Shown: in pieces, positions 1 to 64,000 of the stretch
Layout of the letters: each line of letters opens with the position of its first letter
How positions within the stretch are numbered: position 1 is the stretch's first letter
Assembly (NCBI GenBank): GCA_020444065.1
Contig: JAHLLQ010000003.1
Span: 382,979-446,978, forward strand
Reading direction: 5' to 3'
DNA length: 64,000 nt
Source of the DNA: a bacterium
Lineage (GTDB): Bacteria > Sumerlaeota > Sumerlaeia > SLMS01 > JAHLLQ01
Position numbers and translations under genes: made by a program
The notes under the pieces: model-generated
Database searches by the model: none
What the model was told of the DNA's origin: nothing
Seen by the model: only the letters and a program-made list of their open reading frames with translations

Positions 1-2165
1 CGGCGGCCGTCGAATTCGACGTGGCCCGGGCTCTCGGAGGGGAAGACGAGGCGTGGGGTGTGTTCGGCCGAGGCGGGCTGGGCTGCGGGCGGTTCCTTTC
101 TGTGGAGGCGTTCGCCAGCTTCCGCCAGGCGCATGTTCTCACCGAGGCCCGCGGCGAGATCCTCGAAGCCCTTGATGAGTTCCTCGGGCGCTCCAACGGC
201 ACCTGCGGTGTCGGCCGCGGCCGTTGCCAGCCATGAGGTGGTAGCAGCGATTCGGATGATCTGACCAGCCGGAATGCCGTGGAAATCTTCGATCTCCCCG
301 ATGGCGTCGCCAGCCAGCCAGTCGAGCATCACCATGGTACGGCGGCAGGCCTGGTGATGCGAGAAGGGCGCGCCCGATTCGGTCTCGAACATCGCGCGCA
401 GGTGCCGGCCCAGGCCGCCGGAGCCGAACTGGTCGACAAGGCCCGTCGGCCAGACGTTGTGGCGCCAGTCACTCCACGTCACGGTGAAGGGGACGTCCTT
501 CCATTCGTTTGCGAGCATCAGGAAGAAAAGCAAGTCTGACAAGCCGTGTTGCTTGTCGGTGTGGCGTAGGACTTCCACCCAGCGGACGAGCGTTTCGGGT
601 TGGATTCCACCGCTGGCGAGGGCCTCGCCGAGAGCCGTCAGAGGGAGTTGATTGGCCGAGTCCTCTCGCCAGAGTCCCCACTGAGCGCCCTCCTCGATTG
701 CGCGGGCCAGGCGGCCGCGGATGATGTCGGGGCCGCGCAATTGCCCACCGGCCGACGCCATCAGGAATGCCAGGAGCCCCTCCTGGGTGGAGGCGCGGCC
801 TTCACGCAGCAGTTCCGCCACGGCGTTCGTCAAAGGGCCGGCGCCAAGGGGCGATTCGACGGGTTCGATGCGGGGCGTGATGAAGGTGCGCCAGGCTTGC
901 TCGCGGGCGAATTCGCCCTCGACAAGGATCATGGAACGCCCGAAGTCGCACCCACGTCGACCGGCGCGGCCGCCTTGGTTCAGGAAGCGCCCGCGGGAGA
1001 GCGGGACGGCGGTGCTGGAACGTGCAAAGGCATTGCGCTCAATCATGTAGGGCGATTGCACGACGGTGGCGGCGGTGAGGTTCACGCCCTGGTCGAGCGT
1101 TGGCGTGGCGACTAGAATCGCTATCGCGCCGTCGTTGAACGCGGCTTCAACGAGCCGCCGGTGGGGGGCGGGCATGTCGCCGGTGTGGAGCCCGATTCCG
1201 TGAGCCAGGAGTTCTTCAAGGCGATCGCGGGAGAGCTGGCGTTCTGTGGTGGATAGCTCGGCGAGGGCGGACTCGGCTGGCGGGAAGGCCTCCTCGCGGG
1301 CGAGTTCCTGGGCGAGGCATTCGGCTTCGCGGCGTGTGGTGCAGAACCGCAGGACGGGCCCGGCGGCGCGCGCCAGCCGGATCATGGCCTTGGCCGCGCG
1401 GGTTTCGGCGGGGACGGAATCGTCGGCGACTGGTTGGATCAGGTCCTCGGTGCCGGACTGGCCGCCGTGGGCCTCGCGCCAATGGAAGACGCCAGTCTGG
1501 ACATCGAGCACACCTTCGCGCAAGGGCACGGGGCGGACCTCCGATCGCACCAATCCGATCCCCCAGGTGGCAGCGAGTGCTTCGGCATTACCAAGCACTG
1601 CGGAGAGCGCGAGGAGTTGCGGGCGTTCGGGCGCCAGCTTCCATCGCGTCAGGAAGAGATCGATTGCGGCGCCGCGTTCACCGTCGCCCAGAAGCTGGAC
1701 TTCATCGGCAACGATGAGCCCGATTCTGCCAAGCATTGATGCTTGGCGACCGAGGAGAGCGAGGGCCTTCTCGTACACGGCTACAACGAGATGAATTCGG
1801 CCTTTCAGGATGTCGCGATCGTGTTCGCGGCGGTCTCGAGTGGTGCAGGCCACGCGGATCCCGAGGGGGCCGTAGCGCTCGGCGAATTCCGCGGCCTTCT
1901 CCTCAGCCAGCGCGCGGGTCGGCACGAGAAACAGGACGAGGCGCGAGCGGGTCAGTTGGTTGAGCGCGGCGAGTTCCGCGACCAGGGTCTTGCCGCTGGC
2001 GGTGGGGGCGCAGACGAGGAGGCTCTCGTTGCGGTCGAGGAGGCCAGTCTGCTCGAGGACCTGTTGCTGGAGTGGCAGCAGATCGGGGCCAAAGGCGCTC
2101 TCGAGTGTGGCGATGACCTGGGCCGACAGGCCGTATCGGATGAGTTCTGACATTTTCTCCGGCAT
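1..2165 (-). CDS. Ski2-like superfamily II DNA/RNA helicase, 3' end outside window
   Basis: An open frame runs leftward from the ATG at 2165 without a stop to the window edge, so about 721 residues are visible and the C-terminus is missing. The start has a strong GAGGAGG ribosome site nine bases upstream. Walker A (CAPTASGKT) lies at residues 52-60. The Walker B/DExx motif is DEVQ at 154-157, and motif VI reads QGGRAGRRG in the second RecA domain. This combination is typical of Ski2/Hel308-type helicases. These ATP-driven 3'-5' nucleic acid translocases act in repair, recombination or RNA turnover. DEVQ instead of DEVH is a small variation. Which Ski2 subfamily it belongs to cannot be decided without the C-terminus. 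It is transcribed divergently from the mlaD-like gene across a repeat-filled spacer. Confidence 0.85.
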   Translation of the reverse strand, partial: MPEKMSELIRYGLSAQVIATLESAFGPDLLPLQQQVLEQTGLLDRNESLLVCAPTASGKTLVAELAALNQLTRSRLVLFLVPTRALAEEKAAEFAERYGPLGIRVACTTRDRREHDRDILKGRIHLVVAVYEKALALLGRQASMLGRIGLIVADEVQLLGDGERGAAIDLFLTRWKLAPERPQLLALSAVLGNAEALAATWGIGLVRSEVRPVPLREGVLDVQTGVFHWREAHGGQSGTEDLIQPVADDSVPAETRAAKAMIRLARAAGPVLRFCTTRREAECLAQELAREEAFPPAESALAELSTTERQLSRDRLEELLAHGIGLHTGDMPAPHRRLVEAAFNDGAIAILVATPTLDQGVNLTAATVVQSPYMIERNAFARSSTAVPLSRGRFLNQGGRAGRRGCDFGRSMILVEGEFAREQAWRTFITPRIEPVESPLGAGPLTNAVAELLREGRASTQEGLLAFLMASAGGQLRGPDIIRGRLARAIEEGAQWGLWREDSANQLPLTALGEALASGGIQPETLVRWVEVLRHTDKQHGLSDLLFFLMLANEWKDVPFTVTWSDWRHNVWPTGLVDQFGSGGLGRHLRAMFETESGAPFSHHQACRRTMVMLDWLAGDAIGEIEDFHGIPAGQIIRIAATTSWLATAAADTAGAVGAPEELIKGFEDLAAGLGENMRLAEAGERLHRKEPPAAQPASAEHTPRLVFPSESPGHVEFDGR

Positions 2166-2334
2166 GGGTTGAACCTCCTCGTGGTTGGGCTTCAGCGGGT
2201 GTTCTGGCGGGAGAGTCGCGGATTTGCAAGGGCGCATTTCGCTTTTTGTTCGCTTTTTGGGTGTCGGGATAGCGAAAATACCAGGGAATGTATGCCGGTG
2301 GAGGAGGGGCGTGGCGGATGTGGTGGGTGGGATG

Positions 2335-2430
2335 GGCCGCGCCGATAGCGCTCGGCGCCGGGGGGCCGTTGACCCAGGGCTTGCGCCCTGGGCTGGTATA
2401 GGTCGTGGCGTTGCCCCTTTTTGGGGAACG
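2335..2430 (+). repeat. REP-like multi-hairpin repeat (GC-rich family)
   Basis: This holds three adjacent short stems. The central one is CCCAGGGC-ttgc-GCCCTGGG followed by CTGGTAT, and the last is CCCC-ttttt-GGGG. The CCCAGG..CCTGG..CTGGTATG core recurs at 9760-9860 and, with substitutions, in the cluster around the IS200-like transposase at 48157-49936. It is noncoding and lies between divergent genes. Confidence 0.7.
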
Positions 2431-2443
2431 ATTACGATGACGG

Positions 2444-2598
2444 GCACGAGTTCGAATACGCGGGCATGGGGGTGACGTTGAAGTGGCTTGAGCATCCCTG
2501 CTCAAGCACCAGGGGTGTCGGTCATCTCGCTGTGGCATGCGGGCTTCATCGAGGGTTCTTGGGTATGCTCTTGGGCAGGGATGCCCAAGTCACCTCGG
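2444..2598 (+). repeat. 155-bp palindromic repeat, copy 1
   Basis: This copy is nearly identical to 2682-2836. It is bounded by two hairpins that are inverted versions of one another: CTTGAGCA..TGCTCAAG near 2488 and CTTGGGCA..TGCCCAAG near 2571. The whole unit is therefore a large imperfect palindrome, as in bacterial interspersed mosaic elements or small non-autonomous elements. No coding potential is evident. Confidence 0.8.
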
Positions 2599-2612
2599 CT
2601 GGGGAGCGGTAA

Positions 2613-2690
2613 TTTGGCGTACTCGCACTCAGCGAAGCGGTACTCGTACGCGTACTCGATGGACTGGGGTTGAAGAGTCGAGCACGAGTT
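2613..2690 (+). repeat. TACTCG/CGAGTA inverted-repeat module
   Basis: Alternating TACTCGTACGCG and CGAGCACGAG tracts can fold back on each other. The same module (GGCGTACTCG..CTCAGCG..AGCGGTACTCG) precedes the CTTGAGCA hairpin at 9864-10024 and 10083-10269. That ties this spacer to the repeat pair near 10 kb. Confidence 0.65.
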
Positions 2691-2836
2691 CGAATACGCG
2701 GGCATGGGGGTGATGTTGAAGTGGCTTGAGCATCCTTGCTCAAGCACCAGGGGCGTGGATCATCCCGCTGTGGCATGCGGGCTTCATCGAGGGCTCTTGG
2801 GTATGCTCTTGGGCAAGGATGCCCAAGTCACCTCGG
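2682..2836 (+). repeat. 155-bp palindromic repeat, copy 2
   Basis: Direct repeat of 2444-2598 with the same length and only scattered substitutions. Some changes are compensatory within the stems (CTGC/GCAG against TTGC/GCAA), which suggests the hairpin itself is maintained. It ends about 100 bases before the mlaD-like start. Confidence 0.8.
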
Positions 2837-2943
2837 AGCCGGTTTTGGGAGTGGCGGGCGAAAATGCAAGTTTCGTTGAATGTCCTGGCTCCGCGGTAGT
2901 AGAAGTTGCAGGTTCATTTCGGACGTCTCAGGAGGGTCCTGCT

Positions 2944-3774
2944 ATGCCCAGTCGAGTTTCGCGCGGAAGTCTGATCTTTGTCGGGTTTATTCTGGCCTGT
3001 GTGGCTTTGATGGTTGTGATTATCCTGACGGATCGGACGCGCGGGTTGACGTATGTGATGACGTTCCAGGATGCGAAGGGGCTGAACGTGGGGGCGCCTG
3101 TGATGTTGCGCGGGACGACGATCGGCGAGGTCGTCGGCGTACGATTGGCCGATGAGCCGAAGGAGCATGTTGAAGTGGCGGTGCGGATTTATCCGGAGCA
3201 CCGCAACCGGATCCCGGCTCCGCCGAATTCGACGGGGCGGATCAAGAAGGATTCGCTGGTTCTGGGCAGTCCCTTCGTTGAGATTGTGATGCGCGGCGAC
3301 GATCGGAGCACTCCGATGCCGGAGGGCATGACCGTCGAGGGGCTGGACAGTTGGGCGGACGAGAAGCTGTGGGCGGGTGAGGGCAAGCTGAAGGCGGGCT
3401 ACGAGAAGGCGTTGGAGATGGGCAAGGGGGGCCTGGCGAAGCTGGAGGATTGGTCGAACAGCGAGCAGGGTCAGAAGATCCGCGCCGAGGTCGACGAGTT
3501 CTTCACGAAGCTGGACGAGGTTTCGAGCGATTCGGCAGAGGTTGCAAAGGCGAAGCTGAGCGAGGCGGTGCAGAAGGGCAGCGAGCTGATGGCGGAGCTG
3601 AAGAAGCAGAAGGCGGGCGATGTGGCCCAGGAGTTCCGCAAGTCGATGGAAGGGATCATCGATGAGACCGAGGGGCTGAAGAGCGATGTTCGGCAGCGGC
3701 TGAAGAACATGCTTGACGAGCTTCCCTCGGGGCAAGATGACGAAGGGCAGCTAGCCACGGAAGCGGGTTCCTAA
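2944..3774 (+). CDS. MlaD/MCE-domain protein
   Basis: 276 residues. The start at 2944 follows AGGAGGG by seven bases; an in-frame upstream extension runs into repeat DNA and is rejected. One N-terminal membrane helix (about residues 9-28) is followed by an MCE domain (about 36-125), with the family-like stretch GLNVGAPVMLRGTTIGEV near its beginning and LVLGSPFVEI later. The C-terminal half is long, Lys/Glu-rich and predicted helical. MCE proteins are the periplasmic substrate-binding rings of Mla-type lipid ABC transporters. No MlaE/MlaF genes are in this window, so the transporter partners must be elsewhere. A glycosyltransferase-like gene starts six bases after its stop. Confidence 0.85.
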   Translation: MPSRVSRGSLIFVGFILACVALMVVIILTDRTRGLTYVMTFQDAKGLNVGAPVMLRGTTIGEVVGVRLADEPKEHVEVAVRIYPEHRNRIPAPPNSTGRIKKDSLVLGSPFVEIVMRGDDRSTPMPEGMTVEGLDSWADEKLWAGEGKLKAGYEKALEMGKGGLAKLEDWSNSEQGQKIRAEVDEFFTKLDEVSSDSAEVAKAKLSEAVQKGSELMAELKKQKAGDVAQEFRKSMEGIIDETEGLKSDVRQRLKNMLDELPSGQDDEGQLATEAGS

Positions 3775-3780
3775 GAGTCT

Positions 3781-4935
3781 ATGGTCCGCCACGCCATTCT
3801 GGCCAACGATCCTAATCACTGCGCCCCTGTCGAGGTGCTGCTGGATTGTCTGGCGGACGGCGAGGCGGCTTTTTCGATTTGGGGGACCAAGGCGGTGCGG
3901 CGGCGCCTGATCGAGGCGGGCCGCGCGGATCTGCACGGAATCGATTGGCAGTTGCGCGATGCGGGTGAATCGGTCGGGTCGCTGTTGGCGCGGTTCGGCG
4001 AAGGGGCGGAGCCGCCGGATATTCTCTGGATGATCGAGGCGCAGGAGGATCTGGACGCGTTTGCGAAGTTCCAGCCGCCGTGCCCGAGTGTTTTGCTGAT
4101 TCACAACTCCGCCGCGTGGTTTGCAAACGACGGTGCGACGTTTAATCCCCGCGAGCGTGCTCGGCGGCGCGCGCGGGCAGAGATTCTCTCGCGGCAGACG
4201 GCGTTGGCGACGTTGAGCCCGGTGTTGAGCCAGTTCATCGTGGAACGCAATCGGTGGGAGGGAGCGATTCTGGACCTGCCGCCGGCGCTGGCAGCGATGG
4301 ATACAGCGCGGCCCGATCCGACGGAGGGGCCGCTGACGATTGCGGTGCCGGGCATGATCGATCCGAAGCGCCGCGATTACGATGGGCTGCTTGATACGAT
4401 CGAGACGCTGCACGCGCGGCGACCGGGGAAGTTTCATTTTCCAATCATTGGTGCGCCGATCGACGAGTCGGGTCGGCGGATTGTGATGCGTGCGCAATCG
4501 ATGCAGGCGGCGGGGATGCCGCTGGATTGCAGCGGACAGTACTTGCACGAGCCAGGCTTGGTTGCGCGCCTCGCGGAGTGCCATATGGTGGCGGCGCCGT
4601 TAAAGGATTTGTTCCGGCGTGCGAAGCTGCGCGAGACGTACGGGCGCACGAAGATTACGGGCCTGGCGGCGTACATTGTTCGCACAGGGCTGCCGGGGAT
4701 TTTCCCCGAGGCGGCGATCAGCCCGGACGATCCGTTGGCTCCGGCGATGCGCGGTTACACCCGCACGGGCGGGATGGCGAAGTTGTTGCTCGATCTGGAA
4801 GCAAATCGCGCGGAGGTCGCGGCGTTGTATGCACGTGCGGATGAAGCGCGGGCATCGCTGACGCGCGATCGCGTGGCGCCGAAGCTGCGCCAGTTTGCCG
4901 AGGAGTTGTGCGGCGGCGTGGCGGGCAAGGCGTAG
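3781..4935 (+). CDS. Putative GT-B-type glycosyltransferase-like protein
   Basis: 384 residues, starting six bases after the mlaD-like stop and probably co-transcribed. The stretch TIAVPGMIDPKRRDYDGLL around residue 184 resembles the start of the C-terminal Rossmann domain in GT4-type glycosyltransferases. The N-terminal half has alternating hydrophobic strands (DILWMIEAQED, SVLLIHNSAAWF) that fit the first Rossmann domain. No signal peptide or membrane helix is visible, so it is probably cytosolic. Donor and acceptor sugars cannot be inferred. The ribosome site is weak, consistent with translational coupling. Family assignment is moderate only. Confidence 0.55.
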   Translation: MVRHAILANDPNHCAPVEVLLDCLADGEAAFSIWGTKAVRRRLIEAGRADLHGIDWQLRDAGESVGSLLARFGEGAEPPDILWMIEAQEDLDAFAKFQPPCPSVLLIHNSAAWFANDGATFNPRERARRRARAEILSRQTALATLSPVLSQFIVERNRWEGAILDLPPALAAMDTARPDPTEGPLTIAVPGMIDPKRRDYDGLLDTIETLHARRPGKFHFPIIGAPIDESGRRIVMRAQSMQAAGMPLDCSGQYLHEPGLVARLAECHMVAAPLKDLFRRAKLRETYGRTKITGLAAYIVRTGLPGIFPEAAISPDDPLAPAMRGYTRTGGMAKLLLDLEANRAEVAALYARADEARASLTRDRVAPKLRQFAEELCGGVAGKA

Positions 4936-5017
4936 GCGCGTTTTCCCTCGATAGTCTAATTTGTTATTTGGGGCCGAGAGGTCGAGGGTGTGGGGCCTTC
5001 GTTTATCTCCTATTTCT

Positions 5018-5051
5018 ATTTCGCGCAGAGACGTAAAGACGCAGAGAGTTG
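5018..5051 (+). repeat. Short dispersed repeat (cgcagagacg..aaagacgcagag), copy 1
   Basis: 34-bp repeat that matches 5522-5555 with two differences, in the same orientation. The two copies bracket the small gene at 5069-5479. Confidence 0.7.
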
Positions 5052-5068
5052 TAGTCTTTTGCCGCGTT

Positions 5069-5479
5069 TCAATCGGGATCATTGAGTTTTGCGTAGTCCC
5101 AATGCTCTCTCATGAAGTTCCGCCAGGAGGGGGAATTTCTCATCCCGCTGGGGAAAGAGAGAATTGCAATCTTGTCTTCGGTCCTCGCCAGCAGGCCGGT
5201 TCGCTCATGGGCGAGTTGAATCGTCTGCGAGGTCTGGTCGTTGAATTGAAGGCAATCGACAAGTTCCGGCGTGGTGTCGAATTCGAGAATCGCGAAACCA
5301 TATTCGCCTTCAAGAGCAACGCCCCGGCATTCCGTGATAAGGGATGCGCACTCGGGCAGAAGATCCCATGCCATCGTGCGTCCATCAAAGTCCTGCATGT
5401 TCTTTGAGTTTCCGTACCACACGGAGAAGGCAATTGTGCCAATGAGACAGAGGGAGAGAATGATGACTGTGGTTTTCAT
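5069..5479 (-). CDS. Hypothetical membrane-anchored small protein
   Basis: 136 residues from the ATG at 5479, which sits seven bases after GAGG; the alternative ATG at 5485 is too close to that site. Residues 4-22 form one hydrophobic helix that could be an uncleaved anchor or signal peptide. The rest is a soluble domain with three cysteines and no motif I recognise. It is flanked by two same-direction copies of a 34-bp repeat. No function is proposed. Confidence 0.55.
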   Translation of the reverse strand: MKTTVIILSLCLIGTIAFSVWYGNSKNMQDFDGRTMAWDLLPECASLITECRGVALEGEYGFAILEFDTTPELVDCLQFNDQTSQTIQLAHERTGLLARTEDKIAILSFPSGMRNSPSWRNFMREHWDYAKLNDPD

Positions 5480-5521
5480 GGGCATGCCTCGGGTGTGTGT
5501 TTTTTGATCGCTTCGGTTTGT

Positions 5522-5555
5522 TATTTCGCGCAGAGACGCAAAGACGCAGAGAGTT
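5522..5555 (+). repeat. Short dispersed repeat, copy 2
   Basis: Second copy of the 34-bp cgcagagacgcaaagacgca motif. It lies between the two small leftward genes. Confidence 0.7.
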
Positions 5556-5561
5556 TGCGGT

Positions 5562-6182
5562 TCATTGTGGTTTAAATCGATCCAAGCCTACGTAGGCGAT
5601 ATCGCCGTTGCTTCTTGTGCAATTTGTTGGGTCGCATGTGTTGTTTTGCAGAAGGTCTTCGCGGAATGTGCCGTCGGGATCCGTGGGTGAATCTGCGCTT
5701 CGAATATCGTAATCTTCATCCGGCCCTTGCGAGTAGATGATCCAGAAGGGTGAACCTTCGTGTTCGGGAAACACGAAGTAGGCGAATGTCGCGTGCGTGT
5801 CTGAAGTGCCGGCGAATGGGTCTGCGTAGAGCGATCTCAGATAGGCGACTGGTGTCGTAAGTGAATCGGGCAGGATCCCCTGCCAGAAGGTCGTTATCTC
5901 GGGCGGTGGTCCTTCTTGCGTGAAAGGCACCGCGATGGGGTAGTCGCCATGATCGACTTTGTAGGATTCCAGTGCTGTTGCGATTGCTCTTTGGTCACCT
6001 CTGGCACGGGACCGTTTCGCGCGGACGGTTTCGCCATCGAGGTTGGGGAAGATCTCCAAAACGATAGCTTGGAACATGACCAGGACAAACCCAAAGGCAA
6101 ACAGGGCTGCGACGCAGATCACGACCCACTTCAGGATTTTCCAGAATGGTTCGACGAAATCGCGCAGGACGGCGAGTATCAT
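5562..6182 (-). CDS. Membrane-anchored protein with GspG-like pseudopilin segment
   Basis: 206 residues, with GGAGGAG eight bases upstream of the ATG. One hydrophobic helix (about residues 17-40) is followed by SRARGDQRAIATALESYKVD and then HGDYPI, which resembles the region after the leader helix in GspG/type II pseudopilins. The classical GFTLIE prepilin leader is absent, so this is not an ordinary pilin. The C-terminal half (about 100-206) carries FAYFVFPEHEGSPFWIIYSQ and GPDEDYDI, a pattern often seen in GspG-like secreted domains that report a value string. Function unknown. Another protein with a similar layout is at 10270-11073. Confidence 0.6.
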   Translation of the reverse strand: MILAVLRDFVEPFWKILKWVVICVAALFAFGFVLVMFQAIVLEIFPNLDGETVRAKRSRARGDQRAIATALESYKVDHGDYPIAVPFTQEGPPPEITTFWQGILPDSLTTPVAYLRSLYADPFAGTSDTHATFAYFVFPEHEGSPFWIIYSQGPDEDYDIRSADSPTDPDGTFREDLLQNNTCDPTNCTRSNGDIAYVGLDRFKPQ

Positions 6183-6219
6183 CCCAACTCCTCCACGCCG
6201 GCATTTCTATCGCACTTGT

Positions 6220-7197
6220 CTAGCCCATCGCAATGACAACGCTGCCTTTCTTGTGGCCGGAGTCGACCTGGCGGTGGGCGTCGGCAATTTCGTCGAGGGG
6301 ATACGTGCGGTCGATCACGGGACGGAGTGCGCCGGTTTCGAGAAGTTCTTTGAGGTAGAGAAGGTCTTCTTTGCGTTCGGGGGCGATGCCGCCGAGGACG
6401 CGTTTGTTGCCGAACATGGATGTCCAGATGATCTGGAAGACTTCGGTGCCGGTCATGACGGGAGCCAGGTAGACGCCGCCGTTCTTCATGACGGGTTTGC
6501 TCTGGCGGAAGTTGATCTTTCCGATGGTATCCAGAATTGCGTCGTATTGCTCGCCGGATTTTGTGAAGTCTTCTTTGGTATAGTCGATCACGCGCTCGGC
6601 GCCGAGGGATTCGACGAGTTCGCGGTTTGCGCCGCTGCAGATACCGGTGACGCGCGCGCCAAGGTGCCGGGCGATTTGCACGGCGGCGGTGCCGACTGCA
6701 CCGGATGCGCCGTTGATCAGAACGTTCTGGCCAGCTTTCACCTTGCCGAGATCGCGCAGGAAGTACAGCGCGGCCGTGCCGCCAAAGGGCGCTGCGGTTG
6801 CCTGCTCGAAGGTGACGTTCTCGGGTTTCGGCGCGACGGGCGAGTCTTCGGAGAGGCACACGTATTCGGCGTGCGCGCCGAGGTTCACTCCGGTGAACGC
6901 GATGACGTCGTCGCCGGGTTGGAAGTTCTGGACGGCGGAGCCGATGGCTTCGACGGTGCCGGAAAGATCGGCGCCGAGGATGTTGTGTTTCGGCGCGAAC
7001 AGTCCGGAATAGAAGCGGCCGGGCAGCCAGAACAGCGCGGACGGTATGTTGAAGGCTCTCAGTCGCGCATCGCCGGATGTGACCGAGGCGGCGCGGACTT
7101 TGACGAGGATTTCGTTTTCCCGCGGGGCGGGCTTCTCCATCTCCTCCACCGTGACGACCTCGGGGGGGCCGTACTTGCGATAAACAGCCGCTCTCAT
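6220..7197 (-). CDS. NAD(P)-dependent quinone oxidoreductase-like MDR protein
   Basis: 325 residues. The start at 7197 is chosen because AAGGAG precedes it and MRAAVYRKYGPPEV is the usual MDR beginning; the longer frame to 7338 lacks support. It has an N-terminal GroES-like domain, then a Rossmann domain with NGASGAVGTAAVQIA at about residues 150-164 as the nucleotide-binding loop. The structural and catalytic zinc cysteines of classical alcohol dehydrogenases are missing, which places it with zeta-crystallin/quinone reductase enzymes. The probable reaction is NAD(P)H-dependent reduction of quinones or enones; the substrate is unknown. It is divergent from the DUF454 gene. Confidence 0.85.
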   Translation of the reverse strand: MRAAVYRKYGPPEVVTVEEMEKPAPRENEILVKVRAASVTSGDARLRAFNIPSALFWLPGRFYSGLFAPKHNILGADLSGTVEAIGSAVQNFQPGDDVIAFTGVNLGAHAEYVCLSEDSPVAPKPENVTFEQATAAPFGGTAALYFLRDLGKVKAGQNVLINGASGAVGTAAVQIARHLGARVTGICSGANRELVESLGAERVIDYTKEDFTKSGEQYDAILDTIGKINFRQSKPVMKNGGVYLAPVMTGTEVFQIIWTSMFGNKRVLGGIAPERKEDLLYLKELLETGALRPVIDRTYPLDEIADAHRQVDSGHKKGSVVIAMG

Positions 7198-7318
7198 GGG
7201 GGCTCCTTCGTCGGTGGTGGGGGAGAAGTAACGTGCGGGGACTGCCGGGTCAACGGCGGCGATGACTTGGAGCGAAATTGGCTTTCGATTCGGCAGGCTG
7301 TTCGGCGAGGATCGTTCT

Positions 7319-7753
7319 ATGAAGCACCCGGTCTTCAAATTCCTGATGAACGCACTGGGAGTCGTGTCCGTTGGGCTCGGCGTGTTGGGGATCTTTCTGC
7401 CGTTGCTGCCGACGACGCCGTTGCTCTTGCTGGCGGCTTTTTGTTTTGCCCGCGGGTCGGATCGGATGTATGGATGGCTTGTTTCCCATCGAATTTTCGG
7501 GAGCTACATTCGGAGCTATCGGGAGTATAATGCCGTGACGATCCAGACGAAGATCATCGCCATCGCGCTGCTCTGGGTGGCGATCGGCAGCAGCGTCGTG
7601 TTTTTCCTGGAGAGCGAGTCGTTGCGCGTGACGTTGTTGCTGATCGCGACGGGCGTGACGGTGTATTTGGTCAGCCTGAAGACGCTGACGGAGGATTTGA
7701 AGGAGCAGGCACACCGCAAGCCTTCGCGAGCGAAGAAGAGGAAGAGGCGGTAG
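7319..7753 (+). CDS. DUF454 (YbaN-like) inner-membrane protein
   Basis: 144 residues from the ATG at 7319. The upstream in-frame ATG at 7262 would add a non-hydrophobic tail not typical of the family. The sequence GIFLPLLPTTPLLLLAAFCF near residue 22 is the DUF454 signature. Two further hydrophobic helices (about 76-92 and 99-118) and a basic C-terminal tail (KKRKRR) follow. Members are small integral inner-membrane proteins of unknown role. It is a single gene followed by a hairpin repeat. Confidence 0.85.
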   Translation: MKHPVFKFLMNALGVVSVGLGVLGIFLPLLPTTPLLLLAAFCFARGSDRMYGWLVSHRIFGSYIRSYREYNAVTIQTKIIAIALLWVAIGSSVVFFLESESLRVTLLLIATGVTVYLVSLKTLTEDLKEQAHRKPSRAKKRKRR

Positions 7754-7761
7754 GGGAGCGG

Positions 7762-7872
7762 TTGTTGCACCCCGTTGGGGTGCGATCTGGGGCGTTACGC
7801 AAGCCCAGGGCGGCGCGTTGCTTGCCCTGGGCTGTCGGATGTGGAATCCCGTTGGGATTCTGGGGGCGTTCG
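7762..7872 (+). repeat. REP-like triple hairpin
   Basis: Three stem-loops in tandem: GCACCCC-gtt-GGGGTGC, then a long stem around AGCCCAGGGC..GCCCTGGGCT, then GAATCCC-gtt-GGGATTC. It shares the CCCAGGGC/GCCCTGGGCT centre with the repeats at 2335 and 9760, so it probably belongs to the same superfamily. It lies between two convergent genes. Confidence 0.65.
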
Positions 7873-7984
7873 ATTTGTTGGTTATGGGACTCTACACGCG
7901 GAGTGTTTTCTCGCAAAAGAAAATCACATCGTCGTCCATCGTCGGGAAGGACTCATCGACTCTTAGACTTATAAAACGATTCTG

Positions 7985-9607
7985 TCAGTGATGCATTCCG
8001 CTGGCGGGGACTGAACTGGTGCGGTAGACGCGGTAGTCAACCTCGGGGAAGATGTTGTCTCGGAATTCCTGTTCGGCCAGGAAGTCTTCTTCGATCTTCT
8101 CTTCGAGGATCATCTGGTGAAGGCGCAGGAATCGTTGCAGGTGGTCTTTGGTCCGTTTCACGGCGTAGCGCACCTGGGTGTTGGTCTTCATGATGAAGGC
8201 CCAGTCGCTGGCCTGGGCGAGCAGGAGTTCGCGGACGCACTGGTTGAGCGCGCGCTCGGTGAGCTCGTCGGGATCGTCATATTCGTTGGCGAGCGCGATC
8301 ATGCGGGTGGCGGCGTGGTGCAGGTGGCGATAGATCCAGTCGTTGGATCCTTCCAGCCACACGGCGTTGTAGCCGCCGCTGCCCCAACTGCTCATCGATG
8401 GGATGGCGACCTGGTTGTCGGGGAATTCGTCCAGGTAATCGCCGGGGGTGACGAGGGCGATGTCTTCCTGGTCGAAGTGAATCTTGCGCAGCAAGTAGTT
8501 GAGGAAGTGCGGGCCTTCGAACCACCAGTGGCCAAAGAGTTCGGCGTCGTAGGGTGAGACGATGATGGCGGGGCGCTCCATGAGGCCATCGAGGTGCAGG
8601 GCCTGCTGCTGGCGACAGAAGAGGAAGTGGCCGGCATGGCTGGCGGCGGCTTCCATGGCGTCGCGTTCGTTGTACGCGTCTTTTTCGCGCAGGGAGCCTT
8701 TGCCGGTGATCTTGTAGTACTTGATGCCGGTGGAAACGCGCAGGCCGGATTCGTGAATGTAGGGACGGATGTAGTCCAGATCCAGGTCAAAGCCGATGTC
8801 GCGATAGAACTCCCGATAGCGGTAGTCGCCGGGGTAGCCCTGGTCGGCGGACCAGACGGATTTCGACGATTCGACGTCGCGCCCGAAGCAGTAGGCGCCG
8901 GTCGGGGTCTTGAGTGGTGCGAATACGCCGAATTTCGGCCGGCGCGAGGCGAACAGGATGCCGTGGCTGTCGACGAAGAAGTATTCGAGGCCATTCTTCT
9001 TCAGGATGCCGTCCATGCCCGGGTAGTAGCCGCACTCGGGGCTCCAGATACCGCGGGGCTGGCGGCCGAAGGTCTTCTTGTAGTGCTCGACGGCGATCTG
9101 GACCTGGGCGTTTACGGCTTCGGGGTGGTGCTGCATCAGGGGAAGGAAGCCGTGCGTGGCGGCGCAGGTGATGACCTCGAGGTAGCCGCGATCCATGAAG
9201 CCGCGGAACTGGGCGAGGAGATCGCGCTGGTAGCGGTCCTGGTAGGCGTCCCAGCATTCGCGGAACTTGCGCTGGTACATCAGGGCGGTGCGGTGGAAGT
9301 CGGCCTGTGCGGAGGTGCGTTCGACTTCTTTGTCGGCCAGCTCGATCAATTGGCCCAGGTGGCGCAGATAGCGCTCCTGGAGCAGGGGATCCGCCAACAT
9401 GGAACAGAGCGTGGGGGACATGGAGAAGGTGAGGCGGAATTTCACGCCGTCACGCTCGAGGCCTTCCATCATCAACAGGAGTGGAAGGTAGGTCTCGGTG
9501 ATTGCCTCGTAGAGCCAGTCCTCTTCGAGGAAGTCCTCGTATTCGGGATGGCGCACGAACGGCAGGTGGGCGTGCAGGACGAGCGAAAGATAGCCTTTAG
9601 CTGGCAT
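7985..9607 (-). CDS. GH57 1,4-alpha-glucan branching enzyme
   Basis: 540 residues, a normal length for the group. LVLHAHLPFVRHPEYEDFLEE at the N-terminus is the usual GH57/DUF1957 opening. The nucleophile is probably Glu191 in IWSPECGYYPG and the acid/base Asp354 in SPYDAELFGHWW; both motifs match the characterised archaeal GH57 branching enzymes. The enzyme forms alpha-1,6 branches in glycogen-type glucans in the cytosol; no signal peptide is present. An AGGGGAACTGGA ribosome site precedes the ATG. It stands alone, without glycogen synthase neighbours. Confidence 0.9.
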   Translation of the reverse strand: MPAKGYLSLVLHAHLPFVRHPEYEDFLEEDWLYEAITETYLPLLLMMEGLERDGVKFRLTFSMSPTLCSMLADPLLQERYLRHLGQLIELADKEVERTSAQADFHRTALMYQRKFRECWDAYQDRYQRDLLAQFRGFMDRGYLEVITCAATHGFLPLMQHHPEAVNAQVQIAVEHYKKTFGRQPRGIWSPECGYYPGMDGILKKNGLEYFFVDSHGILFASRRPKFGVFAPLKTPTGAYCFGRDVESSKSVWSADQGYPGDYRYREFYRDIGFDLDLDYIRPYIHESGLRVSTGIKYYKITGKGSLREKDAYNERDAMEAAASHAGHFLFCRQQQALHLDGLMERPAIIVSPYDAELFGHWWFEGPHFLNYLLRKIHFDQEDIALVTPGDYLDEFPDNQVAIPSMSSWGSGGYNAVWLEGSNDWIYRHLHHAATRMIALANEYDDPDELTERALNQCVRELLLAQASDWAFIMKTNTQVRYAVKRTKDHLQRFLRLHQMILEEKIEEDFLAEQEFRDNIFPEVDYRVYRTSSVPASGMHH

Positions 9608-9759
9608 TCCAGTTCCCCTGTTTCAAATCATCGGCCCCTAATTGGCCCAATCTACCATCCATCCAACCGACGAAGGTAAATGGCGGAAGGAGGGGATCGC
9701 AAGCTGGAACATGGGCGGAATCGCTCAGGGGCGGTTGGTTGGGGGCAGGAGAGGGTGAT

Positions 9760-9860
9760 GGGTCGCGCCTTCAGCGCTTTGTGATGGGGCGTGGGGACCC
9801 ACCCAGGGCTTGTGCCCTGGGCTGGTATGGGTCGGGGCGTTGCCCCTTTGGGGCGAAATC
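9760..9860 (+). repeat. REP-like multi-hairpin repeat
   Basis: CGCGCC-ttcAGCGC, CCCAGGGC-ttgt-GCCCTGGG-CTGGTATGGG and CCCC-ttt-GGGG stems in the same order as at 2335-2430. It is noncoding. Confidence 0.75.
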
Positions 9861-9863
9861 GTG

Positions 9864-10024
9864 CTCAGCGCAGCGGTACTCGTACTCGCTCTCGGTCTGT
9901 TGGGTTTTCGAGTACGAGTACGAGTGCGAAGGGGGACTATCGTTGAGGTGACTTGAGCATCCTTGCTCAAGCCCAGTGGTGTTGGGGGCATTGCGGACGT
10001 TGCGGATTGGGTGCCGGTCCCAGG
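9864..10024 (+). repeat. Direct repeat with long inverted arms, copy 1
   Basis: CTCAGCGCAGCGGTACTCGTACTCG is followed by a fold-back arm rich in GAGTACGAG, a GGGGGACTATCGTTGAGG block, and the hairpin CTTGAGCA-tcct-TGCTCAAG. It closely matches 10083-10269. The CTTGAGCA hairpin is the one found in the 155-bp repeats at 2.4-2.8 kb. Confidence 0.75.
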
Positions 10025-10082
10025 AACGGCAATCCAACAAGGCGCACGAGCACGAGTCGTCGGAGGATTTGGCGTACTCGTA

Positions 10083-10269
10083 CTCAGCGCAGCGGTACTC
10101 GTACTCGCTCTCGGTTTGTTGGATTTCCGAGTACGAGTTCGAGTACGTGTACGAGTGCGAAGGGGGACTATCGTTGAGGCGACTTGAGCATCCTTGCTCA
10201 AGCCCAGTGATGTTGGGGGCATTGCGGACGTTGCGGGCAGGGTGCCGGCTGGAAGCCGGCGGTCCCAGG
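10083..10269 (+). repeat. Direct repeat with long inverted arms, copy 2
   Basis: Same order of modules as 9864-10024. It has a slightly longer TACTCG/CGAGTA arm and an extra GCCGGCTGGAAGCCGGC stem before the shared GGTCCCAGG end. It abuts the stop codon of the gene at 10270. Confidence 0.75.
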
Positions 10270-11073
10270 TTAGCCGCCGCTGTATTCGTCTTCGAATTCG
10301 AGCATTTCGTATTCGGACGGGGCGTGAAGTTTGTCTTTGAAGTAGTACACGTCGTCCGGGTCGAAGAACTCGCCGTCGGGGCCGGGGGAGCGGACTTCGA
10401 TTTCGCCATCGACAGTGGCCAGGCGGAATTCGTATCCCCAGCCGTCTGTCGCGTCTTCTTTATCCACCATACCTTCATTGATGAGATCTTCGACGTCTCG
10501 CGGATAGGTGCCGAACTTCCGGTAGTAGTCGTAGCAGTGGAAGTAGAGCACTTCGATGCGGGGCTTGGTAACGACGAACCCGAGCACGTCCTCGTCCATC
10601 TTCTGCAGAGCGCGCATCTCGGGCGACATGGTAAGTTGGACCTTGATCCACTGGATCATGGGGAGCTGTTCGCGCTGGCCGCGCATGTTGATGACGGGGC
10701 GATGGACGAAGAAAAGCACGGTGAAAATGCCGATAATCACCAGGAACAGGAAGACGCCCAGGAAGAGCCACTTGTAGTTTTTGGGCTCCGGCGGGGGCAG
10801 GCCCTCCTTGATGGTCAGGCGGACTTCGTCGGTGCCCTTGTCGGGCTGGACGTACATGCCGGCCAGGTCGGAATCGGGTCCGACGAGGCCGTCGGAGAAT
10901 TCATCGTCGCGCGTGCGGAGGGGCCCTTCGCCAATCGGCTCTCCGGCTGGAGGAGGCTCGGGCAACTCCTCTGCCGGCGGCGGCAGAAGGTCGTCCTCGG
11001 AGAAGTCGAATCCTCTCGGATTTTCTTCCTCGGGGGGTTTTTCTTCCTCAAAGTTATACGGATCCATGGGCAT
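10270..11073 (-). CDS. Single-pass membrane protein with GspG-like C-terminal domain
   Basis: 267 residues from the ATG at 11073, preceded by TGAGG. The N-terminal 100 residues are Pro/Glu/Asp-rich and presumably cytosolic and disordered. One membrane helix (about 101-125, WLFLGVFLFLVIIGIFTVLFF) follows. The outer domain carries VLYFHCYDYYRKFGTYPRDVEDLI and DATDGWGYEFRL, then SPGPDGEFFDPDDVYYF. This resembles the C-terminal part of GspG-type pseudopilins. It is the last gene of the leftward BMC-flavoprotein-rmlA run, 117 bases after rmlA. Function unknown. Confidence 0.6.
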   Translation of the reverse strand: MPMDPYNFEEEKPPEEENPRGFDFSEDDLLPPPAEELPEPPPAGEPIGEGPLRTRDDEFSDGLVGPDSDLAGMYVQPDKGTDEVRLTIKEGLPPPEPKNYKWLFLGVFLFLVIIGIFTVLFFVHRPVINMRGQREQLPMIQWIKVQLTMSPEMRALQKMDEDVLGFVVTKPRIEVLYFHCYDYYRKFGTYPRDVEDLINEGMVDKEDATDGWGYEFRLATVDGEIEVRSPGPDGEFFDPDDVYYFKDKLHAPSEYEMLEFEDEYSGG

Positions 11074-11190
11074 CCCTGACCTCAATGGATTTAGGAAAGG
11101 CCCTTGTACACACGGCGCGGGACCGGCGGCAAGAGGATTGGGGAGGAAATGTGTCAATTTCGGGCGGGCGTTCCCCACGGGGGGATGCCG

Positions 11191-12072
11191 TTACCGCGCC
11201 ATGAGGCCTTCGAGGTAGGCGCGGTAGGAGTTGCTGGCGAGGGAGGCGACCACCTGTTCGAAGCCGGCATCGTCGATGAACCGCATCCGCCAGGCGACTT
11301 CTTCGAGGCAGCCGATCTTGAGGCCCTGGCGGTGCTCGATGGTGGCGATGAAGTTGGCGGCTTCGAGCATGGAGACCGGAGTTCCGGTGTCGAGCCACGC
11401 GACGCCGCGGCCAAGCTGGCGGACGGAGAGTTGGCCGTCTTTCAAGTAGGTCAGGTTGACGTCCGTGATTTCCAGCTCGCCACGGGCGGAAGGTTTCAGG
11501 TTCTTCGCGATCTCGACGACGCGGTTGTCGTACAGGTACAGGCCTGGAACGGCGAAGTGAGACTTGGGCTTCTTGGGTTTCTCTTCGATGGAGACGGCGC
11601 GGCCGTCGGCGTCGAACTCGACGACGCCGTAGCGCTCGGGATCGCTGACCCAGTAGCCGAACACGACGCCGCCGGCGTCGAAGTCCATCGCCTCGCGAAA
11701 GGTGTTCAGCTTCCCGTAGAAGAGGTTGTCGCCCAGGATGAGGGCGACTCGGTCGTTGCCGATGAATTCCTCACCGATGGTGAAGGCCTGGGCGATGCCG
11801 GCGGGGCGGGCTTGCTCGGCGTATCGGATGGAGATGCCGAGCTGCGCGCCGTCGCCCAGCAGGTCACGGAATTTCGGCAGATCCTGGGGGGTGGAAATCA
11901 GAAGGAACTCGCGCACGCCCATCAGCATCAGGGTCGACAGCGGATAGTAGATCATTGGCTTGTCGTAGACGGGGAGCAGTTGCTTGCTGGCGACGAGGGT
12001 GGAGGGGTGCAGGCGCGTGCCGGCGCCGCCGGCCAGGATGATGCCTTTCATGGTACCGTGTGGGCTGGTCAT
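11191..12072 (-). CDS. rmlA: Glucose-1-phosphate thymidylyltransferase
   Basis: 293 residues. [19 protein letters not shown] close to the start is the nucleotidyltransferase signature. [29 protein letters not shown] and the segment beginning [17 protein letters not shown] are characteristic of RmlA. The enzyme makes dTDP-glucose from dTTP and glucose-1-phosphate, the first step to dTDP-L-rhamnose and other dTDP sugars. AAGGA lies seven bases before the ATG at 12072, which is nine bases from the stop of the flavoprotein gene, so the two are probably co-transcribed. rmlB, rmlC and rmlD are not in the window. Confidence 0.93.
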
Positions 12073-12081
12073 GGGCGGTCC

Positions 12082-12885
12082 TTACAGGATGCTGACGCCG
12101 AGATCGGCGGCCACGGAACGGGCTTCATCGGTGACGATGTCGCGTGGGGCGGGGGAGAGTTCGAACTGCTTGTTTCGCGCCATGCGCTGGATGTCGCTGG
12201 CGGTCCAGAAGCGGCGCTCGCCGGCGGATGTGCCGCGTCCCATGTTCGGAACGGCGAGGCGGCCGGGGTGGTCTTCCATGTCCTTCGCGAGCTTCTCCAC
12301 GATGTGAAGGAGCTCGCCGCCGCGACGGATCTCGATCCCCCACATGCCGAGGGTTCGCAGGTGGTCTTGCATGACCTGGCCGAGGCTGCGGGGGCCTGAG
12401 CGGACGGCGGCCGGTGTCTCGCGCGGCCAATCGCCGGGGTCGCAATCGCCGGTCCCGGCGGCGATGGGGATGCCCTGCAGGAGGGCGCCGAGCAGAAGCG
12501 TTGTCGGCAGGCTGTCGGCGATGCCCGAGGCGGCCTTGGCGACGGTGGTGCGCGTCGGATGCGGGAAGATCAGAGCGCCGGTGCGGCGGAGGAGTTTCTC
12601 GCGCTCGGCGGAATCGAGCTTGGTGTGGATGGGGCAATCGCCGGCGTCCTCGCGGAGCCATTTCTCGCCGTACAGGTCGCGGTAGCAGGGCGTGATGACA
12701 ACCTCGCATGGGAAGCGGTTGCGCATCTGAGCCAGCAGGTTGCGGCCGTCGCGCTCGCCAATTTCGGAGCCGGTGAAGACAAAGGTCAGGACGCGCGCGG
12801 GCACGCCCGGGGCGGACGGTGTCTGCCGGGCGAGTACCTCGCGGACGATTTGTTCAACCAGGCGCCGGAGCGCTTGCCCATCCAT
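12082..12885 (-). CDS. Microcompartment-associated flavoprotein with encapsulation-peptide-like N-terminus
   Basis: 267 residues. Residues 1-20 (MDGQALRRLVEQIVREVLAR) form a short amphipathic helix. A Pro/Ala-rich linker (about 21-30) then leads to the main domain. This layout is that of encapsulation peptides that direct cargo into bacterial microcompartments. The core has a flavoprotein (PF02441-like) pattern: VLTFVFTGSEIG at the start, FPHPTRTTVAKAASGIAD for the FMN region, and LPTTLLLGALLQGIPIAAG. Flavoproteins of this type occur in several microcompartment loci, where their reaction is not settled. The shell gene is 17 bases upstream and rmlA nine bases downstream. GGAAGGA precedes the ATG. 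The cargo role is inference. Confidence 0.75.
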   Translation of the reverse strand: MDGQALRRLVEQIVREVLARQTPSAPGVPARVLTFVFTGSEIGERDGRNLLAQMRNRFPCEVVITPCYRDLYGEKWLREDAGDCPIHTKLDSAEREKLLRRTGALIFPHPTRTTVAKAASGIADSLPTTLLLGALLQGIPIAAGTGDCDPGDWPRETPAAVRSGPRSLGQVMQDHLRTLGMWGIEIRRGGELLHIVEKLAKDMEDHPGRLAVPNMGRGTSAGERRFWTASDIQRMARNKQFELSPAPRDIVTDEARSVAADLGVSIL

Positions 12886-12902
12886 GGGTCATCCTTCCGC
12901 CG

Positions 12903-13187
12903 CTAGAGACGCGGCAACATCTTGCGCAGGCCTTCGTGGGGCCGCGGGATAATGTGAACGCTCATCAGGCCGCCGACGCGTCGGGCGGCTTCTGCACCGG
13001 CATCGACGGATTTCTCGACGGCGCCGACATCGCCCTGAACGATCACAGAGACGATTCCACCGCCGACGTGTTCTTTGCCGAGGAGGCGGACGTGCGCGGC
13101 TTTCACCATCGCATCGGCAGCCTCGACGGAGGCGAGGAGGCCATGGGTCTCGATCATCCCGAGTGCTTTGTCAAATCCGCCTGCCAT
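12903..13187 (-). CDS. Bacterial microcompartment hexameric shell protein (BMC-H)
   Basis: 94 residues, the normal single-BMC-domain length. [20 protein letters not shown] and [18 protein letters not shown] match the PduA/EutM/CcmK type, and [19 protein letters not shown] is the pore-region core. Such proteins form hexagonal tiles of polyhedral shells that enclose enzymes producing reactive intermediates. It is the first gene of a leftward operon with the flavoprotein at 12082-12885. No pentamer (EutN/CcmL), trimer, aldehyde dehydrogenase or PduL gene occurs here, so a complete compartment would need a second locus. Confidence 0.93.
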
Positions 13188-13334
13188 GGGCGCAAAACCT
13201 CGTTTCAGGAACGCAATCGTCCCATCCAGACCACCGAGCGTGCAGGAGAGGGCCCAATGGGGTCAAGCAAGAGGAGGGGGCTCTCATTGTTCCAATCTCC
13301 GCGTTGCGCGGCGGTTCCAGGACGGGAAAAGGCA

Positions 13335-13375
13335 TCTTGAGCATCTGTGCCCAAGCCCCAGGGATGATGGAGGAG
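13335..13375 (+). repeat. Degenerate copy of the CTTGAGCA hairpin repeat
   Basis: ATCTTGAGCATCTGTGCCCAAG followed by CCCCAGGGATG resembles the hairpin and flank at 9950-9985. One arm is mutated. The remainder of the 476-base spacer 13188-13663 shows no gene that I can support. Confidence 0.4.
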
Positions 13376-13585
13376 CAAGAGTGGTTGTGGACTGAAGATC
13401 TTTGTCCGAAAGGTGATCAGCGGATTGGCCGCAGGACAGGTCTTTGCCCTTCTGGGGAGGGGGACAGGTCCAGGGGCCCCGAGCGCAATGAAGTCCCTTA
13501 GGCGCTCGCCCCCCGCTGATCCGAGTCGTCCGTGTCATCCGTGGTGCCTTGCGCTGGATCGCCCGAGAAACCAGCCACAAACCCC

Positions 13586-13613
13586 TTGACTTCCGTCCGA
13601 CCACCCTTACTCT
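13586..13613 (+). promoter_or_regulatory. Possible sigma-70-type promoter for tRNA-Asn
   Basis: TTGACT (13586-13591) and TACTCT (13608-13613) are 16 bases apart and about 50 bases upstream of the tRNA. The -10 match is poor, so this is tentative. Confidence 0.3.
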
Positions 13614-13663
13614 GGCGACCGATTTGGCGATGCGCCCCCGGCGCCGCCGCCACAGAGAATTGC

Positions 13664-13739
13664 TCCCCCATAGCTCAATCGGTAGAGCGACGGACTGTTA
13701 ATCCGCAGGTTCGTGGTTCGAGTCCACGTGGGGGAGCCA
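13664..13739 (+). tRNA. tRNA-Asn (GTT), CCA encoded
   Basis: 76 nt. The acceptor stem TCCCCCA/TGGGGGA is followed by G and an encoded CCA. The D arm is GCTCAATCGGTAGAGC, the anticodon GTT is at 13697-13699 in the loop CTGTTAA, and the T arm is CGTGG-TTCGAGT-CCACG. An A-C mismatch closes the anticodon stem at position 27-43. The 3' end borders a small island, a common integration point. Confidence 0.97.
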
Positions 13740-13767
13740 TTCTTTCCACTCCGCATAACCAGCCTCC

Positions 13768-14127
13768 TCATCCTCTGAGGCTCTTGCTTTTAGTCCCCTC
13801 CAGTGCAGGAGTGGGTTCTCGAAGTAGGTGATCTGGCAGTGCCCTCCTCTTCCCATTTCTTCCACCCCATGACCACTTAATCTCATCAATCAGGATCGGG
13901 ATCACCTCTTTCAGATCTTGCGGCCTTGCCTGGGTGAAGATCTCAGCCAAGCTTGAGAACGCCCCGGCCATTGCCTCGGCTGAATAGAGATCCTTCTCGA
14001 CCTTGTCCCTCAGGAATTCCTTTTTCTCGATTTCCTCGGTGAGTCTGACGATCTCCTGGCGGTGGCTCTCCAGCTTTCCCTTCAACAGGTCGTAGGCTGT
14101 CTTTCCTCCCTCCGCCTGCCTGACCAA
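13768..14127 (-). pseudogene. C-terminal remnant of a large serine recombinase
   Basis: About 119 residues. A coiled-coil stretch (RQEIVRLTEEIEKKEFLRD) is followed by FSSLAEIFTQARPQDLKEVI and PILIDEIKW. This arrangement matches the extreme C-terminus of large serine recombinases after the zinc-ribbon and coiled-coil. The catalytic N-terminal domain is not found upstream. The fragment points toward the tRNA-Asn 3' end. It is probably the decayed recombinase of the element that inserted here. Confidence 0.6.
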
Positions 14128-14205
14128 CGTTAAGCATGACCGTCGTTTCGGACCATAACGCGAAGACGCGGTTTGAAACGTACGGGTCGACGCTCTTGTT
14201 GGCTT

Positions 14206-15612
14206 CTAATCTCGAATCTGTGACACTACCTTTGGGATATCTGCGTAGTCCTGAACCCAAATGACAGATACGCCGAGCCGTGCGAAACTCGTCTCTTCCA
14301 GACCTCGAAAGACCCGTGACACAAGAGTGGTTGCCTTGGTTTTACGCTTTCCCGATGGTTTCCAATGGTCTCTCAGCACTGCGTAGTGCCGTGCTCCCGG
14401 TTTCTTTCTCTGTGAGATCTCAAGAAGCCTCCTGAGATTGGGATCAGTCATACTTAGGCCGAGGAAGAGGCATACATGGTTTCGCAGGAGGTTAAGCTGG
14501 GTGATATTGGGCCAAGAATATGGATCAATGAATTGGCTGTGATAGGCATCTTCGCTGAGAACTAACGAGGCTTCGTGTGTAGCGGTCAATTTGCCTTTGC
14601 TGGGAAGAAAGCCGTGTGGGTGGTAGATGGGCAGTTCGTCGCGAGATGGGGAGTCTTCTTCGCATATTACGACGTGATGGTTCACGTTGCGTCGGTCCAA
14701 CTCAATCTCGATAAGATTGTCGAAGTTATAGTTCACCACAGCGAGCAGGCCCTGCCGAGCGCGTTCGGGAAGGCACAGCTTGCCGATAGCTCTGATAAGG
14801 TCTGAATGTGAGTCACCATTGTAAGTCTCGTACAAGGCGCGCCGAACGCGGTCCGCGAACTTGTCGATACTGTCTCGAAGAAAGCGTGCTGCAATGATTG
14901 GTGAAGAGGGCGATTCCTCTCTCAAATACTCTAGCAGATCGGTGGAGCCTGCAAGCGAGTCAGCAATATCAGGGTGCGTCTTCATCAAATCCAATGTGAG
15001 GCGATTGAGCAGAGAAGGCCAATCCGGGAGACCCGCCGAGAGCGAGACCCCAGCTCCGACAAAGATCACAAGTTGATCTTCCTTGAAGGCTGACTTGAGA
15101 GAACCAATGTGCTGCTGCGTATAGCGAGAAACATCTCTGGATTCAAAGGCGTCTATAGCATCGCTAAGGAATTTCATGTCGTAGGTCAGCGCCATGGCAG
15201 GATGTTTCTTGGCAAGCGTCTGTACATCATCGCTACTCATAACTCTGACAGGAACTGTGGCCTTGTCTTCCAGATACTTCCTCGCCCGCTCGACATCTCT
15301 TCCGCGTCCGTGGATAACGAGGAGGATGCTGCCGTACTCAACCTTGCTTCTTAGAGACCGATTGAGAAACATGTGAACAGATCGGACGTGAGCTCGGTAC
15401 TTAACCTCGACAACCGTTGGTCCTGGAAGATCGCCATAGCCCGTGGGGAAGACCCCGTCGAAGTAGCGGTTTTCGGCCCCCGCCTCGGGGCCAATCAAGA
15501 ATTGACGATCGGCCGCGAGCGCTTCTGCCCGAAGAAGGCCCAGGACCAGGCGTTCGAACTCCATCTCGTCCATTTGCATGGAGCGTATTCTATCTGTGCG
15601 ATCCTCTGGCAT
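14206..15612 (-). CDS. PD-(D/E)XK nuclease-SIR2 fusion protein, probable anti-phage effector
   Basis: 468 residues from the ATG at 15612, preceded by AAGGAG; the longer frame to 15795 lacks support. Residues 15-125 look like an Mrr-type restriction-endonuclease domain: Glu20, Asp52 in RYFDGVFP and Glu69-Val-Lys71 in VVEVKYR form the usual catalytic set. Residues 178-468 are SIR2-like: VIFVGAGVSLSAGLPDW binds NAD+, NYNFDNLIE (294-302) and HPHG (331-334) supply the Asn and His of the NADase site. SIR2 domains of this kind deplete NAD+ in several phage-defence systems (Thoeris, DSR, SIR2-HerA, short pAgo). A DNA-cleaving or DNA-sensing N-terminus fused to SIR2 suggests a single-gene abortive-infection system. 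Lower GC and decayed recombinases on both sides point to transfer. Confidence 0.75.
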   Translation of the reverse strand: MPEDRTDRIRSMQMDEMEFERLVLGLLRAEALAADRQFLIGPEAGAENRYFDGVFPTGYGDLPGPTVVEVKYRAHVRSVHMFLNRSLRSKVEYGSILLVIHGRGRDVERARKYLEDKATVPVRVMSSDDVQTLAKKHPAMALTYDMKFLSDAIDAFESRDVSRYTQQHIGSLKSAFKEDQLVIFVGAGVSLSAGLPDWPSLLNRLTLDLMKTHPDIADSLAGSTDLLEYLREESPSSPIIAARFLRDSIDKFADRVRRALYETYNGDSHSDLIRAIGKLCLPERARQGLLAVVNYNFDNLIEIELDRRNVNHHVVICEEDSPSRDELPIYHPHGFLPSKGKLTATHEASLVLSEDAYHSQFIDPYSWPNITQLNLLRNHVCLFLGLSMTDPNLRRLLEISQRKKPGARHYAVLRDHWKPSGKRKTKATTLVSRVFRGLEETSFARLGVSVIWVQDYADIPKVVSQIRD

Positions 15613-15774
15613 AGGTACTCCTTGGTTGTTGTTCTCCTGAAGCCAACAAGTTATTGAACGGTGTCTTTTGTTTCCGCTCGCTTCCAGGGATGTCAATCTG
15701 ATTATTCCTTGAGTTTCTTGAGATCGCGAACCATTGTTTCTTACAAGAAAGAGGGAAGGCGGTTTCTCGTATTC

Positions 15775-16269
15775 ATGCGTTCGCTTTCTCCCCAAATGAA
15801 AGAACCCTACTCTCAGCTTCTGATTTCAAAGCAGAACCCCGATGACAAGTGCAGGGATTTCCTGAAATGGCTTTGTTTCAACCTCGACTTCTGGGGCAAG
15901 TACGACCATCCGTCGCACCGTCATGGCAGTCTCCACTTCTTTCAGGAGAAACTGGCGCATGAGGATCAGTCCCAGGAAAATCAGGCATGGGCTGCACAAG
16001 CAGTTCAATGCTATTATTCTCTGGTAAAATCAATCTCGGAAGGTTCGGAAGAGGCGATGGCGGATGTCGCCGCAAGAGTGAAGGCGCTGAGCTATAGAGC
16101 ATGGCCAGACCGTTGTCAAATCAATGTTTATGGGGTCACCATGTGGGTTGGAGATCACCGAGTTCAGGTGCAGTCACAGTCTTCCAATACTCTGCCCCCC
16201 GAATCGGTCGCGTCACAATTAGAGTATGATCAGCAATCAACATCCGCTCGAATCCAGTGCGCGAGGTGA
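15775..16269 (+). pseudogene. N-terminal remnant of a tyrosine recombinase (integrase)
   Basis: In the open frame 15775-16269, the segment FLKWLCFNLDFWGKYDHPS followed by LHFFQEKLAHEDQSQENQAW and AAQAVQCYYSL matches the N-terminal SAM-like DNA-binding domain of integron-type and related phage integrases. Similarity ends near 16110 and no catalytic R-H-R-Y domain follows, so the gene is truncated and inactive. It is divergent from the nuclease-SIR2 gene. No convincing ribosome site is present. Confidence 0.6.
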
Positions 16270-16276
16270 AGTAGGA

Positions 16277-16285
16277 GGGGAGCCA
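16277..16285 (+). other. Possible attachment-site remnant matching the tRNA-Asn 3' end
   Basis: GGGGAGCCA is identical to the last nine bases of tRNA-Asn (13731-13739), with similar bases following (CTCATTT against TTCTTT). It lies directly after the integrase remnant. The island would then span about 13740-16285. The match is short. Confidence 0.35.
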
Positions 16286-16579
16286 CTCATTTAATTGGAC
16301 TTCCTGTCCGCCCTGCCAGCGCTGCACTTCCCGGCTTTCAAACAACCTGTGAACTCCGGCTTTTTCCGACGAGACAGCGCGATGCTGATCCGTGGCGCGA
16401 TGTCTCGCGGTCCCTCTTTTGATCGGCCCAGGTTCTTGCTCCGTTCTGTCTTGACTTAGATAAGGACCGGGGCAAGAGTCTATACAATCAAGATAAACAT
16501 GGTCTTATATGTCGTGTTTGTTTCTTGGTCGAGCCCCCGGGGGGCACTTTTCGATACCTTGATGGGTTGGGAGGGGGCC

Positions 16580-19500
16580 ATGTTGAGTCTGAAACATATT
16601 TCACTAATTTCATTCGCCTTAGCCTGTTTTGCGAGTGCCCCTGCGCTTCCCCTGCAGGCCCGGCGCGATGCCAAGGTGCCGCCCGACTTCCATCCCGGCA
16701 TGAGCGCTGGCGACCGCCAGTTCCTCTGGGGTTCGGGTCGCGCCGTGTATCCTGATCGGCGCCAGGCACTCCCAGCCAGCCAGATCAACAGCACCTACTT
16801 GCCCAGCATTGTCAGCCAGCGCGAAGCGCCCGTCTGCTACTACATGGCGATGGGCTACTACATTCGCACCTACCAGGAAGCCCGCGAACACGGCTGGGTC
16901 AGACCGGACCCGGAAACCGATCCGGACAAGGTGATCGATGGATTCTTCCTGGCTCATTTCGACTACCTGATTCCTTTCATCCGTACTTTCGGGGCGCCGA
17001 CTTATGCGGCCTCGGATTACGATGAAGCCGCCCAATTCCCGACGCCGGAGTGTTTCGCCGAGGCGCAACTCCATCGTATTGACAGGGTCTGGTATCCCGA
17101 GTTCGCCGGCACGGCGGATGTGATGCCCTTCGTGCGCCAGCAAATTGCCGATGGCGATGTGCTCTATGCGGAGATCGAGGCGCGCCAGAATTTCGACAAC
17201 TACGATGGGGAGACTGGCGATGGTTTCGACAATGGCGTCTTCTATGAATACGCCGGCGTGAGCAATCGCGGTCCGCACGCCATTACGATTGTCGGTTACG
17301 ATGACGACCGACCCTACAATGATAGCGGCACCGCCAAGACAGGCGCCGTCCTCGCCGTCAATTCCTGGGGAAGTTGGGGATGGACGCTGCCAGGTTTCGA
17401 CGACACGAGCGGAGGGTTCATCTGGATCGGTTACGACTTCTTTATCGACTTCGTTTCCGACTCGCTTCTCGTGGTCGAAGACCGCCCCTCCGATCCGTGT
17501 TTGGATTACGCCGTCATCGACTACACGCACGAGAATGCTGACGAACTAATCATGTCGGTCGAAATCGGCGACACGGATATCGGCCCTGACGAGGAGTACG
17601 GCCTGTCGTTGGATCAGGCCTTCGGCCGCCGCCCCGTCAACGGCATTGTACGCGTTCCGATCGATCGCCTGACAGCGCGCGGCGCCGAGACGTTCCGCCT
17701 GACCGGTGTGGACTTGAACCTGCCGCTGATCTACGGGCCCGGCGTGCGCCTTGGGACGATTCGGTCCTTTTCCATCGAGCGGGCAGGCATCGGCACCTGG
17801 ACCAGCGAGGACACGCCGATCTTCACGACGGACTGGAATGCACTGAACCCAGCCGACATGCCGGAACACATTTACGCGCTGGAGATTGGACTCTTCGGGG
17901 AGCGCGAAACAACCAAGCTGGACATTCATCCCGCTGTTCTCGGGACGGGGGATTGTGTGACGGACGTTGGCGACTTCGATAGGGACGGAGACCTGGACAT
18001 CATCGCCCAGTACCCCAACTCGGGCAGCACCTACGCCTTTGGCATTTTCCGCAATCGGGGCGACGGCCGCATGGAGTGGTACGAATCCAACCTGCCCACG
18101 GGGCACGTGACTCTCGCGGATGTGGCCGACTTCAACAACGACGGCTTCCTCGACGTGCTGCTTGGGATCGATGATGCGTTTGGCATCTTCTATCGCGAAC
18201 CGGCCTTCGCCGAGTTCAGCGACAGCGGCTTGCGCTTTCCCGTAGAAGACGATCACCTCGTCGCGCGCGCTGTCGACTGGAACCACGATGGGAACATCGA
18301 TGTCGCTGTGTCGGCACGCATTGAGTACGCCGTTCCCCTTCCCGACAACACGCCGTGGAGTTTCTGGTGGAACAACGGCGACGGGACATTCACCGAATCG
18401 TCGTGGCAGATCGGCGGCGATTACAACCAGCGGCCATTCATGGAATTCGCCGATATGGATCGCGATGGTTGGGAAGACATGGTGATCGCCGTGTCGACCC
18501 CGGGGCGCGTTGATTACGGAATCTACGTCTATTCGTTCGTGGATGAAAATACATTCCCGAACAACATCGCGACCATCTCCGGACTCCACAACGACATTGC
18601 CGGCGTTCAGGTTGCCGATACCAATGGCGACGGTTGGCTGGATGTCATCATCAAGACGTACACAGGAACTCACCGGATCTTCTTGAACGATCCTGGGCTG
18701 AACTTCAGCGAAACCACCAGTAATCTTCAAGACCTCAAGACGCTCGCCTTTGGCGATGTGGATAACGACGGCGTGCCCGATGTGGCCGCCACCGGGAAGT
18801 TCCAGGACGCCGATCACGTCGGCTTGTACCGCAATACGGGAACCCAGGACTACAGCTACCTCACCGGCCTCGATATTGTTCCCTATGTAACAGGAGAAAA
18901 CGACGATCTGGAATCCCCGGATGTCGAGTTGGCGGACTTCGACTCCGATGGGGACTTGGATTTTGTTGCCTTTGGCAAGTATGCCCGTTCTGGCGCTCAG
19001 TGGGACGAGGCCTATATCGGGTTGCATTACTTCGAAAACCACACGGCCGAGCCTTTGCGCTTCAACCGCCCCAACACGCCGCCGACTCGGCCAGAACTCG
19101 CAGTGCGATCTTTCAATTCCGCAACCGGCGAGCTAACAATCGAATGGCCGCAGCCCAGTGACGATATCTCCAATGTCGAGGAACTCGCTTATCGCTATTC
19201 CGTCGGCACTCTTCCCGACTGGGCGAATCTATCCACAGATGCGTTTACGCGCAGCCAGCCGCTCGAGATGCACCCGCTGCCCAATGGCGGAATCTGCACG
19301 GCGACGATTCAGGTGCCAACAAGTCGAGCCTCTTTTGTCCGCGTGCAGGCCCTCGACGATGGCCTGGCCGCCTCGGAATGGAGCGCGCCGCTTTCGGTTT
19401 ATCCACCCAACGCGGCGTATCCCTACGATGTGAATCGCGACCAGTTTGTCGACTCTGCGGACGGCGTGTCCATGGCACTGCTGTCGACTTCCGGCAATCC

Positions 19501-21745
19501 CGACGACATTGCACGCGCGGACCTGAACGCCGATGGCGTGGTTGATGGAGGCGATCGCCTGCTTCTGAATCGCGAGATCACCGGCGCGACGGCTCCCGAT
19601 CCCAATCTGCTGGGAACACTGGACGTCACGCCGGACGATGGCGGCCTACTGGTGACCGAGCAGTTCTCGATCTCCGTCCCCAGCCACACCTTCGATGTTC
19701 CCGTCAGCGTCGATGTCTATCCCGGCCAGGAAGATCCGGCGGTCACCGGTCTCGTACCCGGCTCCGTCGTCGAGCTCAGCGGGATCCCCGACTCTCGCAA
19801 CGGCAGCTACCAGATTATGTTGCCTGTCGGTGCAAACAACCCCGACGAAACCGTCCTGGTTTACGGCCGCGAAACGCTCCCCACTTCAATCTGGGAGCCG
19901 ACACTCAGCTGGCGCATGATCCGTCCGACCTCAATCGATGGTGGGATGTTCGTCTTCGACATTCCGCCCTTCCAGCCCCTTGCTGATCGAAGCCACCGGC
20001 GGAACTCCATCGAAGTGGTCGACGCGTGGTTCGGACTGGCGGATGAGGTTTACCAGATCGAGCGCGAACACTTCATCGTGCAATTCGACTCCTCCATTCC
20101 CACTGCTAGTGTTCTCGAAATGATCACCGCGATGGAGTGGACATGGAATGAACTGACAACGACTTACGGACTGAAGAGTTCCGGCATCTCCGGTAAGGTT
20201 CAGGTTCAATTCCGCGATATCGACGAAGCGGGATTCTACTGTCCGATTCTCGACTACATCGCAATCAACCAGACCAACGTGAACAGCCTCACTCCGCCAA
20301 ACCAGTACAACCAGACAACACTGACGGGCGTCCACGAATTGACCCACCGCTTCACCCGCCAATACTACCGCGCCACCGCCGGTTTGCTGGACTATCGATA
20401 CGATACGGAGTGGCCCGACGAAGCGGCAGCCGTCTGGATGGAATGCCAGTATAACAGCGACTCCGCCGATGGCGCCCGCACCGTGATGGACGAGTCGATG
20501 ATGGTCCCGTTCGAGATCGGCCTGAACGCGGGTCTCGATGGCAAGGAAGCCTACTTCGGCTACGGCATGGCGCCGCTGATGAAGTACTTTGTCGGCACAC
20601 GAGGAAAGACCGATTTCCCCGAGAAGCTGTGGCGATTCATCAGCCTCGACTACAAGACGCTCGATGCGATCAACGCCGCGGCGGCGCAACAGGCTGAGAT
20701 CTGGTGGCACGACTATGTCGGCGGACTTCTGCTCGGAAATCTCTACCCGATCCGGCCCCAAGTGCTCACGAACGGGCTGAAAAAGCGCGAGTTCAATACC
20801 GTCAACATGGGCCCGAGCGAGATCACCGAAGGCCCCGCCGTGCGCTTCGAAGTACCCGAGGTCAAGTACCTGACATCGCCACTTTTCAGTACGCTAATCA
20901 ATGATCTGTTCCTCGATACGGACATGACAATCAGCCATTGCCTGACCGCGCGGATCGGTTATGATGTCGAGTGCTCGACCTTTGCCTATCACCCCAGCAT
21001 CAACAGCGGCGATCCGGATGTTGAACACATCAGCGACCTCGTGGCGATGAATGGCGCCTACAAGCTCGATGTCCCTGTCAGAGCGGAGTGGCTAGCGAAC
21101 TCCGACTGGCGCGTGATGAACGTCGCATCGATGCTGACGGATCCCCAGGGCGCTTCCAATCCGATGTTCATGCACATTGGAATCACTCAGGACAGAAAGT
21201 GGGATGGCCCCAGCGGCCTGACTGTCGAGAACGGCGGCACGTATCAGATCGGTCTGAGTGAAGGCCTCGCGCCAAGCTACAATGTCACTTACTCGGTCGA
21301 TGGCCCGGGACTCGCGCGCATCCGCACGCTTGATTACGGCACGATTGGCAAGGATTTCCTAGCCTGGCTGCTTGGCCAGACGCCGGCCGAATTCGACATC
21401 GAATTCCAGGCCACGCCAGTCAACCTGAGCCGCATTGAATCCACGGACACCGGTTACAAGGTCCACACGGCGGGCGCGATCAAGACCTACCGCTATCGAA
21501 TTTCTTCAACGCAAGTGGATGGTTCCAATACAGACATCGTGGAAGAGCGAAGCGACGGGCGCTTGAACTACATCGTTGAGCCAAACGATGAAATCGTCAG
21601 CATGTCGGTCGAAGTCGTTTACGACATCACGGAGCAAATCTACGACGACAACGACAATCTGCTGGACACGATCGTGCATACCGACGTGTGGACACGCCTG
21701 TCGGGCGTCACCCTGTTCGCCTATCCATTTGTTCTGGAGGATTGA
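16580..21745 (+). CDS. Secreted multidomain protein: papain-like peptidase, FG-GAP repeats, dockerin, HExxH metallopeptidase-like domain
   Basis: 1,721 residues from the ATG at 16580, next to GGGAGGGGG; a signal peptide covers about 1-24. Residues 70-300 form a C1-like cysteine peptidase: Cys86 in VCYYMAMGYY, His233 in GPHAITIVGYDDD and Asn261 in AVNSWGSWGW. Residues about 460-810 hold seven FG-GAP/VCBS calcium motifs (DFDRDGDLDI, DFNNDGFLDV, DVDNDGVPDV and others), expected to form a beta-propeller. A fibronectin-like segment (about 840-945) follows. A type I dockerin-like pair comes next (YDVNRDQFVDSADG, ADLNADGVVDGGD; about 953-1005). A second catalytic region has HELTH at 1252-1256 with WPDEAAAVWM downstream, a gluzincin-type zinc site. 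The C-terminus is beta-rich. Two unrelated peptidase folds in one secreted chain are unusual. Substrate unknown. Confidence 0.8.
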   Translation: MLSLKHISLISFALACFASAPALPLQARRDAKVPPDFHPGMSAGDRQFLWGSGRAVYPDRRQALPASQINSTYLPSIVSQREAPVCYYMAMGYYIRTYQEAREHGWVRPDPETDPDKVIDGFFLAHFDYLIPFIRTFGAPTYAASDYDEAAQFPTPECFAEAQLHRIDRVWYPEFAGTADVMPFVRQQIADGDVLYAEIEARQNFDNYDGETGDGFDNGVFYEYAGVSNRGPHAITIVGYDDDRPYNDSGTAKTGAVLAVNSWGSWGWTLPGFDDTSGGFIWIGYDFFIDFVSDSLLVVEDRPSDPCLDYAVIDYTHENADELIMSVEIGDTDIGPDEEYGLSLDQAFGRRPVNGIVRVPIDRLTARGAETFRLTGVDLNLPLIYGPGVRLGTIRSFSIERAGIGTWTSEDTPIFTTDWNALNPADMPEHIYALEIGLFGERETTKLDIHPAVLGTGDCVTDVGDFDRDGDLDIIAQYPNSGSTYAFGIFRNRGDGRMEWYESNLPTGHVTLADVADFNNDGFLDVLLGIDDAFGIFYREPAFAEFSDSGLRFPVEDDHLVARAVDWNHDGNIDVAVSARIEYAVPLPDNTPWSFWWNNGDGTFTESSWQIGGDYNQRPFMEFADMDRDGWEDMVIAVSTPGRVDYGIYVYSFVDENTFPNNIATISGLHNDIAGVQVADTNGDGWLDVIIKTYTGTHRIFLNDPGLNFSETTSNLQDLKTLAFGDVDNDGVPDVAATGKFQDADHVGLYRNTGTQDYSYLTGLDIVPYVTGENDDLESPDVELADFDSDGDLDFVAFGKYARSGAQWDEAYIGLHYFENHTAEPLRFNRPNTPPTRPELAVRSFNSATGELTIEWPQPSDDISNVEELAYRYSVGTLPDWANLSTDAFTRSQPLEMHPLPNGGICTATIQVPTSRASFVRVQALDDGLAASEWSAPLSVYPPNAAYPYDVNRDQFVDSADGVSMALLSTSGNPDDIARADLNADGVVDGGDRLLLNREITGATAPDPNLLGTLDVTPDDGGLLVTEQFSISVPSHTFDVPVSVDVYPGQEDPAVTGLVPGSVVELSGIPDSRNGSYQIMLPVGANNPDETVLVYGRETLPTSIWEPTLSWRMIRPTSIDGGMFVFDIPPFQPLADRSHRRNSIEVVDAWFGLADEVYQIEREHFIVQFDSSIPTASVLEMITAMEWTWNELTTTYGLKSSGISGKVQVQFRDIDEAGFYCPILDYIAINQTNVNSLTPPNQYNQTTLTGVHELTHRFTRQYYRATAGLLDYRYDTEWPDEAAAVWMECQYNSDSADGARTVMDESMMVPFEIGLNAGLDGKEAYFGYGMAPLMKYFVGTRGKTDFPEKLWRFISLDYKTLDAINAAAAQQAEIWWHDYVGGLLLGNLYPIRPQVLTNGLKKREFNTVNMGPSEITEGPAVRFEVPEVKYLTSPLFSTLINDLFLDTDMTISHCLTARIGYDVECSTFAYHPSINSGDPDVEHISDLVAMNGAYKLDVPVRAEWLANSDWRVMNVASMLTDPQGASNPMFMHIGITQDRKWDGPSGLTVENGGTYQIGLSEGLAPSYNVTYSVDGPGLARIRTLDYGTIGKDFLAWLLGQTPAEFDIEFQATPVNLSRIESTDTGYKVHTAGAIKTYRYRISSTQVDGSNTDIVEERSDGRLNYIVEPNDEIVSMSVEVVYDITEQIYDDNDNLLDTIVHTDVWTRLSGVTLFAYPFVLED

Positions 21746-21868
21746 AAGGGCGAAGTGGGGGAGAGTTGGGAGACGCCTAAGTTTAGGCGAGCCAGGGGGC
21801 AGTGCTCTCCCTGTCTTGTTTCAGTACGGATCTTTGCCATCCGCGATCTTCAGTCCGCCCGGGCCGCG

Positions 21869-22423
21869 TCAGATCTCTTCCAGCGAGATGCGCTGGTTTG
21901 TGTAGATGCAGATGTCGGCGGCGATCTTCAGGGACTTCTCGACAATATCGCGGGCGGACAGGTCGGTGTTGTGGGCCAGCGCCAGCGCCGCGGATTGGGC
22001 GTAGGGGCCGCCGCTTCCGATCGCGACGACAGGCTCGTCCGGCTCGACAACGTCGCCCGTTCCAGAAATCAGGAGGATCGAGTCCGAATCGGCCACGAGC
22101 ATCATGGCCTCGAGGCGGCGCAGCATCCGGTCAGTGCGCCAGAGCTTGGCGAGCTCGACTGCGGCGCGGACCAGGTTGCCGCTGTATTCCTCGAGCTTGG
22201 CCTCGAATTTCTCGCGCAAGGCAAACGCATCGGCCGTCGCGCCGGCGAAGCCGCAGATCACTCGATCGTGGTGGATGCGTTGCACTTTGCGGGCACCGTG
22301 TTTCATAACGACCTTGTCGAAGGTCACCTGGCCGTCGCCTCCGACCACGGTGTGGCCGTCCTTGCGAACCGCCAGAATCGTCGTGCTGTGCCACAATGCC
22401 TTGTTGCGATCGTTGGAATTCAC
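21869..22423 (-). CDS. hslV: ATP-dependent protease peptidase subunit HslV
   Basis: 184 residues from the GTG at 22423, preceded by AAAGGGAG at ideal spacing; the longer TTG start at 22453 places that ribosome site inside the gene and is rejected. [14 protein letters not shown] shows the N-terminal-nucleophile threonine (Thr14 after a short propeptide), and [19 protein letters not shown] and [17 protein letters not shown] are HslV signatures. HslV forms a double hexamer capped by the HslU ATPase and degrades cytosolic proteins. Its partner hslU is not in the window. The stop of the upstream DUF368 gene is 16 bases away, suggesting one transcript. Confidence 0.93.
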
Positions 22424-22439
22424 GGAAATCTCCCTTTGT

Positions 22440-23405
22440 TTATTCCTCGCCAAGCCGCGAGATGATAAACGTGATCACAAAACCCACGCCAAGTGCGCCC
22501 AGAACCAGTAGAATGTTCAGCGGAGTGGCGGGATGGGCCTCGACGACAGTCTCTCCATCCTCAACAAGCTTCTGAAATGGCCACAGGCCAACGACGGAGC
22601 CCACCAACAGTCCGAGCAGCACACCCATGGTCGCGTCGTGGCAGCGGTGGAGCAGCGCCTTTAGGACATTCGTCAGGCCTGCAATGCCCAGGATCACGCC
22701 CACGCCGATCGGCAGGATGTCGTGGAGTCCGATACTGAAGGCCAAGCCAAAATCGACTTCCTTGACGGCGTGCAGGAACTCCTTGATGCGATCCGTGAAT
22801 GGCAGATACAGGCCGAAGATCAGGAGCAGGTAGGAGCCGCTGATGCCGGGCAAAACCATAGCCGCCGAGGCGATGAATCCGGCGATCAGGAAGGTCAGCC
22901 AGTTCACCGGCAGAGGCATGTCGTTCAGGAAGAAGGCAATTCCGACCATGGCCAGGAACCCCGCGATCGTCCCACCGATCGCACCAGGCTTCAGCGGAGT
23001 GATCTCCTTCCAGATCAACGGGACGCCACCGAGCGTCAGTCCGATGAACAGCGCGTACATGATGTGGTGAATATTGTGAAGACCCCAACTGATCGGCACG
23101 ACGCTGGCACCGATCGCGACGATGGCCGCAAACCCCAGCACGGCAAGGAAGACGAATGGCCGCATCCGCCAACGAAGCCGCGTCACATCTGCAACCGACT
23201 CGACAAACTCCTCGTAGAGCCCCATGGCCAGGACCATCGTCCCGCCGCTGACACCGGGGATGATGTTCGCGACTCCCATCAGCCCGCCGCCGACGAGCGT
23301 GCGGATCAGGCCCGCCTTGGTCGGCTCGACCGGGTTGGCGGCCAGATGCGAAACGTCGTCTTCCGGCAACTCGCGCAGTTTGTCGTCCAGGTGTTCTTCG
23401 GCCAT
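22440..23405 (-). CDS. DUF368 polyprenyl-phosphate transporter (PopT family)
   Basis: 321 residues from the ATG at 23405 with GGAGAGGA upstream. The sequence [20 protein letters not shown] (about residue 43) is the DUF368 hallmark, repeated in the second half as [20 protein letters not shown]. This matches a two-fold symmetric membrane protein of about eight helices. DUF368 proteins (PopT) have been shown to recycle undecaprenyl phosphate across the cytoplasmic membrane for envelope polymer synthesis. It lies upstream of hslV in the same direction. Confidence 0.9.
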
Positions 23406-23626
23406 GGGCGGGGGTCCTCTCCGGGCAGGTTTGCAAGGCCCGGAATCCTGTGGAGGCGCCGGGCTGGACGGCAAGCGAAACCGATAGGACTGGATCTCCT
23501 ATCAAGAAAGTAGGATTTGAGTCCTAACCTCAGATGAGCCCTTGCCCTCAGAGGCCCCCATGGGCAGGGTTTCTGCCGAAAAGCAGAATGCTTAGAACTT
23601 TCGAGCGAAATGGAGCTCTTGAACTC

Positions 23627-25501
23627 ATGACTTTACCTCTTCCGCCCCATGGTGGGGCCAACGCACCGATCGAGAACCTGATTCCCGCCGACCAGGTGGA
23701 GGCGAGCCGCCTTGCCGCGGCCAAACTTCCCCCCATCGTCGTCAGCGATGCCGACCTTTCGACTGTCCGTCGCCTGGGCGATGGTGCCCTCACGCCGCTG
23801 ACCGGCTTCATGACCAGTGCCGTTTACAACCGCGTCCTTAAGGACGAGACCATTGACGTCGACGGCACCGCCTACGCCTGGGGAATTCCGCTGGCCCTGC
23901 CGATCACCGTCGATGAGCGGGGCGAGATCGCGATCGGCAAGTCCGCCCGACTGCTCGACCAGCGCGGCCACGTCGTGGCGATTCTCGACGTCGAGGACGT
24001 GTGGGACTGGGACAAAGATGCCTACAACACGGCGGTTTATGGCACCGAACGCACCGATCACCCGGGCGCCCGCATCGCGCTGGACGATCCGCGCGAGGTC
24101 CTCGTCGGCGGGCGCATTCACGTCTTCCCGTGGAAGCGCGACACCAACGACGTCGTTCAGAAGTACGCCTTCTCGCCTGCAGAGACGCGGGCAAAGCTGG
24201 CCGCCTCCGGCTGGGAAGCAGCCGTGGCCTTCCAGACGCGTAACCCGCTGCACCGCGCCCACGAGTACGCCATGGTGGCCGGCTGCGAGCGCCTGACTGC
24301 CCAGGGCTTGAAGGCTGGCGTCGTGCTGAACCCACTGGTGGGGGAGACCAAGAGCGACGACGTGCCCGCTGCGACCCGCATGCTGACCTACGAAAAGCTG
24401 AAGTCCGACCGCCTGCTGGGCCAGGGCGACAGCGATCCGGAGATCTGGAAGAAGGCCGGGCGGGACATTAATGACGTGTTCGATCTTTTCGCGCTCGACA
24501 TCAAGATGTTCTACGGCGGCCCGCGCGAAGCGCTGATGCACGCCATCTATCGCCAGAACTACGGCTTCAGCCACATCGTGATCGGCCGCAAGCACGCCGA
24601 CGCGCCGTACGATGACGGCACGAACATCTGGGGCGACTTCGATGCCCAGGAGAAGTTCAAGAACCTGAAGGGCAAGCTGGAGATCAAGCCGGTCAACATT
24701 GGCTTCGCAGCGTACTTCGAGGAACTCGGCCACGTCGGCCTGATCGAAGAGCACGCACCGAAGGGCTGGAAGCCGGTCACCGTTGCAGGCCGTATCCTGC
24801 GCGAGATGCTGCAGAAGGGCGAGACGCCCGACCCGCGCATCATTCGCCCGGAGACGAGCGCTATCCTGATCAAGGCCTACGCCGATCGCGCCGCCAAGGA
24901 ACGCAACATCACCTGGCACCATCACTCGGTGTCGCGCCAGGACAGGGAATCGCTGAACAAGCACCGCGGCGCAACGCTGTGGTTCACCGGCCTGTCGGGC
25001 TCCGGCAAGTCGACGCTGGCGAACGAGCTGGCCGGCTACCTGCACGAGCACGGCATTCGCACCTACGTCCTCGATGGCGACAACGTTCGCCATGGGTTGA
25101 ACAAGGACCTTGGGTTCTCTCCGGATGATCGCAAAGAGAACATCCGCCGCATTGGCGAGGTCGCCAAACTCTTCACCGATTCCGGCGTCGTGAATATGAC
25201 GGCGTTCATCAGCCCGTACCGCGAAGATCGTCAGATTGCCCGTGATCTGCAGCAGGGCGAAGACGAGTTCATCGAGATCTACGTCGAGGCGGATCTGGCA
25301 GTTTGCGAAGAGCGCGATCCGAAGGGGCTCTACAAGAAGGCCCGCGCTGGAGAGATCCCGCAGTTCACGGGAATCAGCGCCCCCTACGAGGCGCCCGAAG
25401 ATGCGGAGATCACCGTCAATACCGGCACGCAATCGATCGTCGAGTGCATCGAGACCATTGCGCAGGAATTGACGCGCCGAGGCGTGATTCGCATCGGTTA
25501 A
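23627..25501 (+). CDS. Bifunctional sulfate adenylyltransferase/APS kinase
   Basis: 624 residues. The ATG at 23627 is chosen because of GGAG 12 bases upstream; the earlier ATG at 23588 cannot be excluded. Residues about 10-430 are ATP sulfurylase: [14 protein letters not shown] contains the conserved QxRNPxHxxH loop, and [11 protein letters not shown] replaces the usual GRDHA with GRKHA. Residues about 450-624 are adenylylsulfate kinase, with P-loop GLSGSGKST and [18 protein letters not shown]. The enzyme makes APS from sulfate and ATP and phosphorylates it to PAPS, feeding sulfate assimilation or sulfation. The fusion order (sulfurylase then kinase) matches other bacterial bifunctional forms. 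A Rho-independent terminator follows. Confidence 0.93.
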
Positions 25502-25529
25502 TCTCTGCAGGAAATGGCATTTCTCCCGA

Positions 25530-25562
25530 AGGGGCAGGCGATTCAACGCCTGCCCCTTTTGT
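25530..25562 (+). terminator. Rho-independent terminator of the SAT/APS-kinase gene
   Basis: An 11-bp stem AGGGGCAGGCG/CGCCTGCCCCT with loop attcaa is followed by TTTTGTTATT. The rest of the spacer to 25842 shows no other supported feature. Confidence 0.9.
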
Positions 25563-25842
25563 TATTCGGGATATGCGAACTCAACATTATGCCCATAGTT
25601 TGGTTTTCGCCGCAGTCCCGGCCGTATGCAGAGGAATTGCCGGATATGGATGAGCTAAGTACATGCATATCAGCGCAAGATCATGAACTGTCGAGTCTAC
25701 TCAATTAGAGTGCTTCCCGATTGGAATTGACGCCCTGCCTATGACATTAGGTAGCTTGCAACGTTCCAAGTTGTCCTGGCACAGAGGCGATTTACTTAGG
25801 GAACGTGCCACAATCCACAGAACTGAAAGGAGTCTCCCAGTG

Positions 25843-27930
25843 ATGCGGAGCAATCTTTCATCGAAACTCACACCGGCCTTGCTGGCCGCGGGCGCAATGT
25901 TGCTTTCGTCCGCAGTGACAGCCCAGGTCCAGATCAACGGATCCGGCAGCTACGCCGACATCACCACGGCGCTGGCATCGGCCAGTGCTAACGACACCAT
26001 TACTGTAGATGGAAGCACCTATAACGGGGTCACTGAAACGGTGAACATCGCGCTCGCCGGTATTACGCTGGAGGGCATCAACGGCGCTATCGTTCAGAAC
26101 CCGGGAGACGGGGCAGACACGGGAACTGCGGGCACTGGTGCCGTTATTCGCGTCAGCGCCGTGGCAGACGTCACCATTCAGAACCTGAATGTTGTTGTCG
26201 ACGAACCGGAAGCGGGCGGCGGCATTGCCTTTGTCGGCACAGCGGCTCAGTTGGGAACTTGCACGATTACAGGTAACACAATCACGACGACGGGACCATC
26301 CGCCAGTTCATCCGTCAGCGGAATCGCACCGTTCGGCAACGCCGGCTACGGGTCATCCGTCGGCATCAGCATCTACCAGGCCTCCGGCGGAACACCGGTG
26401 AATGCTGTGATTCAGAATAACACGGTTGGCAGCGCGACGAATCCATTCTCGATTTTCGGAATCATTATGGAGCGCAGCACCGGAACGATCAGTGGCAACA
26501 CGACGTACTGCGAGAACTTCTCGTTCATCAACCGCTTCGCGTACGCTCCGGTCAACATCGACAACAACCACTTCTACGGCTACGGCGATGAACGTAACCG
26601 CGGCGCCGTCGTGGAATTGGGCGACGTGCAGACCGGCGGCGACGTGACCTTCACGAACAATACGCTCGAGACGCTGGACAGCGTTTCACAGCGTTCGCCG
26701 CAAGGTTTCATCCCCCGTCGTCTGATGCAGATCAAGAACTGCTACAACTCGACGGAAGTCCAGATTACGGGCAATACGTTCAATGTCCGCAGAGATGACA
26801 CGGTCGCCGCAACGGAAGGCGCTTCAGGCACCGGCCTTGCCATCACGAACGTGCGTCGTGCCTTTGTTGGCAACAACACGTTCAATGCCCTGGAAGATGA
26901 CTGTCTGCTGCTTGAAGTGAACAACAAGATCTACTCGAGCGGCCAGCCCTTCCAGAATGCGGGCAACGAGACCAATCGCCCGCGCATTTATGGCAACACG
27001 TTCAATGCCACCGGCACATCCGGTGTGACGGCGATCTCCTTCCGCGATCACGCCCAGGAGAACGCTGGCAGTGGCGTGAAGATCGAGATTCAGGACATCG
27101 TCTGTGGAAACTCGGCCGATCCGAACAAGTTCGGCGCCGATCTCGGCACCTTCATCGAACTGAGCGACCTAAACACAACGACCGACAACGCGCTCGACCT
27201 CTATGGCAATCAGGCTGCTGAGTCGAACCTCTCGGTTAGCACGGCCATTCCGTTCGCGAAGAACTTCTTCGCTTCGGAGAACCAGTACGACGTCGGCAGT
27301 GGACTGCAGTTCCCCTTCCAGATGGACGGCGCCGGCCTGGCCGCTGTTGAGGCCAAGGTTCAGCACTACACAGACAACAACTTACTCGGCCTCGTCGTCA
27401 TTTCGCGCGATCCGGATGCGGACAATGACGACGTTCCGGACGCGCTTGAAGCCTTGCTCGGCACCGACGGCGTTGCCAGCCGCGACTTCGACGGCGACGG
27501 CATCGAGGACGGCGTCGAGATCCAGATCGGCTCCGACCCGGCAGTCGATGAAGGCCCGGTCGACAGCGATGGCGACGGCCTGCCGGACGGCTTCGATCCG
27601 ACCAACTACGCTCCCGGCGGTGTGATCGGCACCGACAGCGACTACGACGGCGACGGCTTTGCCGATTGGTACGAAGTGCTCTTCGGCACCAACCCGGAAG
27701 ATCCCGCCCAGGTTCCGTTGCTGGGCGACGTGGACAACGCAGTTGCCGGCGTGGACTTCACCGACGGCATCAAGATGCTGCGTGTGTTCCTTGGCCTCGA
27801 TACGCTGAGTGCGCTCGACAACCCTGCACTGTTTGACGTCAACCGCGACGGCGTGAACGACAACGTCGACGGCGTGATCACGATCAACTACGACCTGGGC
27901 AACATCCAAGAACTGCCCTTTGGAAACTGA
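25843..27930 (+). CDS. Secreted beta-helix protein with thrombospondin-type-3 repeats and dockerin-like C-terminus
   Basis: 695 residues. AAAGGAG lies 11 bases before the ATG at 25843. Signal peptide about 1-28 (ends VTAQ). Residues about 30-520 are a right-handed parallel beta-helix, with many short ITGNT/NNTF-type rungs such as IQNNTVG, GNTTYCEN and GNTFNATG, typical of polysaccharide lyase and pectinase-like folds. No catalytic motif could be assigned. Residues about 555-620 carry calcium-binding DPDADNDDVPDAL, DFDGDGIEDGVEI and DSDGDGLPDGFDP repeats. Residues about 627-690 (GDVDNAVAGVDFTDGIKML, FDVNRDGVNDNVDGVI) resemble a two-repeat dockerin. Genes for cohesin-like proteins follow at once, so it is a candidate scaffold ligand. 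Confidence 0.75.
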   Translation: MRSNLSSKLTPALLAAGAMLLSSAVTAQVQINGSGSYADITTALASASANDTITVDGSTYNGVTETVNIALAGITLEGINGAIVQNPGDGADTGTAGTGAVIRVSAVADVTIQNLNVVVDEPEAGGGIAFVGTAAQLGTCTITGNTITTTGPSASSSVSGIAPFGNAGYGSSVGISIYQASGGTPVNAVIQNNTVGSATNPFSIFGIIMERSTGTISGNTTYCENFSFINRFAYAPVNIDNNHFYGYGDERNRGAVVELGDVQTGGDVTFTNNTLETLDSVSQRSPQGFIPRRLMQIKNCYNSTEVQITGNTFNVRRDDTVAATEGASGTGLAITNVRRAFVGNNTFNALEDDCLLLEVNNKIYSSGQPFQNAGNETNRPRIYGNTFNATGTSGVTAISFRDHAQENAGSGVKIEIQDIVCGNSADPNKFGADLGTFIELSDLNTTTDNALDLYGNQAAESNLSVSTAIPFAKNFFASENQYDVGSGLQFPFQMDGAGLAAVEAKVQHYTDNNLLGLVVISRDPDADNDDVPDALEALLGTDGVASRDFDGDGIEDGVEIQIGSDPAVDEGPVDSDGDGLPDGFDPTNYAPGGVIGTDSDYDGDGFADWYEVLFGTNPEDPAQVPLLGDVDNAVAGVDFTDGIKMLRVFLGLDTLSALDNPALFDVNRDGVNDNVDGVITINYDLGNIQELPFGN

Positions 27931-27978
27931 TCGCCAGACGAACCAGGAAACAACAGCGAGAACAAAAAGGAGAAAGTG

Positions 27979-28554
27979 ATGAATCGCATATCAAGCAAGA
28001 TCATGGCGTGCCTGGCGCTCTTTGTCGTGGCGACGGTTTCAACGGCCTTTGCCGGCGCAACGTTGAGCACATCGCTGGTCACTCCGCCCGCCAGTCTGGC
28101 GCCGGGCCAGCAGTTTACCATTCATGTTGCCGTAACGGCAAATGACACCGCCACAACACCCGCGCACGCAGCGCTTCGCTTCCAGTACGACACAGCCGAC
28201 GTCACGTTCATTTCCGCCTCCGGCGATGCGAACGATGGTTGGCTGGGTACGGTGGATGCAGGCGCGATCGGCGCGGAAGAAGTTGTGAGCGGCAGTGTTG
28301 TAACGCGCGACATTCCAACCCTCGGTAACTTCAGCAATACAAGCCTGACTCCGGATGTGATGGATCTCGTGTTCGAGATGACCGCGACGCCGGCTTCGGC
28401 CGTCGACATCACCTTCGAGATGGATCCCGGAGCTGCCAGTCCTCTGATCGACGTAACGGCATCACCCATCACTGTGGATGCAACGACAGACACAGCGACA
28501 CAGGGGTTGTTCCCATACAGTTCGGTCGCCGAATGGCGGCAATTGGACTACTAA
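27979..28554 (+). CDS. Secreted single cohesin-like domain protein
   Basis: 191 residues. AAAAAGGAG precedes the ATG at 27979, and a signal peptide ends at about residue 25 (TAFAGA). The mature part is one cohesin-like beta-sandwich: LAPGQQFTIHVAVTAN, then AALRFQYDTADVTFISASG and VMDLVFEMTA. The order FxVxVxVxxN, YDxxxVxFxxAxG and a late hydrophobic strand is shared with each repeat of the protein at 28669-34038. It lies 48 bases after the dockerin-like beta-helix gene and looks co-transcribed. No cell-surface anchor is visible. Cohesin assignment rests on pattern only. Confidence 0.65.
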   Translation: MNRISSKIMACLALFVVATVSTAFAGATLSTSLVTPPASLAPGQQFTIHVAVTANDTATTPAHAALRFQYDTADVTFISASGDANDGWLGTVDAGAIGAEEVVSGSVVTRDIPTLGNFSNTSLTPDVMDLVFEMTATPASAVDITFEMDPGAASPLIDVTASPITVDATTDTATQGLFPYSSVAEWRQLDY

Positions 28555-28593
28555 CCATGCATGCGCACGACCTGAACATGCTCTAGTTTACCA

Positions 28594-28634
28594 CGGCCAG
28601 GGGATGGGGGAGACAAGTTCTCCGTCCCCTGGCC
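28594..28634 (+). terminator. Hairpin between the single-cohesin and nine-repeat genes
   Basis: CGGCCAGGGGA and TCCCCTGGCCG form an 11-bp stem, with an inner GGAGA/TTCTCC stem. AATTT follows, without a long U-run, so it may be a partial terminator or mRNA stabiliser setting the ratio of the two products. Confidence 0.5.
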
Positions 28635-28668
28635 GAATTTCAGCGACCTAACAAGATCAGGAGAAACT

Positions 28669-31600
28669 ATGTTCTCGAGGAGATATCTCACCCGTTCGGT
28701 TTTGATGCTCTGCCTGGTAATGATGCCGTTGGCAGTGTTTGCGGACGCCGTGATCAAGACACGGGTGGTCGACAACGTGGTCCTCGAAACCGGGAAGGAA
28801 TTCGAAGTCGAGGTCTTTGTCGAGTCGAACACGGGCAATCCGCCAACGGTGTTTGCCTTGCGAGTCAACTACAACAGCGACGCCCTGGAGTGGGTTTCCG
28901 CCACCCAGGGGACTATGGGCGGCCTGATTCTCGGACCCGAGTCGGGCACTGCGCCCGATCTGTATCGCAACGTGCGCGGCATTGGATTCGCCAATACGGA
29001 TCCAACTCCGACGCTGATGCGTGTGAAATTCCGCGCGCTTCAAGCTCCCAATCCACCAGCTATTATCACGGTGATGGACGATTCATCGACTCCGCTGAAC
29101 TTCGCGGATATCAGTAACGCGCCCATCCCGCATACTTTTGACAATTCGTTGACGTCCAGCCTTCCGATCGAGATTTCCGGCTCGGCAACCGTTGCAACGG
29201 AACTCAGCGCTCCGGGCGGCCTCGTGGCCGGCGGACAGTTCGATGTGAAGTTGCTCGTCAACGACAACACGACGCTGCTGGCGCCCGGCTCCGCGGATAT
29301 TCGCGTGACCTGGAACCCGCAGTCGATCCAGTTGCTTTCCGTCAGTGGCGCTGACCTCGGCGCAGTCACGAGCGATACGCTCATGATGCCGAGTCCCAGT
29401 CAGGCTTATCGCAACTTCTCCGCAAGCAATCCAGGAAACCTGGATGCGACACCGGAGTTGATGACGTTGCACTTCCAGGTTCTGGGCTCGCCGTTTGTGC
29501 CATTCTCGATTTCCGCTTCTGCCAACGCGGCAGGCGGGAATCCGCTGGTCAGCACAGGCAGCGACGACATCCCGACGAACTTCGACAACGCACAGACGAC
29601 CGCGCTGAGCATTACCGGCGCGGGCGCTGCGCTGATTCGGACTTCGTTGGCGACGGCTCCGCCGCTTCGCATCGGGGCGGAGTTTGAAGTCTCAGTCGAC
29701 ATCGAGTCCAATGCTTCGGCGCAGATTCCCGGGCGTTCTGCCATACGTCTTGTTTATTCAAGCGACTCGGTGGAGTTCCTGGGCGTTCGCGATGGCGACC
29801 TTGGTGCAGTTGCGGCTGCTCCTCCCGTCAGCCTCGGCGGTGGCGAAATGGCCGTCGACCTCGTGACAGGCGGCAATCCCGGCAATGCGGATGCGACGCC
29901 GCAGATTCTGATGGCGCGCTTCCTGGTGAAGTCGAATCCCTTCCAACCGTTCAGCATCAGCGCTGGTGACAATCCAACTGCGGCCGATCCGTTGGTTGCG
30001 GTCGACCAGACAACGCCGATCAGCCGGAATTACGATTCCTCCTTCACCGGCAGTCTGACTGCGAACGACGTGGGGTTGGCGATGATTGCGACAGGCCTGC
30101 AGAGTGGCGATCCACTGGCGGCCGGCGAAACGCTTTCCATTCCCATCGACGTTGCCAGCAATTCGACTGGCATGGCCCCCGGATCGGCGAACCTGATCGT
30201 GAGTTACGATCCGACGAAGCTCACGTACTTGAACAGCGACAGCGGCGATCTTGGGAAGGTCACGACCACATCGACTCGCAAGGTTCCCGTCGATGGCAAG
30301 GTTTACGTCGAAACGGATGGTAACGATGCCAACACCGACGAGACGCCGAATATCATCCTGATGCGTTTCGAGACGGCGACGCCTTTGCAGGCGCCGTACA
30401 CCATCTCGGTTTCCGGCAATCCGGACGGCGCACCTGCGCTGACCGAAGCGGGCACCGGGAATGGTATTCCACGCGCATACAATTCCAATGCGACAACGAA
30501 CCTCGGAGTCAATCCGACCACCGGAACGGCGATGATCAAAACACAGATCGTTTCGGGCGATACGACGACGCCGGGCGGAACATTCGACGTGCGTGTGTAC
30601 GTCGATTCAAACACGACCGGCATCACGCCGATCGAGGCGGCTCTCGAGGCGGTGTACGACACGTCTTCGGTGAGCCTGCTTAGTGCCACGGCGGGCGATC
30701 TTGGCAATCCGATCGTCGGCGTCACAACCAACATTGGTGGGACGAAGGTCCGTCACCCCATCGCGACCGATGTGAATGCGGGGAACCTCTCGCAGACCCC
30801 GGACGTGTTCACCCTGACATTCGAAGTCCTCAACAACGCGTACTCTCCGTTCTCGATCGAGATGCGCGATGCCACCGGTTCGACGTCTGCACTTGTCGGC
30901 GCCGGCATCGAGGACATTCCAACCCTCTACGATAATTCTGCGACGATCGATTTGCCCGGTCCTCCGACCGGCGGTGCGGTTGTGCAAACCAGCGTTCTTT
31001 CCGGCGATCCGAATGTTGCCGGCGGAACGTTCGACGTAGGCGTTCGCGTTGTCTCGAACGGCTCCGGTGAAATCCCCGTCTCGGCAGCCTTCCGGATCGA
31101 ATACGATGTGGATAGCGTCGAGTTCGTGGGTGCCGCGGCCGGCGACCTCGGTGGGCTGGAAATTGGCCCCGAAGAAGTCGACGGTTCGGACAACTTCCGC
31201 GACATCCTCACGCAAGGCAACGGTGGCAACGCCTCGTTGTTGCCGAACGTGATGACGTTGCGCTTCCGCGTGAAGAACGCACCGTACGCTCCTTATTCGA
31301 TCCATGTCGGATCGGATCCGGATTCCACTGCGCCATTGCTCTCGACCGATCTGTCGACGAGCATTCCGGTGACCTACGACAACGCGCTGACCACCGACTT
31401 CCCAGGACCGCCGTTGCTCGGCAATGCCGTCATCCAGACAACGATTGCTTCCGGCGATCCGACACTGGAAGGCACCGAGTTCGACGTGCTGGTTCACGTC
31501 GCCTCGAATCCCGCGGGCCAGATCCCGATCGCCGCTGCATTCCGGCTTCGCTACAACCTCGATTCCGTCGAGTTCGTCAGCGCATCCGGTGGCGACCTTG

Positions 31601-34038
31601 GCGGCGTCATCGTGGGCGGCGAGGAAGTCATCGGCGGCGGCTTTGTGCAGCGCGATGTTCTGACCGATGGTTCCGGCGGCAACACGATGCTGCTCCCGGA
31701 CGTCATGACGCTGAAGTTCCGAGTGTTGAACCCGGCCGTTTCTCCCTACTCGATTCTGGTGAGCGACGATCCGGCTTCGACTGCGCCGTTGCTTGACGAT
31801 GGGCTTGGCGTGAACATCGACCACGTCTTCGACAACGATGCGACCACCGGCATTCTGACTTCCGGTCAGGCCGGCCAGGCTGTCGTTCGCACCTCGATTC
31901 TCTCCGGCGATCCATCACAACCGGACACCGAGTTCGACGTGCTGGTCGAAGTCTCCGACAATCCGACAACCATGACGCCGCTGGCGGCTGCATTCCGCGT
32001 TCGTTACGATCCGGAAAGCGTCCAGTTTGTTGGCGCGCTGGCGGGCGATCTCGGAGCACTGACCGTTGCCAACGAAGAAGTCGACGGTGGCGACGTCGTG
32101 CGCGATATCAGCACGCAAAGCAACGCCAGCAACACGAACCAGACACTGTCCGTCTTTGTGCTGCGTTTCCGTACAGAGACGTTCCCGCTGTCGCCGTTCT
32201 CGATCCAGATGAGCGACGACCCGGATTCGACGGGACCGCTTCTGGCGCAGGACTTCACCACAAACATTCCGCACCAGTTCGATAACAGTGCGACAATGAA
32301 CCTGATCGCCCAGGCGACCGGCGAAGTGCTTATTCGCTCGTCCGTCCAGAGCGGCGATCCGAACGTCATCGGCGGTAACTTCACGGTTCTCGTCGAGGTG
32401 GCTTCCAACGAAACCGGACTCATCCCGGAATCCTCTGCGTTCCGCATGATCTACGACACCGCGTCGGTCACGTACCTTGGCATCGGTGGCGGAGAACTGG
32501 GCGGCGCGTTGGCCGGCAATGAGGAGACGATCCTCGGGACCACCGTCTTCCGCGATGTTGTGACGGACGGCAGTGCGACGGCGCATGTGATCGCGCCGGA
32601 TGTCTTCACGGCAACTTTCCAGGTGAACGCCGCGCCGATTGCGCCGTTCACGATCCTCTTCCAGGATGATCCGGACAGTTCGCTGCCACTTTTGGCCAGC
32701 GATCTGCAGACCAACATCCCGCACACGTTCGATAACGCCGGTACGACGGATCTCGGCCAGGGCCTGCCCACGCCGACTCCATCTCCAACACCGACGCCGA
32801 CCCCGACGGACACGCCGACGTCTACTCCGACGCCGACACCAAGCCCGACGGATATTCCGACGTCGACACCGACTCCAACACCGACACCGACGATAACGCC
32901 GACGTTCACGCCGACGTTCACGCCGACGCTAACGCCGACCCCGACACCGACGGGCACGCCGGTTGTCTTCACCTTCGCGAATCACCGTCAGGGATGGGAT
33001 CCCTATTCATGGCCGCCGTTCACATCGCCGGTCTTCGACAACACGCCGGGTACGCCTGGTACGTTGGATATGACGATGACTACCAACACGAACCTGGTAG
33101 GCATCTGGGAATCCCCAGCCTTCGAGATCGTCGGAACCGACGCCGTACCTGTCCGCACCGACACGATTCCATTACGTGTCAGCGCCGACGGGACGTTGCC
33201 GATCTTTGCGACGACCTATCGTATCATGACGGATGAGACGGATCTGACGCTCGTTCCGCAGGTTCGTGTCCGCACGACCGCGCAGAACAGCCAACAGGCG
33301 GAAGTCCTGACGATCGAGTCCAACGCCGACGCGGCTTACTCGCCGACACCGGCCGGGGTCGAGTACACGCTCTTCTTCCGTCCGCCGACGGTCAGCCCGA
33401 TCTTCACTCTTGAGTGGGACGTGCTGAACTTCTATCCGTTGGATTCGGCATCGGCCCAACTGATGCTGGACAACGTTGTGATCGAGCAGGTTCCGGAAAC
33501 CATTCTGGATGGTGCGACCTCCGAATTCGCCTATGACTTCGAAGGCAATCAGGATGGCTGGGACTTCTTCTCGATTCCGGAGAGCTTCCCCGCGCCGGGC
33601 TTCGCTTACGACTCGGCGAATGGCCGCCTTGGACTTAGTGTCGCCGACACGTCCGAGTTCCAGTTCGGCTTCTGGGGATCGTCGTTGGATCCGAACAATA
33701 ACCCGACGATCCAGGCGGGTCGTCTCTACTACGCCCTCTTCACTGTGGGGACGGACATCGCGATTGCCGATCAGGTGCCGGAATATCGCCTGCGCCTGAA
33801 CGAATCGCTGTTCCGTGTTTCGCAGTACACCAACGTTGCCTCGACCGGATCGGCAATGAATGTCCCGGCGCCTGGCGCTCCGCGTCAGCACCTGGTCTTC
33901 TTCCCGGCGAACATGGGTGTGGGCCAGAATCTGCTGTCGTCCTTCGACATTCTGGCCAATCCGGCGAGTGACAACCTCGAGATCGGCGGTTCGATTTACC
34001 TGGAAAGCCTGGAGATCTTCTCCGTCCCGGCTCCGTAA
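28669..34038 (+). CDS. Scaffoldin-like protein with nine cohesin-like repeats, Thr-Pro linker and two C-terminal beta-sandwich modules
   Basis: 1,789 residues. AGGAG lies five bases before the ATG; signal peptide about 1-25. Nine modules of about 148 residues begin near 28748, 29179, 29624, 30069, 30521, 30970, 31422, 31877 and 32320. Each opens with AV(I/V)xTxxxSGDP, then FDVxVxVxSN, YDxxSVxFxxAxxGDLG and a closing IPxxFDNxxT. The pattern is that of cohesins, the dockerin-binding modules of cellulosome scaffoldins. A TP-rich linker (residues about 1367-1431; [16 protein letters not shown]) resembles scaffoldin linkers. Two C-terminal modules ([26 protein letters not shown]) look like carbohydrate-binding-type jelly rolls. 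No SLH, sortase or PEP-CTERM anchor is seen. A dockerin-like protein gene lies just upstream. Confidence 0.7.
32769..32959 (+). repeat. Thr-Pro linker microrepeat
   Basis: Tandem ccgac/acaccgac hexamer-type repetition encoding TPTP..TSTP..TFTP. It creates a spurious Gly-Val ORF on the opposite strand. Such repeats can change length by slippage, varying the linker. Confidence 0.85.
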
Positions 34039-34067
34039 ACCGAATCGATCAACCCAATTCCCGTGGC

Positions 34068-34104
34068 GGGCGGCTTCCATTGCGAAGCCGCCCGTCCTCT
34101 TTTG
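34068..34104 (+). terminator. Rho-independent terminator after the scaffoldin-like gene
   Basis: GGGCGGCTTC-cattgc-GAAGCCGCCC followed by gtccTCTTTTG. Confidence 0.85.
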
Positions 34105-34190
34105 TCAGGGGTTCGACTCTTGGTTGCATCGGAACGGGCACTTGGACAACGATCTCGCCGGACTAAAGAACTGGGAAAAGGGAATTCACC

Positions 34191-35222
34191 ATGTATCGTT
34201 CAATCATCGCAGGTCTGTTTCTTTCGGTGGCGTTTCTCGTCGCCTGCGGTGGGGGAGAGAAGGAAGCCGCTGCACAGGAGGTCGTGGTCTACACGGCGCT
34301 CGATCGCGAGTTCTCCGAGCCGATCCTGAAGCAATTCACCGAAGAAACCGGAATCGTCGTCAAACCCGTGTACGACACGGAAGCCGTCAAGACGACGGGC
34401 CTTGTGAATCGGCTGATCGCCGAGAAGGCCCGTCCGACGTGCGACGTGTTCTGGAACAACGAGATTGTGCGTTCGATTCAACTGAAACGCGAAGGTGTGA
34501 CCGAGGCCTATCGTTCTCCGAGCGCCGAGAAGATCCCGCCCGAACTGAAGGACCCAGAGGGACACTGGACGGGATTTGCGACACGCGCTCGGGTGATTTG
34601 CGCGAATACGGAACTGCTGCCCACTGAAGCCGATCGCCCGCAGAATGTCTCCGACCTGATCCGCAAGCAGTGGCAAGGCAAGGCAGCCTTTGCCAAGCCG
34701 CTGTTTGGCACGACGGCCACACACGCCGCCGTCATCTGGGCCGAGCAGGGCGAGGAGGTCTTCCGTGCCTTTTGGAGTACCGCCATGGAGAATGCCGTTA
34801 TGGTGGCCGGCAACGCCCAGGCTCGCGATGCGGCCGCCGATGGCGAATTGCCCTGGTGTCTGACCGATACGGATGACGCCTACGGCGCGCTGCTGGACGG
34901 GAAGCCTGTGGAGATCATTTATCCAGACGACGGGGCCAACGAGGAAGGCATCATTTTGATTCCGAACACGGTCGTCCTGATCAAGAATGCCCCGCACCCG
35001 GAAGCTGCCCGGGCGCTGATCGACTACCTGCTGTCGCCGGAGGTGGAGGCGAAGCTGGCCCAGTCCCGAAGCGCCCAGATCCCCGTCCGGGACGGAATCG
35101 CGCCCCCCGAGGGGCTGAAATCCCTTGAGGGCCGGCACATCCGCGATATCGACTGGGAAGCGGTCGCGGACGCACTGGAGCCTTCCCAGGCGGCGCTGGC
35201 CGAGATGCTTGCCAACCAGTAG
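34191..35222 (+). CDS. Iron(III)-type ABC transporter substrate-binding lipoprotein
   Basis: 343 residues with an AAAAGGGA ribosome site. The lipobox LVAC at residues 16-19 shows it is lipidated. EVVVYTALDREFSEPILKQF, TGIVVKPVYDTEA and DVFWNNEIVRSIQLKREG match the FbpA/FutA-like family 1 solute-binding proteins that deliver ferric iron (some bind other oxyanions or sugars). No permease or ATPase gene is adjacent; the flanks are cohesin-like genes, so it is an orphan here. The metal-ligand tyrosines cannot be assigned with certainty. Confidence 0.8.
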   Translation: MYRSIIAGLFLSVAFLVACGGGEKEAAAQEVVVYTALDREFSEPILKQFTEETGIVVKPVYDTEAVKTTGLVNRLIAEKARPTCDVFWNNEIVRSIQLKREGVTEAYRSPSAEKIPPELKDPEGHWTGFATRARVICANTELLPTEADRPQNVSDLIRKQWQGKAAFAKPLFGTTATHAAVIWAEQGEEVFRAFWSTAMENAVMVAGNAQARDAAADGELPWCLTDTDDAYGALLDGKPVEIIYPDDGANEEGIILIPNTVVLIKNAPHPEAARALIDYLLSPEVEAKLAQSRSAQIPVRDGIAPPEGLKSLEGRHIRDIDWEAVADALEPSQAALAEMLANQ

Positions 35223-35286
35223 CGCCAATCCCGGCGGGCTCTCGGCGGGTCCCTTTTCTGGGCCCACTGCTGACCGGAGGAAGACG

Positions 35287-36648
35287 ATGACGATGAAACA
35301 CGCTCGAATCTGGATTCTCATGCTGGTGGCCGCCTGCGCGCTGACCGCCGGGCCCGCGCTCGCGCAGAAGCAGCCGACCGGCGGTGCGCAAAGAGAGCCC
35401 GTTCAGAAGCAGCCCCAGCAGACGAACAACCGGCAGCAGAGCTCCGGGGCATCGAACACGAACAACAGGCGCCCCAGCAGGCAGCCCCGCACCGGCAGCG
35501 GAGCGCGTCCCGAGGCAGGCGGAAGAACGGGAAGCTCAACCGGCCGTTCTGGCGCGTCCAGCGCAAGCTCTCTCGGCGGCGTTCAGATGGTCAGCAATCC
35601 GGATAATCTCATTCTCCGCCTGACGGCCGCAAATGCGGAAGGCTTCGAGGATGTCGATGCCGTGGAGGGCGGTACCTTCGGGACGGATATCCGGCTGGAC
35701 AATCCGCGTGGCAAGCCCGTCGATTCGATGCGCCTGATTGTCGATTACAACCCGGCATTCATCAGCCCGAAGTCCATCAACGATACACCCCTGAAGGAAT
35801 TCCTGGATGGCGCGCCGAAGGCCACGGTGAATCGCAGCCTGGGGCAGATCTACTACGAGGCGAATTTCAAAGAGCCAATCCCGCCATCGGACGAGCCCAT
35901 TATGTACCTGCGGTGGGAGGCGAAGACTCCGGTCGTCTACACCGCGATTGAATTCGGCAAGAATCGCGAGATCGGCGTCACCGATCTCACGTACCAGAAT
36001 GAATCCGTCCTGGGCGAACCGCACGAGGAAGGCGACGGTACGGTCTCGGTGGGCGTTCGTGTGATTCCGGCGGACCCGGACGAGGCGGCGCTGATGCAGG
36101 AAGAGCCGCAGCTCTACCTTGGCAGTGACGAGCGCGTCGGTGGCGTCCAGATCGCCATCCAGCCGCCGATCGAGACGCCTCAGGTCGGCCAGATCTTCAC
36201 GATGGATATCGTGCTCGACAACAGCACCTACTCCCAGATCGACGGCATCTCGTTCCTCATCCAGTACGATCCGACGACTATCGAAATCCTTGATGCGGAC
36301 CAGGACAACTGGATCACGCTCGGACCGAACATCCTTGATGGGCCGTTCCACGGGGATTTCCCGTTCGACTACCACATGGCAAACACCTTCTACCAGGTTC
36401 GCGGTTTGATCGAGTACCGTGTCGGGACGTCGACGCCAGACGACCTGCTTGGCATCGATGCGCCGATTGCGCGGATCGTGGCCCGCGGTCTAAAGCCCTC
36501 GGCCGGGACTGCCGTGCAGTTCAGCTTCTCCAAGCGCCGCGGCACGCGCACCACCGAGGTCGTTTATATGGGCCAGGACGTTCTGGGCGATCCGGACATC
36601 AGCAACGACGGCGCACGTGGAGCCTTCTTCCGTGTTCTCCCCGAATAA
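35287..36648 (+). CDS. Secreted protein with two cohesin-like domains
   Basis: 453 residues from the ATG at 35287, six bases after GGAGG; signal peptide about 1-27 (ends PALAQ). A low-complexity Gln/Ser/Arg/Gly region (28-98) is followed by domain 1 (about 105-265: GGTFGTDIRLDNPRG, MRLIVDYNPAFISPKSIN) and domain 2 (about 280-450: GQIFTMDIVLDNSTYSQIDG, FLIQYDPTTIEILDADQ). Both have the cohesin-type strand order and the YDP-type strand. They are diverged from the nine-repeat protein. The earlier in-frame start at 35125 lies inside the upstream coding region and is rejected. Probably part of the same secreted protein set. Confidence 0.65.
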   Translation: MTMKHARIWILMLVAACALTAGPALAQKQPTGGAQREPVQKQPQQTNNRQQSSGASNTNNRRPSRQPRTGSGARPEAGGRTGSSTGRSGASSASSLGGVQMVSNPDNLILRLTAANAEGFEDVDAVEGGTFGTDIRLDNPRGKPVDSMRLIVDYNPAFISPKSINDTPLKEFLDGAPKATVNRSLGQIYYEANFKEPIPPSDEPIMYLRWEAKTPVVYTAIEFGKNREIGVTDLTYQNESVLGEPHEEGDGTVSVGVRVIPADPDEAALMQEEPQLYLGSDERVGGVQIAIQPPIETPQVGQIFTMDIVLDNSTYSQIDGISFLIQYDPTTIEILDADQDNWITLGPNILDGPFHGDFPFDYHMANTFYQVRGLIEYRVGTSTPDDLLGIDAPIARIVARGLKPSAGTAVQFSFSKRRGTRTTEVVYMGQDVLGDPDISNDGARGAFFRVLPE

Positions 36649-36663
36649 CCAAGGATCGACACA

Positions 36664-36975
36664 TTGAGTGACACTGCCGTTGCCAGCCTCGTCGTGGGCG
36701 TTGCCCTGGGTGTGACCGGAGCCATCGCCACTGCAATTGCCGCGCTCTTCTTTCGCCGCACGCGTGCTGCCGACCGCGCCCAGCGCCGCTTGTGGGGGTA
36801 TGTGGCGCTGTGGGCATGGATCTGCGTGCTCGGATTCGCCATGATCCCCATCGGGATGGCGATGGGTGGCAAGCTGCCTTTCTGGGGGACGGCCGTGTTC
36901 GCAGGTGGATTCTATGTCTTTGTCTGGCCGGCGATGATCTGGGCTCTCAGAAGGACCGCGCCCACCCCGACCTGA
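36664..36975 (+). CDS. Small integral membrane protein, unknown function
   Basis: 103 residues from a TTG at 36664, eight bases after AAGGA. Three hydrophobic helices are visible (about 7-29, 46-66 and 74-96), with a basic loop RRTRAADRAQRRL after the first. No family recognised. It follows the cohesin-like gene by 15 bases. Confidence 0.55.
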   Translation: MSDTAVASLVVGVALGVTGAIATAIAALFFRRTRAADRAQRRLWGYVALWAWICVLGFAMIPIGMAMGGKLPFWGTAVFAGGFYVFVWPAMIWALRRTAPTPT

Positions 36976-37063
36976 TCCCGTGGCGCTTTTTCCCTAGTGG
37001 CGTCGCCCCGCTTGCATTTACATTATTGCCGAATCTCCGGAGGGTTCTGGCAACGCCTGAGCG

Positions 37064-39928
37064 ATGAAGCACCGACGCGTCGTTCCATGGATTCGTCCCC
37101 AGCAGATCCTGCCCGTTGCCGCCATTGTGCTGCTGGTTGCGGCGGGGACCGTGGCGGTCTATCGGCTGCTGGACAAGGAACACCATCGCCTGGTCCAGAC
37201 CCAGATCGACATGACGACGACGATCCAGGCGGAGTTTCTGGCCCAGGTCTTCCTCCATCGCCAGGAGCTTGTCGAGGAGATCGGCAAGAGCTGGCGCGAC
37301 GAGCGAAGCCCGACCTTCATCTCGCTCGTCCAACGATCGCGTGAATTGCTCGAAGGACCGGATGCATTCGCCGCGATCTCAGTCTACGACACCCGACAGC
37401 CCGCTCACTCACTGCAGGTCTTCCCGGATACCACTCTGCGCTTTCTCGACTCGTCTCAGATCAAGGAGGCGGAGGTCCGGAAGGTTATCAACGAGCTTCA
37501 GATCTCTCCCGGTCGCCACGCCTGGACGATTCCTCTACAGAGTTTGAAGAGTCCCGTAGAGGCGATCCTCGTCTCTGAAGTTGGCAATGGGATGTTCATC
37601 ATCAGCTCCTTCCAACTGGAGGAGTACCTGCACGATACGTTCAGCACGATCAGTCCCGACGGTCTCGTTCTGGAACTTTATCACCAGGGCTATCTGCTGA
37701 TGGAGATTGGCGACACAGAGTCAGGCACCTCTCCTCCATCGATCACAAAACCGCTGGCGCTTGGGCCGGACAGCCAGGGCTTCAGCATCCGCGTTATTGC
37801 CACCCCGCAGTTCATCGACGAGACAGAGAATCCCATCAATCGCTTTGTCTTGCTTGCCGGGTTGCTCGTTTCGATCGGTCTCGGGGCTGTTGTCGTCGTG
37901 ATGCTTCACGGCGCGAATCGCATCCACGACATCCGACGCAAGTACGAGAATCTCTACGATCGCGCGCCGGTTCTCTATCACACTGTCGATGGCGATCTGA
38001 AGATCGTCGACGTCAATGAAACCGAATGTCGGGCGCTCGGGTACGAATCGAAGGAACTGCTCGATCAATCGCTACAGGCGATCGTTGGCGAGGAGTCGTT
38101 CCTGCTCGATGAACTGCGCCAACGCGCCGGTACCGGCGATCCATTCCGCGAGTACATGACGTACTACAGGAAAGACGGCGAGCAAGTGGAGGTCTACGTG
38201 CAGGCCACGGCGGAGCGCGATGAGACCGGGCGCTTCTGGTGGCTGATGACGGCGCGCGACGTCTCGGAGGAACGCCGCACCCAGCGCGAGCAGGTGCGTT
38301 CGCAGCGTCGCATTCAGTTCCTTTCCGAAGTGATTGAGAATTTCGAGGACGGCGTTCTGGTTGTCGGGTGGGGCGGACAGATCGTCTACGCGAATCCCTC
38401 CGCGGCCCGGCTCACGGAATCGAAGAACAAGGACTTGCAAGGCCGCCCGATCCACGAATTGCTGCCGGCACCGCGCGCCGAGCAAATGTGGCAGGAAGTG
38501 CAGCGCGCCGCCGATCGCGGTCGACCGTGGAGCGACGAAGTTCTGCAGCCCACGTCGGAGGGCGAAGAGCCCATGCGGCTCGGCTATCGATTGGCGGGCC
38601 TCAGCGAACAGCTCGACGGGACGAAGGCCTGCATTCTCCTGCTGCGCAATCGCACCAGCCAGCATCAGCTCAGCCGCGAGCTTGCCGAATCGCAGCGCCG
38701 CTATCAGACGATCTTCGACCAGGCGCCGACCGGCGTTGTTGTGCTCGACGCGCAGGGCTACATTGTCGACGCAAACGCATACTATAGGCGCAACACGGCG
38801 CGGACGCTCGATTGGTATATCGGCACGCAGCGGCAATCGATCTTCACCCATCCCGCGCTGATCAATGCCGGCATCCATCGCCGTTTCCAGGACCTCCTCG
38901 ATGGTCAGCAACTGCACTTGCCGGAAGTGATCTTCCCCGCAAAGGGCGGCGGCGAATCGAAGGTGCTCTCCTTCAAGGGTATTCCCGACGTCAACGACCA
39001 GGGCCGCGTCGAGGGCGCCTTCCTGTTCATTGAGGACATCACGGAGCGTCATCGGCTCGAGAAACAAATGCAGGCACACACCGAGGACCTTCGCGGTGAG
39101 AAGGAAAGACTTCTCGAGGCCAGCCGCTTGAAGAGCCAGTTCATCGCGACGATTTCCCACGAGTTGCGGACGCCGCTGAATGCGATCATCGGCTTCTCGC
39201 GCATCATCGCGCGGAAGAGCGCAGAGGTGCTCGACGAGCGACAGATCGGTAACCTGAACCACATTCAGGAGTGCGGCGAGAAACTGCTGGCGCTGATCAA
39301 CGACCTGCTGGACATCAGCAAGATGGAAGCGGGCCGCATGGAAACGAACTACGAGACAATCCCGCTGATCTCCTTTGCGGAAGAAATCCGCGAGCACGTC
39401 GAGCCGCTGATGGAGCGGAACGACAACCTGCTCTCCTTCGATATTCCTTCGGACATCGGCACGATCGAGGCCGATCCGTTGCGCCTCCAGCAGATTCTCG
39501 TGAACCTGCTCGGCAATGCCGCGAAGTTCACCCACAACGGCCAGGTGACATTGACCATGCAAGCCACACGCCCCGCTCTGCCGGAGCCCACGGGGACGTT
39601 GGGCGACGAAGAGGACGACGAAGAAGCCGTCGAGCCGGTCGATGTTCCGAATCAGGAGGAGTGGATCGAGATTTCCGTACACGACACCGGCATTGGCATC
39701 CCGCCAGAGCAGTGCGCGGAGATCTTCAACGAATTCACCCAGGTCGATGGCTCGGCGACGCGTTCCTATGGCGGGACTGGTCTTGGCCTGGCGATCTCGA
39801 AACGCCTGGCCACACTGCTGGGTGGAGACATTGTCGTCGAATCCGAGGTTGGCGTTGGGTCCACGTTTACGCTACGAATGCCGAGGAAGCGCCCCGTTCG
39901 CGTTCCGGCGGGGGCGCTGGGGAAGTAG
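37064..39928 (+). CDS. PAS-domain sensor histidine kinase
   Basis: 954 residues. Helices at about 15-33 and 260-283 bracket an outer sensor domain of about 225 residues. Three PAS regions follow: DRAPVLYHTVDGDLKIVDVN (about 306), EVIENFEDGVLVVG (about 424) and IFDQAPTGVVVLDAQGYIVD (about 550). The dimerisation/phosphoacceptor motif ISHELRTPLNAIIGFSRI places the phosphorylated His at 699. The ATPase domain shows LVNLLGNAAKFT (N box), VHDTGIGIPP (G1) and YGGTGLGLAISK (G2), interrupted by an acidic insert (DEEDDEEAVE). There is no receiver domain and no adjacent response regulator, so the partner is unknown. The kinase is expected in the cytoplasmic membrane. Confidence 0.93.
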   Translation: MKHRRVVPWIRPQQILPVAAIVLLVAAGTVAVYRLLDKEHHRLVQTQIDMTTTIQAEFLAQVFLHRQELVEEIGKSWRDERSPTFISLVQRSRELLEGPDAFAAISVYDTRQPAHSLQVFPDTTLRFLDSSQIKEAEVRKVINELQISPGRHAWTIPLQSLKSPVEAILVSEVGNGMFIISSFQLEEYLHDTFSTISPDGLVLELYHQGYLLMEIGDTESGTSPPSITKPLALGPDSQGFSIRVIATPQFIDETENPINRFVLLAGLLVSIGLGAVVVVMLHGANRIHDIRRKYENLYDRAPVLYHTVDGDLKIVDVNETECRALGYESKELLDQSLQAIVGEESFLLDELRQRAGTGDPFREYMTYYRKDGEQVEVYVQATAERDETGRFWWLMTARDVSEERRTQREQVRSQRRIQFLSEVIENFEDGVLVVGWGGQIVYANPSAARLTESKNKDLQGRPIHELLPAPRAEQMWQEVQRAADRGRPWSDEVLQPTSEGEEPMRLGYRLAGLSEQLDGTKACILLLRNRTSQHQLSRELAESQRRYQTIFDQAPTGVVVLDAQGYIVDANAYYRRNTARTLDWYIGTQRQSIFTHPALINAGIHRRFQDLLDGQQLHLPEVIFPAKGGGESKVLSFKGIPDVNDQGRVEGAFLFIEDITERHRLEKQMQAHTEDLRGEKERLLEASRLKSQFIATISHELRTPLNAIIGFSRIIARKSAEVLDERQIGNLNHIQECGEKLLALINDLLDISKMEAGRMETNYETIPLISFAEEIREHVEPLMERNDNLLSFDIPSDIGTIEADPLRLQQILVNLLGNAAKFTHNGQVTLTMQATRPALPEPTGTLGDEEDDEEAVEPVDVPNQEEWIEISVHDTGIGIPPEQCAEIFNEFTQVDGSATRSYGGTGLGLAISKRLATLLGGDIVVESEVGVGSTFTLRMPRKRPVRVPAGALGK

Positions 39929-40006
39929 CCTCCTCCCCTCTCCATAATCGTTTGCCACGCCGCCGCCTCCCGGGCGATTAACAATCACCTTTCGCCGGAG
40001 CCGACC

Positions 40007-40924
40007 GTGTCGCCCCCAGCAGTTTCCGTCGTCATTCTTTCGTACAACAGCGCCGAATTCCTCCCGGTGTGCCTGGAGGAGCTGGGGCGTTCGCGCGGCG
40101 TGGAACTGGAGGTGATCGTCGTCGACAATAACTCGCGGGACGATTCGGAAGCGATCGCCCGTGCGCATCCGCTGGTCGACAAGACGATCCAGACCGGCGG
40201 CAACCTGGGGTATTCCGGTGGCAACAACGTGGGCTGGCGCGAGGCGTCCCACCCATACCTGGTGTTCCTCAATCCGGATTGCTGCGTCACGCGCGATGCA
40301 TTGCGGAGCCTGATCCGGCCGCTGATCGACGATCCAACAATTGGGATTACTGGGGCGAAGCTCTACTACCCGCACTCGCGAAAGATCCAGCACGCCGGCG
40401 GCATTCGGCATCCCAATGCGATGAGCGAGCACCATGGCGCATTCCAGATCGACGACGGCCAATGGGACGAGGACGCCGACGTCGACTATGTGACGGGCGC
40501 CCTGATCGGCATCCGCCGGGAGGAGATGGAAGCCCTCGGAGGCTTTGACGAGGAGTTCCACCCCGCCTATTATGAGGAGTCGGACCTGGCTGTCCGGATG
40601 CAGCGCTCTGGCCGCCGCGTGCGGTACGTGGCCTCGTCGGTCGGGTATCACTGGGAGTCGCCGGGACTGGAGTTGAACAGTCCTCGATTTGTGCGGACAA
40701 GTTATCGATCACGGATGATCTGGCTCGTCAAGAACTACAGCTTGGCGCAGTTGCTCTTCGTCTTCCTGCCTTTCGAGTGGCGATGGTTCTGGGGGCCGTT
40801 CGCTTGCGGATTCCGCAAGCCGGTGATTCGGTCCTACGTCAGTGGAGCGGTATTTGCTGCAAAGTGCGCCTTGCGGCTTCGACGCCGCCCTCCAAACGTC
40901 CGGAATCGAATCCCGCCCCCATGA
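40007..40924 (+). CDS. GT2-family glycosyltransferase (rhamnosyltransferase-like)
   Basis: 305 residues from a GTG at 40007, preceded by CGGAG. VSVVILSYNSAEFLPVCLEE opens the GT-A fold. VIVVDNNSRDDS, GGNLGYSGGNNVGWREA and FLNPDC (the DxD-equivalent) are typical of WbbL-like members. GGFDEEFHPAYYEESDLAVRMQR near residue 180 is the acceptor-side motif. The family transfers sugars, often rhamnose, to lipid-linked or cell-wall acceptors. Its stop overlaps the start of the ABC exporter gene by four bases (ATGA), so translation is coupled and the exporter may carry the glycosylated product. Confidence 0.9.
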   Translation: MSPPAVSVVILSYNSAEFLPVCLEELGRSRGVELEVIVVDNNSRDDSEAIARAHPLVDKTIQTGGNLGYSGGNNVGWREASHPYLVFLNPDCCVTRDALRSLIRPLIDDPTIGITGAKLYYPHSRKIQHAGGIRHPNAMSEHHGAFQIDDGQWDEDADVDYVTGALIGIRREEMEALGGFDEEFHPAYYEESDLAVRMQRSGRRVRYVASSVGYHWESPGLELNSPRFVRTSYRSRMIWLVKNYSLAQLLFVFLPFEWRWFWGPFACGFRKPVIRSYVSGAVFAAKCALRLRRRPPNVRNRIPPP

Positions 40925-42678
40925 CCGCTTTCCAAACGATCAAGCCGTACCTGTTCAAGTACAAGTGGCGCTTCCTCTTTGGCGTCAGCTTCGTCCTCGT
41001 CACAAACTACCTGTCTGCCCGCATTCCTGTGATTGCCGGCAACGCGATTAATCAGATCACCAATCGCGACAGTCTGATGGATGAACTGCGAACGATCGGC
41101 ATCTTCCTGGTTGCCGTTGCTGGACTTGCGGGCGCCTTCCGCTACCTGATGCGGCGCGTGATGATCGATACATCGCGCGACGTCGAGTTCGATTTCCGCA
41201 ACGACATCTACGCACATCTGCAGCGACTCGATCCGACTTTCTACGACAACCACAGCACCGGCGACATTATGAGTCGCATGACGAACGATATCGATTCGGT
41301 GCGCATGATGATCGGTCCGGCCATCATGTATACAGCGAACACACTTTTTTCCGTTCCGATCGTTCTTGTGTCCATGTTGCTACAGGATTCGACGGTGACG
41401 CTGTGGGGCCTGATACCACTGCTTGGCATGCCGCTGATCGTGCGCAAGCTCGGCAAGCACCTGCACATTCGCTTCCGACGCCAGCAGGATCAGCTCGCGG
41501 ATGTCACCACGTTTGTCCAGGAGGCCATCGCGGGCATCCGGGTCATCAAGGCCTACGGTCAGGAAGACTCCAACTACGATCGCTTCGACGAAGAGAATCA
41601 GGAGTACATCGATCGCAGCCTGGAAGTGGCAAAGCTGCAGTCGTTCTTCTTCCCGACGATCCGCCTGCTGGGCGGCACGGGGATGCTGCTGATTCTCGTC
41701 ATGGGCGCCCGCGACATCATCGCAGGCAACATGGAATACGGCACGCTGCTGTCGCTGCTGCTGCTCTACTGGATGCTTATATGGCCACTGATTGCCGCTG
41801 GCTGGGTGTTGAACATCTATCAGCGCGGCGCCTCGGCGCTCGATCGCATCAACGGCATCCTGCAGGCCGATCCCAAGGTTCGCAGCGAACCGACCGCCGT
41901 CGAGCCTGCCAGCCTGCCCAAGGATCTTGATGTTGAATTCCGCGAGCTGACCTTCCAATACGAGGGCACCACTCAACCGGCGTTGCAGGACATCACTTTG
42001 AATGTCCCCGCTGGGAAGACGATCGGCATCGTCGGCCGGGTCGGAAGCGGCAAGTCCACGCTCGTGCATCTGCTGCTTCGACTCTACGCCGTAGAGCGCG
42101 GCAAGTTGCTGCTCGGCGGTATCGATATCAACGATTGGCCATTGGACGAGTTGCGACGCCGAGTTGGGATTGTCTTCCAGGAGACTTTCCTCTTCAGCGA
42201 TAGCATCGCGGAGAATATCCGTTTCGGCGCCCTCGGCGAGCTCAGCGATGAAGACGTCGAGGCGGCCGCCACCAAGGCCGATGTTCACAAGGACATCGTC
42301 GAGTTCCCGGATCGCTACGCGACGTTGCTCGGCGAGCGCGGCATCAACCTGTCCGGCGGGCAAAAGCAGCGCCTCAGCATGGCGCGCGCGCTGGTTCGCG
42401 ATGCGTCGATTATGATTCTGGACGATTCGCTTTCCGCCGTCGATACGCACACGGAAGAAGAAATCCTGAGCGAGCTGCGCGAGATTATGAAAGGCCGTTC
42501 AACGTTCCTGATCTCGCATCGTATCTCAACGGTCTCGATGGCCGATGAGATCATCGTTCTGGAAGACGGACGTGTGACGCAGCGCGGAACGCACGAGCAA
42601 CTTATCGCGAAGCCCGGTCTCTACGCCGAATTGCACCGCCGCCAACTCCTGGAGGAGGAGGTCGAGGCCATTGGCTGA
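40921..42678 (+). CDS. ABC exporter half-transporter A (heterodimer subunit)
   Basis: 585 residues from the ATG at 40921 inside the glycosyltransferase stop. Six membrane helices (about 1-310) are followed by an ATPase with Walker A GRVGSGKST (about 369) and signature LSGGQKQR. The Walker B segment is IMILDDSLSAVD: the catalytic Glu is Asp, which weakens one ATP site. Subunits of BmrCD/LmrCD/TM287-288-type heterodimers show this substitution. Its partner, encoded next, has the complementary change. Substrate unknown; lipids, peptides or drugs are all possible. Confidence 0.9.
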   Translation: MTAFQTIKPYLFKYKWRFLFGVSFVLVTNYLSARIPVIAGNAINQITNRDSLMDELRTIGIFLVAVAGLAGAFRYLMRRVMIDTSRDVEFDFRNDIYAHLQRLDPTFYDNHSTGDIMSRMTNDIDSVRMMIGPAIMYTANTLFSVPIVLVSMLLQDSTVTLWGLIPLLGMPLIVRKLGKHLHIRFRRQQDQLADVTTFVQEAIAGIRVIKAYGQEDSNYDRFDEENQEYIDRSLEVAKLQSFFFPTIRLLGGTGMLLILVMGARDIIAGNMEYGTLLSLLLLYWMLIWPLIAAGWVLNIYQRGASALDRINGILQADPKVRSEPTAVEPASLPKDLDVEFRELTFQYEGTTQPALQDITLNVPAGKTIGIVGRVGSGKSTLVHLLLRLYAVERGKLLLGGIDINDWPLDELRRRVGIVFQETFLFSDSIAENIRFGALGELSDEDVEAAATKADVHKDIVEFPDRYATLLGERGINLSGGQKQRLSMARALVRDASIMILDDSLSAVDTHTEEEILSELREIMKGRSTFLISHRISTVSMADEIIVLEDGRVTQRGTHEQLIAKPGLYAELHRRQLLEEEVEAIG

Positions 42679-44488
42679 GCAGATCCTCTCCACCGACGAA
42701 AAGAAACGTCTCCGGCGCGTGCACGAATCGGAAGCCTACGAACGCGTCGAAGACTGGACGCAGATCCGTCGTCTCGTAAAATACATTCGCCCACGACTCG
42801 GACGCGTGATTCTGGCGGTTGTGCTCTCGATCATTCTCTCGGGACTGATGCTCGCGCCGTCTGTCATGTTGAAGTACGTCGTCGACGATTACATTCTGCC
42901 CGGACAGATGAGCGGCGTGTGGCTCATTGCCGGTGCATTCATGCTTATCCTGATCCTGACGTACATTATTGAAAGCTACACCTTCTACGAAATCCAGAAG
43001 ATCGGCCAGGAAAGCATCCGCGATCTTCGCATGGATCTGTTCCGTCACCTCGAACATCAATCGCTCGGCTTCTTCGATAAGAAGGCTGTCGGCTGGCTGG
43101 TAACGCGCATGACGTCGGACGTTAACGTTCTGCACGAGCTCTTCGCGCAGGGCGTCGTTGGGATCTTCCAGCAGATGTTCACACTCGTCGGTATTCTGGC
43201 GGTCCTGCTTTATTTCAACGTGTACCTGACACTGTGGACGATGATCATTGTGCCGCTGGTGATGTTGTTATCGTGGTTCTTCCGCCGGCGTATTCGCGTG
43301 TCCTATCGACTGACGCGACTGCGCCTGTCGCGGCTCAACACGCACGTTCAGGAGAACGTGACGGGCATGCGCACCGTGCAGGCCAATACCCAGGAGGAGC
43401 GTCAGCATCGACGCTTCCTCGAGTTGAACGATCTGTATCGCGACGCCCATTACCAGACCGTTTTCGCCTTCTCGATCTTCTTCCCGATGATTGAAATCAT
43501 CTCGGTCATCGCGATGTCACTGATCATCTGGCAAGGCGGCGGGCAGTTCATGAAAGGCGCGATCACCGTCGGTGAATTGATCATGTTCTTTACGTTGCTG
43601 GATCGATTCTTTATGCCGATTCGCGACCTCTCCGAGAAGTACAACCTGGTGCAGGCCGCGATCGCTGCGGCCGAGAGGCTTTTCAAACTCCTCGATACGA
43701 AGCCTGCCATTCAGGATCCGGAACAACCGAAGGAATGGCCCGGATTCCGTCACTCGATCGAGTTCCGCGATGTGTGGTTTGCATACAAGGACGAAGACTG
43801 GGTGCTGCGCGGTGTGAGCTTCAAGATCGAGCGCGGCCAGAACGTGGCCATCGTCGGTCCAACAGGCTCCGGCAAGACGACGCTCATGTCGTTACTCTGT
43901 CGCTTCTATGACATTCAGAAGGGACAGATTCTGATCGATGGAGTCGACCTGCGCGAGATGAAGCAGGACGACTTCCGACGCCACATCGCGATCGTTCTTC
44001 AGGACGTCTTCTTGTTCAACGGATCGGTGGAACAGAACATTCGATTGGGCGAGAAGTCGATCGACGACGAACGCATCCGCGAGGTCGCCAAAGCCGTCGG
44101 TGCGCATCCCTTCATCGAGCGACTTCCGCGCGGCTACGAGACGGGCGTGATGGAGCGAGGCGCGACCCTGAGCGTGGGCCAGAAGCAGCTGCTCTCGTTT
44201 GCCCGCGCGCTGGCCTTTGATCCAGATATTCTTATATTGGACGAGGCGACATCAAGCATCGATACTGAGACCGAACAGCTCATTCAGGAAGCTGTCGGGC
44301 GCATTTCTTCGGGCCGCACCGCCTTGATTATTGCCCACCGTCTCTCCACGATTCAGCGGGCCGACAAGATCCTCGTCATCCACCACGGGCACCTGGCCGA
44401 GGAGGGAAATCACCAGGAACTCCTTGCCCGGGACGGACTCTATCGACGCCTGTACGAGCTCCAGTACCGCGAAGAGCTTGCCGGATAG
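42671..44488 (+). CDS. ABC exporter half-transporter B (heterodimer subunit)
   Basis: 605 residues from a TTG at 42671 after GGAGGAGG, overlapping the partner gene by eight bases. Six membrane helices, then Walker A GPTGSGKTT (about 398) and canonical Walker B ILILDEATSSID. The signature is LSVGQKQLL rather than LSGGQ. With the Asp in subunit A this makes one degenerate and one intact ATP site, as expected for a heterodimeric exporter. The helical region has FFDKKAVGWLVTRMTSDVN, the standard first coupling-helix region. Confidence 0.9.
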   Translation: MAEQILSTDEKKRLRRVHESEAYERVEDWTQIRRLVKYIRPRLGRVILAVVLSIILSGLMLAPSVMLKYVVDDYILPGQMSGVWLIAGAFMLILILTYIIESYTFYEIQKIGQESIRDLRMDLFRHLEHQSLGFFDKKAVGWLVTRMTSDVNVLHELFAQGVVGIFQQMFTLVGILAVLLYFNVYLTLWTMIIVPLVMLLSWFFRRRIRVSYRLTRLRLSRLNTHVQENVTGMRTVQANTQEERQHRRFLELNDLYRDAHYQTVFAFSIFFPMIEIISVIAMSLIIWQGGGQFMKGAITVGELIMFFTLLDRFFMPIRDLSEKYNLVQAAIAAAERLFKLLDTKPAIQDPEQPKEWPGFRHSIEFRDVWFAYKDEDWVLRGVSFKIERGQNVAIVGPTGSGKTTLMSLLCRFYDIQKGQILIDGVDLREMKQDDFRRHIAIVLQDVFLFNGSVEQNIRLGEKSIDDERIREVAKAVGAHPFIERLPRGYETGVMERGATLSVGQKQLLSFARALAFDPDILILDEATSSIDTETEQLIQEAVGRISSGRTALIIAHRLSTIQRADKILVIHHGHLAEEGNHQELLARDGLYRRLYELQYREELAG

Positions 44489-45122
44489 ACTCTCGTCAAA
44501 ACATCTCTGTAAAATCATGAAAACCATGCACTTAGCTCTTGACGTAGGACATCCCAGTTTCTAGGGTATCGGCACTTGACCGAGGTTTGGCGCACGAGCT
44601 GGAGCGTCGCAGGAAGCCCCCCTGGGGCGGCCTGGATATCCGGCTCCATCGCTTCTCGAAATGGCACCGACGCGGGGGAGCGTCGGCCGGCGAAAAGCTG
44701 GACATCGTGTCAGGTGGGGACAAACGGAATCCGAGTCGAGAAATTGGCACGAGATTCTCTTAACCATGGATCATCAGACAGCGGAAAAGACAGCCGCCAC
44801 AGAATCCTCTCCCAGATCGGGGCGGATTTGAGTGGCAGGAAAGACAAACAGAACCAAACTCGATGACAAGGCAGATAGTCCTAGTAATCGAATAAACAAA
44901 TCGAGACCTCTCCCAGAGAAGGAGTCACTCAGGAAGTCGAAACAAAAATTTGCTCAGTCATGGTGGGCTAAACGCCAGCGAAGCGGTCCCCCGAAGTAAG
45001 ATTCGGGATTTCCCTTCCTGAGAAAAGCCTCGCTCCCGAAAGGGACAAACCACTCTCCAAGTAGACTACCTACCTAAGAAACAACCTACCATTACTACCC
45101 TTCTTGGCAAGCCACCAGACTT
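44489..45122 (+). other. Gene-free stretch, possible untranslated RNA
   Basis: No open frame here has a ribosome site or family resemblance. Stems can be drawn: CCGACGC-ggggga-GCGTCGG near 44668, and TTCGGGA/TCCCGAA near 45002-45040. A strong terminator sits at 45123-45160 on the + strand, more than 600 bases after the ABC gene. No match to RNase P, tmRNA, SRP or 6S signatures was seen. Confidence 0.3.
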
Positions 45123-45160
45123 CTTCGACCCCCGGGAAACCGGGGGCCGAAGCCTTTTTA
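45123..45160 (+). terminator. Strong Rho-independent terminator
   Basis: CTTCG-a-CCCCCGG, loop gaaa, CCGGGGG-c-CGAAG, then ccTTTTT. It directs + strand termination; the facing leftward gene ends at 45188. Confidence 0.9.
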
Positions 45161-45187
45161 GGCCCTTTGCCGCGATCGTGCGGGGTG

Positions 45188-48109
45188 CTACCGCGACGTC
45201 GCGGCGCGATAGGTTTCCAGGGAGATGGCCTCCAGGCGGGCGCCGCCATTGGGGTCCGCCTGGCCGTCGAAGCCCATCAGATCGAATGTGATCGTTAACT
45301 CCTCGGCCTCCATCTCATCCGACAGGGTCAGGAAGGCCGTGGGCGAGATTCGGCCCGGGGGAGCGGAACGCCAGATACTGCAATTTGTTGCACGGTTGTC
45401 CTTCTCGGTGATGCGCAGCCGCAACGCGGGCGCAAGGCCGTCGGCAAACCGTTCAATTCGGGCGCCCACGGCCCACAATGGGCGATCCGGCACGGCACTG
45501 GGCTCCAGCAGTGGGCTGGTCCAGGAGCCGTAGACGTCACCCGAGGAGCCGGGTTGCTGCAAAACCAGCCCGTCGGCCGCAGCGGCCGCCTCCGCTGGCC
45601 TGAAGGCGACGTCCGAGGCCGGCTGCCACCCGTGGGTCTGTCCGGCGAACTCCAGGTGCATTGTCGAGTTCGATCGATACAGATCATCCAACCAGCCGAG
45701 GTTCTCCACTTTCAGATTCTGCACGCGGATCGTTGCGCCTTCCTGGCTCCCGAGCCCCAGAAGATCGAATCCGAACGTCCATTCCTGGACGTCGGCCTCG
45801 GCCAGCAGATACTGCTGGTATTGCCGCCCCCACGGATTCGGAGATTCAAGCGCATCCGGCTGTGCGTCGATTTGTAGCAGGTCCGTCCGCGCGAATGCAT
45901 CGCGATGTATCATCAGGCGGAAGCTCGGCCACTTTCCGGCGGCATCTTCCTCGGCCGCCACCGTCCAGGAAACGCGCAACAATGTCCCTTTCGGAACAGC
46001 CACCGTGCGCGCCGGCGAGACAAAGCCGCCGTATTGCCCCGGGGCGGTGAGCTGCACCTGAAGGGCACCGAACTCGTCCTTGAAGCCCGCGGCGGGAAAC
46101 GCCGGGTTCGTCACACGAGACCATCCCGACGGGCCGCCGCTAAAATCCTCGGACGCCACGACGGTTGCCAGAACCGGTTCATTCCGGCAGCCATCCAGAT
46201 AGCCCGTCACCTCCGGGCACGGGTCGATCACGTCGGGAAACCCGTCCTCGTCGATGTCCGTCGCCGCCGGCAGATCCTCGCCGTAGGCAGCCGTCCGATT
46301 CACCGCCGCCATGGACCGTACCGTCTCGCCGTCCGGATTCAGGACGGGCCCTTCGATCTCGACCGGCGTATTGAAGAGCCACTCGGGGTTGAAGCGCTCG
46401 GCGCCGACGTCGCGCCCGGCGACCTGGAAGCCATCCTCCTCGATTTCCCCATCGCCGTCCACATCGAAGGGCAACTCCTCGGTCTGGTACAACACCAGGC
46501 TGTTCAGGAACGTCACCAGGGCCTCGCGGTCGGCTTCGGAAGCCTTGGCGTAGGCTTCCGCCGCGGCGGCTGCTTCGCCGCCGTGTCGGCGAATGACGGC
46601 ATCCAGATCGAGGCTCGCGCCATCGTGGCCGTAAGGCGCGCCATGTCCGACGCCCCACAGCGGAGGCGTGCGGAAGTGGCGCTGGATCGATCCGTCGAAG
46701 TTCAACTCGGCGAAGCCGTCGCCCATCTCGTGATGGCGGAAGTCGGAGTACACGCCAGTGAAGGTCGCCGCGCCCCGCCGAGGAACTCGCAACCCATCCT
46801 CGATCTGTGACAGGTCTTTGACCTGGGCCTCCAGGCGCCCTGCAGCCTCGTTCCAGGCGGCGCGCAGCTCGAACAGCCGGCGATCGCCCTCGAATCGGCC
46901 ATAGACGTCTGTGCTGGTCGGGTTGGCCGGCTCGATCCGCCAGTCTGGGACGTGACAGGTCGTGCAGCCGAAGCTGTCCATCAGCACCCGGCCGCGGGAG
47001 GTGCGCTCCGTCGGAGGCCGCTGAGCGGGGATCGCCGCGTGGAGTAGGTAGAACTCCAGCAGATCCATCTCGCCCTGCGAGAACTCCTCCAGCACGCCGT
47101 CGCCGTCGGGATCGTCTGCGCTGATGCCCAGGATCGTGCGCGTCACGCCGGCATCCGGCGACGGCTCGACAGAGAACTGCCGCGCTCCATTGACCGAAAT
47201 GCTGGCAACTCCGTCCCTATCCGGGTCGTCTGCGGCAACGCCGTCGTGGGCATCCAACCCGATGTGCGTGTGCATAGCGTTTCGGGCAAAGCCGCGCACC
47301 GTGGAGGACACAGCGCCCTCGCGGTGGCCCCAGCCGAAGATCTGCATTGTGAAGTTATAGCCGGCCACTTCCGGATCGTCGAGGCTCTCCGCGTCGGGCA
47401 GCATGTGCCCGTCGGAATCCACGTACCAGAGGCGGAGCACAGTGTTCAGGTCCGGATGGCCGTCGTGATCGGCGTCCTCATTCTTGCCGAAGGAGAGCGG
47501 CGATTCGCCCGGCGCGGGCTCGACGACCAGTTCAGCTCCGGTCATCTCCTTCAGCGAGATCCACCCATCGCGATCGGTATCGGCCTGGCCCATCAACTTC
47601 ATGCGCGTCTGCAGGCCGATCATCTCGATGGCGCCCGCGCCAAACGCGCTCAGGGTCTGTCGCCCGCGTCCGCTGTTCTTGGGAATGGTCACGCCGGGTC
47701 CGGGTTCGCGCGGCACGTTCGTGTGACACGCGGCGCAACTGGTCACGTCGGCGAGCGGAAGCATTTTCGTGCGTTCGTCGCCGAGTGGCCCGCCGATGAA
47801 GTCGCCGCCGTGGCCGGTCGCGCCGTCGCGTACCCGCCACTGGCGCTGGAACAAGTCACGGCCGCGCTGGAAGGCCAGCCACGGATCGCGCCGGATGAAC
47901 CAACCCGACGTCCCGGGCTCGCGCGCGTCGAAGCTCGACCGAATGCGAATGCGGCGGCTCTTGATGGAAAGGCCGCTCAAGTCCTTCGCCCGGCGATCCG
48001 ACCAGCCCTCGGTGGACGTGCCGGGGCGCTCCGACAATTGCGCCGATGCCGGCCCGACCAGGGCCAGCAACACAACGATCCGGAACGCGAGGACGAGTCG
48101 ATTCCTCAT
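45188..48109 (-). CDS. Secreted di-haem oxidoreductase (DUF1111-like) with calcium repeats and C-terminal beta modules
   Basis: 973 residues from the ATG at 48109 with GAGGGTGGG upstream; signal peptide about 1-24 (GPASAQ). Two haem c motifs are present, CAACH (about residue 120) and CTTCH (about residue 390). YSDFRHHEMGDGFAE and RTPPLWGVGHGAPYGHDGAS match the C-terminal part of di-haem peroxidase-like (DHOR) proteins. Calcium-type loops DTDRDGWISLKEM, DADHDGHPDL, DPDRDGV and DVDGDGEIEEDG are spread between the haem sites. The last 300 residues form two beta-rich modules (FSGGPSGWSRVTN; FAGQTHGWQPASD) resembling the C-terminal modules of the scaffoldin-like protein. It is probably periplasmic or extracellular electron transfer; the substrate is unknown. 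Confidence 0.8.
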   Translation of the reverse strand: MRNRLVLAFRIVVLLALVGPASAQLSERPGTSTEGWSDRRAKDLSGLSIKSRRIRIRSSFDAREPGTSGWFIRRDPWLAFQRGRDLFQRQWRVRDGATGHGGDFIGGPLGDERTKMLPLADVTSCAACHTNVPREPGPGVTIPKNSGRGRQTLSAFGAGAIEMIGLQTRMKLMGQADTDRDGWISLKEMTGAELVVEPAPGESPLSFGKNEDADHDGHPDLNTVLRLWYVDSDGHMLPDAESLDDPEVAGYNFTMQIFGWGHREGAVSSTVRGFARNAMHTHIGLDAHDGVAADDPDRDGVASISVNGARQFSVEPSPDAGVTRTILGISADDPDGDGVLEEFSQGEMDLLEFYLLHAAIPAQRPPTERTSRGRVLMDSFGCTTCHVPDWRIEPANPTSTDVYGRFEGDRRLFELRAAWNEAAGRLEAQVKDLSQIEDGLRVPRRGAATFTGVYSDFRHHEMGDGFAELNFDGSIQRHFRTPPLWGVGHGAPYGHDGASLDLDAVIRRHGGEAAAAAEAYAKASEADREALVTFLNSLVLYQTEELPFDVDGDGEIEEDGFQVAGRDVGAERFNPEWLFNTPVEIEGPVLNPDGETVRSMAAVNRTAAYGEDLPAATDIDEDGFPDVIDPCPEVTGYLDGCRNEPVLATVVASEDFSGGPSGWSRVTNPAFPAAGFKDEFGALQVQLTAPGQYGGFVSPARTVAVPKGTLLRVSWTVAAEEDAAGKWPSFRLMIHRDAFARTDLLQIDAQPDALESPNPWGRQYQQYLLAEADVQEWTFGFDLLGLGSQEGATIRVQNLKVENLGWLDDLYRSNSTMHLEFAGQTHGWQPASDVAFRPAEAAAAADGLVLQQPGSSGDVYGSWTSPLLEPSAVPDRPLWAVGARIERFADGLAPALRLRITEKDNRATNCSIWRSAPPGRISPTAFLTLSDEMEAEELTITFDLMGFDGQADPNGGARLEAISLETYRAATSR

Positions 48110-48156
48110 GACCCACCCTCGCCACGTTCCCATCCCCCCGGCAACGGGAATTGGGC

Positions 48157-48250
48157 GCGATGTGTCGCGCCGTTGGCGCTCGGTGTTCTTGCGCCCGTTA
48201 CCTGGGGTTGGCACCCCAGGCTGGTATGCGGCGCGCCCTCGGCGCTTGCG
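48157..48250 (-). repeat. REP-like repeat, inverted orientation (B1)
   Basis: Contains CGCGCCgttGGCGCTCGGTG, CCTGGGGttggcaCCCCAGG and CTGGTATGCGGCGCGCC. It is the reverse-complement relative of the A-type copies, sharing GCATACCAGCCTGG. Confidence 0.75.
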
Positions 48251-48363
48251 TAAGATCTGAGGACAGGTGGGTAGCGAGGGGTTGAAAGGTTGGCGAAGAC
48301 TCGACACACCCACCTGTGCCGAGGGGATGGGCGGTGCACATCAAGCGCTCGCCCTTCTCCAAT

Positions 48364-48460
48364 GGAGCGCCATCGGCGCGGAGCATACCAGCCTGGCGCG
48401 TTTAGCGCCAGGTACCGTGAGCGCAAGAGGTCGAGGGCTGAAGGCCCGACCGATCGAATC
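48364..48460 (+). repeat. REP-like repeat (A1)
   Basis: Three stems in order: GCGCCatcGGCGC, CCTGGCGCgtttaGCGCCAGG and GGGCTgaaGGCCC. It is virtually identical to the next copy, 101 bases away. Confidence 0.85.
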
Positions 48461-48464
48461 TGAA

Positions 48465-48561
48465 GGAGCGCCATCGGCGCGGAGCATACCAGCCTGGCGC
48501 GTTTAGCGCCAGGTACCGTGAGCGCAAGAGGTCGAGGGCTGAAGGCCCGACCGATCGAATC
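48465..48561 (+). repeat. REP-like repeat (A2)
   Basis: Tandem duplicate of A1 over the full 97 bases, indicating recent copying. Confidence 0.85.
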
Positions 48562-48576
48562 GCAACCAATCCGTCG

Positions 48577-48670
48577 ATGCGTCGCGCCTTTAGCGCTCGG
48601 TGTTTTGGCGCCCGTTACCTGGGGTTGGCACCCCAGGCTGGCATACGGCGCGCCCTCGGCGCTTTGCGTG
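48577..48670 (-). repeat. REP-like repeat, inverted orientation (B2)
   Basis: Same arrangement as B1, with CGCGCCtttAGCGC and CCTGGGGttggcaCCCCAGG stems. With A2 it forms a large inverted pair. Confidence 0.75.
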
Positions 48671-48865
48671 GGCAGAGACGATGCGTGGTTGGGGAGTGAA
48701 CCAAACGTCACCGGAAGCTCCCATGAGTAGATGATCGCTTGGGAGCTATTCCAAGGAGCGAGTACGATGCGCCTTTGGCGCTTGCGTGGGTAAGAGCGGT
48801 TGCTGAGCGGAGGAATTCCGAAGTTCAGGGCCGCGTCTCTCAAGGGGCCCCTCGGTATCGCTGAA

Positions 48866-48958
48866 GGAGCGCCATCGGCGCGGAGCATACCAGCCTGGCG
48901 CGCTTAGCGCCAGGTACCGTGAGCGCAAGAGTTCGAGGGCTGAAGGCCCGACCGATCG
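48866..48958 (+). repeat. REP-like repeat (A3)
   Basis: A-type copy with single-base changes (gcgcttagcgc loop). Confidence 0.85.
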
Positions 48959-49045
48959 TTGAGAGATCATCCCGCGTCTCTTGGGCCACCCGATTGGGCG
49001 ATTGACACTTTCTCACAAGCCATTCGACCTTGGTTGGTGAAAACA

Positions 49046-49132
49046 CCATCTGCGCAGAAATTGCCAGCCTGGCGCGCTTGGCACCAGGTACCATGAACAT
49101 AGGAGTTGGAGGGCTGAAGGCCCGACCCGTCG
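49046..49132 (+). repeat. REP-like repeat (A4), adjoining the transposase start
   Basis: More diverged A-type copy ending two bases before the transposase ATG. In IS200-like and REP-associated transposons the left-end hairpin lies at this place. Confidence 0.7.
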
Positions 49133-49134
49133 CG

Positions 49135-49587
49135 ATGCCTCAATCATTGAGTTTGATCCTGATTCACGTGATCTTCAGTACAAAGGATCGTCGCCCTTTC
49201 ATCGATCACGCGAACCGCCAGGCCCTCCACGCATACATGGCAACTATCGCGCGAAACGAGGGGGCCGAGTGTTATCGCATCGGCGGAGTTGAAGATCATG
49301 TTCATCTGGCGATTCGTCTCCCCCGAACAATGGCAGTGGCCGACTTGATTCGGCAGATCAAGGCCAGTTCATCGAGTTGGATGAAGGAGCAGTCAAAGGA
49401 TCTCGCAGTCTTTGCGTGGCAGCGGGGGTATGCGTGCTTCTCAATCAGCCCGCAGTATCGGCAAGAGCTCCTTGAGTACATCGATAATCAGGAAGAGCAT
49501 CACAGGTCGCGAACCTTTCAGGAGGAGCTTCGGGTGTTCCTCAGTAAGTACGAGGTCGATTATGATGAGGCCTACGTCTGGGATTAG
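49135..49587 (+). CDS. IS200/IS605-like HUH Y1 transposase (REP-associated type)
   Basis: 150 residues from the ATG at 49135; longer frames run into the repeat. The HUH metal-binding motif is His55-Val-His57 in GVEDHVHLAIRLP. The nucleophile is probably Tyr115 in LEYIDNQEEHH. HVIFSTKDRRPFI, FAWQRGYACFSISPQYRQ and the terminal DYDEAYVWD are typical of the full-length single-strand transposase family, so the gene looks intact. No TnpB lies next to it. Repeat copies of opposite orientation sit at once upstream (49046-49132) and 12 bases downstream (49600-49690). Such genes are known to copy or maintain REP sequences in other bacteria. It is likely the driver of the repeat cluster. Confidence 0.9.
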   Translation: MPQSLSLILIHVIFSTKDRRPFIDHANRQALHAYMATIARNEGAECYRIGGVEDHVHLAIRLPRTMAVADLIRQIKASSSSWMKEQSKDLAVFAWQRGYACFSISPQYRQELLEYIDNQEEHHRSRTFQEELRVFLSKYEVDYDEAYVWD

Positions 49588-49599
49588 GGAGTGTGCGAT

Positions 49600-49690
49600 G
49601 GACCGCGCTTTCAGCGCTCGGTGTTTTGGCGCCCGTTACCTGGGGTTGGCACCCCAGGCTGGTATGCGGCGCGCCGTTGGCGCTTGTGTG
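49600..49690 (-). repeat. REP-like repeat, inverted orientation (B3), adjoining the transposase stop
   Basis: B-type copy with CGCGCTttcAGCGC and CCTGGGGttggcaCCCCAGG stems, beginning 12 bases after the transposase stop. Confidence 0.8.
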
Positions 49691-49845
49691 TAGAGGCGAT
49701 GCGTGGTTGGTGAGAAGGCCAAAGGGTAGCGAAGGCCCTCGTATGCAGATGAGCGCTCTTGAGAACACCCTCGGGGTGAATGTGGTGATCCTCGGCGCAC
49801 GCGCAGGTGAGAGTCTGGGTGATTGGACGTCTGGCGCCCCCGACG

Positions 49846-49936
49846 AAGCGCCATCGGCGCGGAGTATACCAGCCTGGCGCGCTTAGCGCCAGGTACCGTG
49901 AGCACAGGAGTCGGAGGGCTGAAGGCCCGACGGATC
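49846..49936 (+). repeat. REP-like repeat (A5)
   Basis: A-type copy with the same three stems, ending with GGGCTgaaGGCCC about 120 bases before the regulator gene. Confidence 0.8.
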
Positions 49937-50058
49937 AGCGCCCCGCCCTCCTTTCGGCTTGCCGTCTCTCCAAAGCCTCCCGATTCTGTGCATACAATCG
50001 CTGCAGGAGGTATCCGGCGATCGCGACGTTACTTGGGATTCGGGGGCCGCTGACTGGG

Positions 50059-51933
50059 ATGCGGCTTGAATTGGGCGATGTGACTTGCCTCGGGCGCGCC
50101 GAGGAGATGGATTTGGTATTGCCCGATGCCGCCGTCTCTCGCGAGCACGCGCGCATTCGCCGACGCAATCTAAGCTGGATTCTTGAGGACGCCGGAAGCC
50201 GCCACGGCACGTTCGTAAATACGGACCGCGTCGATGGCCAGCGCCCGCTGCTGAAGAACGACGTCATTCAAGTCGGGCACTCGCTGTTTCTGTTCGACTC
50301 CGATTTCGACATCCAGAACGCGGATTTCTCCGACCGGTCCGTGTACTTCGCTCAGCCTCACGATGAGACGGTCGAGGTGGCGCCGGTTGCCGTCCTGTCG
50401 CGTACCGAGGTGGGCGGTCCCGAGCCGACCGACGCGGGGATGGATTTCGTCGTTCAGCTCGGCGAACTGTTCGACTCCGCGCGCGTCAGTTTTGCAGATT
50501 CGCTGAACCATGCGTGCGAGCGCCTGGCGCAGTTGTTCCGCACGGATCAGTTGGTTCTGCTGCTGTGGGATACGGCGGCGCGGCGGCTGCGCGTTTCGGT
50601 CGCGATCTCGCGCGACGAGCGCATCCTTGCCGACTCCGCGGTGATTCAGAAGACTTTCCACGAGCGCAAAGCGATGCTGATCAGCGACCGGCCGGACTTG
50701 GCGGCGCCGCCTTCACCGGATGCGCCGAAGGCTCCGGCGAGTCGATCGATCCTCGCGGCGCCCCTGGAAATCGACGACACGGCGATTGGCGCGCTGTACC
50801 TCGAGCGCCAGGAGTTGGATGCCTACTCGCTGCTGGATTTGCGGAATGCTCGCGCCGTTGCAAAGCTGATGGCCGTCTTCATCGAGTCGCGCCAGAAGGC
50901 CGAGGCGCTTGCGCTGCGGATACGCTACGCCGGGCCGGAGTCCGACATTGTCGGCACGAGCGCGCCACTGAGGAGAGCTCTGGAGACGGTTGCGAAGCTG
51001 GCGCCTACCCCCGCCACGGTTCTGCTGGTGGGGGAGACGGGCACAGGCAAGGAGTTGTTTGCGCGGCGGATTCACGACTTGTCGCCGGCCGGCCGCGCGG
51101 GTGCGCCGTACATCGCAGTGAACTGTTCGGCGATTCCGGAATCGCTGTTCGAGTCGCAGTTGTTCGGTCACGAAAAAGGATCCTTCACCGGCGCGATTCG
51201 GATGCAGCGCGGGCTGATCGAGCAGGCGAACGGCGGCACGCTCTTCTTGGATGAGATCGGCGAGATGTCGCTGGCGATGCAGCCGAAGCTGCTGCGTTTC
51301 CTGCAGGAACGTGTGTTCACTCGTGTGGGTGGGACGAAACCCATTCGCGCGGATGTGCGACTGGTGACGGCGACCAACCGGGATCTTCTGGAGGAAGTGC
51401 GCGCTGGGCGTTTCCGCGAGGACCTCTATCATCGAGTCGCCGTGATCCCGATTGAGCTGCCACCGCTCAGAGAGCGCCGTGCCGATGTTGCGCCCCTGGC
51501 CGACCATTTTCTTCAGCTTCACGCCAAGAAACTCGGCAAGCAAATCGTCGGCATCAGCGCCGAGGGGATCATCTCGTTAGAGAAATACGACTGGCCGGGG
51601 AACATCCGAGAGCTCTCCAATTGCATCGAGCGAGCGGTCCTTCTTTGCGATGATAAGGTGGTTCTCCCCAGGCATCTAAGCCTTCCGTTGGCGGGCCGGA
51701 TGGTATCCGCGTCGCCTTCGCAGGGCCCAGGCGCGGCGCCGACGCCGCTTCCCATCACGCCATCTCGGCCGGCGGCCGGTTCGGACTGGCCCCTGTCTCG
51801 CGTAGAAGCGGAACACATCGCCCGGGTCCTGGAGGCGAATGGCCACAACCAGGTGCAGGCAGCGGAGGTGCTGGGGATCCACCGAAATACGCTGCGCAAG
51901 AAGATCCGGGAATACGATCTGAAGTCAGAATGA
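50059..51933 (+). CDS. FHA-domain sigma-54-dependent transcriptional activator
   Basis: 624 residues from the ATG at 50059. The FHA fold seems to begin upstream (IRGPLTGM); the best ribosome site, AGGAGG at 50005-50010, points to an ATC at 50020, so the true start is uncertain. FHA shows GRAEEMDLVLPD, VSREHARI and GSRHGTFVN (about 1-95), binding phosphothreonine. A GAF-like region spans about 140-290. The AAA+ domain (about 305-540) has Walker A GETGTGKE, the sigma-54 loop GSFTGA (usual GAFTGA has Ala) and Walker B GGTLFLDEIGE. A Fis-type HTH (NQVQAAEVLGIHRNTLRKKI) ends the protein. It activates sigma-54 promoters after a phosphorylation signal. The LarA-like gene follows. Confidence 0.9.
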   Translation: MRLELGDVTCLGRAEEMDLVLPDAAVSREHARIRRRNLSWILEDAGSRHGTFVNTDRVDGQRPLLKNDVIQVGHSLFLFDSDFDIQNADFSDRSVYFAQPHDETVEVAPVAVLSRTEVGGPEPTDAGMDFVVQLGELFDSARVSFADSLNHACERLAQLFRTDQLVLLLWDTAARRLRVSVAISRDERILADSAVIQKTFHERKAMLISDRPDLAAPPSPDAPKAPASRSILAAPLEIDDTAIGALYLERQELDAYSLLDLRNARAVAKLMAVFIESRQKAEALALRIRYAGPESDIVGTSAPLRRALETVAKLAPTPATVLLVGETGTGKELFARRIHDLSPAGRAGAPYIAVNCSAIPESLFESQLFGHEKGSFTGAIRMQRGLIEQANGGTLFLDEIGEMSLAMQPKLLRFLQERVFTRVGGTKPIRADVRLVTATNRDLLEEVRAGRFREDLYHRVAVIPIELPPLRERRADVAPLADHFLQLHAKKLGKQIVGISAEGIISLEKYDWPGNIRELSNCIERAVLLCDDKVVLPRHLSLPLAGRMVSASPSQGPGAAPTPLPITPSRPAAGSDWPLSRVEAEHIARVLEANGHNQVQAAEVLGIHRNTLRKKIREYDLKSE

Positions 51934-52056
51934 CGGCGGATTGCCGGGAAGCCCGGTCCCGGCGGGGAATGAAAAACTCCCTGCTCTCCGGCGTTGACGA
52001 CCCCTCTTTGTTCCCCTAAGAACCAAGGATGTTCTCATGCGACCGGAGTGCCGCTC

Positions 52057-53367
52057 ATGCACGTAAAACTGCCGTTTGGCGATGACATGCTCCCCGTTGA
52101 TGTTCCGGACAACTGGATCAACGGGCGTTGTTATCGTTCCCACCGCTACGAACAGGCAGGAGACGAGCGCGCCGAGTTGCTGGCTGCTTTCAACGATCCG
52201 ATCGGGATCGATTCGTTCGAGCGCCTCGTGGCCGGACGATCCAACGCGGTCGTGGCGATCGATTCCTCCGCGCCGGGGTTGTTCCCGGAGTTCCTGGGCG
52301 AGTTCCTGGAGGAGTTGGAAGAGGCGAGCAGCCTCGATGCAAAGGACATCCTGGTACTTCTAACGAATTTCTACTGGAATCCCAGCGGCCGTGAATTGAT
52401 CGAGGAACTGGTTCCCCAGGACATCCGCGACCGCTATCCCGTGGCGTTGCATGATCCGACGGACTACGGTGCTTCCCGCGAGATCGGCAATGTGCTCGAT
52501 CATTATCCGCTGCGCATCAACACGGGCTACCTGGATGCGGATCTGAAGATCGTGATCGGGCCGGTGTATCCGCATCTGCTCCGCGGCTTCAGCGGCGGCC
52601 GCGCCGTGATCACGCCGGGGCTTGCGAACGAAGATACGCTGCGCCACATGTACAGTTTCGAGAACGTTTCCGACCCGAATGTGGTTTATGGGATCATTCG
52701 TGACAATCCGTTCCACAAGGCCGGCCTCGATGCGATGGGCAAGGCCGGGTGCGATGTGGCGGTTTCCGTGATGATGACGCCAGAGGGCAAACTATCGCGC
52801 GTTGTCGTCGGCGAGCCGGGCCAGTCTCACATCGCGGCCGTCGGCATGGTTCGCGAAATGATGAACGTGAGCCTGAAGGAACCGATGGACATCGTGGTGA
52901 CCGGCGGCGGGGGAGCACCCCACGACGCGACGGTTCTCCAGATGGTGAATGTGCTGTCGGCCGTTCTGCCCGCCTTGAAAGACGATGGAACCATCGTCCT
53001 GACGGCGAAGCTGGCCGATGGGATTGGTCCCGACCCGCTGCGCGATATTCTTCTCCATTGCGACGGGCCGCGTAGCTTCCGCGAAAAATACAGCAAGCCG
53101 GAGAACTTCACGCCCGGGCAGTGGGTGGCGCAGGTGTTCTACCAGATTCTCGCCAAGCATGAAGTGATCGTTTTGGCAGACGGCATGAGCGAAGACGAAC
53201 TGTGGGCCACGGGCATGACGCCAACGAGCGACTTGCAGGAAGCCGTCGAAGTCGCCATGCAAGGTCACGGACAGCGCTGCAAAATCTGCGCGCTTCCGGA
53301 CGGACCGTTTACGCTCGTCACGGTCGCTCCGCCATCCGGCGCCCGGACCCCGGGAATCCCTGGCTGA
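52057..53367 (+). CDS. LarA-like (DUF2088) nickel-pincer-enzyme family protein
   Basis: 436 residues from the ATG at 52057 with CGGAG upstream. IVIGPVYPHLLRGFSGGRAVITPGLA near residue 165 is the family core, in which LarA has GFSGG(K/R)ALLPGL. DIVVTGGGGAPHDATVLQ and GIGPDPLRDIL match the C-terminal domain. LarA proteins are lactate racemases or other alpha-hydroxyacid racemases/epimerases using a nickel-pincer cofactor. The N-terminal half is diverged: the usual GTHRP-type histidine motif is not clear, so the substrate is open. The larB/C/E cofactor genes are absent here. It follows the sigma-54 activator and may be its target. Confidence 0.75.
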   Translation: MHVKLPFGDDMLPVDVPDNWINGRCYRSHRYEQAGDERAELLAAFNDPIGIDSFERLVAGRSNAVVAIDSSAPGLFPEFLGEFLEELEEASSLDAKDILVLLTNFYWNPSGRELIEELVPQDIRDRYPVALHDPTDYGASREIGNVLDHYPLRINTGYLDADLKIVIGPVYPHLLRGFSGGRAVITPGLANEDTLRHMYSFENVSDPNVVYGIIRDNPFHKAGLDAMGKAGCDVAVSVMMTPEGKLSRVVVGEPGQSHIAAVGMVREMMNVSLKEPMDIVVTGGGGAPHDATVLQMVNVLSAVLPALKDDGTIVLTAKLADGIGPDPLRDILLHCDGPRSFREKYSKPENFTPGQWVAQVFYQILAKHEVIVLADGMSEDELWATGMTPTSDLQEAVEVAMQGHGQRCKICALPDGPFTLVTVAPPSGARTPGIPG

Positions 53368-53385
53368 TTGACCTTGGTTATATCA

Positions 53386-53429
53386 AAACGAACTGCACCC
53401 GCCTCGGCCGAGGCGGGTGCAGTTCGTTT
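53386..53429. terminator. 44-bp perfect palindrome, bidirectional terminator
   Basis: Two 22-base arms (left begins AAACGAACTGCACCC, right ends GGGTGCAGTTCGTTT) with no loop between convergent genes. The A-run on one side and T-run on the other allow termination in both directions. Confidence 0.85.
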
Positions 53430-53449
53430 AGGAGTTTGGTAACTTGCGA

Positions 53450-54097
53450 TTACTTCTTCACAACCTTCGCGCTGCGGTGTGACCCCTGGACTTTCCAGCC
53501 GCGCGGGAGAAGGCGTTTGCCGAACGTTGCCGAGCTGTTCAAGTCGACCGCGCCAAAGACGGCAGACTTCGAACCGGGCAATGTCATTTTGGCAAGCTTG
53601 TCGCGCAGTGTGCTGAACGCGACGCCCTTGGGATAGGACTTCAACGCGTCGGCGACGTATTTGCGCTTCGTGTCGATATCGACGCGCTGCTTGCGGCCGC
53701 TGCTCTTCTTTGCGGCGGCTTTCTTGACGGGCTTCTTGGCAGCGGGTTTTCTGCCTCTCGCCTTCTTTGTCTTCTTCGCCGTCGGTGCCTTTGCAGGCTT
53801 GGGCGCGGTGGGAGCTTTGGCTTTGCCGGAGCGATTCGCGAGATCGGCCTTCAGGCCCGCAAGAACCTCTTCCAGGTTAGCCTCTTTGGCTTGAGCCTGC
53901 TCGCGAGCGATGCGGGCCTTCTCGAGTTCGTCAGTCTTCTCTTCGATCGCCTTCTCCAACATCTCGCGATACATCTCGGCATGCTCCTTTTCGAACTGGG
54001 CTTTTTGTCTTTCCAATTCGACAAGAAGCTCAACAGCCGGACGCATGCGCGCCGGAGCGGCTTTGGGTGCAGCTTTCTTCCGAGCTTTTCTAGCCAT
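53450..54097 (-). CDS. Histone-H1-like Lys/Ala-rich DNA-binding protein
   Basis: 215 residues from the ATG at 54097 with AAGGA nine bases upstream; a longer frame lacks support. A basic N-terminus (ARKARKKAAPKAAPAR) is followed by a coiled coil (about 20-90; ELERQKAQFEKEHAEMYREM, KTDELEKARIAREQAQAKE), then a Lys/Ala/Pro-rich tail (KPAKAPTAKKTKKARGRKP). A compact C-terminal domain (about 150-215; TKRKYVADALKSYPKGVAFS) has the look of a winged-helix type fold. Lys-rich tails of this type occur in bacterial H1-like nucleoid proteins. Role inferred only. Confidence 0.65.
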   Translation of the reverse strand: MARKARKKAAPKAAPARMRPAVELLVELERQKAQFEKEHAEMYREMLEKAIEEKTDELEKARIAREQAQAKEANLEEVLAGLKADLANRSGKAKAPTAPKPAKAPTAKKTKKARGRKPAAKKPVKKAAAKKSSGRKQRVDIDTKRKYVADALKSYPKGVAFSTLRDKLAKMTLPGSKSAVFGAVDLNSSATFGKRLLPRGWKVQGSHRSAKVVKK

Positions 54098-54279
54098 AAT
54101 ACTATGTCCTTCGTTGAGAGTATTGTATTCCATCAGGATGCAAGGATAGTAGACGCGCGCAAGCGGCAGGGTGTCCAGCGCAATCCGGTTCATCCTGTGG
54201 AAAGTTCAACATGAAAAGAATGTTCACTTTCCGAGCTCGCACTGAGCGAAAATGGGAAAGATAGCTTATGAGAATTAGA

Positions 54280-54314
54280 ATACCCCCGGGTTGAAAACTC
54301 CAACCCGGGGGTAT
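54280..54314 (-). terminator. Terminator-type hairpin after the PFK gene
   Basis: ATACCCCCGGGTTG and its complement CAACCCGGGGGTAT flank a 7-base loop (aaaactc), 25 bases after the PFK stop. The T-run is weak, but the stem is 14 bp. Confidence 0.75.
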
Positions 54315-54338
54315 CGATTTGTTGATGCAGAATCGAAC

Positions 54339-55670
54339 TTACTTCTTCGGGGCAAACTTCAAAATGCCCTTCACAGGAAGTTCGCCGAGCAGCGGACGGC
54401 ACCATTCAATGAACTCGGGGGTGACGTCGTTGCCGGCTTCGTTGATGTACTTGTCTTCCATCGGGCGATACTGCTTCTGGCCCTTCGGGAAGTTGACGCC
54501 GGAAACATCTTCCAGCGCTGCACGGAACGGCTCGGCCAGGTACTTACCATAAGCCGTATCGACACGGCGGATGCAGACGGAACCGTCGATGTCGCCAATC
54601 ATGGCCATCTTGACGGCGGCTTCGCCGACTTCACGCGCTTCGAGCGCATCGACTTCGCTGACGACGCCTGCCATCGAGCGCTGTGCGTAGCCCAGCGTGT
54701 CGGCGCGGATACGGAACTTCTTCTGGTACTTGTTATAGAGATAGATCTTCGTCGCCGCGGCAAAGAAGTCCGCCAATGCACCAGAGCCGGAAAGCTGGGT
54801 GTGACCAAAGGCATCCTTCTTCGCGCCGCCGGAGAGATCCTCAACCTTGCCGGCTGCGTCGAACAGGCCGATGATCGCTTCCATGCCGAGTTCCTTCAAT
54901 TCCTCGCGAATACGATCGCTCTGCAGGAACAGGTTTCCGTCCAGGTCGGCGACGCCTTCGCTGATCGCGATCAGGGCGCGGCCGTGTTCCTGGTAGGATG
55001 CATCGATGTCGTCGAGAATCTGCTTCAGCGTGTACGTACGCTCCGGCAGGTAAATCTTGTGCGGCCCGTCGCCCGGATTGACGCGCGCCAACGCGGACGC
55101 GGCGGTCAGCCAGCCGGCATTGCGGCCCATGCAGATGTCGATCTTGATGCCCGGCAACGCGCGGTTGTCGAGATCGTTGCCCATGAAGCAATTCACAACG
55201 TACTTCGCGGCGGACGCATAGCCTGGGCAGTGATCGGTGACGAGCAAATCGTTGTCGACGGTCTTGGGAACGTGGAAAACGCGGAGCTCATAGTTTGCTT
55301 CGCGCGCGATCTTGTTAATGATGCCGGCGGACAGAGCGCTGTCATTGCCGCCGATATAGAAGAAGTAGCGGACGCCGTGTTTTTCGAAAATCTCGAAGAT
55401 CTGGCGGCAATCTTCTTCCTTCGGCTTGAAGCGGCACGACCCGAGGCCGGCGCTGGGGGTGGCGGCGATCGCTTCCAGATTGGAATCCGATTCCGCGCGG
55501 AAATCGATGAAGTCCTCCCGCAGAACGCCCTCGACGCCATTGCGAGCGCCGTAGATGCCCTCGATGTCCGGGTGCTTCATTGCTTCCTTTACCACGCCGA
55601 TCAGCGACTGGTTAATCACCGCGGTCGGGCCGCCGGACTGTCCGACCACCAGGTTTCCTTTGACTGCCAT
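54339..55670 (-). CDS. Pyrophosphate-dependent 6-phosphofructokinase type
   Basis: 443 residues from the ATG at 55670, eight bases after AAGGAG. NLVVGQSGGPTAVINQSLIG is the PFK nucleotide/pyrophosphate loop. IGGNDSALSAG (about 112) has Asp in the position that favours pyrophosphate over ATP (Gly-Gly-Asp in PPi enzymes; here GGND). PKTVDNDLLVTDHCPGYASA carries the catalytic aspartate, and MGRNAGWLTAASALA the fructose-phosphate-binding part. It converts fructose-6-phosphate to fructose-1,6-bisphosphate reversibly in glycolysis/gluconeogenesis. Length fits the clade of bacterial PPi-PFK-like proteins; the phosphate donor is inferred. Single gene, followed by a hairpin terminator. Confidence 0.9.
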   Translation of the reverse strand: MAVKGNLVVGQSGGPTAVINQSLIGVVKEAMKHPDIEGIYGARNGVEGVLREDFIDFRAESDSNLEAIAATPSAGLGSCRFKPKEEDCRQIFEIFEKHGVRYFFYIGGNDSALSAGIINKIAREANYELRVFHVPKTVDNDLLVTDHCPGYASAAKYVVNCFMGNDLDNRALPGIKIDICMGRNAGWLTAASALARVNPGDGPHKIYLPERTYTLKQILDDIDASYQEHGRALIAISEGVADLDGNLFLQSDRIREELKELGMEAIIGLFDAAGKVEDLSGGAKKDAFGHTQLSGSGALADFFAAATKIYLYNKYQKKFRIRADTLGYAQRSMAGVVSEVDALEAREVGEAAVKMAMIGDIDGSVCIRRVDTAYGKYLAEPFRAALEDVSGVNFPKGQKQYRPMEDKYINEAGNDVTPEFIEWCRPLLGELPVKGILKFAPKK

Positions 55671-55881
55671 GTGCACAACTCCTTCCGATTCGGTTTCCGA
55701 TCAAGGGAGCCTCTCCCCTCCGGATTCGGGGGGATATTGGACAGCCCCCCGCCCGAGCGCAAGGCCGGAGCCGAGATTTTTCTCGAAAATGCCACAGACA
55801 GTTATAAAGCAATCGGCTTGCACCTCAATCGCGCACAAGGCAAGCGATGAGAGTCGGTCCAAATTGCATTCGGAGATGTTC

Positions 55882-56817
55882 ATGTCCTTACGTCGCACCG
55901 CAACTTTCGCGTTCCTTTTGCTTCTTGTTCTTGGATCTGTCGGGTGTTCGATCATCGACGACGACAAGATCTTTGCCGATTTTCCCGCTCCCGGTCCGGG
56001 AGAAATGATCAATTCGGAGCTGTGGGATCAGGTCGAAGGCACAGACAGCGTTCACCGTTCTTCCCACGCGAAGACGTGGCCGTTGCCGTGGTTCTTTTCG
56101 CTGCATGATTTTGCCATTTCGCGCGAAGCCGCCAGTCGTTTCGATTTCGCCTGGTACGACCTTGGAAATCCGCTGATCTTCCTGCCGGTGTATGTCTCCG
56201 CCGGTCAGGCATTCTACGAGGCCGGCGACCATGAACCGATCGGAGAGGCACACCTCTTCTGGACACCATTCTGGACCTCCGCCAAGACGCGCAATCCGCA
56301 GGCCCTCGGGTCGAATCTGAATGCGTGGGGAGTTCCACTGTTCGTCTCGCACGTTGGGGGCAATCTTCGGAATGGCGATTTCTCTCTGACGAATATTCTT
56401 TGGACGCTTGGGCCGATGGTGATGTCCTACGAAACCAAGTCCGGAAACGGTGGTTATGTTGCGACACCATTCCTGCTCGGCGGACTGCTGGGGTCGATCC
56501 TCTGGGCGGACTTCGATATCCGCGAGGACCAGAATCGCATCATCGGTCACGGGCCGCTCTTCTCCTACCTTGGGTATTCGGACGTCACCTCGCAGTATAG
56601 ACACAAGGTCAAGAAACAACGCATGGTGATTCTCGGCATCCTGTGGTTTGATCGTTCGCTGAGCGATCTGAAGAAGAACCAGGTCATCAATTCCTCCCAC
56701 GGCCCGCTGTGGGGGATGTTCGGTTGGGGGCGAAAGAACACCGCGCCGACTGTGCGATTCCTCTGGATTCCAATTCGCGTCGGAAGCGGCGCCGCGGAAG
56801 AAGGCCAGAGGCAGTAG
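55882..56817 (+). CDS. Putative lipoprotein, unknown function
   Basis: 311 residues from the ATG at 55882, six bases after GGAG. The lipobox is GSVGC (Cys22). The mature protein is Trp/Phe/Gly-rich with repeated aromatic stretches (YDLGNPLIFLPVYVSAG, HLFWTPFWTSAKTRNPQALG) and two hydrophobic segments that may be beta strands. Its composition would fit an outer-membrane-associated beta structure. No family recognised. Followed by a terminator. Confidence 0.55.
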   Translation: MSLRRTATFAFLLLLVLGSVGCSIIDDDKIFADFPAPGPGEMINSELWDQVEGTDSVHRSSHAKTWPLPWFFSLHDFAISREAASRFDFAWYDLGNPLIFLPVYVSAGQAFYEAGDHEPIGEAHLFWTPFWTSAKTRNPQALGSNLNAWGVPLFVSHVGGNLRNGDFSLTNILWTLGPMVMSYETKSGNGGYVATPFLLGGLLGSILWADFDIREDQNRIIGHGPLFSYLGYSDVTSQYRHKVKKQRMVILGILWFDRSLSDLKKNQVINSSHGPLWGMFGWGRKNTAPTVRFLWIPIRVGSGAAEEGQRQ

Positions 56818-56841
56818 TCTCGTGTCTCCAGAAATGAAAAC

Positions 56842-56880
56842 CGCCCGCTCTCGGAAGTTGAGAGCGGGCGACTTGTTTTT
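56842..56880 (+). terminator. Rho-independent terminator after the lipoprotein gene
   Basis: CGCCCGCTCTC-ggaagtt-GAGAGCGGGCG followed by acttgTTTTTA. Confidence 0.88.
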
Positions 56881-56898
56881 AGGAATTGCGACGCGAAA

Positions 56899-59800
56899 TC
56901 AGGGACGACCCATTCCGCTGCGATCGCGGTACTTGGGAACCGGCGGCTTCTCGTAACGGTTCTCCTTGATCTCTTTCAGCATCAGATCGATCGCGGCATC
57001 CAGTTGCGGGTCGCCACCATTGATCATCTCTGCCGGATCATCGACGACTCGAATGTCAGGTTCGACACCCCAACCTTCGATTACCCATTCGCCCTCTGCG
57101 CTGTAGGTCGCGCGTGTCGGCACGGTGATCGAGCCGCCATCGATCAGTTCGGGATTGCCGGTCAGGCCGACCACGCCGCCCCACGTCTTTGTGCCGATCA
57201 ACTTCCCAACGCCGGCAACACGGAAGTAGTACGGGAACAAGTCGCCACCGGAGCCGGCGCGGCCGTTGATCAACATGCACTTCGGTCCGAAGTGCGCATC
57301 GCGCGGGGTCGACGGCGGATCGTCGTAGCGCGATGGGCGATAGCTGCGCACCTGGCGATTAAGCAATTCGACAAAGCGGTTCGGATCTTGTCCGCCACCG
57401 TTCCAACGCTCATCGATAATCAGCGCAGCCTTGTCGCGTTGCATCTGCAGCTGGCGAACCAGGTCATTCTGGCCGGCGATCTGTGTATTCGGAACGTAGA
57501 TGTAGCCGACCTCGCCGTTTGTCCTCTCGTCGACGTAGGAGCGCTTCAGTTCAATCCAGGCGCGATAGCGCAAGTCGCTGTCGCTCCGCAGTGGCTCGAC
57601 AAGCACTTCGCGCGCGTCGTCATCGATCTCCGGCTTCTCGCTGACGGTGATCGTAACGGTCTGTCCCGCAATGCCTTGGAACGATGCCCAAGGATCCATG
57701 GACGTATCGAGAGACACGCCATTTACGGCAAGCAGATAGTCGCCTTCCTTGACGTCAACGCCGGGCTGGCTCAATGGTCCGCGGGCATCGAGATCCCACG
57801 GTCCGCCCTCGTAGATCTTGGCGATACGATACGCCCCGTTCTCCAGCGTGAAATCGACGCCCAGTTCGCCAACGGATGTACGGTCGGCTCGTTCCACATC
57901 GCCGGAGCCACCCAGATAGGAGTGCGAGACGTTGAGTTCGGCGATCATTTCGCGGATAATGTAATTCAGGTCGGAGCGTGTCACGCAATCGGCCAGCATC
58001 GGCTCGTATTGCTTATACACACCGTCCCAATCCACACCGTGCATACCCGGATCGTAGAAGAAGTCGCGATACAGCCGCCACACATCGGTGAAGATCTGAT
58101 GCCACTCTTCGCGCGGACGAATTTCCACATCCATGCCCTTTGTGGAAACCGAGTCCTTCAGCGACTGCCCAGCCTTTGCATCGACAACATACGCACGACT
58201 GCCGCGCCAGAAGAGCAGCTTCTTCCCATCTGCGGACATCGAGAAATTGCCCTCGTCCGCAACGGCTTCGGCCTTCGGCTCGTCGTCTTCAATATTGATC
58301 GTGAACGTCTTTGTTTCTTCGCCTTCCGCGTTGCGTGTGTAGAATAGCGCACCGCTGTCGCCGACGCAGAGGTTGAAATAGCCGCCCTTTTCAACCGGCA
58401 GCAACATCGCGCGGCTTTCGAAGCCTTCGAGATCGATCTCGAGCGGCTTTTCCTCTTCCGCTTCTTCTTCCTTCTCTTCTCCTTCTTCCTCAGCTTCCTC
58501 AGCCTCATCTTCTTCCGCTTCAGCCTCTTCTGTTTCGACCTCGGCGGCTTCGTCCTTCTCTTCTTCCCAAGTCACTTCATCGCTTTCCGGCAACCAGGGA
58601 GATGGGACGTCATTCCTCAGCGGCACAACAACCAGCTTATCTGTGTCTGGATAGACGAATCCATCACCGGCATAATGATAAACCGGATCGGTGAATTCGC
58701 GCAGGCTCGCGAAGTACAGGTACTTCCCTTCGCGATCGAACGTCGGCCATGTGTCGAAGTAGAAACCGGACGTTACCTTGGTCGAATCTTCCGACTCCAT
58801 GTTGTAGAGATAGATCGCCCAATTGCCGTTCGGCTGTTCCTTCGTATAGGCAAACCACGCGCAGTCTTGCGACCAACTGGTGTGCGAACGATTCGCGCCC
58901 TTGTCGCGATCGACAACCTTCGTCATCCCATCTTCAACGGTCGTGATGAAGATATTCCCGGCGTAGTCGGAATAGGTGATGAACTTCGAATCCGGCGACC
59001 ACTTCGGATTGAAGCGGAATCCATCGCCTAGATCAGTCAGCGTGCGGGTTTCGCCCTTGCCGTCGGACTGCGTGATGGTCAGCTCGTAGTTTCCACTCTC
59101 ATCGGAGAAGTACGCGATCCAGCGCCCGTCGGGGCTCCACGCGGGGAAACGCTCGAAGGCGCCATCGGTGCGTGTCAGGTTTCTCGCGACGCCCTTCTCG
59201 ACCGGCATCGACCAGATATCGCCGCGCGCTTCGATCGCCACGCGTTCGCCGGCCGGCGAGACGGAGCCGCCCTGGATGAAGTCGCTCGCATCCACCAGCG
59301 TCGGACGCAGATTCGGCCGGTCGCCGGGGATTGTGATTTCCACTTCGCGCGTTTTGCCGTTCTTCAGGTCGAGCACATTGAGGCTGGCGCCGTATTGATA
59401 AACGATCTCGCCACGCCCCTTCGGCCCTGGACCAATCGCGGGGAATCCAACGTCGTAATCCGTGTAGTCAGTCAGTTGTTCGCGCTTGTCCTTCTTCGGA
59501 TCGAACGACCAAATGTTGTAGCGATAGCCTTCGCCCGCATCGCTCAAGTAGTAGACGATCCCGTCATGCCACATGGGCTGACCGTCTGTGCCTATCCAGT
59601 CGGTGATCTGTCGAGAGGTGTTGTCCTTCAAGTTGAAGAGCCAGACGTCTGTCGCCTGGCCGCCGACGTGGCGCTTCCAGGTGCGGAACTTGCGCGAACC
59701 CCACGGCGTGTAGGCCAGCCACTCGCCATCGGCGCTGATCGTTCCGTCCGCACCGTACGGCACAGGCAGCGCCTCGGGCAGTCCGCCCGTCGGCGACACG

Positions 59801-60231
59801 GTGTAGAGGCGCTCCTGCTGCGAGAGGCCCATCAGATCCCACGCGTGGAAGACCAGTTGGTTCGTCTCTGTCCAATCGGTCAGGAATTCAAGTGCCCCGT
59901 GGTGCGTGATGCGCTCGGGAACACCGCCCGTGATCGGCAGCGTGTAGATGTCCGAATTGCCATCGTAGTTGGCGACGTAGGCAATCGTCTGGCCATCCGG
60001 GCTGAATCGGGGAAAGAGTTCGCCGCCCACGGGACTCGCCAGCGGTGTGGCGACGCCGCCCTCTCGCGGAACCAGCCAGATGTCCTGGGCGTAGGAGAAG
60101 ACGATGTTCTCGCTGCTGATATCCGGATAGCGCAGCATGGCGCCATGGGGTGTAATTTCCGCCGCGGCCGGCACAGCCAGCCCCGCGGCGAGCGTGGCGG
60201 CCAGAGCCACCAGACCTCGCGATAGATCCAT
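56899..60231 (-). CDS. Tricorn-like S41 protease with acidic insertion
   Basis: 1,110 residues from the ATG at 60231, six bases after GGAG; signal peptide about 1-24 (VPAAAE), so it works outside the cytoplasm, unlike archaeal tricorn. WD40-like propeller repeats cover about 30-540 (FSPDGQTIAYVANYD, WSPDGRWIAYFSDES). A very acidic insert of about 50 residues follows (EEEAEAEEDEAEEAEEEGEE-type, about 550-600). Then a C1/PDZ/S41 catalytic half: His in LNVSHSYLGG, PDZ near GVDVKEGDYLLAVNG, and the nucleophile Ser994 in NGRAGSGGDLFPYYF. It is expected to degrade peptides processively. Longer than typical soluble members owing to the insert and signal peptide. Single gene. Confidence 0.92.
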   Translation of the reverse strand: MDLSRGLVALAATLAAGLAVPAAAEITPHGAMLRYPDISSENIVFSYAQDIWLVPREGGVATPLASPVGGELFPRFSPDGQTIAYVANYDGNSDIYTLPITGGVPERITHHGALEFLTDWTETNQLVFHAWDLMGLSQQERLYTVSPTGGLPEALPVPYGADGTISADGEWLAYTPWGSRKFRTWKRHVGGQATDVWLFNLKDNTSRQITDWIGTDGQPMWHDGIVYYLSDAGEGYRYNIWSFDPKKDKREQLTDYTDYDVGFPAIGPGPKGRGEIVYQYGASLNVLDLKNGKTREVEITIPGDRPNLRPTLVDASDFIQGGSVSPAGERVAIEARGDIWSMPVEKGVARNLTRTDGAFERFPAWSPDGRWIAYFSDESGNYELTITQSDGKGETRTLTDLGDGFRFNPKWSPDSKFITYSDYAGNIFITTVEDGMTKVVDRDKGANRSHTSWSQDCAWFAYTKEQPNGNWAIYLYNMESEDSTKVTSGFYFDTWPTFDREGKYLYFASLREFTDPVYHYAGDGFVYPDTDKLVVVPLRNDVPSPWLPESDEVTWEEEKDEAAEVETEEAEAEEDEAEEAEEEGEEKEEEAEEEKPLEIDLEGFESRAMLLPVEKGGYFNLCVGDSGALFYTRNAEGEETKTFTINIEDDEPKAEAVADEGNFSMSADGKKLLFWRGSRAYVVDAKAGQSLKDSVSTKGMDVEIRPREEWHQIFTDVWRLYRDFFYDPGMHGVDWDGVYKQYEPMLADCVTRSDLNYIIREMIAELNVSHSYLGGSGDVERADRTSVGELGVDFTLENGAYRIAKIYEGGPWDLDARGPLSQPGVDVKEGDYLLAVNGVSLDTSMDPWASFQGIAGQTVTITVSEKPEIDDDAREVLVEPLRSDSDLRYRAWIELKRSYVDERTNGEVGYIYVPNTQIAGQNDLVRQLQMQRDKAALIIDERWNGGGQDPNRFVELLNRQVRSYRPSRYDDPPSTPRDAHFGPKCMLINGRAGSGGDLFPYYFRVAGVGKLIGTKTWGGVVGLTGNPELIDGGSITVPTRATYSAEGEWVIEGWGVEPDIRVVDDPAEMINGGDPQLDAAIDLMLKEIKENRYEKPPVPKYRDRSGMGRP

Positions 60232-60425
60232 TATCGACTCCAAGAAAAGAGAATCCCGGCCGCGCGCACGCTACACTTCCTCCCACCTCCGACATCGCAG
60301 CCGAACTTTCTTCTACGCATCCGCGGGCGGGAGCCTTCACGGCGGGGACGGCCACCCCCGGAAAAGCTTGTCCTCGGCCGGTGGCCAGGGGATGACTTCT
60401 GCACGACATCGATGCCGGGGTTGCA

Positions 60426-61250
60426 ATGCCGCTTCTATCGCCAGATGACTATGTTTCCGCCGCCCAGACTGTTGCTCAACTGAGCGCGCTGGGGGCCGTG
60501 GTTGGAGCGAGCATCTGGATGATGGCGCGACCGCAGATCGTTGGGCAGTGGTTGGTGGGCAATCGGCCGGTGCGGCGCTCCCTGGTAGCCGGGGTCACCC
60601 TGATGGTTCTCGGGTCGGTTTGCGCGGCCCTGGCAGTCTGGGTGGGGGGCGTTGAGAAGGTCTTCATGACTCGAACGCTGGGGACGTGGGTGATGCTGGC
60701 GGCGGCGGCCTGCGCGTTGCCGGCGGCGTTCGACATGGATCGCCGATCGCGCAAGGGCGGCCTGCCGCCCAAGCCCGTCTGGCAAATCGGCATCCTGGCG
60801 GGGACCGGGGCCGTCATCATCGTGTCGCTGCTTTGGTTCTGGGTCGCGGGGCTGCTGTTCAATGTCCAGGGAACCGAGGTTTTCGCAGGCCTGCTGGTCC
60901 TCGGCTGGCAGTTCCCCACGCTGGTCATTCTGGCACTGCTGGCCGCGCCAATCGAGGAATTGATCTTCCGCGGGGCGCTGCAGGGCCTGCTGGAGCGTAT
61001 CTGCGCTCGGTTCGGATGGCCCGCCTGGTTGGCGGTGGTCGCGGCAGCGGCATTGTGGGCGCTGGGGCATGCAGGCATGGTGACGCCCGACGGTATCAAA
61101 GAAGGCCAGATACTGGCCATCGGGCTCATGCTGGGTTTCGCGCGCCGACGGTTCGGACTCGAGGGCGCTATCGCGATTCACCTGGGGTTGAACATGTGGA
61201 CGCTCTTGATGCAGTTTGCCTTGAATTTGCTCGGGTTAGGGGCACAGTAG
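60426..61250 (+). CDS. CPBP-family intramembrane metalloprotease
   Basis: 274 residues. About seven hydrophobic helices are visible, and APIEELIFRGALQGLLE near residue 175 is the EExxxR motif of the CPBP (Abi/CAAX-type) family. A later HAGM and the C-terminal AIHLGLNMW supply histidines. These proteins cleave within membranes, process prenylated or bacteriocin-related peptides, or act in immunity. The target is unknown. dsbD begins 101 bases further on in the same direction. Confidence 0.85.
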   Translation: MPLLSPDDYVSAAQTVAQLSALGAVVGASIWMMARPQIVGQWLVGNRPVRRSLVAGVTLMVLGSVCAALAVWVGGVEKVFMTRTLGTWVMLAAAACALPAAFDMDRRSRKGGLPPKPVWQIGILAGTGAVIIVSLLWFWVAGLLFNVQGTEVFAGLLVLGWQFPTLVILALLAAPIEELIFRGALQGLLERICARFGWPAWLAVVAAAALWALGHAGMVTPDGIKEGQILAIGLMLGFARRRFGLEGAIAIHLGLNMWTLLMQFALNLLGLGAQ

Positions 61251-61351
61251 GCAGCGCCTTCCGCAACGGGCGCGGGTTTTGCCTATCTCTTCACCAAGCC
61301 GCCCACATTCGGGCGGCGCTCATCGATCTGGAACACAGGAAACGGAGTCTC

Positions 61352-63421
61352 ATGCGCGTACGCTTCCCGTCGCTTCTCGTCCCCATTCTACTTCTGCTCG
61401 CAGCGCTGCCCGGCGCGGCCCTGGCCCAGGGATTCGGCAATCTGTCGAACTTCCGGTACCCGGCCGAGGTCTCCGCCGCCTTCACGCCGAGCGTCGCTCT
61501 TCCCGGCGAAGAGGTTCGCCTGGATGTGACCGTGGACCTGAACGAGGGCTATCACATCTACGCAATGAACCTCGGTGCCGCAGGGCCAGTTGCGACGGCG
61601 ATCACAATCGGCGACAGCACCGGGGTCGACGCGATCGGCGAATGGGAGGAGCCGGCTCCTGAGACCAAGTTCGATCTCGGCTTCCAGGTCGACGTGAGTT
61701 ATCACGAAGGCAAGGTAACATTCTCGCGCACCTACAAGGCCCAGGACATCGAGCCGGGCGAGTACAAGACCGACGGCACGATTCTGATCCAGATCTGCGA
61801 CGCGACGAGTTGCCTGCCGCCGCGCAAGATGCCATTCAGCGCAGACATGATGATCCGCATGGGGCGCGAAGCCGCAGCGGCAGCCGCCACCGAACCCACG
61901 GCCACGCCGACACCCGAACCCACCCCCGTCGTGGAAGAGGTGATCGAAGTCGAAGAGCCCGCCGTCGTGGTCGTCGAATCGGACGACTCGCTTCTCGAGC
62001 CGCCCCCGATTCCGGGCACGGTCAATCGCGTTTCGTCGCAAAGCAGCGGCAGCGAACTGGCACGCGCCGGTATGGCCGGGCTGGCCGGAGCGGCCTTTCT
62101 GCTCGGCCTGATTTCTCTGCTTACGCCGTGCGTTTTCCCGATGATCCCGATCACGATTTCGTTCTTCACGAAACGCGCCGCTTCCACGCGCGCCAAGCAG
62201 GTCGGTTTGTCGTCCATCTACGCGGGCTCGATCGTGGCAGGCTTTGCGATCCTGGGATTTGGGCTGGCTGTTGCGATGCGGTTATTCGGCTGGGGAGTCG
62301 AACGCGCCGGCGCCATCAACCAGTTGGCGGCCAATCCATGGCTGAACCTCGGGCTTGCGGCGTTGTTCATCGTGTTCGCGCTCAGCCTGTTCGGCTTGTT
62401 CGAAATGCAACTGCCATCCAGTTGGACGCAGAAACTGCAGAAGCGTTCCTCCGGCCGAACGGATGCGATGGGCGCGATGCTGATGGCGATCGTGTTTGTG
62501 ATCGTGTCCTTCACCTGCACCGGCCCGATCGTCGGGCCGCTGATTGTGCTGACGCTCGAGGGCCACTGGCTGAAGCCGTTCGTTGGCCTGACGGCTTACG
62601 CTGTCGGCTTCTCGCTACCGTTCTTCGTCTTGGGCCTTGTGCCACAGGCGATTTCCGCACTGCCGAAGTCCGGCGGCTGGTTGAACTCGACCAAGGTTGT
62701 GATGGGCTTCCTGGAACTGGCTGCCGCGCTTAAGTTCCTTTCGAACAGCGATCTCGTCTGGAGTTGGAACTTCTTCACGCGCGAGATCTTGCTGGCGACC
62801 TGGGTCACGATCTCCTTCCTGACGACGTTGTATCTGATCGGAATGGTTCGCCTCCCGCACGACCCCGAGAAGAGCGCCGTCGGACCGGGGCGGCTCATGC
62901 TCGCCATCGTCTTCGGAACGATTTCGCTGTATCTGACGGTTGGTCTGTTTGGTGGCCGGCTGCACACGTTTATCGAATCCTATCTGCCGCCCGACGCGGC
63001 TTCGAGGCGCGGAGGCACGACGGTCGTTGTGGCCGGTGGAGGCCACGCCGAAGTGGAAGAACTCGATTGGATTCTGAATGACTACGAAGCCGCACTGGCG
63101 CTCGCGAAGAAGGAGAACACGCCGCTGTTTGTCGACTTCACCGGGTGGACATGCACAAACTGCCGCCTGATGGAGAAGGAGATGTTCCCGCGTCCGCGCG
63201 TGAACGAGCTGCTCGAGAAGTACATTCTCGTGTCGCTGTACACCGACGACAAGGACGTGGGGGAGAAGTACCAGCGCATGCAGGCGGAGCGCTTCGGCAC
63301 ATTCTCGCTGCCATTCTATGCAATCGTGACTCCGGACGAGGAGACGGTCGCAACCTTCAGCGGATTGACGCGCAACGAAGATGAGTTCGTCGACTTCCTT
63401 CGAGCTGGGCTGGGAACCTGA
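61352..63421 (+). CDS. dsbD: Thiol:disulfide interchange protein DsbD
   Basis: 689 residues from the ATG at 61352, five bases after GGAG; the longer frame from 60686 overlaps the CPBP gene and is rejected. Signal peptide about 1-25 (GAALAQ). An N-terminal alpha domain (about 27-175) has cysteines in ICDATSCLPP. A Pro/Glu-rich linker (TPTPEPTPVVEEV) follows. The membrane domain (about 245-540) has LTPCVFPMIPITISFF and SFTCTGPIVG, the two redox cysteines. The C-terminal thioredoxin domain (about 570-689) has GWTCTNCRLMEK, a CxxC site. DsbD carries reducing power from the cytosol to periplasmic proteins and c-type cytochrome maturation, consistent with the di-haem enzyme in this window. Confidence 0.93.
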   Translation: MRVRFPSLLVPILLLLAALPGAALAQGFGNLSNFRYPAEVSAAFTPSVALPGEEVRLDVTVDLNEGYHIYAMNLGAAGPVATAITIGDSTGVDAIGEWEEPAPETKFDLGFQVDVSYHEGKVTFSRTYKAQDIEPGEYKTDGTILIQICDATSCLPPRKMPFSADMMIRMGREAAAAAATEPTATPTPEPTPVVEEVIEVEEPAVVVVESDDSLLEPPPIPGTVNRVSSQSSGSELARAGMAGLAGAAFLLGLISLLTPCVFPMIPITISFFTKRAASTRAKQVGLSSIYAGSIVAGFAILGFGLAVAMRLFGWGVERAGAINQLAANPWLNLGLAALFIVFALSLFGLFEMQLPSSWTQKLQKRSSGRTDAMGAMLMAIVFVIVSFTCTGPIVGPLIVLTLEGHWLKPFVGLTAYAVGFSLPFFVLGLVPQAISALPKSGGWLNSTKVVMGFLELAAALKFLSNSDLVWSWNFFTREILLATWVTISFLTTLYLIGMVRLPHDPEKSAVGPGRLMLAIVFGTISLYLTVGLFGGRLHTFIESYLPPDAASRRGGTTVVVAGGGHAEVEELDWILNDYEAALALAKKENTPLFVDFTGWTCTNCRLMEKEMFPRPRVNELLEKYILVSLYTDDKDVGEKYQRMQAERFGTFSLPFYAIVTPDEETVATFSGLTRNEDEFVDFLRAGLGT

Positions 63422-63446
63422 GAGGTGCGAAGGAAGCCGATAAGCG

Positions 63447-63487
63447 CCTGCCCCCGGAAGTGGGAAGTCTTCCGGGGGCAGGTCTTT
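63447..63487 (+). terminator. Rho-independent terminator after dsbD
   Basis: CCTGCCCCCGGAAG-tgggaagt-CTTCCGGGGGCAGG followed by tctTT. Beyond it, 63490-63700 shows only a GGCCGCGCGGCC-type inverted motif near 63530 and 63580. Confidence 0.85.
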
Positions 63488-63721
63488 GGGGGGGATCGTT
63501 ACCCAGGGAGGGTACGCTTCTGTTCGGCCGCGCGGCCAATTCGTCTCCTGATCCTCTGCAGTCAAGAGGGCCGCACGGCCAAAGCACGGCCGCGCGAACG
63601 CAGTCAGCCTTGGAAATCATCATCATGTCAGGGAACTGTTTTCGGAGATGGTCTCACATCGGTCGACGGAGACCATGAAAAGCGATGACTGCCTGCCGAA
63701 TCGTTCCCAATCCCAACATGC

Positions 63722-63988
63722 TTACACGTTCCCGGCGATATGGCCGGGAGATACTGGTACTTCCCCAACGGGAAAGCGTGCAAACACTGCACCAGTTTTT
63801 GGAGCGTCTCTGATGCAAGCGTTGATGGCTGAGACCTCAGGACTTACGGGCGGCACGGTCCCCTTCCACTGGGATTCTACCGATTGCACCGGAATTGTCG
63901 CTTGCCCTGTTCCTGTGCAGACGTATCGAAGCATGTGTGTACGCGGAGTTCTCCGGTTGCCAAGCTCCCCGTCCTCGCGATACCTCAT
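63722..63988 (-). CDS. Doubtful small ORF, 88 residues
   Basis: Opens with MRYREDGELGNRRTPRTHML and contains VESQWKGTVPPVSPEVS. No ribosome site of note, no signal peptide and no family recognised. The ORF ends near the window's right edge where upstream context is cut off. It may be an antisense shadow of a structured RNA or a decayed element. Confidence 0.2.
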   Translation of the reverse strand: MRYREDGELGNRRTPRTHMLRYVCTGTGQATIPVQSVESQWKGTVPPVSPEVSAINACIRDAPKTGAVFARFPVGEVPVSPGHIAGNV

Positions 63989-64000
63989 CCCAGTATGGCG

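Follow-up and report, generated by a model that had tools for sequence, protein, structure and literature searches.

A recurring three-gene cohesin-dockerin cassette in an uncultured class of Sumerlaeota, predicted to build a non-cellulosic extracellular scaffold

In the window, a 64,000-nt stretch from a bacterium of the class Sumerlaeia, three forward-strand genes lie together at 25843-34038: they encode a secreted 695-aa dockerin-bearing protein (25843-27930), a secreted 191-aa single-cohesin protein (27979-28554), and a 1789-aa nine-cohesin scaffoldin (28669-34038). A forward-strand hairpin resembling an intrinsic terminator (25528-25559; 13 bp, 9 of them G-C) separates the sulfate adenylyltransferase/APS kinase gene from the cassette, and a second (34065-34096; also forward, 13 bp, 10 G-C) closes it 27 bp past the scaffoldin stop codon. 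No terminator hairpin was found in the gaps between the three genes, which we read as one unit bounded by two strong predicted terminators. Two further forward-strand genes that the initial annotation had counted with the cluster lie past the second hairpin and outside the recurring cassette. The gene at 34191-35222 does encode a lipoprotein-type solute-binding protein (family SBP_bac_6), but iron as its ligand was not confirmed; the nearest NCBIfam models, below cut-off, are for 2-aminoethylphosphonate binding. The other encodes a secreted protein with two cohesin-fold domains, as proposed (35287-36648; one half reaches PF00963 at 28.5 bits). We nevertheless set it outside the system: 37 of the 39 genomes carry it, usually as two paralogues, which makes it a core gene of the class, and it lies beyond the terminator and away from the cohesin cassettes.

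The scaffoldin carries nine repeats (28744-32763) of 146-151 aa each (about 148), with pairwise identities of 26-53%; they abut directly, with 1-3 residues between modules (R1, 28744-29181; R2, 29182-29625; R3, 29626-30075; R4, 30076-30525; R5, 30526-30972; R6, 30973-31422; R7, 31423-31875; R8, 31876-32319; R9, 32320-32763). These repeats are cohesins, and the concern that they might match another beta-sandwich family was not borne out: PF00963 matches the whole protein in four stretches at 56 bits, against a curated cut-off of 24.1, and an AlphaFold2 model of R7 built from the window repeats alone (pLDDT 90.3) adopts the nine-stranded cohesin jelly-roll fold. In a fold search of the PDB with this model, ranks 1-36 were all cohesins (best E 6.7e-6), accounting for 36 of the 37 matches at E <= 0.001. 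The fold search was needed since a sequence search of PDB chains with the repeat profile gave chance matches only; a profile comparison of the repeats with L060, a canonical cohesin from this genome, likewise gave low probability. Each of R1-R9 is closest to the same-position repeat of the counterpart in genome G010 (58% versus 36%), and the nine-module order is, on this comparison, kept between the two proteins. Two or more cohesins on a scaffoldin are a mark of cellulosomes; here there are nine. Past the array lie a Thr/Pro-rich linker (32764-32958) and two jelly-roll modules (32959-33495 and 33517-34035), all recognized in the initial annotation. The second module, when modelled, resembles CBM16/CBM4 by fold only, and the low confidence of that model (pLDDT 68) makes these matches indicative only; polysaccharide binding by the two jelly rolls is plausible on the basis of fold only. 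A Pfam scan of the scaffoldin found no CBM3, SLH, sortase signal or type II cohesin-dockerin.

The single-cohesin protein has no PF00963 match on its own, but shares 20-34% identity with the scaffoldin repeats and reaches 166 bits against a profile of the repeats of which it is itself a part, upholding its first description as cohesin-like; its orthologues in other cassettes score 36-113 bits with the same kind of profile. It ends in the tail SSVAEWRQLDY (28519-28551), and a C-terminal end of the [ST]VxDW type is common to the single cohesins of four other genomes, a pattern that is possibly a sorting or anchoring signal.

The 695-aa protein combines a signal peptide, PbH1-like repeats, TSP3 repeats (the best-scoring TSP3_bac repeat, by Pfam, at 27484-27540, 5' of the dockerin), and a dockerin region (27634-27924) made up of the last TSP3 repeat and the paired F-hand loops that had been noticed at its end. 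Only loop 2 (DVNRDGVNDNVD) is a canonical calcium loop; loop 1 (GDVDNAVAGVDFTDG) is degenerate, being one residue too long and lacking the DxNxDG pattern. A search with PF00404, suggested at the outset for this C-terminus, gave no match at E <= 1. Yet the dockerin shares 30-43% identity with proteins that are syntenic or of the same type, those from genomes G008, G011, and G023 score above the PF00404 cut-off, and a joint profile of this dockerin with its syntenic homologues finds cellulosomal dockerins of the PDB at 2e-11. By homology, this C-terminus is a divergent type I dockerin beside TSP3 repeats, overlooked by Pfam. The beta-helix ascribed to this protein was not confirmed: it matched neither Pfam nor the PDB, leaving the pattern of its repeats and a weak match to the N-terminal end of a homologue resembling a beta-helix.

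Six further genomes of the class share the cassette neighbourhood. Dockerin, single-cohesin, and multi-cohesin genes occur together on one strand at L054, L055, L056, and L057, and a dockerin gene adjoins a two-cohesin gene at L063 and L109. The A1 cohesin type is present in 7 of 39 genomes of the class, and the A3 dockerin type in those same seven plus one more, where a divergent single-cohesin gene lies directly 3' of the dockerin gene (L115). By a dockerin-type profile built from this genome only, the dockerin type thus occurs in 7/7 genomes with the cohesin type versus 1/32 without it (Fisher p 5e-7, optimistic since the compared genomes share ancestry). Cohesins and dockerins of these two types lie within 5 kb of each other at 10 of 23 loci against 0.75 expected (p 8e-9, likewise optimistic, in a test that reuses the loci through which the system was first noticed); in this genome, four of the seven cohesin loci have no same-type dockerin within that distance. 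With PF00963 and PF00404 run genome-wide, and fold and synteny in agreement, the cluster is not a product of chance.

These associations bear on a different reading of the scaffoldin, as a cohesin-fold surface filament whose nine modules form a stalk or adhesin rod presenting the jelly rolls, with the dockerin-like region a calcium-stabilized TSP3 end cap and no binding between the two. Many clostridial scaffoldins have modules that are spaced apart, and the abutting modules here would suit a rod, as would the placement of both jelly rolls at one end; the degenerate loop 1 suits a mere end cap. Most A1-type cohesins also have a low Pfam score or none, and several lack any cohesin match, so their dockerin-binding face may differ. 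A filament, however, predicts neither the class-wide co-occurrence of the two types nor their repeated adjacency, which extends to a single polypeptide carrying both cohesin and dockerin (L061), and A3-type dockerins also sit on many unrelated proteins; we therefore regard it as unlikely.

The genome encodes about 18-20 further TSP3-dockerin proteins of the same type (counts based on profile searches and retrieved genome stretches), answering the initial call to look for other dockerins. Among the A3-type carriers are peptidases (a subtilase, C39-like and M8), beta-propellers (FG-GAP and others), and a starch protein with GH57/CBM25. Dockerins are thus found on extracellular peptidases (S8 in L099, C39-like in L094 and L095, M8 in L096), as proposed for planctosome-type systems. 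The initial annotation had named another protein as a candidate client, and there is indeed a dockerin in it (16499-21745, forward strand; a weakly papain-like protein with FG-GAP repeats), at 25.3 bits with PF00404. This dockerin is of another type, however, lies mid-protein (aa 976-1027 of 1748) rather than at the C-terminus, and matches the profile of the cassette dockerin at 22 bits, whereas the 16 best places score 64-121 bits; the protein is a possible but doubtful client, main or otherwise. Its paralogue (L062:2859-7904) adjoins a one-cohesin gene, so another specificity may apply.

More than one specificity may indeed coexist, as the genome has two dockerin-like EF-hand types (A3-type and ELNAV-type) and two kinds of cohesin (A1-type and canonical Pfam cohesins), and L060 joins canonical cohesins with an A3-type dockerin beside ELNAV-type proteins. 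The window dockerin might then not be the natural partner of the window cohesins, the neighbours being co-regulated and each pairing elsewhere, other type I dockerins included. We consider this very unlikely, given that the two kinds that occur together across genomes, and side by side, are A1 cohesins and A3/A6 dockerins.

The label "cellulosome-like" holds for the cohesins and the dockerin but not for the cargo. Neither the A3-type proteins scanned nor the part of the ELNAV-type carriers scanned yielded a cellulase or hemicellulase with a dockerin, so the cargo is not cellulosome-like. The case for a true cellulosome, in which a complex like the clostridial one would degrade polysaccharides with cellulases that went unrecognized here, could draw on the nine-cohesin scaffoldin, its carbohydrate-binding-like modules, the roughly 20 dockerins, and the GH57 starch protein, which carries CBM25/53, a cohesin, and a dockerin. 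But L061 holds the only glycoside hydrolase domain over cut-off among the A3-type proteins scanned, the rest being peptidases, propellers, and proteins of unknown kind, and CBM3 and SLH are unmatched in the scaffoldin; this already disfavoured explanation is hardly credible.

The closest known systems are two that, like ours, are predictions. The hypothetical planctosome of the Nemodlikiaceae (Planctomycetes) is a proposed cohesin/dockerin system whose cargo would be extracellular peptidases instead of cellulases, with partner proteins bearing TSP3 repeats and lamin-tail domains (PMC6461901); in our genome lamin-tail domains occur on ELNAV-type proteins and not in the cassette. Its anchor and adaptor carry one cohesin each, and the portions of its description available to us include neither a nine-cohesin scaffoldin nor a dockerin/single-cohesin/multi-cohesin operon (PMC6461901). 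The cellulosome-like complex predicted for Ca. Stygibacter (Cloacimonadota) includes a large protein, itself non-catalytic, that combines cohesins in tandem with carbohydrate-binding modules, and it has dockerins on S8/S53 and C25 peptidases, GH57, and GH18 (PMC8542988). Its scaffold is attached via a conserved C-terminal domain (PMC8542988), whereas none was seen on the window scaffoldin and it is the single cohesin that has a conserved W tail. The clostridial cellulosome (type I scaffoldin, e.g. CipA) shares the cohesin and dockerin folds and the plan of a multi-cohesin scaffoldin with carbohydrate-binding modules and dockerin-bearing enzymes, but here no dockerin-bearing plant-cell-wall hydrolases, CBM3, X2 or SLH were found, the cohesins abut, and their subfamily is largely below Pfam detection. 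The mucinolysome of Limousia (PMC12997984) and the amylosome of Ruminococcus bromii also turn the cellulosome plan to non-cellulose substrates; these are CAZyme-based systems of Bacillota, whereas the predicted cargo here is mainly peptidases and surface-binding proteins. A paper on Sumerlaeota that we consulted mentions neither cohesins nor dockerins.

We consider it probable that 25843-34038 is a three-gene unit for assembling an extracellular scaffold of cohesins and dockerins, in keeping with the initial suggestion of a complex of the lineage's own; genomic association is what points to physical binding. The secreted scaffoldin would take one dockerin on each of its nine nearly linkerless cohesins, and its Thr/Pro stalk and carbohydrate-binding-like jelly rolls would fix the array to a glycan surface, either substrate or cell envelope. 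The one-socket cohesin would be retained at the cell surface, probably via its W tail. The 695-aa protein would be the resident client, its TSP3-dockerin end plugging into the cassette cohesins when calcium is present, and the other approximately 18 TSP3-dockerin proteins would be further clients. The resulting assembly would not be a cellulosome but a peptidase/adhesin/starch complex.

A few small proteins would suffice for a direct test of the claim that these cohesins bind these dockerins, and the pair may offer an orthogonal cohesin-dockerin couple. In this uncultured lineage the cassette recurs as a compact set of genes, and one cohesin type is associated genome-wide with one dockerin type. 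More tentatively, it may be a portable cassette, with a new cohesin type, a TSP3-coupled dockerin type, and a new C-terminal sorting tail, that forms a patchily distributed non-cellulosic system across the class for assembling extracellular peptidases and surface-binding proteins. If so, the scaffold plan would organize protein-degrading and surface-binding proteins in these bacteria, not cellulases.

The cassette at 25843-34038 comprises three genes on one strand, separated by intergenic gaps of 48 and 114 bp, in a genome of 5.2 Mb (14 contigs, 97% complete; window at 382979-446978 of contig C3). The first gene (25843-27930, plus strand) encodes a 695-aa protein with C-terminal TSP3 repeats followed by a dockerin-like pair of F-hand loops, the second (27979-28554, plus) a 191-aa protein with a single module, and the third (28669-34038, plus) a 1789-aa scaffoldin with nine modules, then a Thr/Pro stretch and, at the C-terminus, two further modules. 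All three products carry a signal peptide, judged by eye, and are predicted to be exported. Strong terminator-like hairpins with 13 bp stems flank the trio (25528-25559 upstream, 34065-34096 downstream) and none lies within either gap between its genes; the binding-protein gene (34191-35222) and the two-domain gene (35287-36648) therefore most likely form a separate unit. Unlike the cassette, the two-domain gene is present in nearly the whole class (37 of 39 genomes); this core gene, usually with two paralogues per genome, encodes a secreted cohesin-fold protein with a Gln/Ser-rich N-terminal stretch.

The scaffoldin modules (146-151 aa each, pairwise identity 26-53%) are of the same family as the module of the 191-aa protein. 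Against Pfam PF00963 the nine-module protein scores 56 bits (cut-off 24.1), with four stretches passing individually. When the ten window modules were combined into a profile, a PDB sequence search with it gave no credible match. AlphaFold2, given only the window's repeats, produced a confident model of repeat 7 (pLDDT 90.3). The top 36 PDB matches of this model are all cohesins and range from type I modules of clostridia to a non-cellulosomal Archaeoglobus module. By Pfam score and modelled fold the scaffoldin repeats are cohesins, and the window modules are a divergent type, here termed A1. Neither the orthologous single-cohesin proteins nor one relative's two-cohesin protein has a Pfam cohesin match, and any Pfam-based survey would largely miss A1-type cohesins. 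In a 2024 survey using profile models on annotated genes, most of the multi-cohesin systems came from Acetivibrio, Ruminococcus, Ruminiclostridium and Clostridium (PMC11557425).

The C-terminus of the 695-aa partner gets no dockerin call from Pfam. Its identity to seven further C-termini of the same setting or type is 30-43%, its counterparts in G008, G011 and G023 exceed the PF00404 cut-off, and a PDB search with the joint profile picks up cellulosomal dockerins (top match 2e-11); by sequence homology, it is a dockerin. Its calcium loop 1 is degenerate and loop 2 canonical, so that any binding may be limited to a single orientation.

The cassette recurs in related genomes. Gene order in G008 (L057) is that of the window (dockerin, single cohesin, multi-cohesin); G010 (L054) starts with a dockerin truncated by the contig edge, followed by single, multi and another dockerin, G023 (L056) two dockerins, single and multi, G011 (L055) single, dockerin and multi, and G001 (L053), at a contig end, single and multi. 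A dockerin gene lies immediately upstream of a two-cohesin gene in G016 (L109) and at a second place in the window's own genome (L063). Best matches between window and G010 repeats fall on the diagonal in 9 of 9 cases (58% at the same position versus 36% off-diagonal), and this position-by-position match argues that the nine-module array is old and has retained distinct module identities. An A1 profile built from window sequences only finds this cohesin type in 7 of the 39 class genomes; a dockerin profile from own-genome sequences only (A6; E <= 1e-10) finds the same seven plus one (Fisher p = 5e-7, disregarding kinship of the genomes and with the cassette noticed before the test). Among same-family or same-order relatives, absence of one type accompanies absence of the other. 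The exception is G024, where a divergent single-cohesin gene (L115), which scores 20.7 bits in Pfam and so misses the cut-off, comes directly after the dockerin gene. Cassette-type dockerins lie within 5 kb of 10 of 23 cohesin loci (0.75 expected). The association concerns these two specific types; cohesins and dockerins generally are widespread (33 and 30 of 41 relatives, respectively).

Dockerins of the TSP3-coupled cassette type (A3) occupy 24 places in the window's own genome, 16 with E < 1e-16. Carriers, the candidate clients, include a subtilase bearing FG-GAP repeats (L099), two C39-like/DUF7901 proteins (L094, L095), an M8/matrixin-like protein (L096), FG-GAP and SBBP propeller proteins (L091, L092, L100) and a protein with three cohesins (L060); others have no recognised domain. 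A further carrier, L061 (C5:222001-233737), combines in a single chain of ~4000 aa GH57, CBM25 (seven stretches), CBM53 (five stretches), a single A1-type cohesin and, at the C-terminus, the dockerin. The dockerin of 16499-21745 is mid-protein and of a different type; this protein and its paralogue (L062:2859-7904) are papain-like with FG-GAP repeats and an internal dockerin-like module. Another EF-hand C-terminal repeat ('ELNAVxLxYR') occurs at 18 places in the same genome (L060, L064, L065 and L107 among the loci with it), on an S8 peptidase, an Endonuclease I with lamin-tail and others, often adjoining cohesin genes; it is possibly a second dockerin specificity, partnered by canonical, PF00963-recognised cohesins. 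Two similar genes ~10 kb apart (L059, C1:40661-42322 and 50581-52527) both encode canonical Pfam and A1-type cohesins and a C-terminal GWYFW.

A short C-terminal tail whose Trp lies 3-6 residues from the end ([ST]VxDWxxLD, GSQGWYFW, EGWILH, VEEWWVVK or SGWMIK) is common among secreted proteins of the class, at 28519-28551 in the window and at L053, L054, L055, L056, L057, L059, L060, L067, L069, L091 and L113; judged from sequence, an unnamed sorting or anchoring signal is possible. The [ST]VxDW-type tail of the single-cohesin protein is conserved in 5 of 6 cassettes and is a candidate surface-retention signal.

The system resembles a cellulosome in its probable mode of working but lacks the defining cargo (no cellulase or hemicellulase was recognised among the A3-type dockerin proteins examined in the genome), and none of the known cellulosomal anchors was found. 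The closest published ideas are the cellulosome-like complex predicted for Ca. Stygibacter (PMC8542988) and the planctosome (PMC6461901), a hypothetical peptidase complex built on cohesin and dockerin in which TSP3 and lamin-tail domains occur. ANME archaea also have numerous cohesin and dockerin proteins (PMC9012536). The scaffoldin cohesins are nearly linkerless, with 1-3 residues between modules, and a low-confidence model of the C-terminal jelly rolls is similar to CBM16 and CBM4. The scaffoldin would present a row of nine sockets on a Thr/Pro stalk that terminates in the two jelly rolls. The data establish the cohesin fold, the dockerin homology, the gene neighbourhood and the association of the two types. 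We infer binding, its calcium dependence, stoichiometry, anchoring and the substrate of the assembly: dockerin proteins would plug into the scaffoldin or the one-socket protein, and peptidases and binding proteins would be assembled on the cell surface or substrate.

Follow-up and report, generated by a model that had tools for sequence, protein, structure and literature searches.

SLH anchors typically consist of three modules, and the C-terminal domain of type IX secretion is not known to stand anywhere but at the C-terminus of the protein that carries it. Anchoring scaffoldins are described, in the accessible text of PMC11557425, as proteins that combine a cohesin with a wall-binding domain. 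For a C-terminal module of Fibrobacter, the function of which was at first unknown, a role as a type IX signal was proposed later (accessible text of PMC6851124). The accessible portion of PMC8092238 mentions neither dockerin nor cohesin. Our literature searches found no paper on MauG or diheme enzymes with an EF-hand and no example of the two-module unit described below (A-B), which does not prove that the unit is absent from print.

The window, by which we mean the whole 64,000-nucleotide stretch of DNA that was analysed, contains a gene that an earlier note had read as a di-haem enzyme with two CxxCH sites. The reading frame is present and its coordinates are exact. The gene and its haem-related elements are:

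45188..48109, minus strand: putatively exported di-haem (DHOR-type) enzyme with a C-terminal A-B cassette (ATG start, 973 aa)
48038..48109, minus strand: signal-peptide-like N-terminus, residues 1-24 (from the sequence, judged by eye)
47723..47737, minus strand: first haem-binding site, CAACH, residues 125-129 (C125, C128 and H129 invariant in 16/16 aligned enzymes)
46952..46966, minus strand: second haem-binding site, CTTCH, residues 382-386 (C382, C385 and H386 invariant in 16/16)

The match of this protein to Pfam DHOR (PF06537), at 61.2 bits against a gathering cut-off of 22, together with the two CxxCH sites, bore out the di-haem assignment; the match runs mainly through the C-terminal (second) haem half, at profile positions 408-499 of 499. 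One scan counted two matching stretches in the protein, and a second scan one. Four further histidines, H282, H460, H495 and H509, are as invariant as the two sites across the 16 aligned enzymes, a count that left out two rows truncated at the edge of a locus and the short paralogue L144. The enzyme is the sole DHOR match in its own genome (E <= 0.001). A profile search of PDB sequences returned one short match, to cytochrome c555 (E 5.4e-6 overall, with each stretch at E > 6), and the enzyme as a single sequence had no PDB match at E <= 1. An AlphaFold prediction for the enzyme part with two homologues from locus L037 (three rows) had a mean pLDDT of 27.7 and was not used.

"At least four" calcium-type loops had been reported for this protein, which proved correct as a minimum but an undercount: six loops of the form D-x-[DN]-x-[DN]-G are present, starting at residues 177, 212, 295, 333, 549 and 618. 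The same motif occurred on average 0.105 times, and at most three times, in 2000 composition shuffles of the enzyme. In order along the protein, the loops are:

47546..47581, minus strand: loop 1, canonical EF-type, residues 177-188, with D at position 1 and E at position 12 (D177 and E188 invariant in 16/16)
47441..47476, minus strand: loop 2, D-x-D-x-D-G, from residue 212 (found again in 4/15 homologues)
47192..47227, minus strand: loop 3, D-x-D-x-D-G, from residue 295 (D299 in 94% of 16; first Asp variable)
47078..47113, minus strand: loop 4, D-x-D-x-D-G, from residue 333 (D333, D335, D337 and E342 in 94-100% of 16)
46430..46465, minus strand: loop 5, D-x-D-x-D-G, from residue 549 (D549, D551 and D553 in 88-100% of 16)
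46223..46258, minus strand: loop 6, TSP3-like, from residue 618 (D618, D620, D622 and D626 invariant in 16/16)

Five of the six loops are largely kept across 15 homologues from other genomes, with variation at single residues. Loop 6 lies close to the C-terminus of the ancestral enzyme, in the region where the 15 homologues stop. The enzyme did not reach the Pfam EF-hand cut-off, with EF-hand_6 scores of 15.8 and 17.8 bits against 25.

A contig scan of genomes yielded one relative locus, L037, in a Planctomycetota MAG, with two homologues in tandem (44-45% identical). Among 392 genomes of the phylum of that MAG, 34 match the enzyme at E <= 1e-20; full-length homologues (E < 1e-190) amount to 15 proteins in 13/392 genomes, with scoring limited to three candidates in each genome. 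The neighbours of these homologues were compared at 14 loci: one neighbour cluster, FG-GAP-like by eye in one case, occurs at three of them and another recurs at five, no neighbour is common to all 14, and many neighbour frames are antisense and hard to read. Nearer to home, in 386 genomes around that of the window (40 of its own phylum, itself included), the full-length enzyme was found only in the window genome (E <= 1e-10), a rarity in its own phylum that would fit horizontal acquisition. None of the 15 full-length homologues runs more than 12 residues past the enzyme profile, and they thus lack the A-B pair. Because they stop before the modules, the pair would most simply be an addition, in this lineage, to a ready-made enzyme that stands alone elsewhere.

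The added part consists of two terminal modules, A and B. The earlier note had linked the GW-containing modules of the enzyme to two in a scaffoldin-like cohesin protein of the same window. The features compared are:

45707..46147, minus strand: terminal module A of the enzyme, residues 655-801 (75.0 bits against a profile from which the enzyme was left out)
45218..45655, minus strand: terminal module B of the enzyme, residues 819-964 (50.2 bits against the same profile)
28669..34038, plus strand: cohesin protein, scaffoldin-like, with an A-B cassette at its end (cohesin PF00963, E 6.5e-15)
32968..33483, plus strand: module A of the cohesin protein (module profile)
33532..34017, plus strand: module B of the cohesin protein (module profile)

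Alignment of the modules and a profile HMM, the check that the note had proposed, upheld the homology. To avoid circularity, the profile was built from 68 module pairs from which the enzyme's own pair was excluded. Searched against the 272 frames of the window at E <= 10, this leave-out profile gave convincing matches only in the cohesin protein (153 and 138 bits) and in the enzyme at 45188-48109 (75.0 bits, E 3.2e-22; 50.2 bits, E 1.4e-14), and nothing convincing was obtained in 200 shuffles.

Each module is ~150 residues long, and the pair spans about 310-350 residues. The 47 modules of the window's own genome share four invariant columns (G, P, R and D) and a Trp that is nearly invariant at two places, near the start and in an FGxW motif. 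The modules are acidic, with a median pI of 4.2 and 4.3, and none of 68 lies above 9. Searches of the 47 modules against Pfam at E <= 0.1 listed six families, with one member each and a best E of 0.033, none of them convincing; neither SLH nor any CBM family of Pfam was among the six. The module had no match to PDB sequences at E <= 10, and the four NCBIfam families listed for the 47 modules at E <= 1 were likewise unconvincing. The C-terminal region of the enzyme matched no phage record, and two scans of viral contigs gave no relative. An AlphaFold prediction from the pair of the cohesin protein and that of the enzyme (two rows) reached a mean pLDDT of 36.6 and was not used.

An iterated profile, seeded with the enzyme's two modules and run over the window and 18 fetched genome stretches, found 49 modules in 25 proteins of the window's own genome. 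The genome-wide module search listed 56 places, including some weak or partial ones in ~5 frames beyond the 25 carriers. The search of the genome for other carriers, which the note had called for, was followed through on these 25 proteins. Exactly two modules, forming one A-B pair, are present in 24/25 of them, and the 25th has a degenerate first module. The linker between A and B is 16 residues long in 21/24 pairs, 17 in two (the enzyme being one) and 46 in one. The same arrangement was seen in a sample from relatives, comprising 40 regions of 16 genomes chosen around well-scoring matches; 19 of its 48 carriers come from a single genome (G014), one frame is cut by the end of its contig and another stops early inside module B. 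Two modules were present in 47/48 of these selected carriers, with a gap of 13-18 residues between A and B in 41/47. More than one pair was seen in 0/73 carriers (25 own and 48 from relatives).

The modules lie no more than 15 residues from the C-terminus in 47/48 of the selected relatives' carriers and in 18/25 of the own carriers. Five of the seven own carriers with a non-terminal pair have 259-267 residues after it. In four of these the stretch displayed by the scan shows that part to be FGE-like; L039, the fifth, contains two FGE stretches, one of them displayed. In the remaining two the pair comes shortly behind the N-terminus, and FGE-like or FG-GAP parts come after it. A hydrophobic N-terminus was scored in 22/25 own carrier frames and in 35/42 of the relatives; we think that the enzyme counted as a miss here, as the frame that was scored begins 68 codons upstream of the ATG.

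In a tree of the modules, first and second modules fell nearly cleanly apart (2 changes, compared with a mean of 16.4 after shuffling), with weak support for the deepest forks. We read this as one old module duplication, after which the pair would have spread as a unit. The exception is the enzyme, whose two modules are long branches that fall together and both of which fit the model of A better than that of B (70.2 vs 59.4 bits and 50.1 vs 39.2 bits). Its pair, among the most diverged, would be either an early offshoot or one that has diverged fast.

Two carriers on different contigs, L049 (HYR) and L050 (weak cohesin), share one cassette. Their last 359 residues are identical, and their N-terminal parts are unrelated save for T/P-rich linkers. 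Over positions 6056-7204 of L049 (1,149 bp) the two differ at 7 sites, all silent; the identity fades upstream within the T/P-rich linker and downstream ~30 bases past the stop. Because a near-identical cassette sits on otherwise unrelated genes, the piece that holds the pair has recently been copied or converted between L049 and L050, or the upstream part of one of them has been replaced. At E <= 1e-5 the modules were found in 25/40 genomes of the window's phylum, where each genome with a match had between 1 and at least 94 of them, and in 0/346 genomes outside it, the latter being those drawn, with no more than nine candidates scored in each; Planctomycetota as such lay outside the module search. 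As judged from these searches, A-B is a lineage-specific didomain, restricted to the phylum within what was searched.

The proteins that carry the pair are diverse. Among the 25 own carriers, FGE-like parts occur in nine, FG-GAP in three and cohesin in two above the cut-off plus one weak match, with HYR, WD40, subtilase, DUF5666 and DHOR in one each; five have no recognised domain. In the relatives' carriers (43/48 scanned; best 25 of 37 families), the families were beta-helix (8), NosD (5), subtilase, BACON and bacterial TSP3 (4 each), cohesin (3) and others. The A-B carriers are of unrelated kinds. The earlier note had proposed that the module ties the enzyme to a secreted polysaccharide-related set of proteins. 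The shared module stands, but that set was drawn too narrowly, since the carriers are FGE-like, FG-GAP, WD40, subtilase and other proteins.

Dockerin was not among the matches listed for the 25 own carriers (for one carrier, the best 25 of 28 families), and none of the 17 listed of 21 own dockerin places lies inside an A-B frame by coordinates. The dockerin model marks another set of proteins of the same genome, apart from the 25 A-B carriers. In the window, one dockerin match was recorded:

19424..19579, plus strand: dockerin in the FG-GAP protein 16499-21745 (PF00404, 25.3 bits, cut-off 22.9)

This FG-GAP protein, in which no A-B module was found, is a possible cohesin partner. The second cohesin protein of the window, at 35125-36648, is without an A-B pair when the window frames are searched with the leave-out profile; therefore, cohesins do not always come with A-B.

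The pairing, spacing and position of the modules, the hydrophobic N-termini of most of their carriers, the restriction to one phylum within what was searched, the sharing of a cassette between genes, the enzyme homologues without the pair and the lack of dockerin matches in the own carriers all argue for the following reading. We favor, at a little under even confidence, an exported, calcium-stabilised DHOR enzyme that has acquired an A-B cassette, most likely for attachment to the cell surface or matrix. The enzyme would be exported, loaded with two haems and stabilised by bound calcium, and as a predicted MauG/CCP-like protein it would perform peroxidase-like redox chemistry outside the cytoplasm. 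It would have acquired, at its C-terminus, the ready-made cassette that in this phylum appears to have been joined to many unrelated exported proteins, a single time in each and in most cases as their last part. A-B would then tether the enzyme, like the other carriers, to the outside of the cell or to the extracellular matrix, a putative function that we infer from the arrangement of the proteins. The nearest analogy is the anchoring scaffoldin with its SLH repeats, since some cohesin proteins end in A-B and the own carriers gave no listed dockerin match. A purely terminal role is weakened because 7/25 own carriers have the pair internally or at the N-terminus. The second cohesin protein of the window, which lacks the pair, also counts against the attachment reading. 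Moreover, since the pair of the enzyme is among the most diverged, it may have lost the function common to the others.

A different role for the same unit would be that of a putative carbohydrate-binding didomain, which targets secreted proteins to external polysaccharide. P/T-rich linkers occur in many modular polysaccharide enzymes, and such linkers precede the pair in 5/25 own and 16/48 relatives' carriers. The Trp residues conserved near the start of the module and in the FGxW motif also speak for this role, and cohesin and dockerin proteins are found within the same window. However, binding modules vary in number per protein, so that a single pair at a mostly fixed place is unusual; the 47 modules lack a convincing Pfam match (best E 0.033), and Pfam scans of the own carriers (E 0.01-0.1) showed no glycoside hydrolase domain. 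On balance, we regard carbohydrate binding as unlikely, though deserving of serious consideration.

We consider it improbable that A-B is a C-terminal sorting signal of a type IX-like kind, read by a secretion machine and then removed, given that 7/25 own carriers have it internally or at the N-terminus. Its C-terminal place in 47/48 relatives' carriers, the many unrelated proteins that bear it and the proline that ends 39/63 tails count in its favor. The basic terminal domain of Fibrobacter had a similar history (accessible text of PMC6851124), but A-B, unlike that domain, is acidic, and the four NCBIfam families that the 47 modules matched at E <= 1, as listed, do not include the Por secretion tail model (TIGR04183). 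A search for SprA/Sov found 0/40 phylum genomes positive, but with the control equally silent this result carries no weight either way. That A-B is a mere structural spacer or dimerisation unit, as the fixed 16-residue linker in 21/24 own pairs and the ~260 residues after the pair in five own proteins (FGE-like by the displayed stretch in four) might suggest, is very improbable, because at the end of most carriers there is nothing for it to hold apart and the spread across the phylum suggests a common partner.

Surface attachment, our preferred reading, can be taken further. It is possible, though less likely than not, that the acidic two-module cassette serves the whole phylum as an address label, by which an as yet undescribed route attaches proteins to the surface or sorts them to it. 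Recombination would have moved A-B onto dozens of unrelated exported proteins, among them cohesin scaffoldins and a captured di-haem enzyme, and a dedicated receptor would recognize it. If this is true, the cell-surface anchor or sorting tag would be peculiar to a poorly studied phylum, and one profile would suffice to mark its surface proteins and show which of its proteins face outside. It would also supply an anchor for some cohesin proteins of these bacteria, and explain why a kind of di-haem enzyme that lacks the pair in Planctomycetota-related genomes is tethered here.

We compared the enzyme and its cassette with the known systems that they most resemble. With the DHOR/MauG/CCP kind the enzyme shares the two CxxCH sites and a similar C-terminal haem half. 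It departs from DHOR (PF06537) in its several conserved calcium-type loops and its added C-terminal A-B pair; the main match is limited to profile positions 408-499, and PDB offered no useful match. Also compared was the EF-loop subgroup of DHOR enzymes in the phylum of the Planctomycetota MAG (L037; 15 proteins in 13 genomes), which has the same order of haem sites and five loops largely in common but, unlike the enzyme here, ends before the A-B pair.

For the cassette, the basic terminal domain of Fibrobacter (FPm-1) is alike, as far as the accessible text goes, in being C-terminal on many secreted proteins of one lineage; A-B differs in being acidic, composed of two modules, about 310-350 residues long and sometimes internal. 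Npun_F0296_dom (NF050191), a domain of exosortase-dependent surface proteins, has a profile length of 158, similar to that of a module, and matched 8/47 modules weakly (best E 0.0021). We treat this resemblance as a lead only: compared in detail, it appeared in 1/10 pairs, over 29 residues and at 15 bits against a cut-off of 29. Compared with SLH, A-B has no SLH match, has two modules rather than three, is acidic and is confined to one phylum within what was searched, and one cohesin protein of the window is without it. What A-B has in common with the SLH anchoring of scaffoldins is that in both cases cohesin proteins carry the unit, as do further exported proteins.

Three genes spread over about 20 kb of the window, encoding a dockerin-bearing FG-GAP protein (16499-21745) and two cohesin proteins (28669-34038 and 35125-36648), constitute a small cohesin-dockerin set. 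The first of the cohesin proteins carries the A-B pair, the two homologous modules also found at the C-terminus of the di-haem enzyme, and the second lacks it. A dockerin locus likewise lies close to an A-B locus in two relatives, G008 (C29) and G010 (C64).

Modules and dockerins occur together in the window's own genome (55 and 21, respectively), as well as in G032 (21 and 18), G034 (17 and 16) and G023 (28 and 11). Their numbers are uneven in five other genomes (G014, G028, G013, G016 and G022), some being rich in modules with scarce dockerins (at least 94 modules versus 2 dockerins; 67 versus 1) and others rich in dockerins with scarce modules (5 modules versus 19 dockerins; 1 versus 23; 4 versus 18).

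Elsewhere in the window's genome, nine FGE-sulfatase-like proteins bear the A-B pair (stretches L038, L039, L040, L042, L044, L045 and L051), and in several of these the pair is placed ahead of, or between, the FGE-like parts. Two genes on different contigs, unrelated apart from the cassette, share it in near-identical form: L049:6056-7204 and L050:5806-6954 have 7 differences over 1,149 bp, all of them silent. Proline is the last residue in 39 of 63 carriers with a C-terminal pair, unlike the di-haem protein, which ends in another residue.

The region directly upstream of the di-haem gene (48158-49900) contains a transposase gene amid 3-5 repeat copies of ~60-97 nt each:

49030-49587, IS200-like Y1 transposase gene (PF01797)

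An exact core motif of the repeats occurs 4 times in this region and is absent from 18 other stretches of the genome. Together, transposase and repeats resemble an arrangement of the REP/RAYT type.

A weak likeness to NF050191, an exosortase-dependent surface protein domain, recurs in 8 of 47 A-B modules (best E 0.0021); the single match inspected closely scored below the cut-off.
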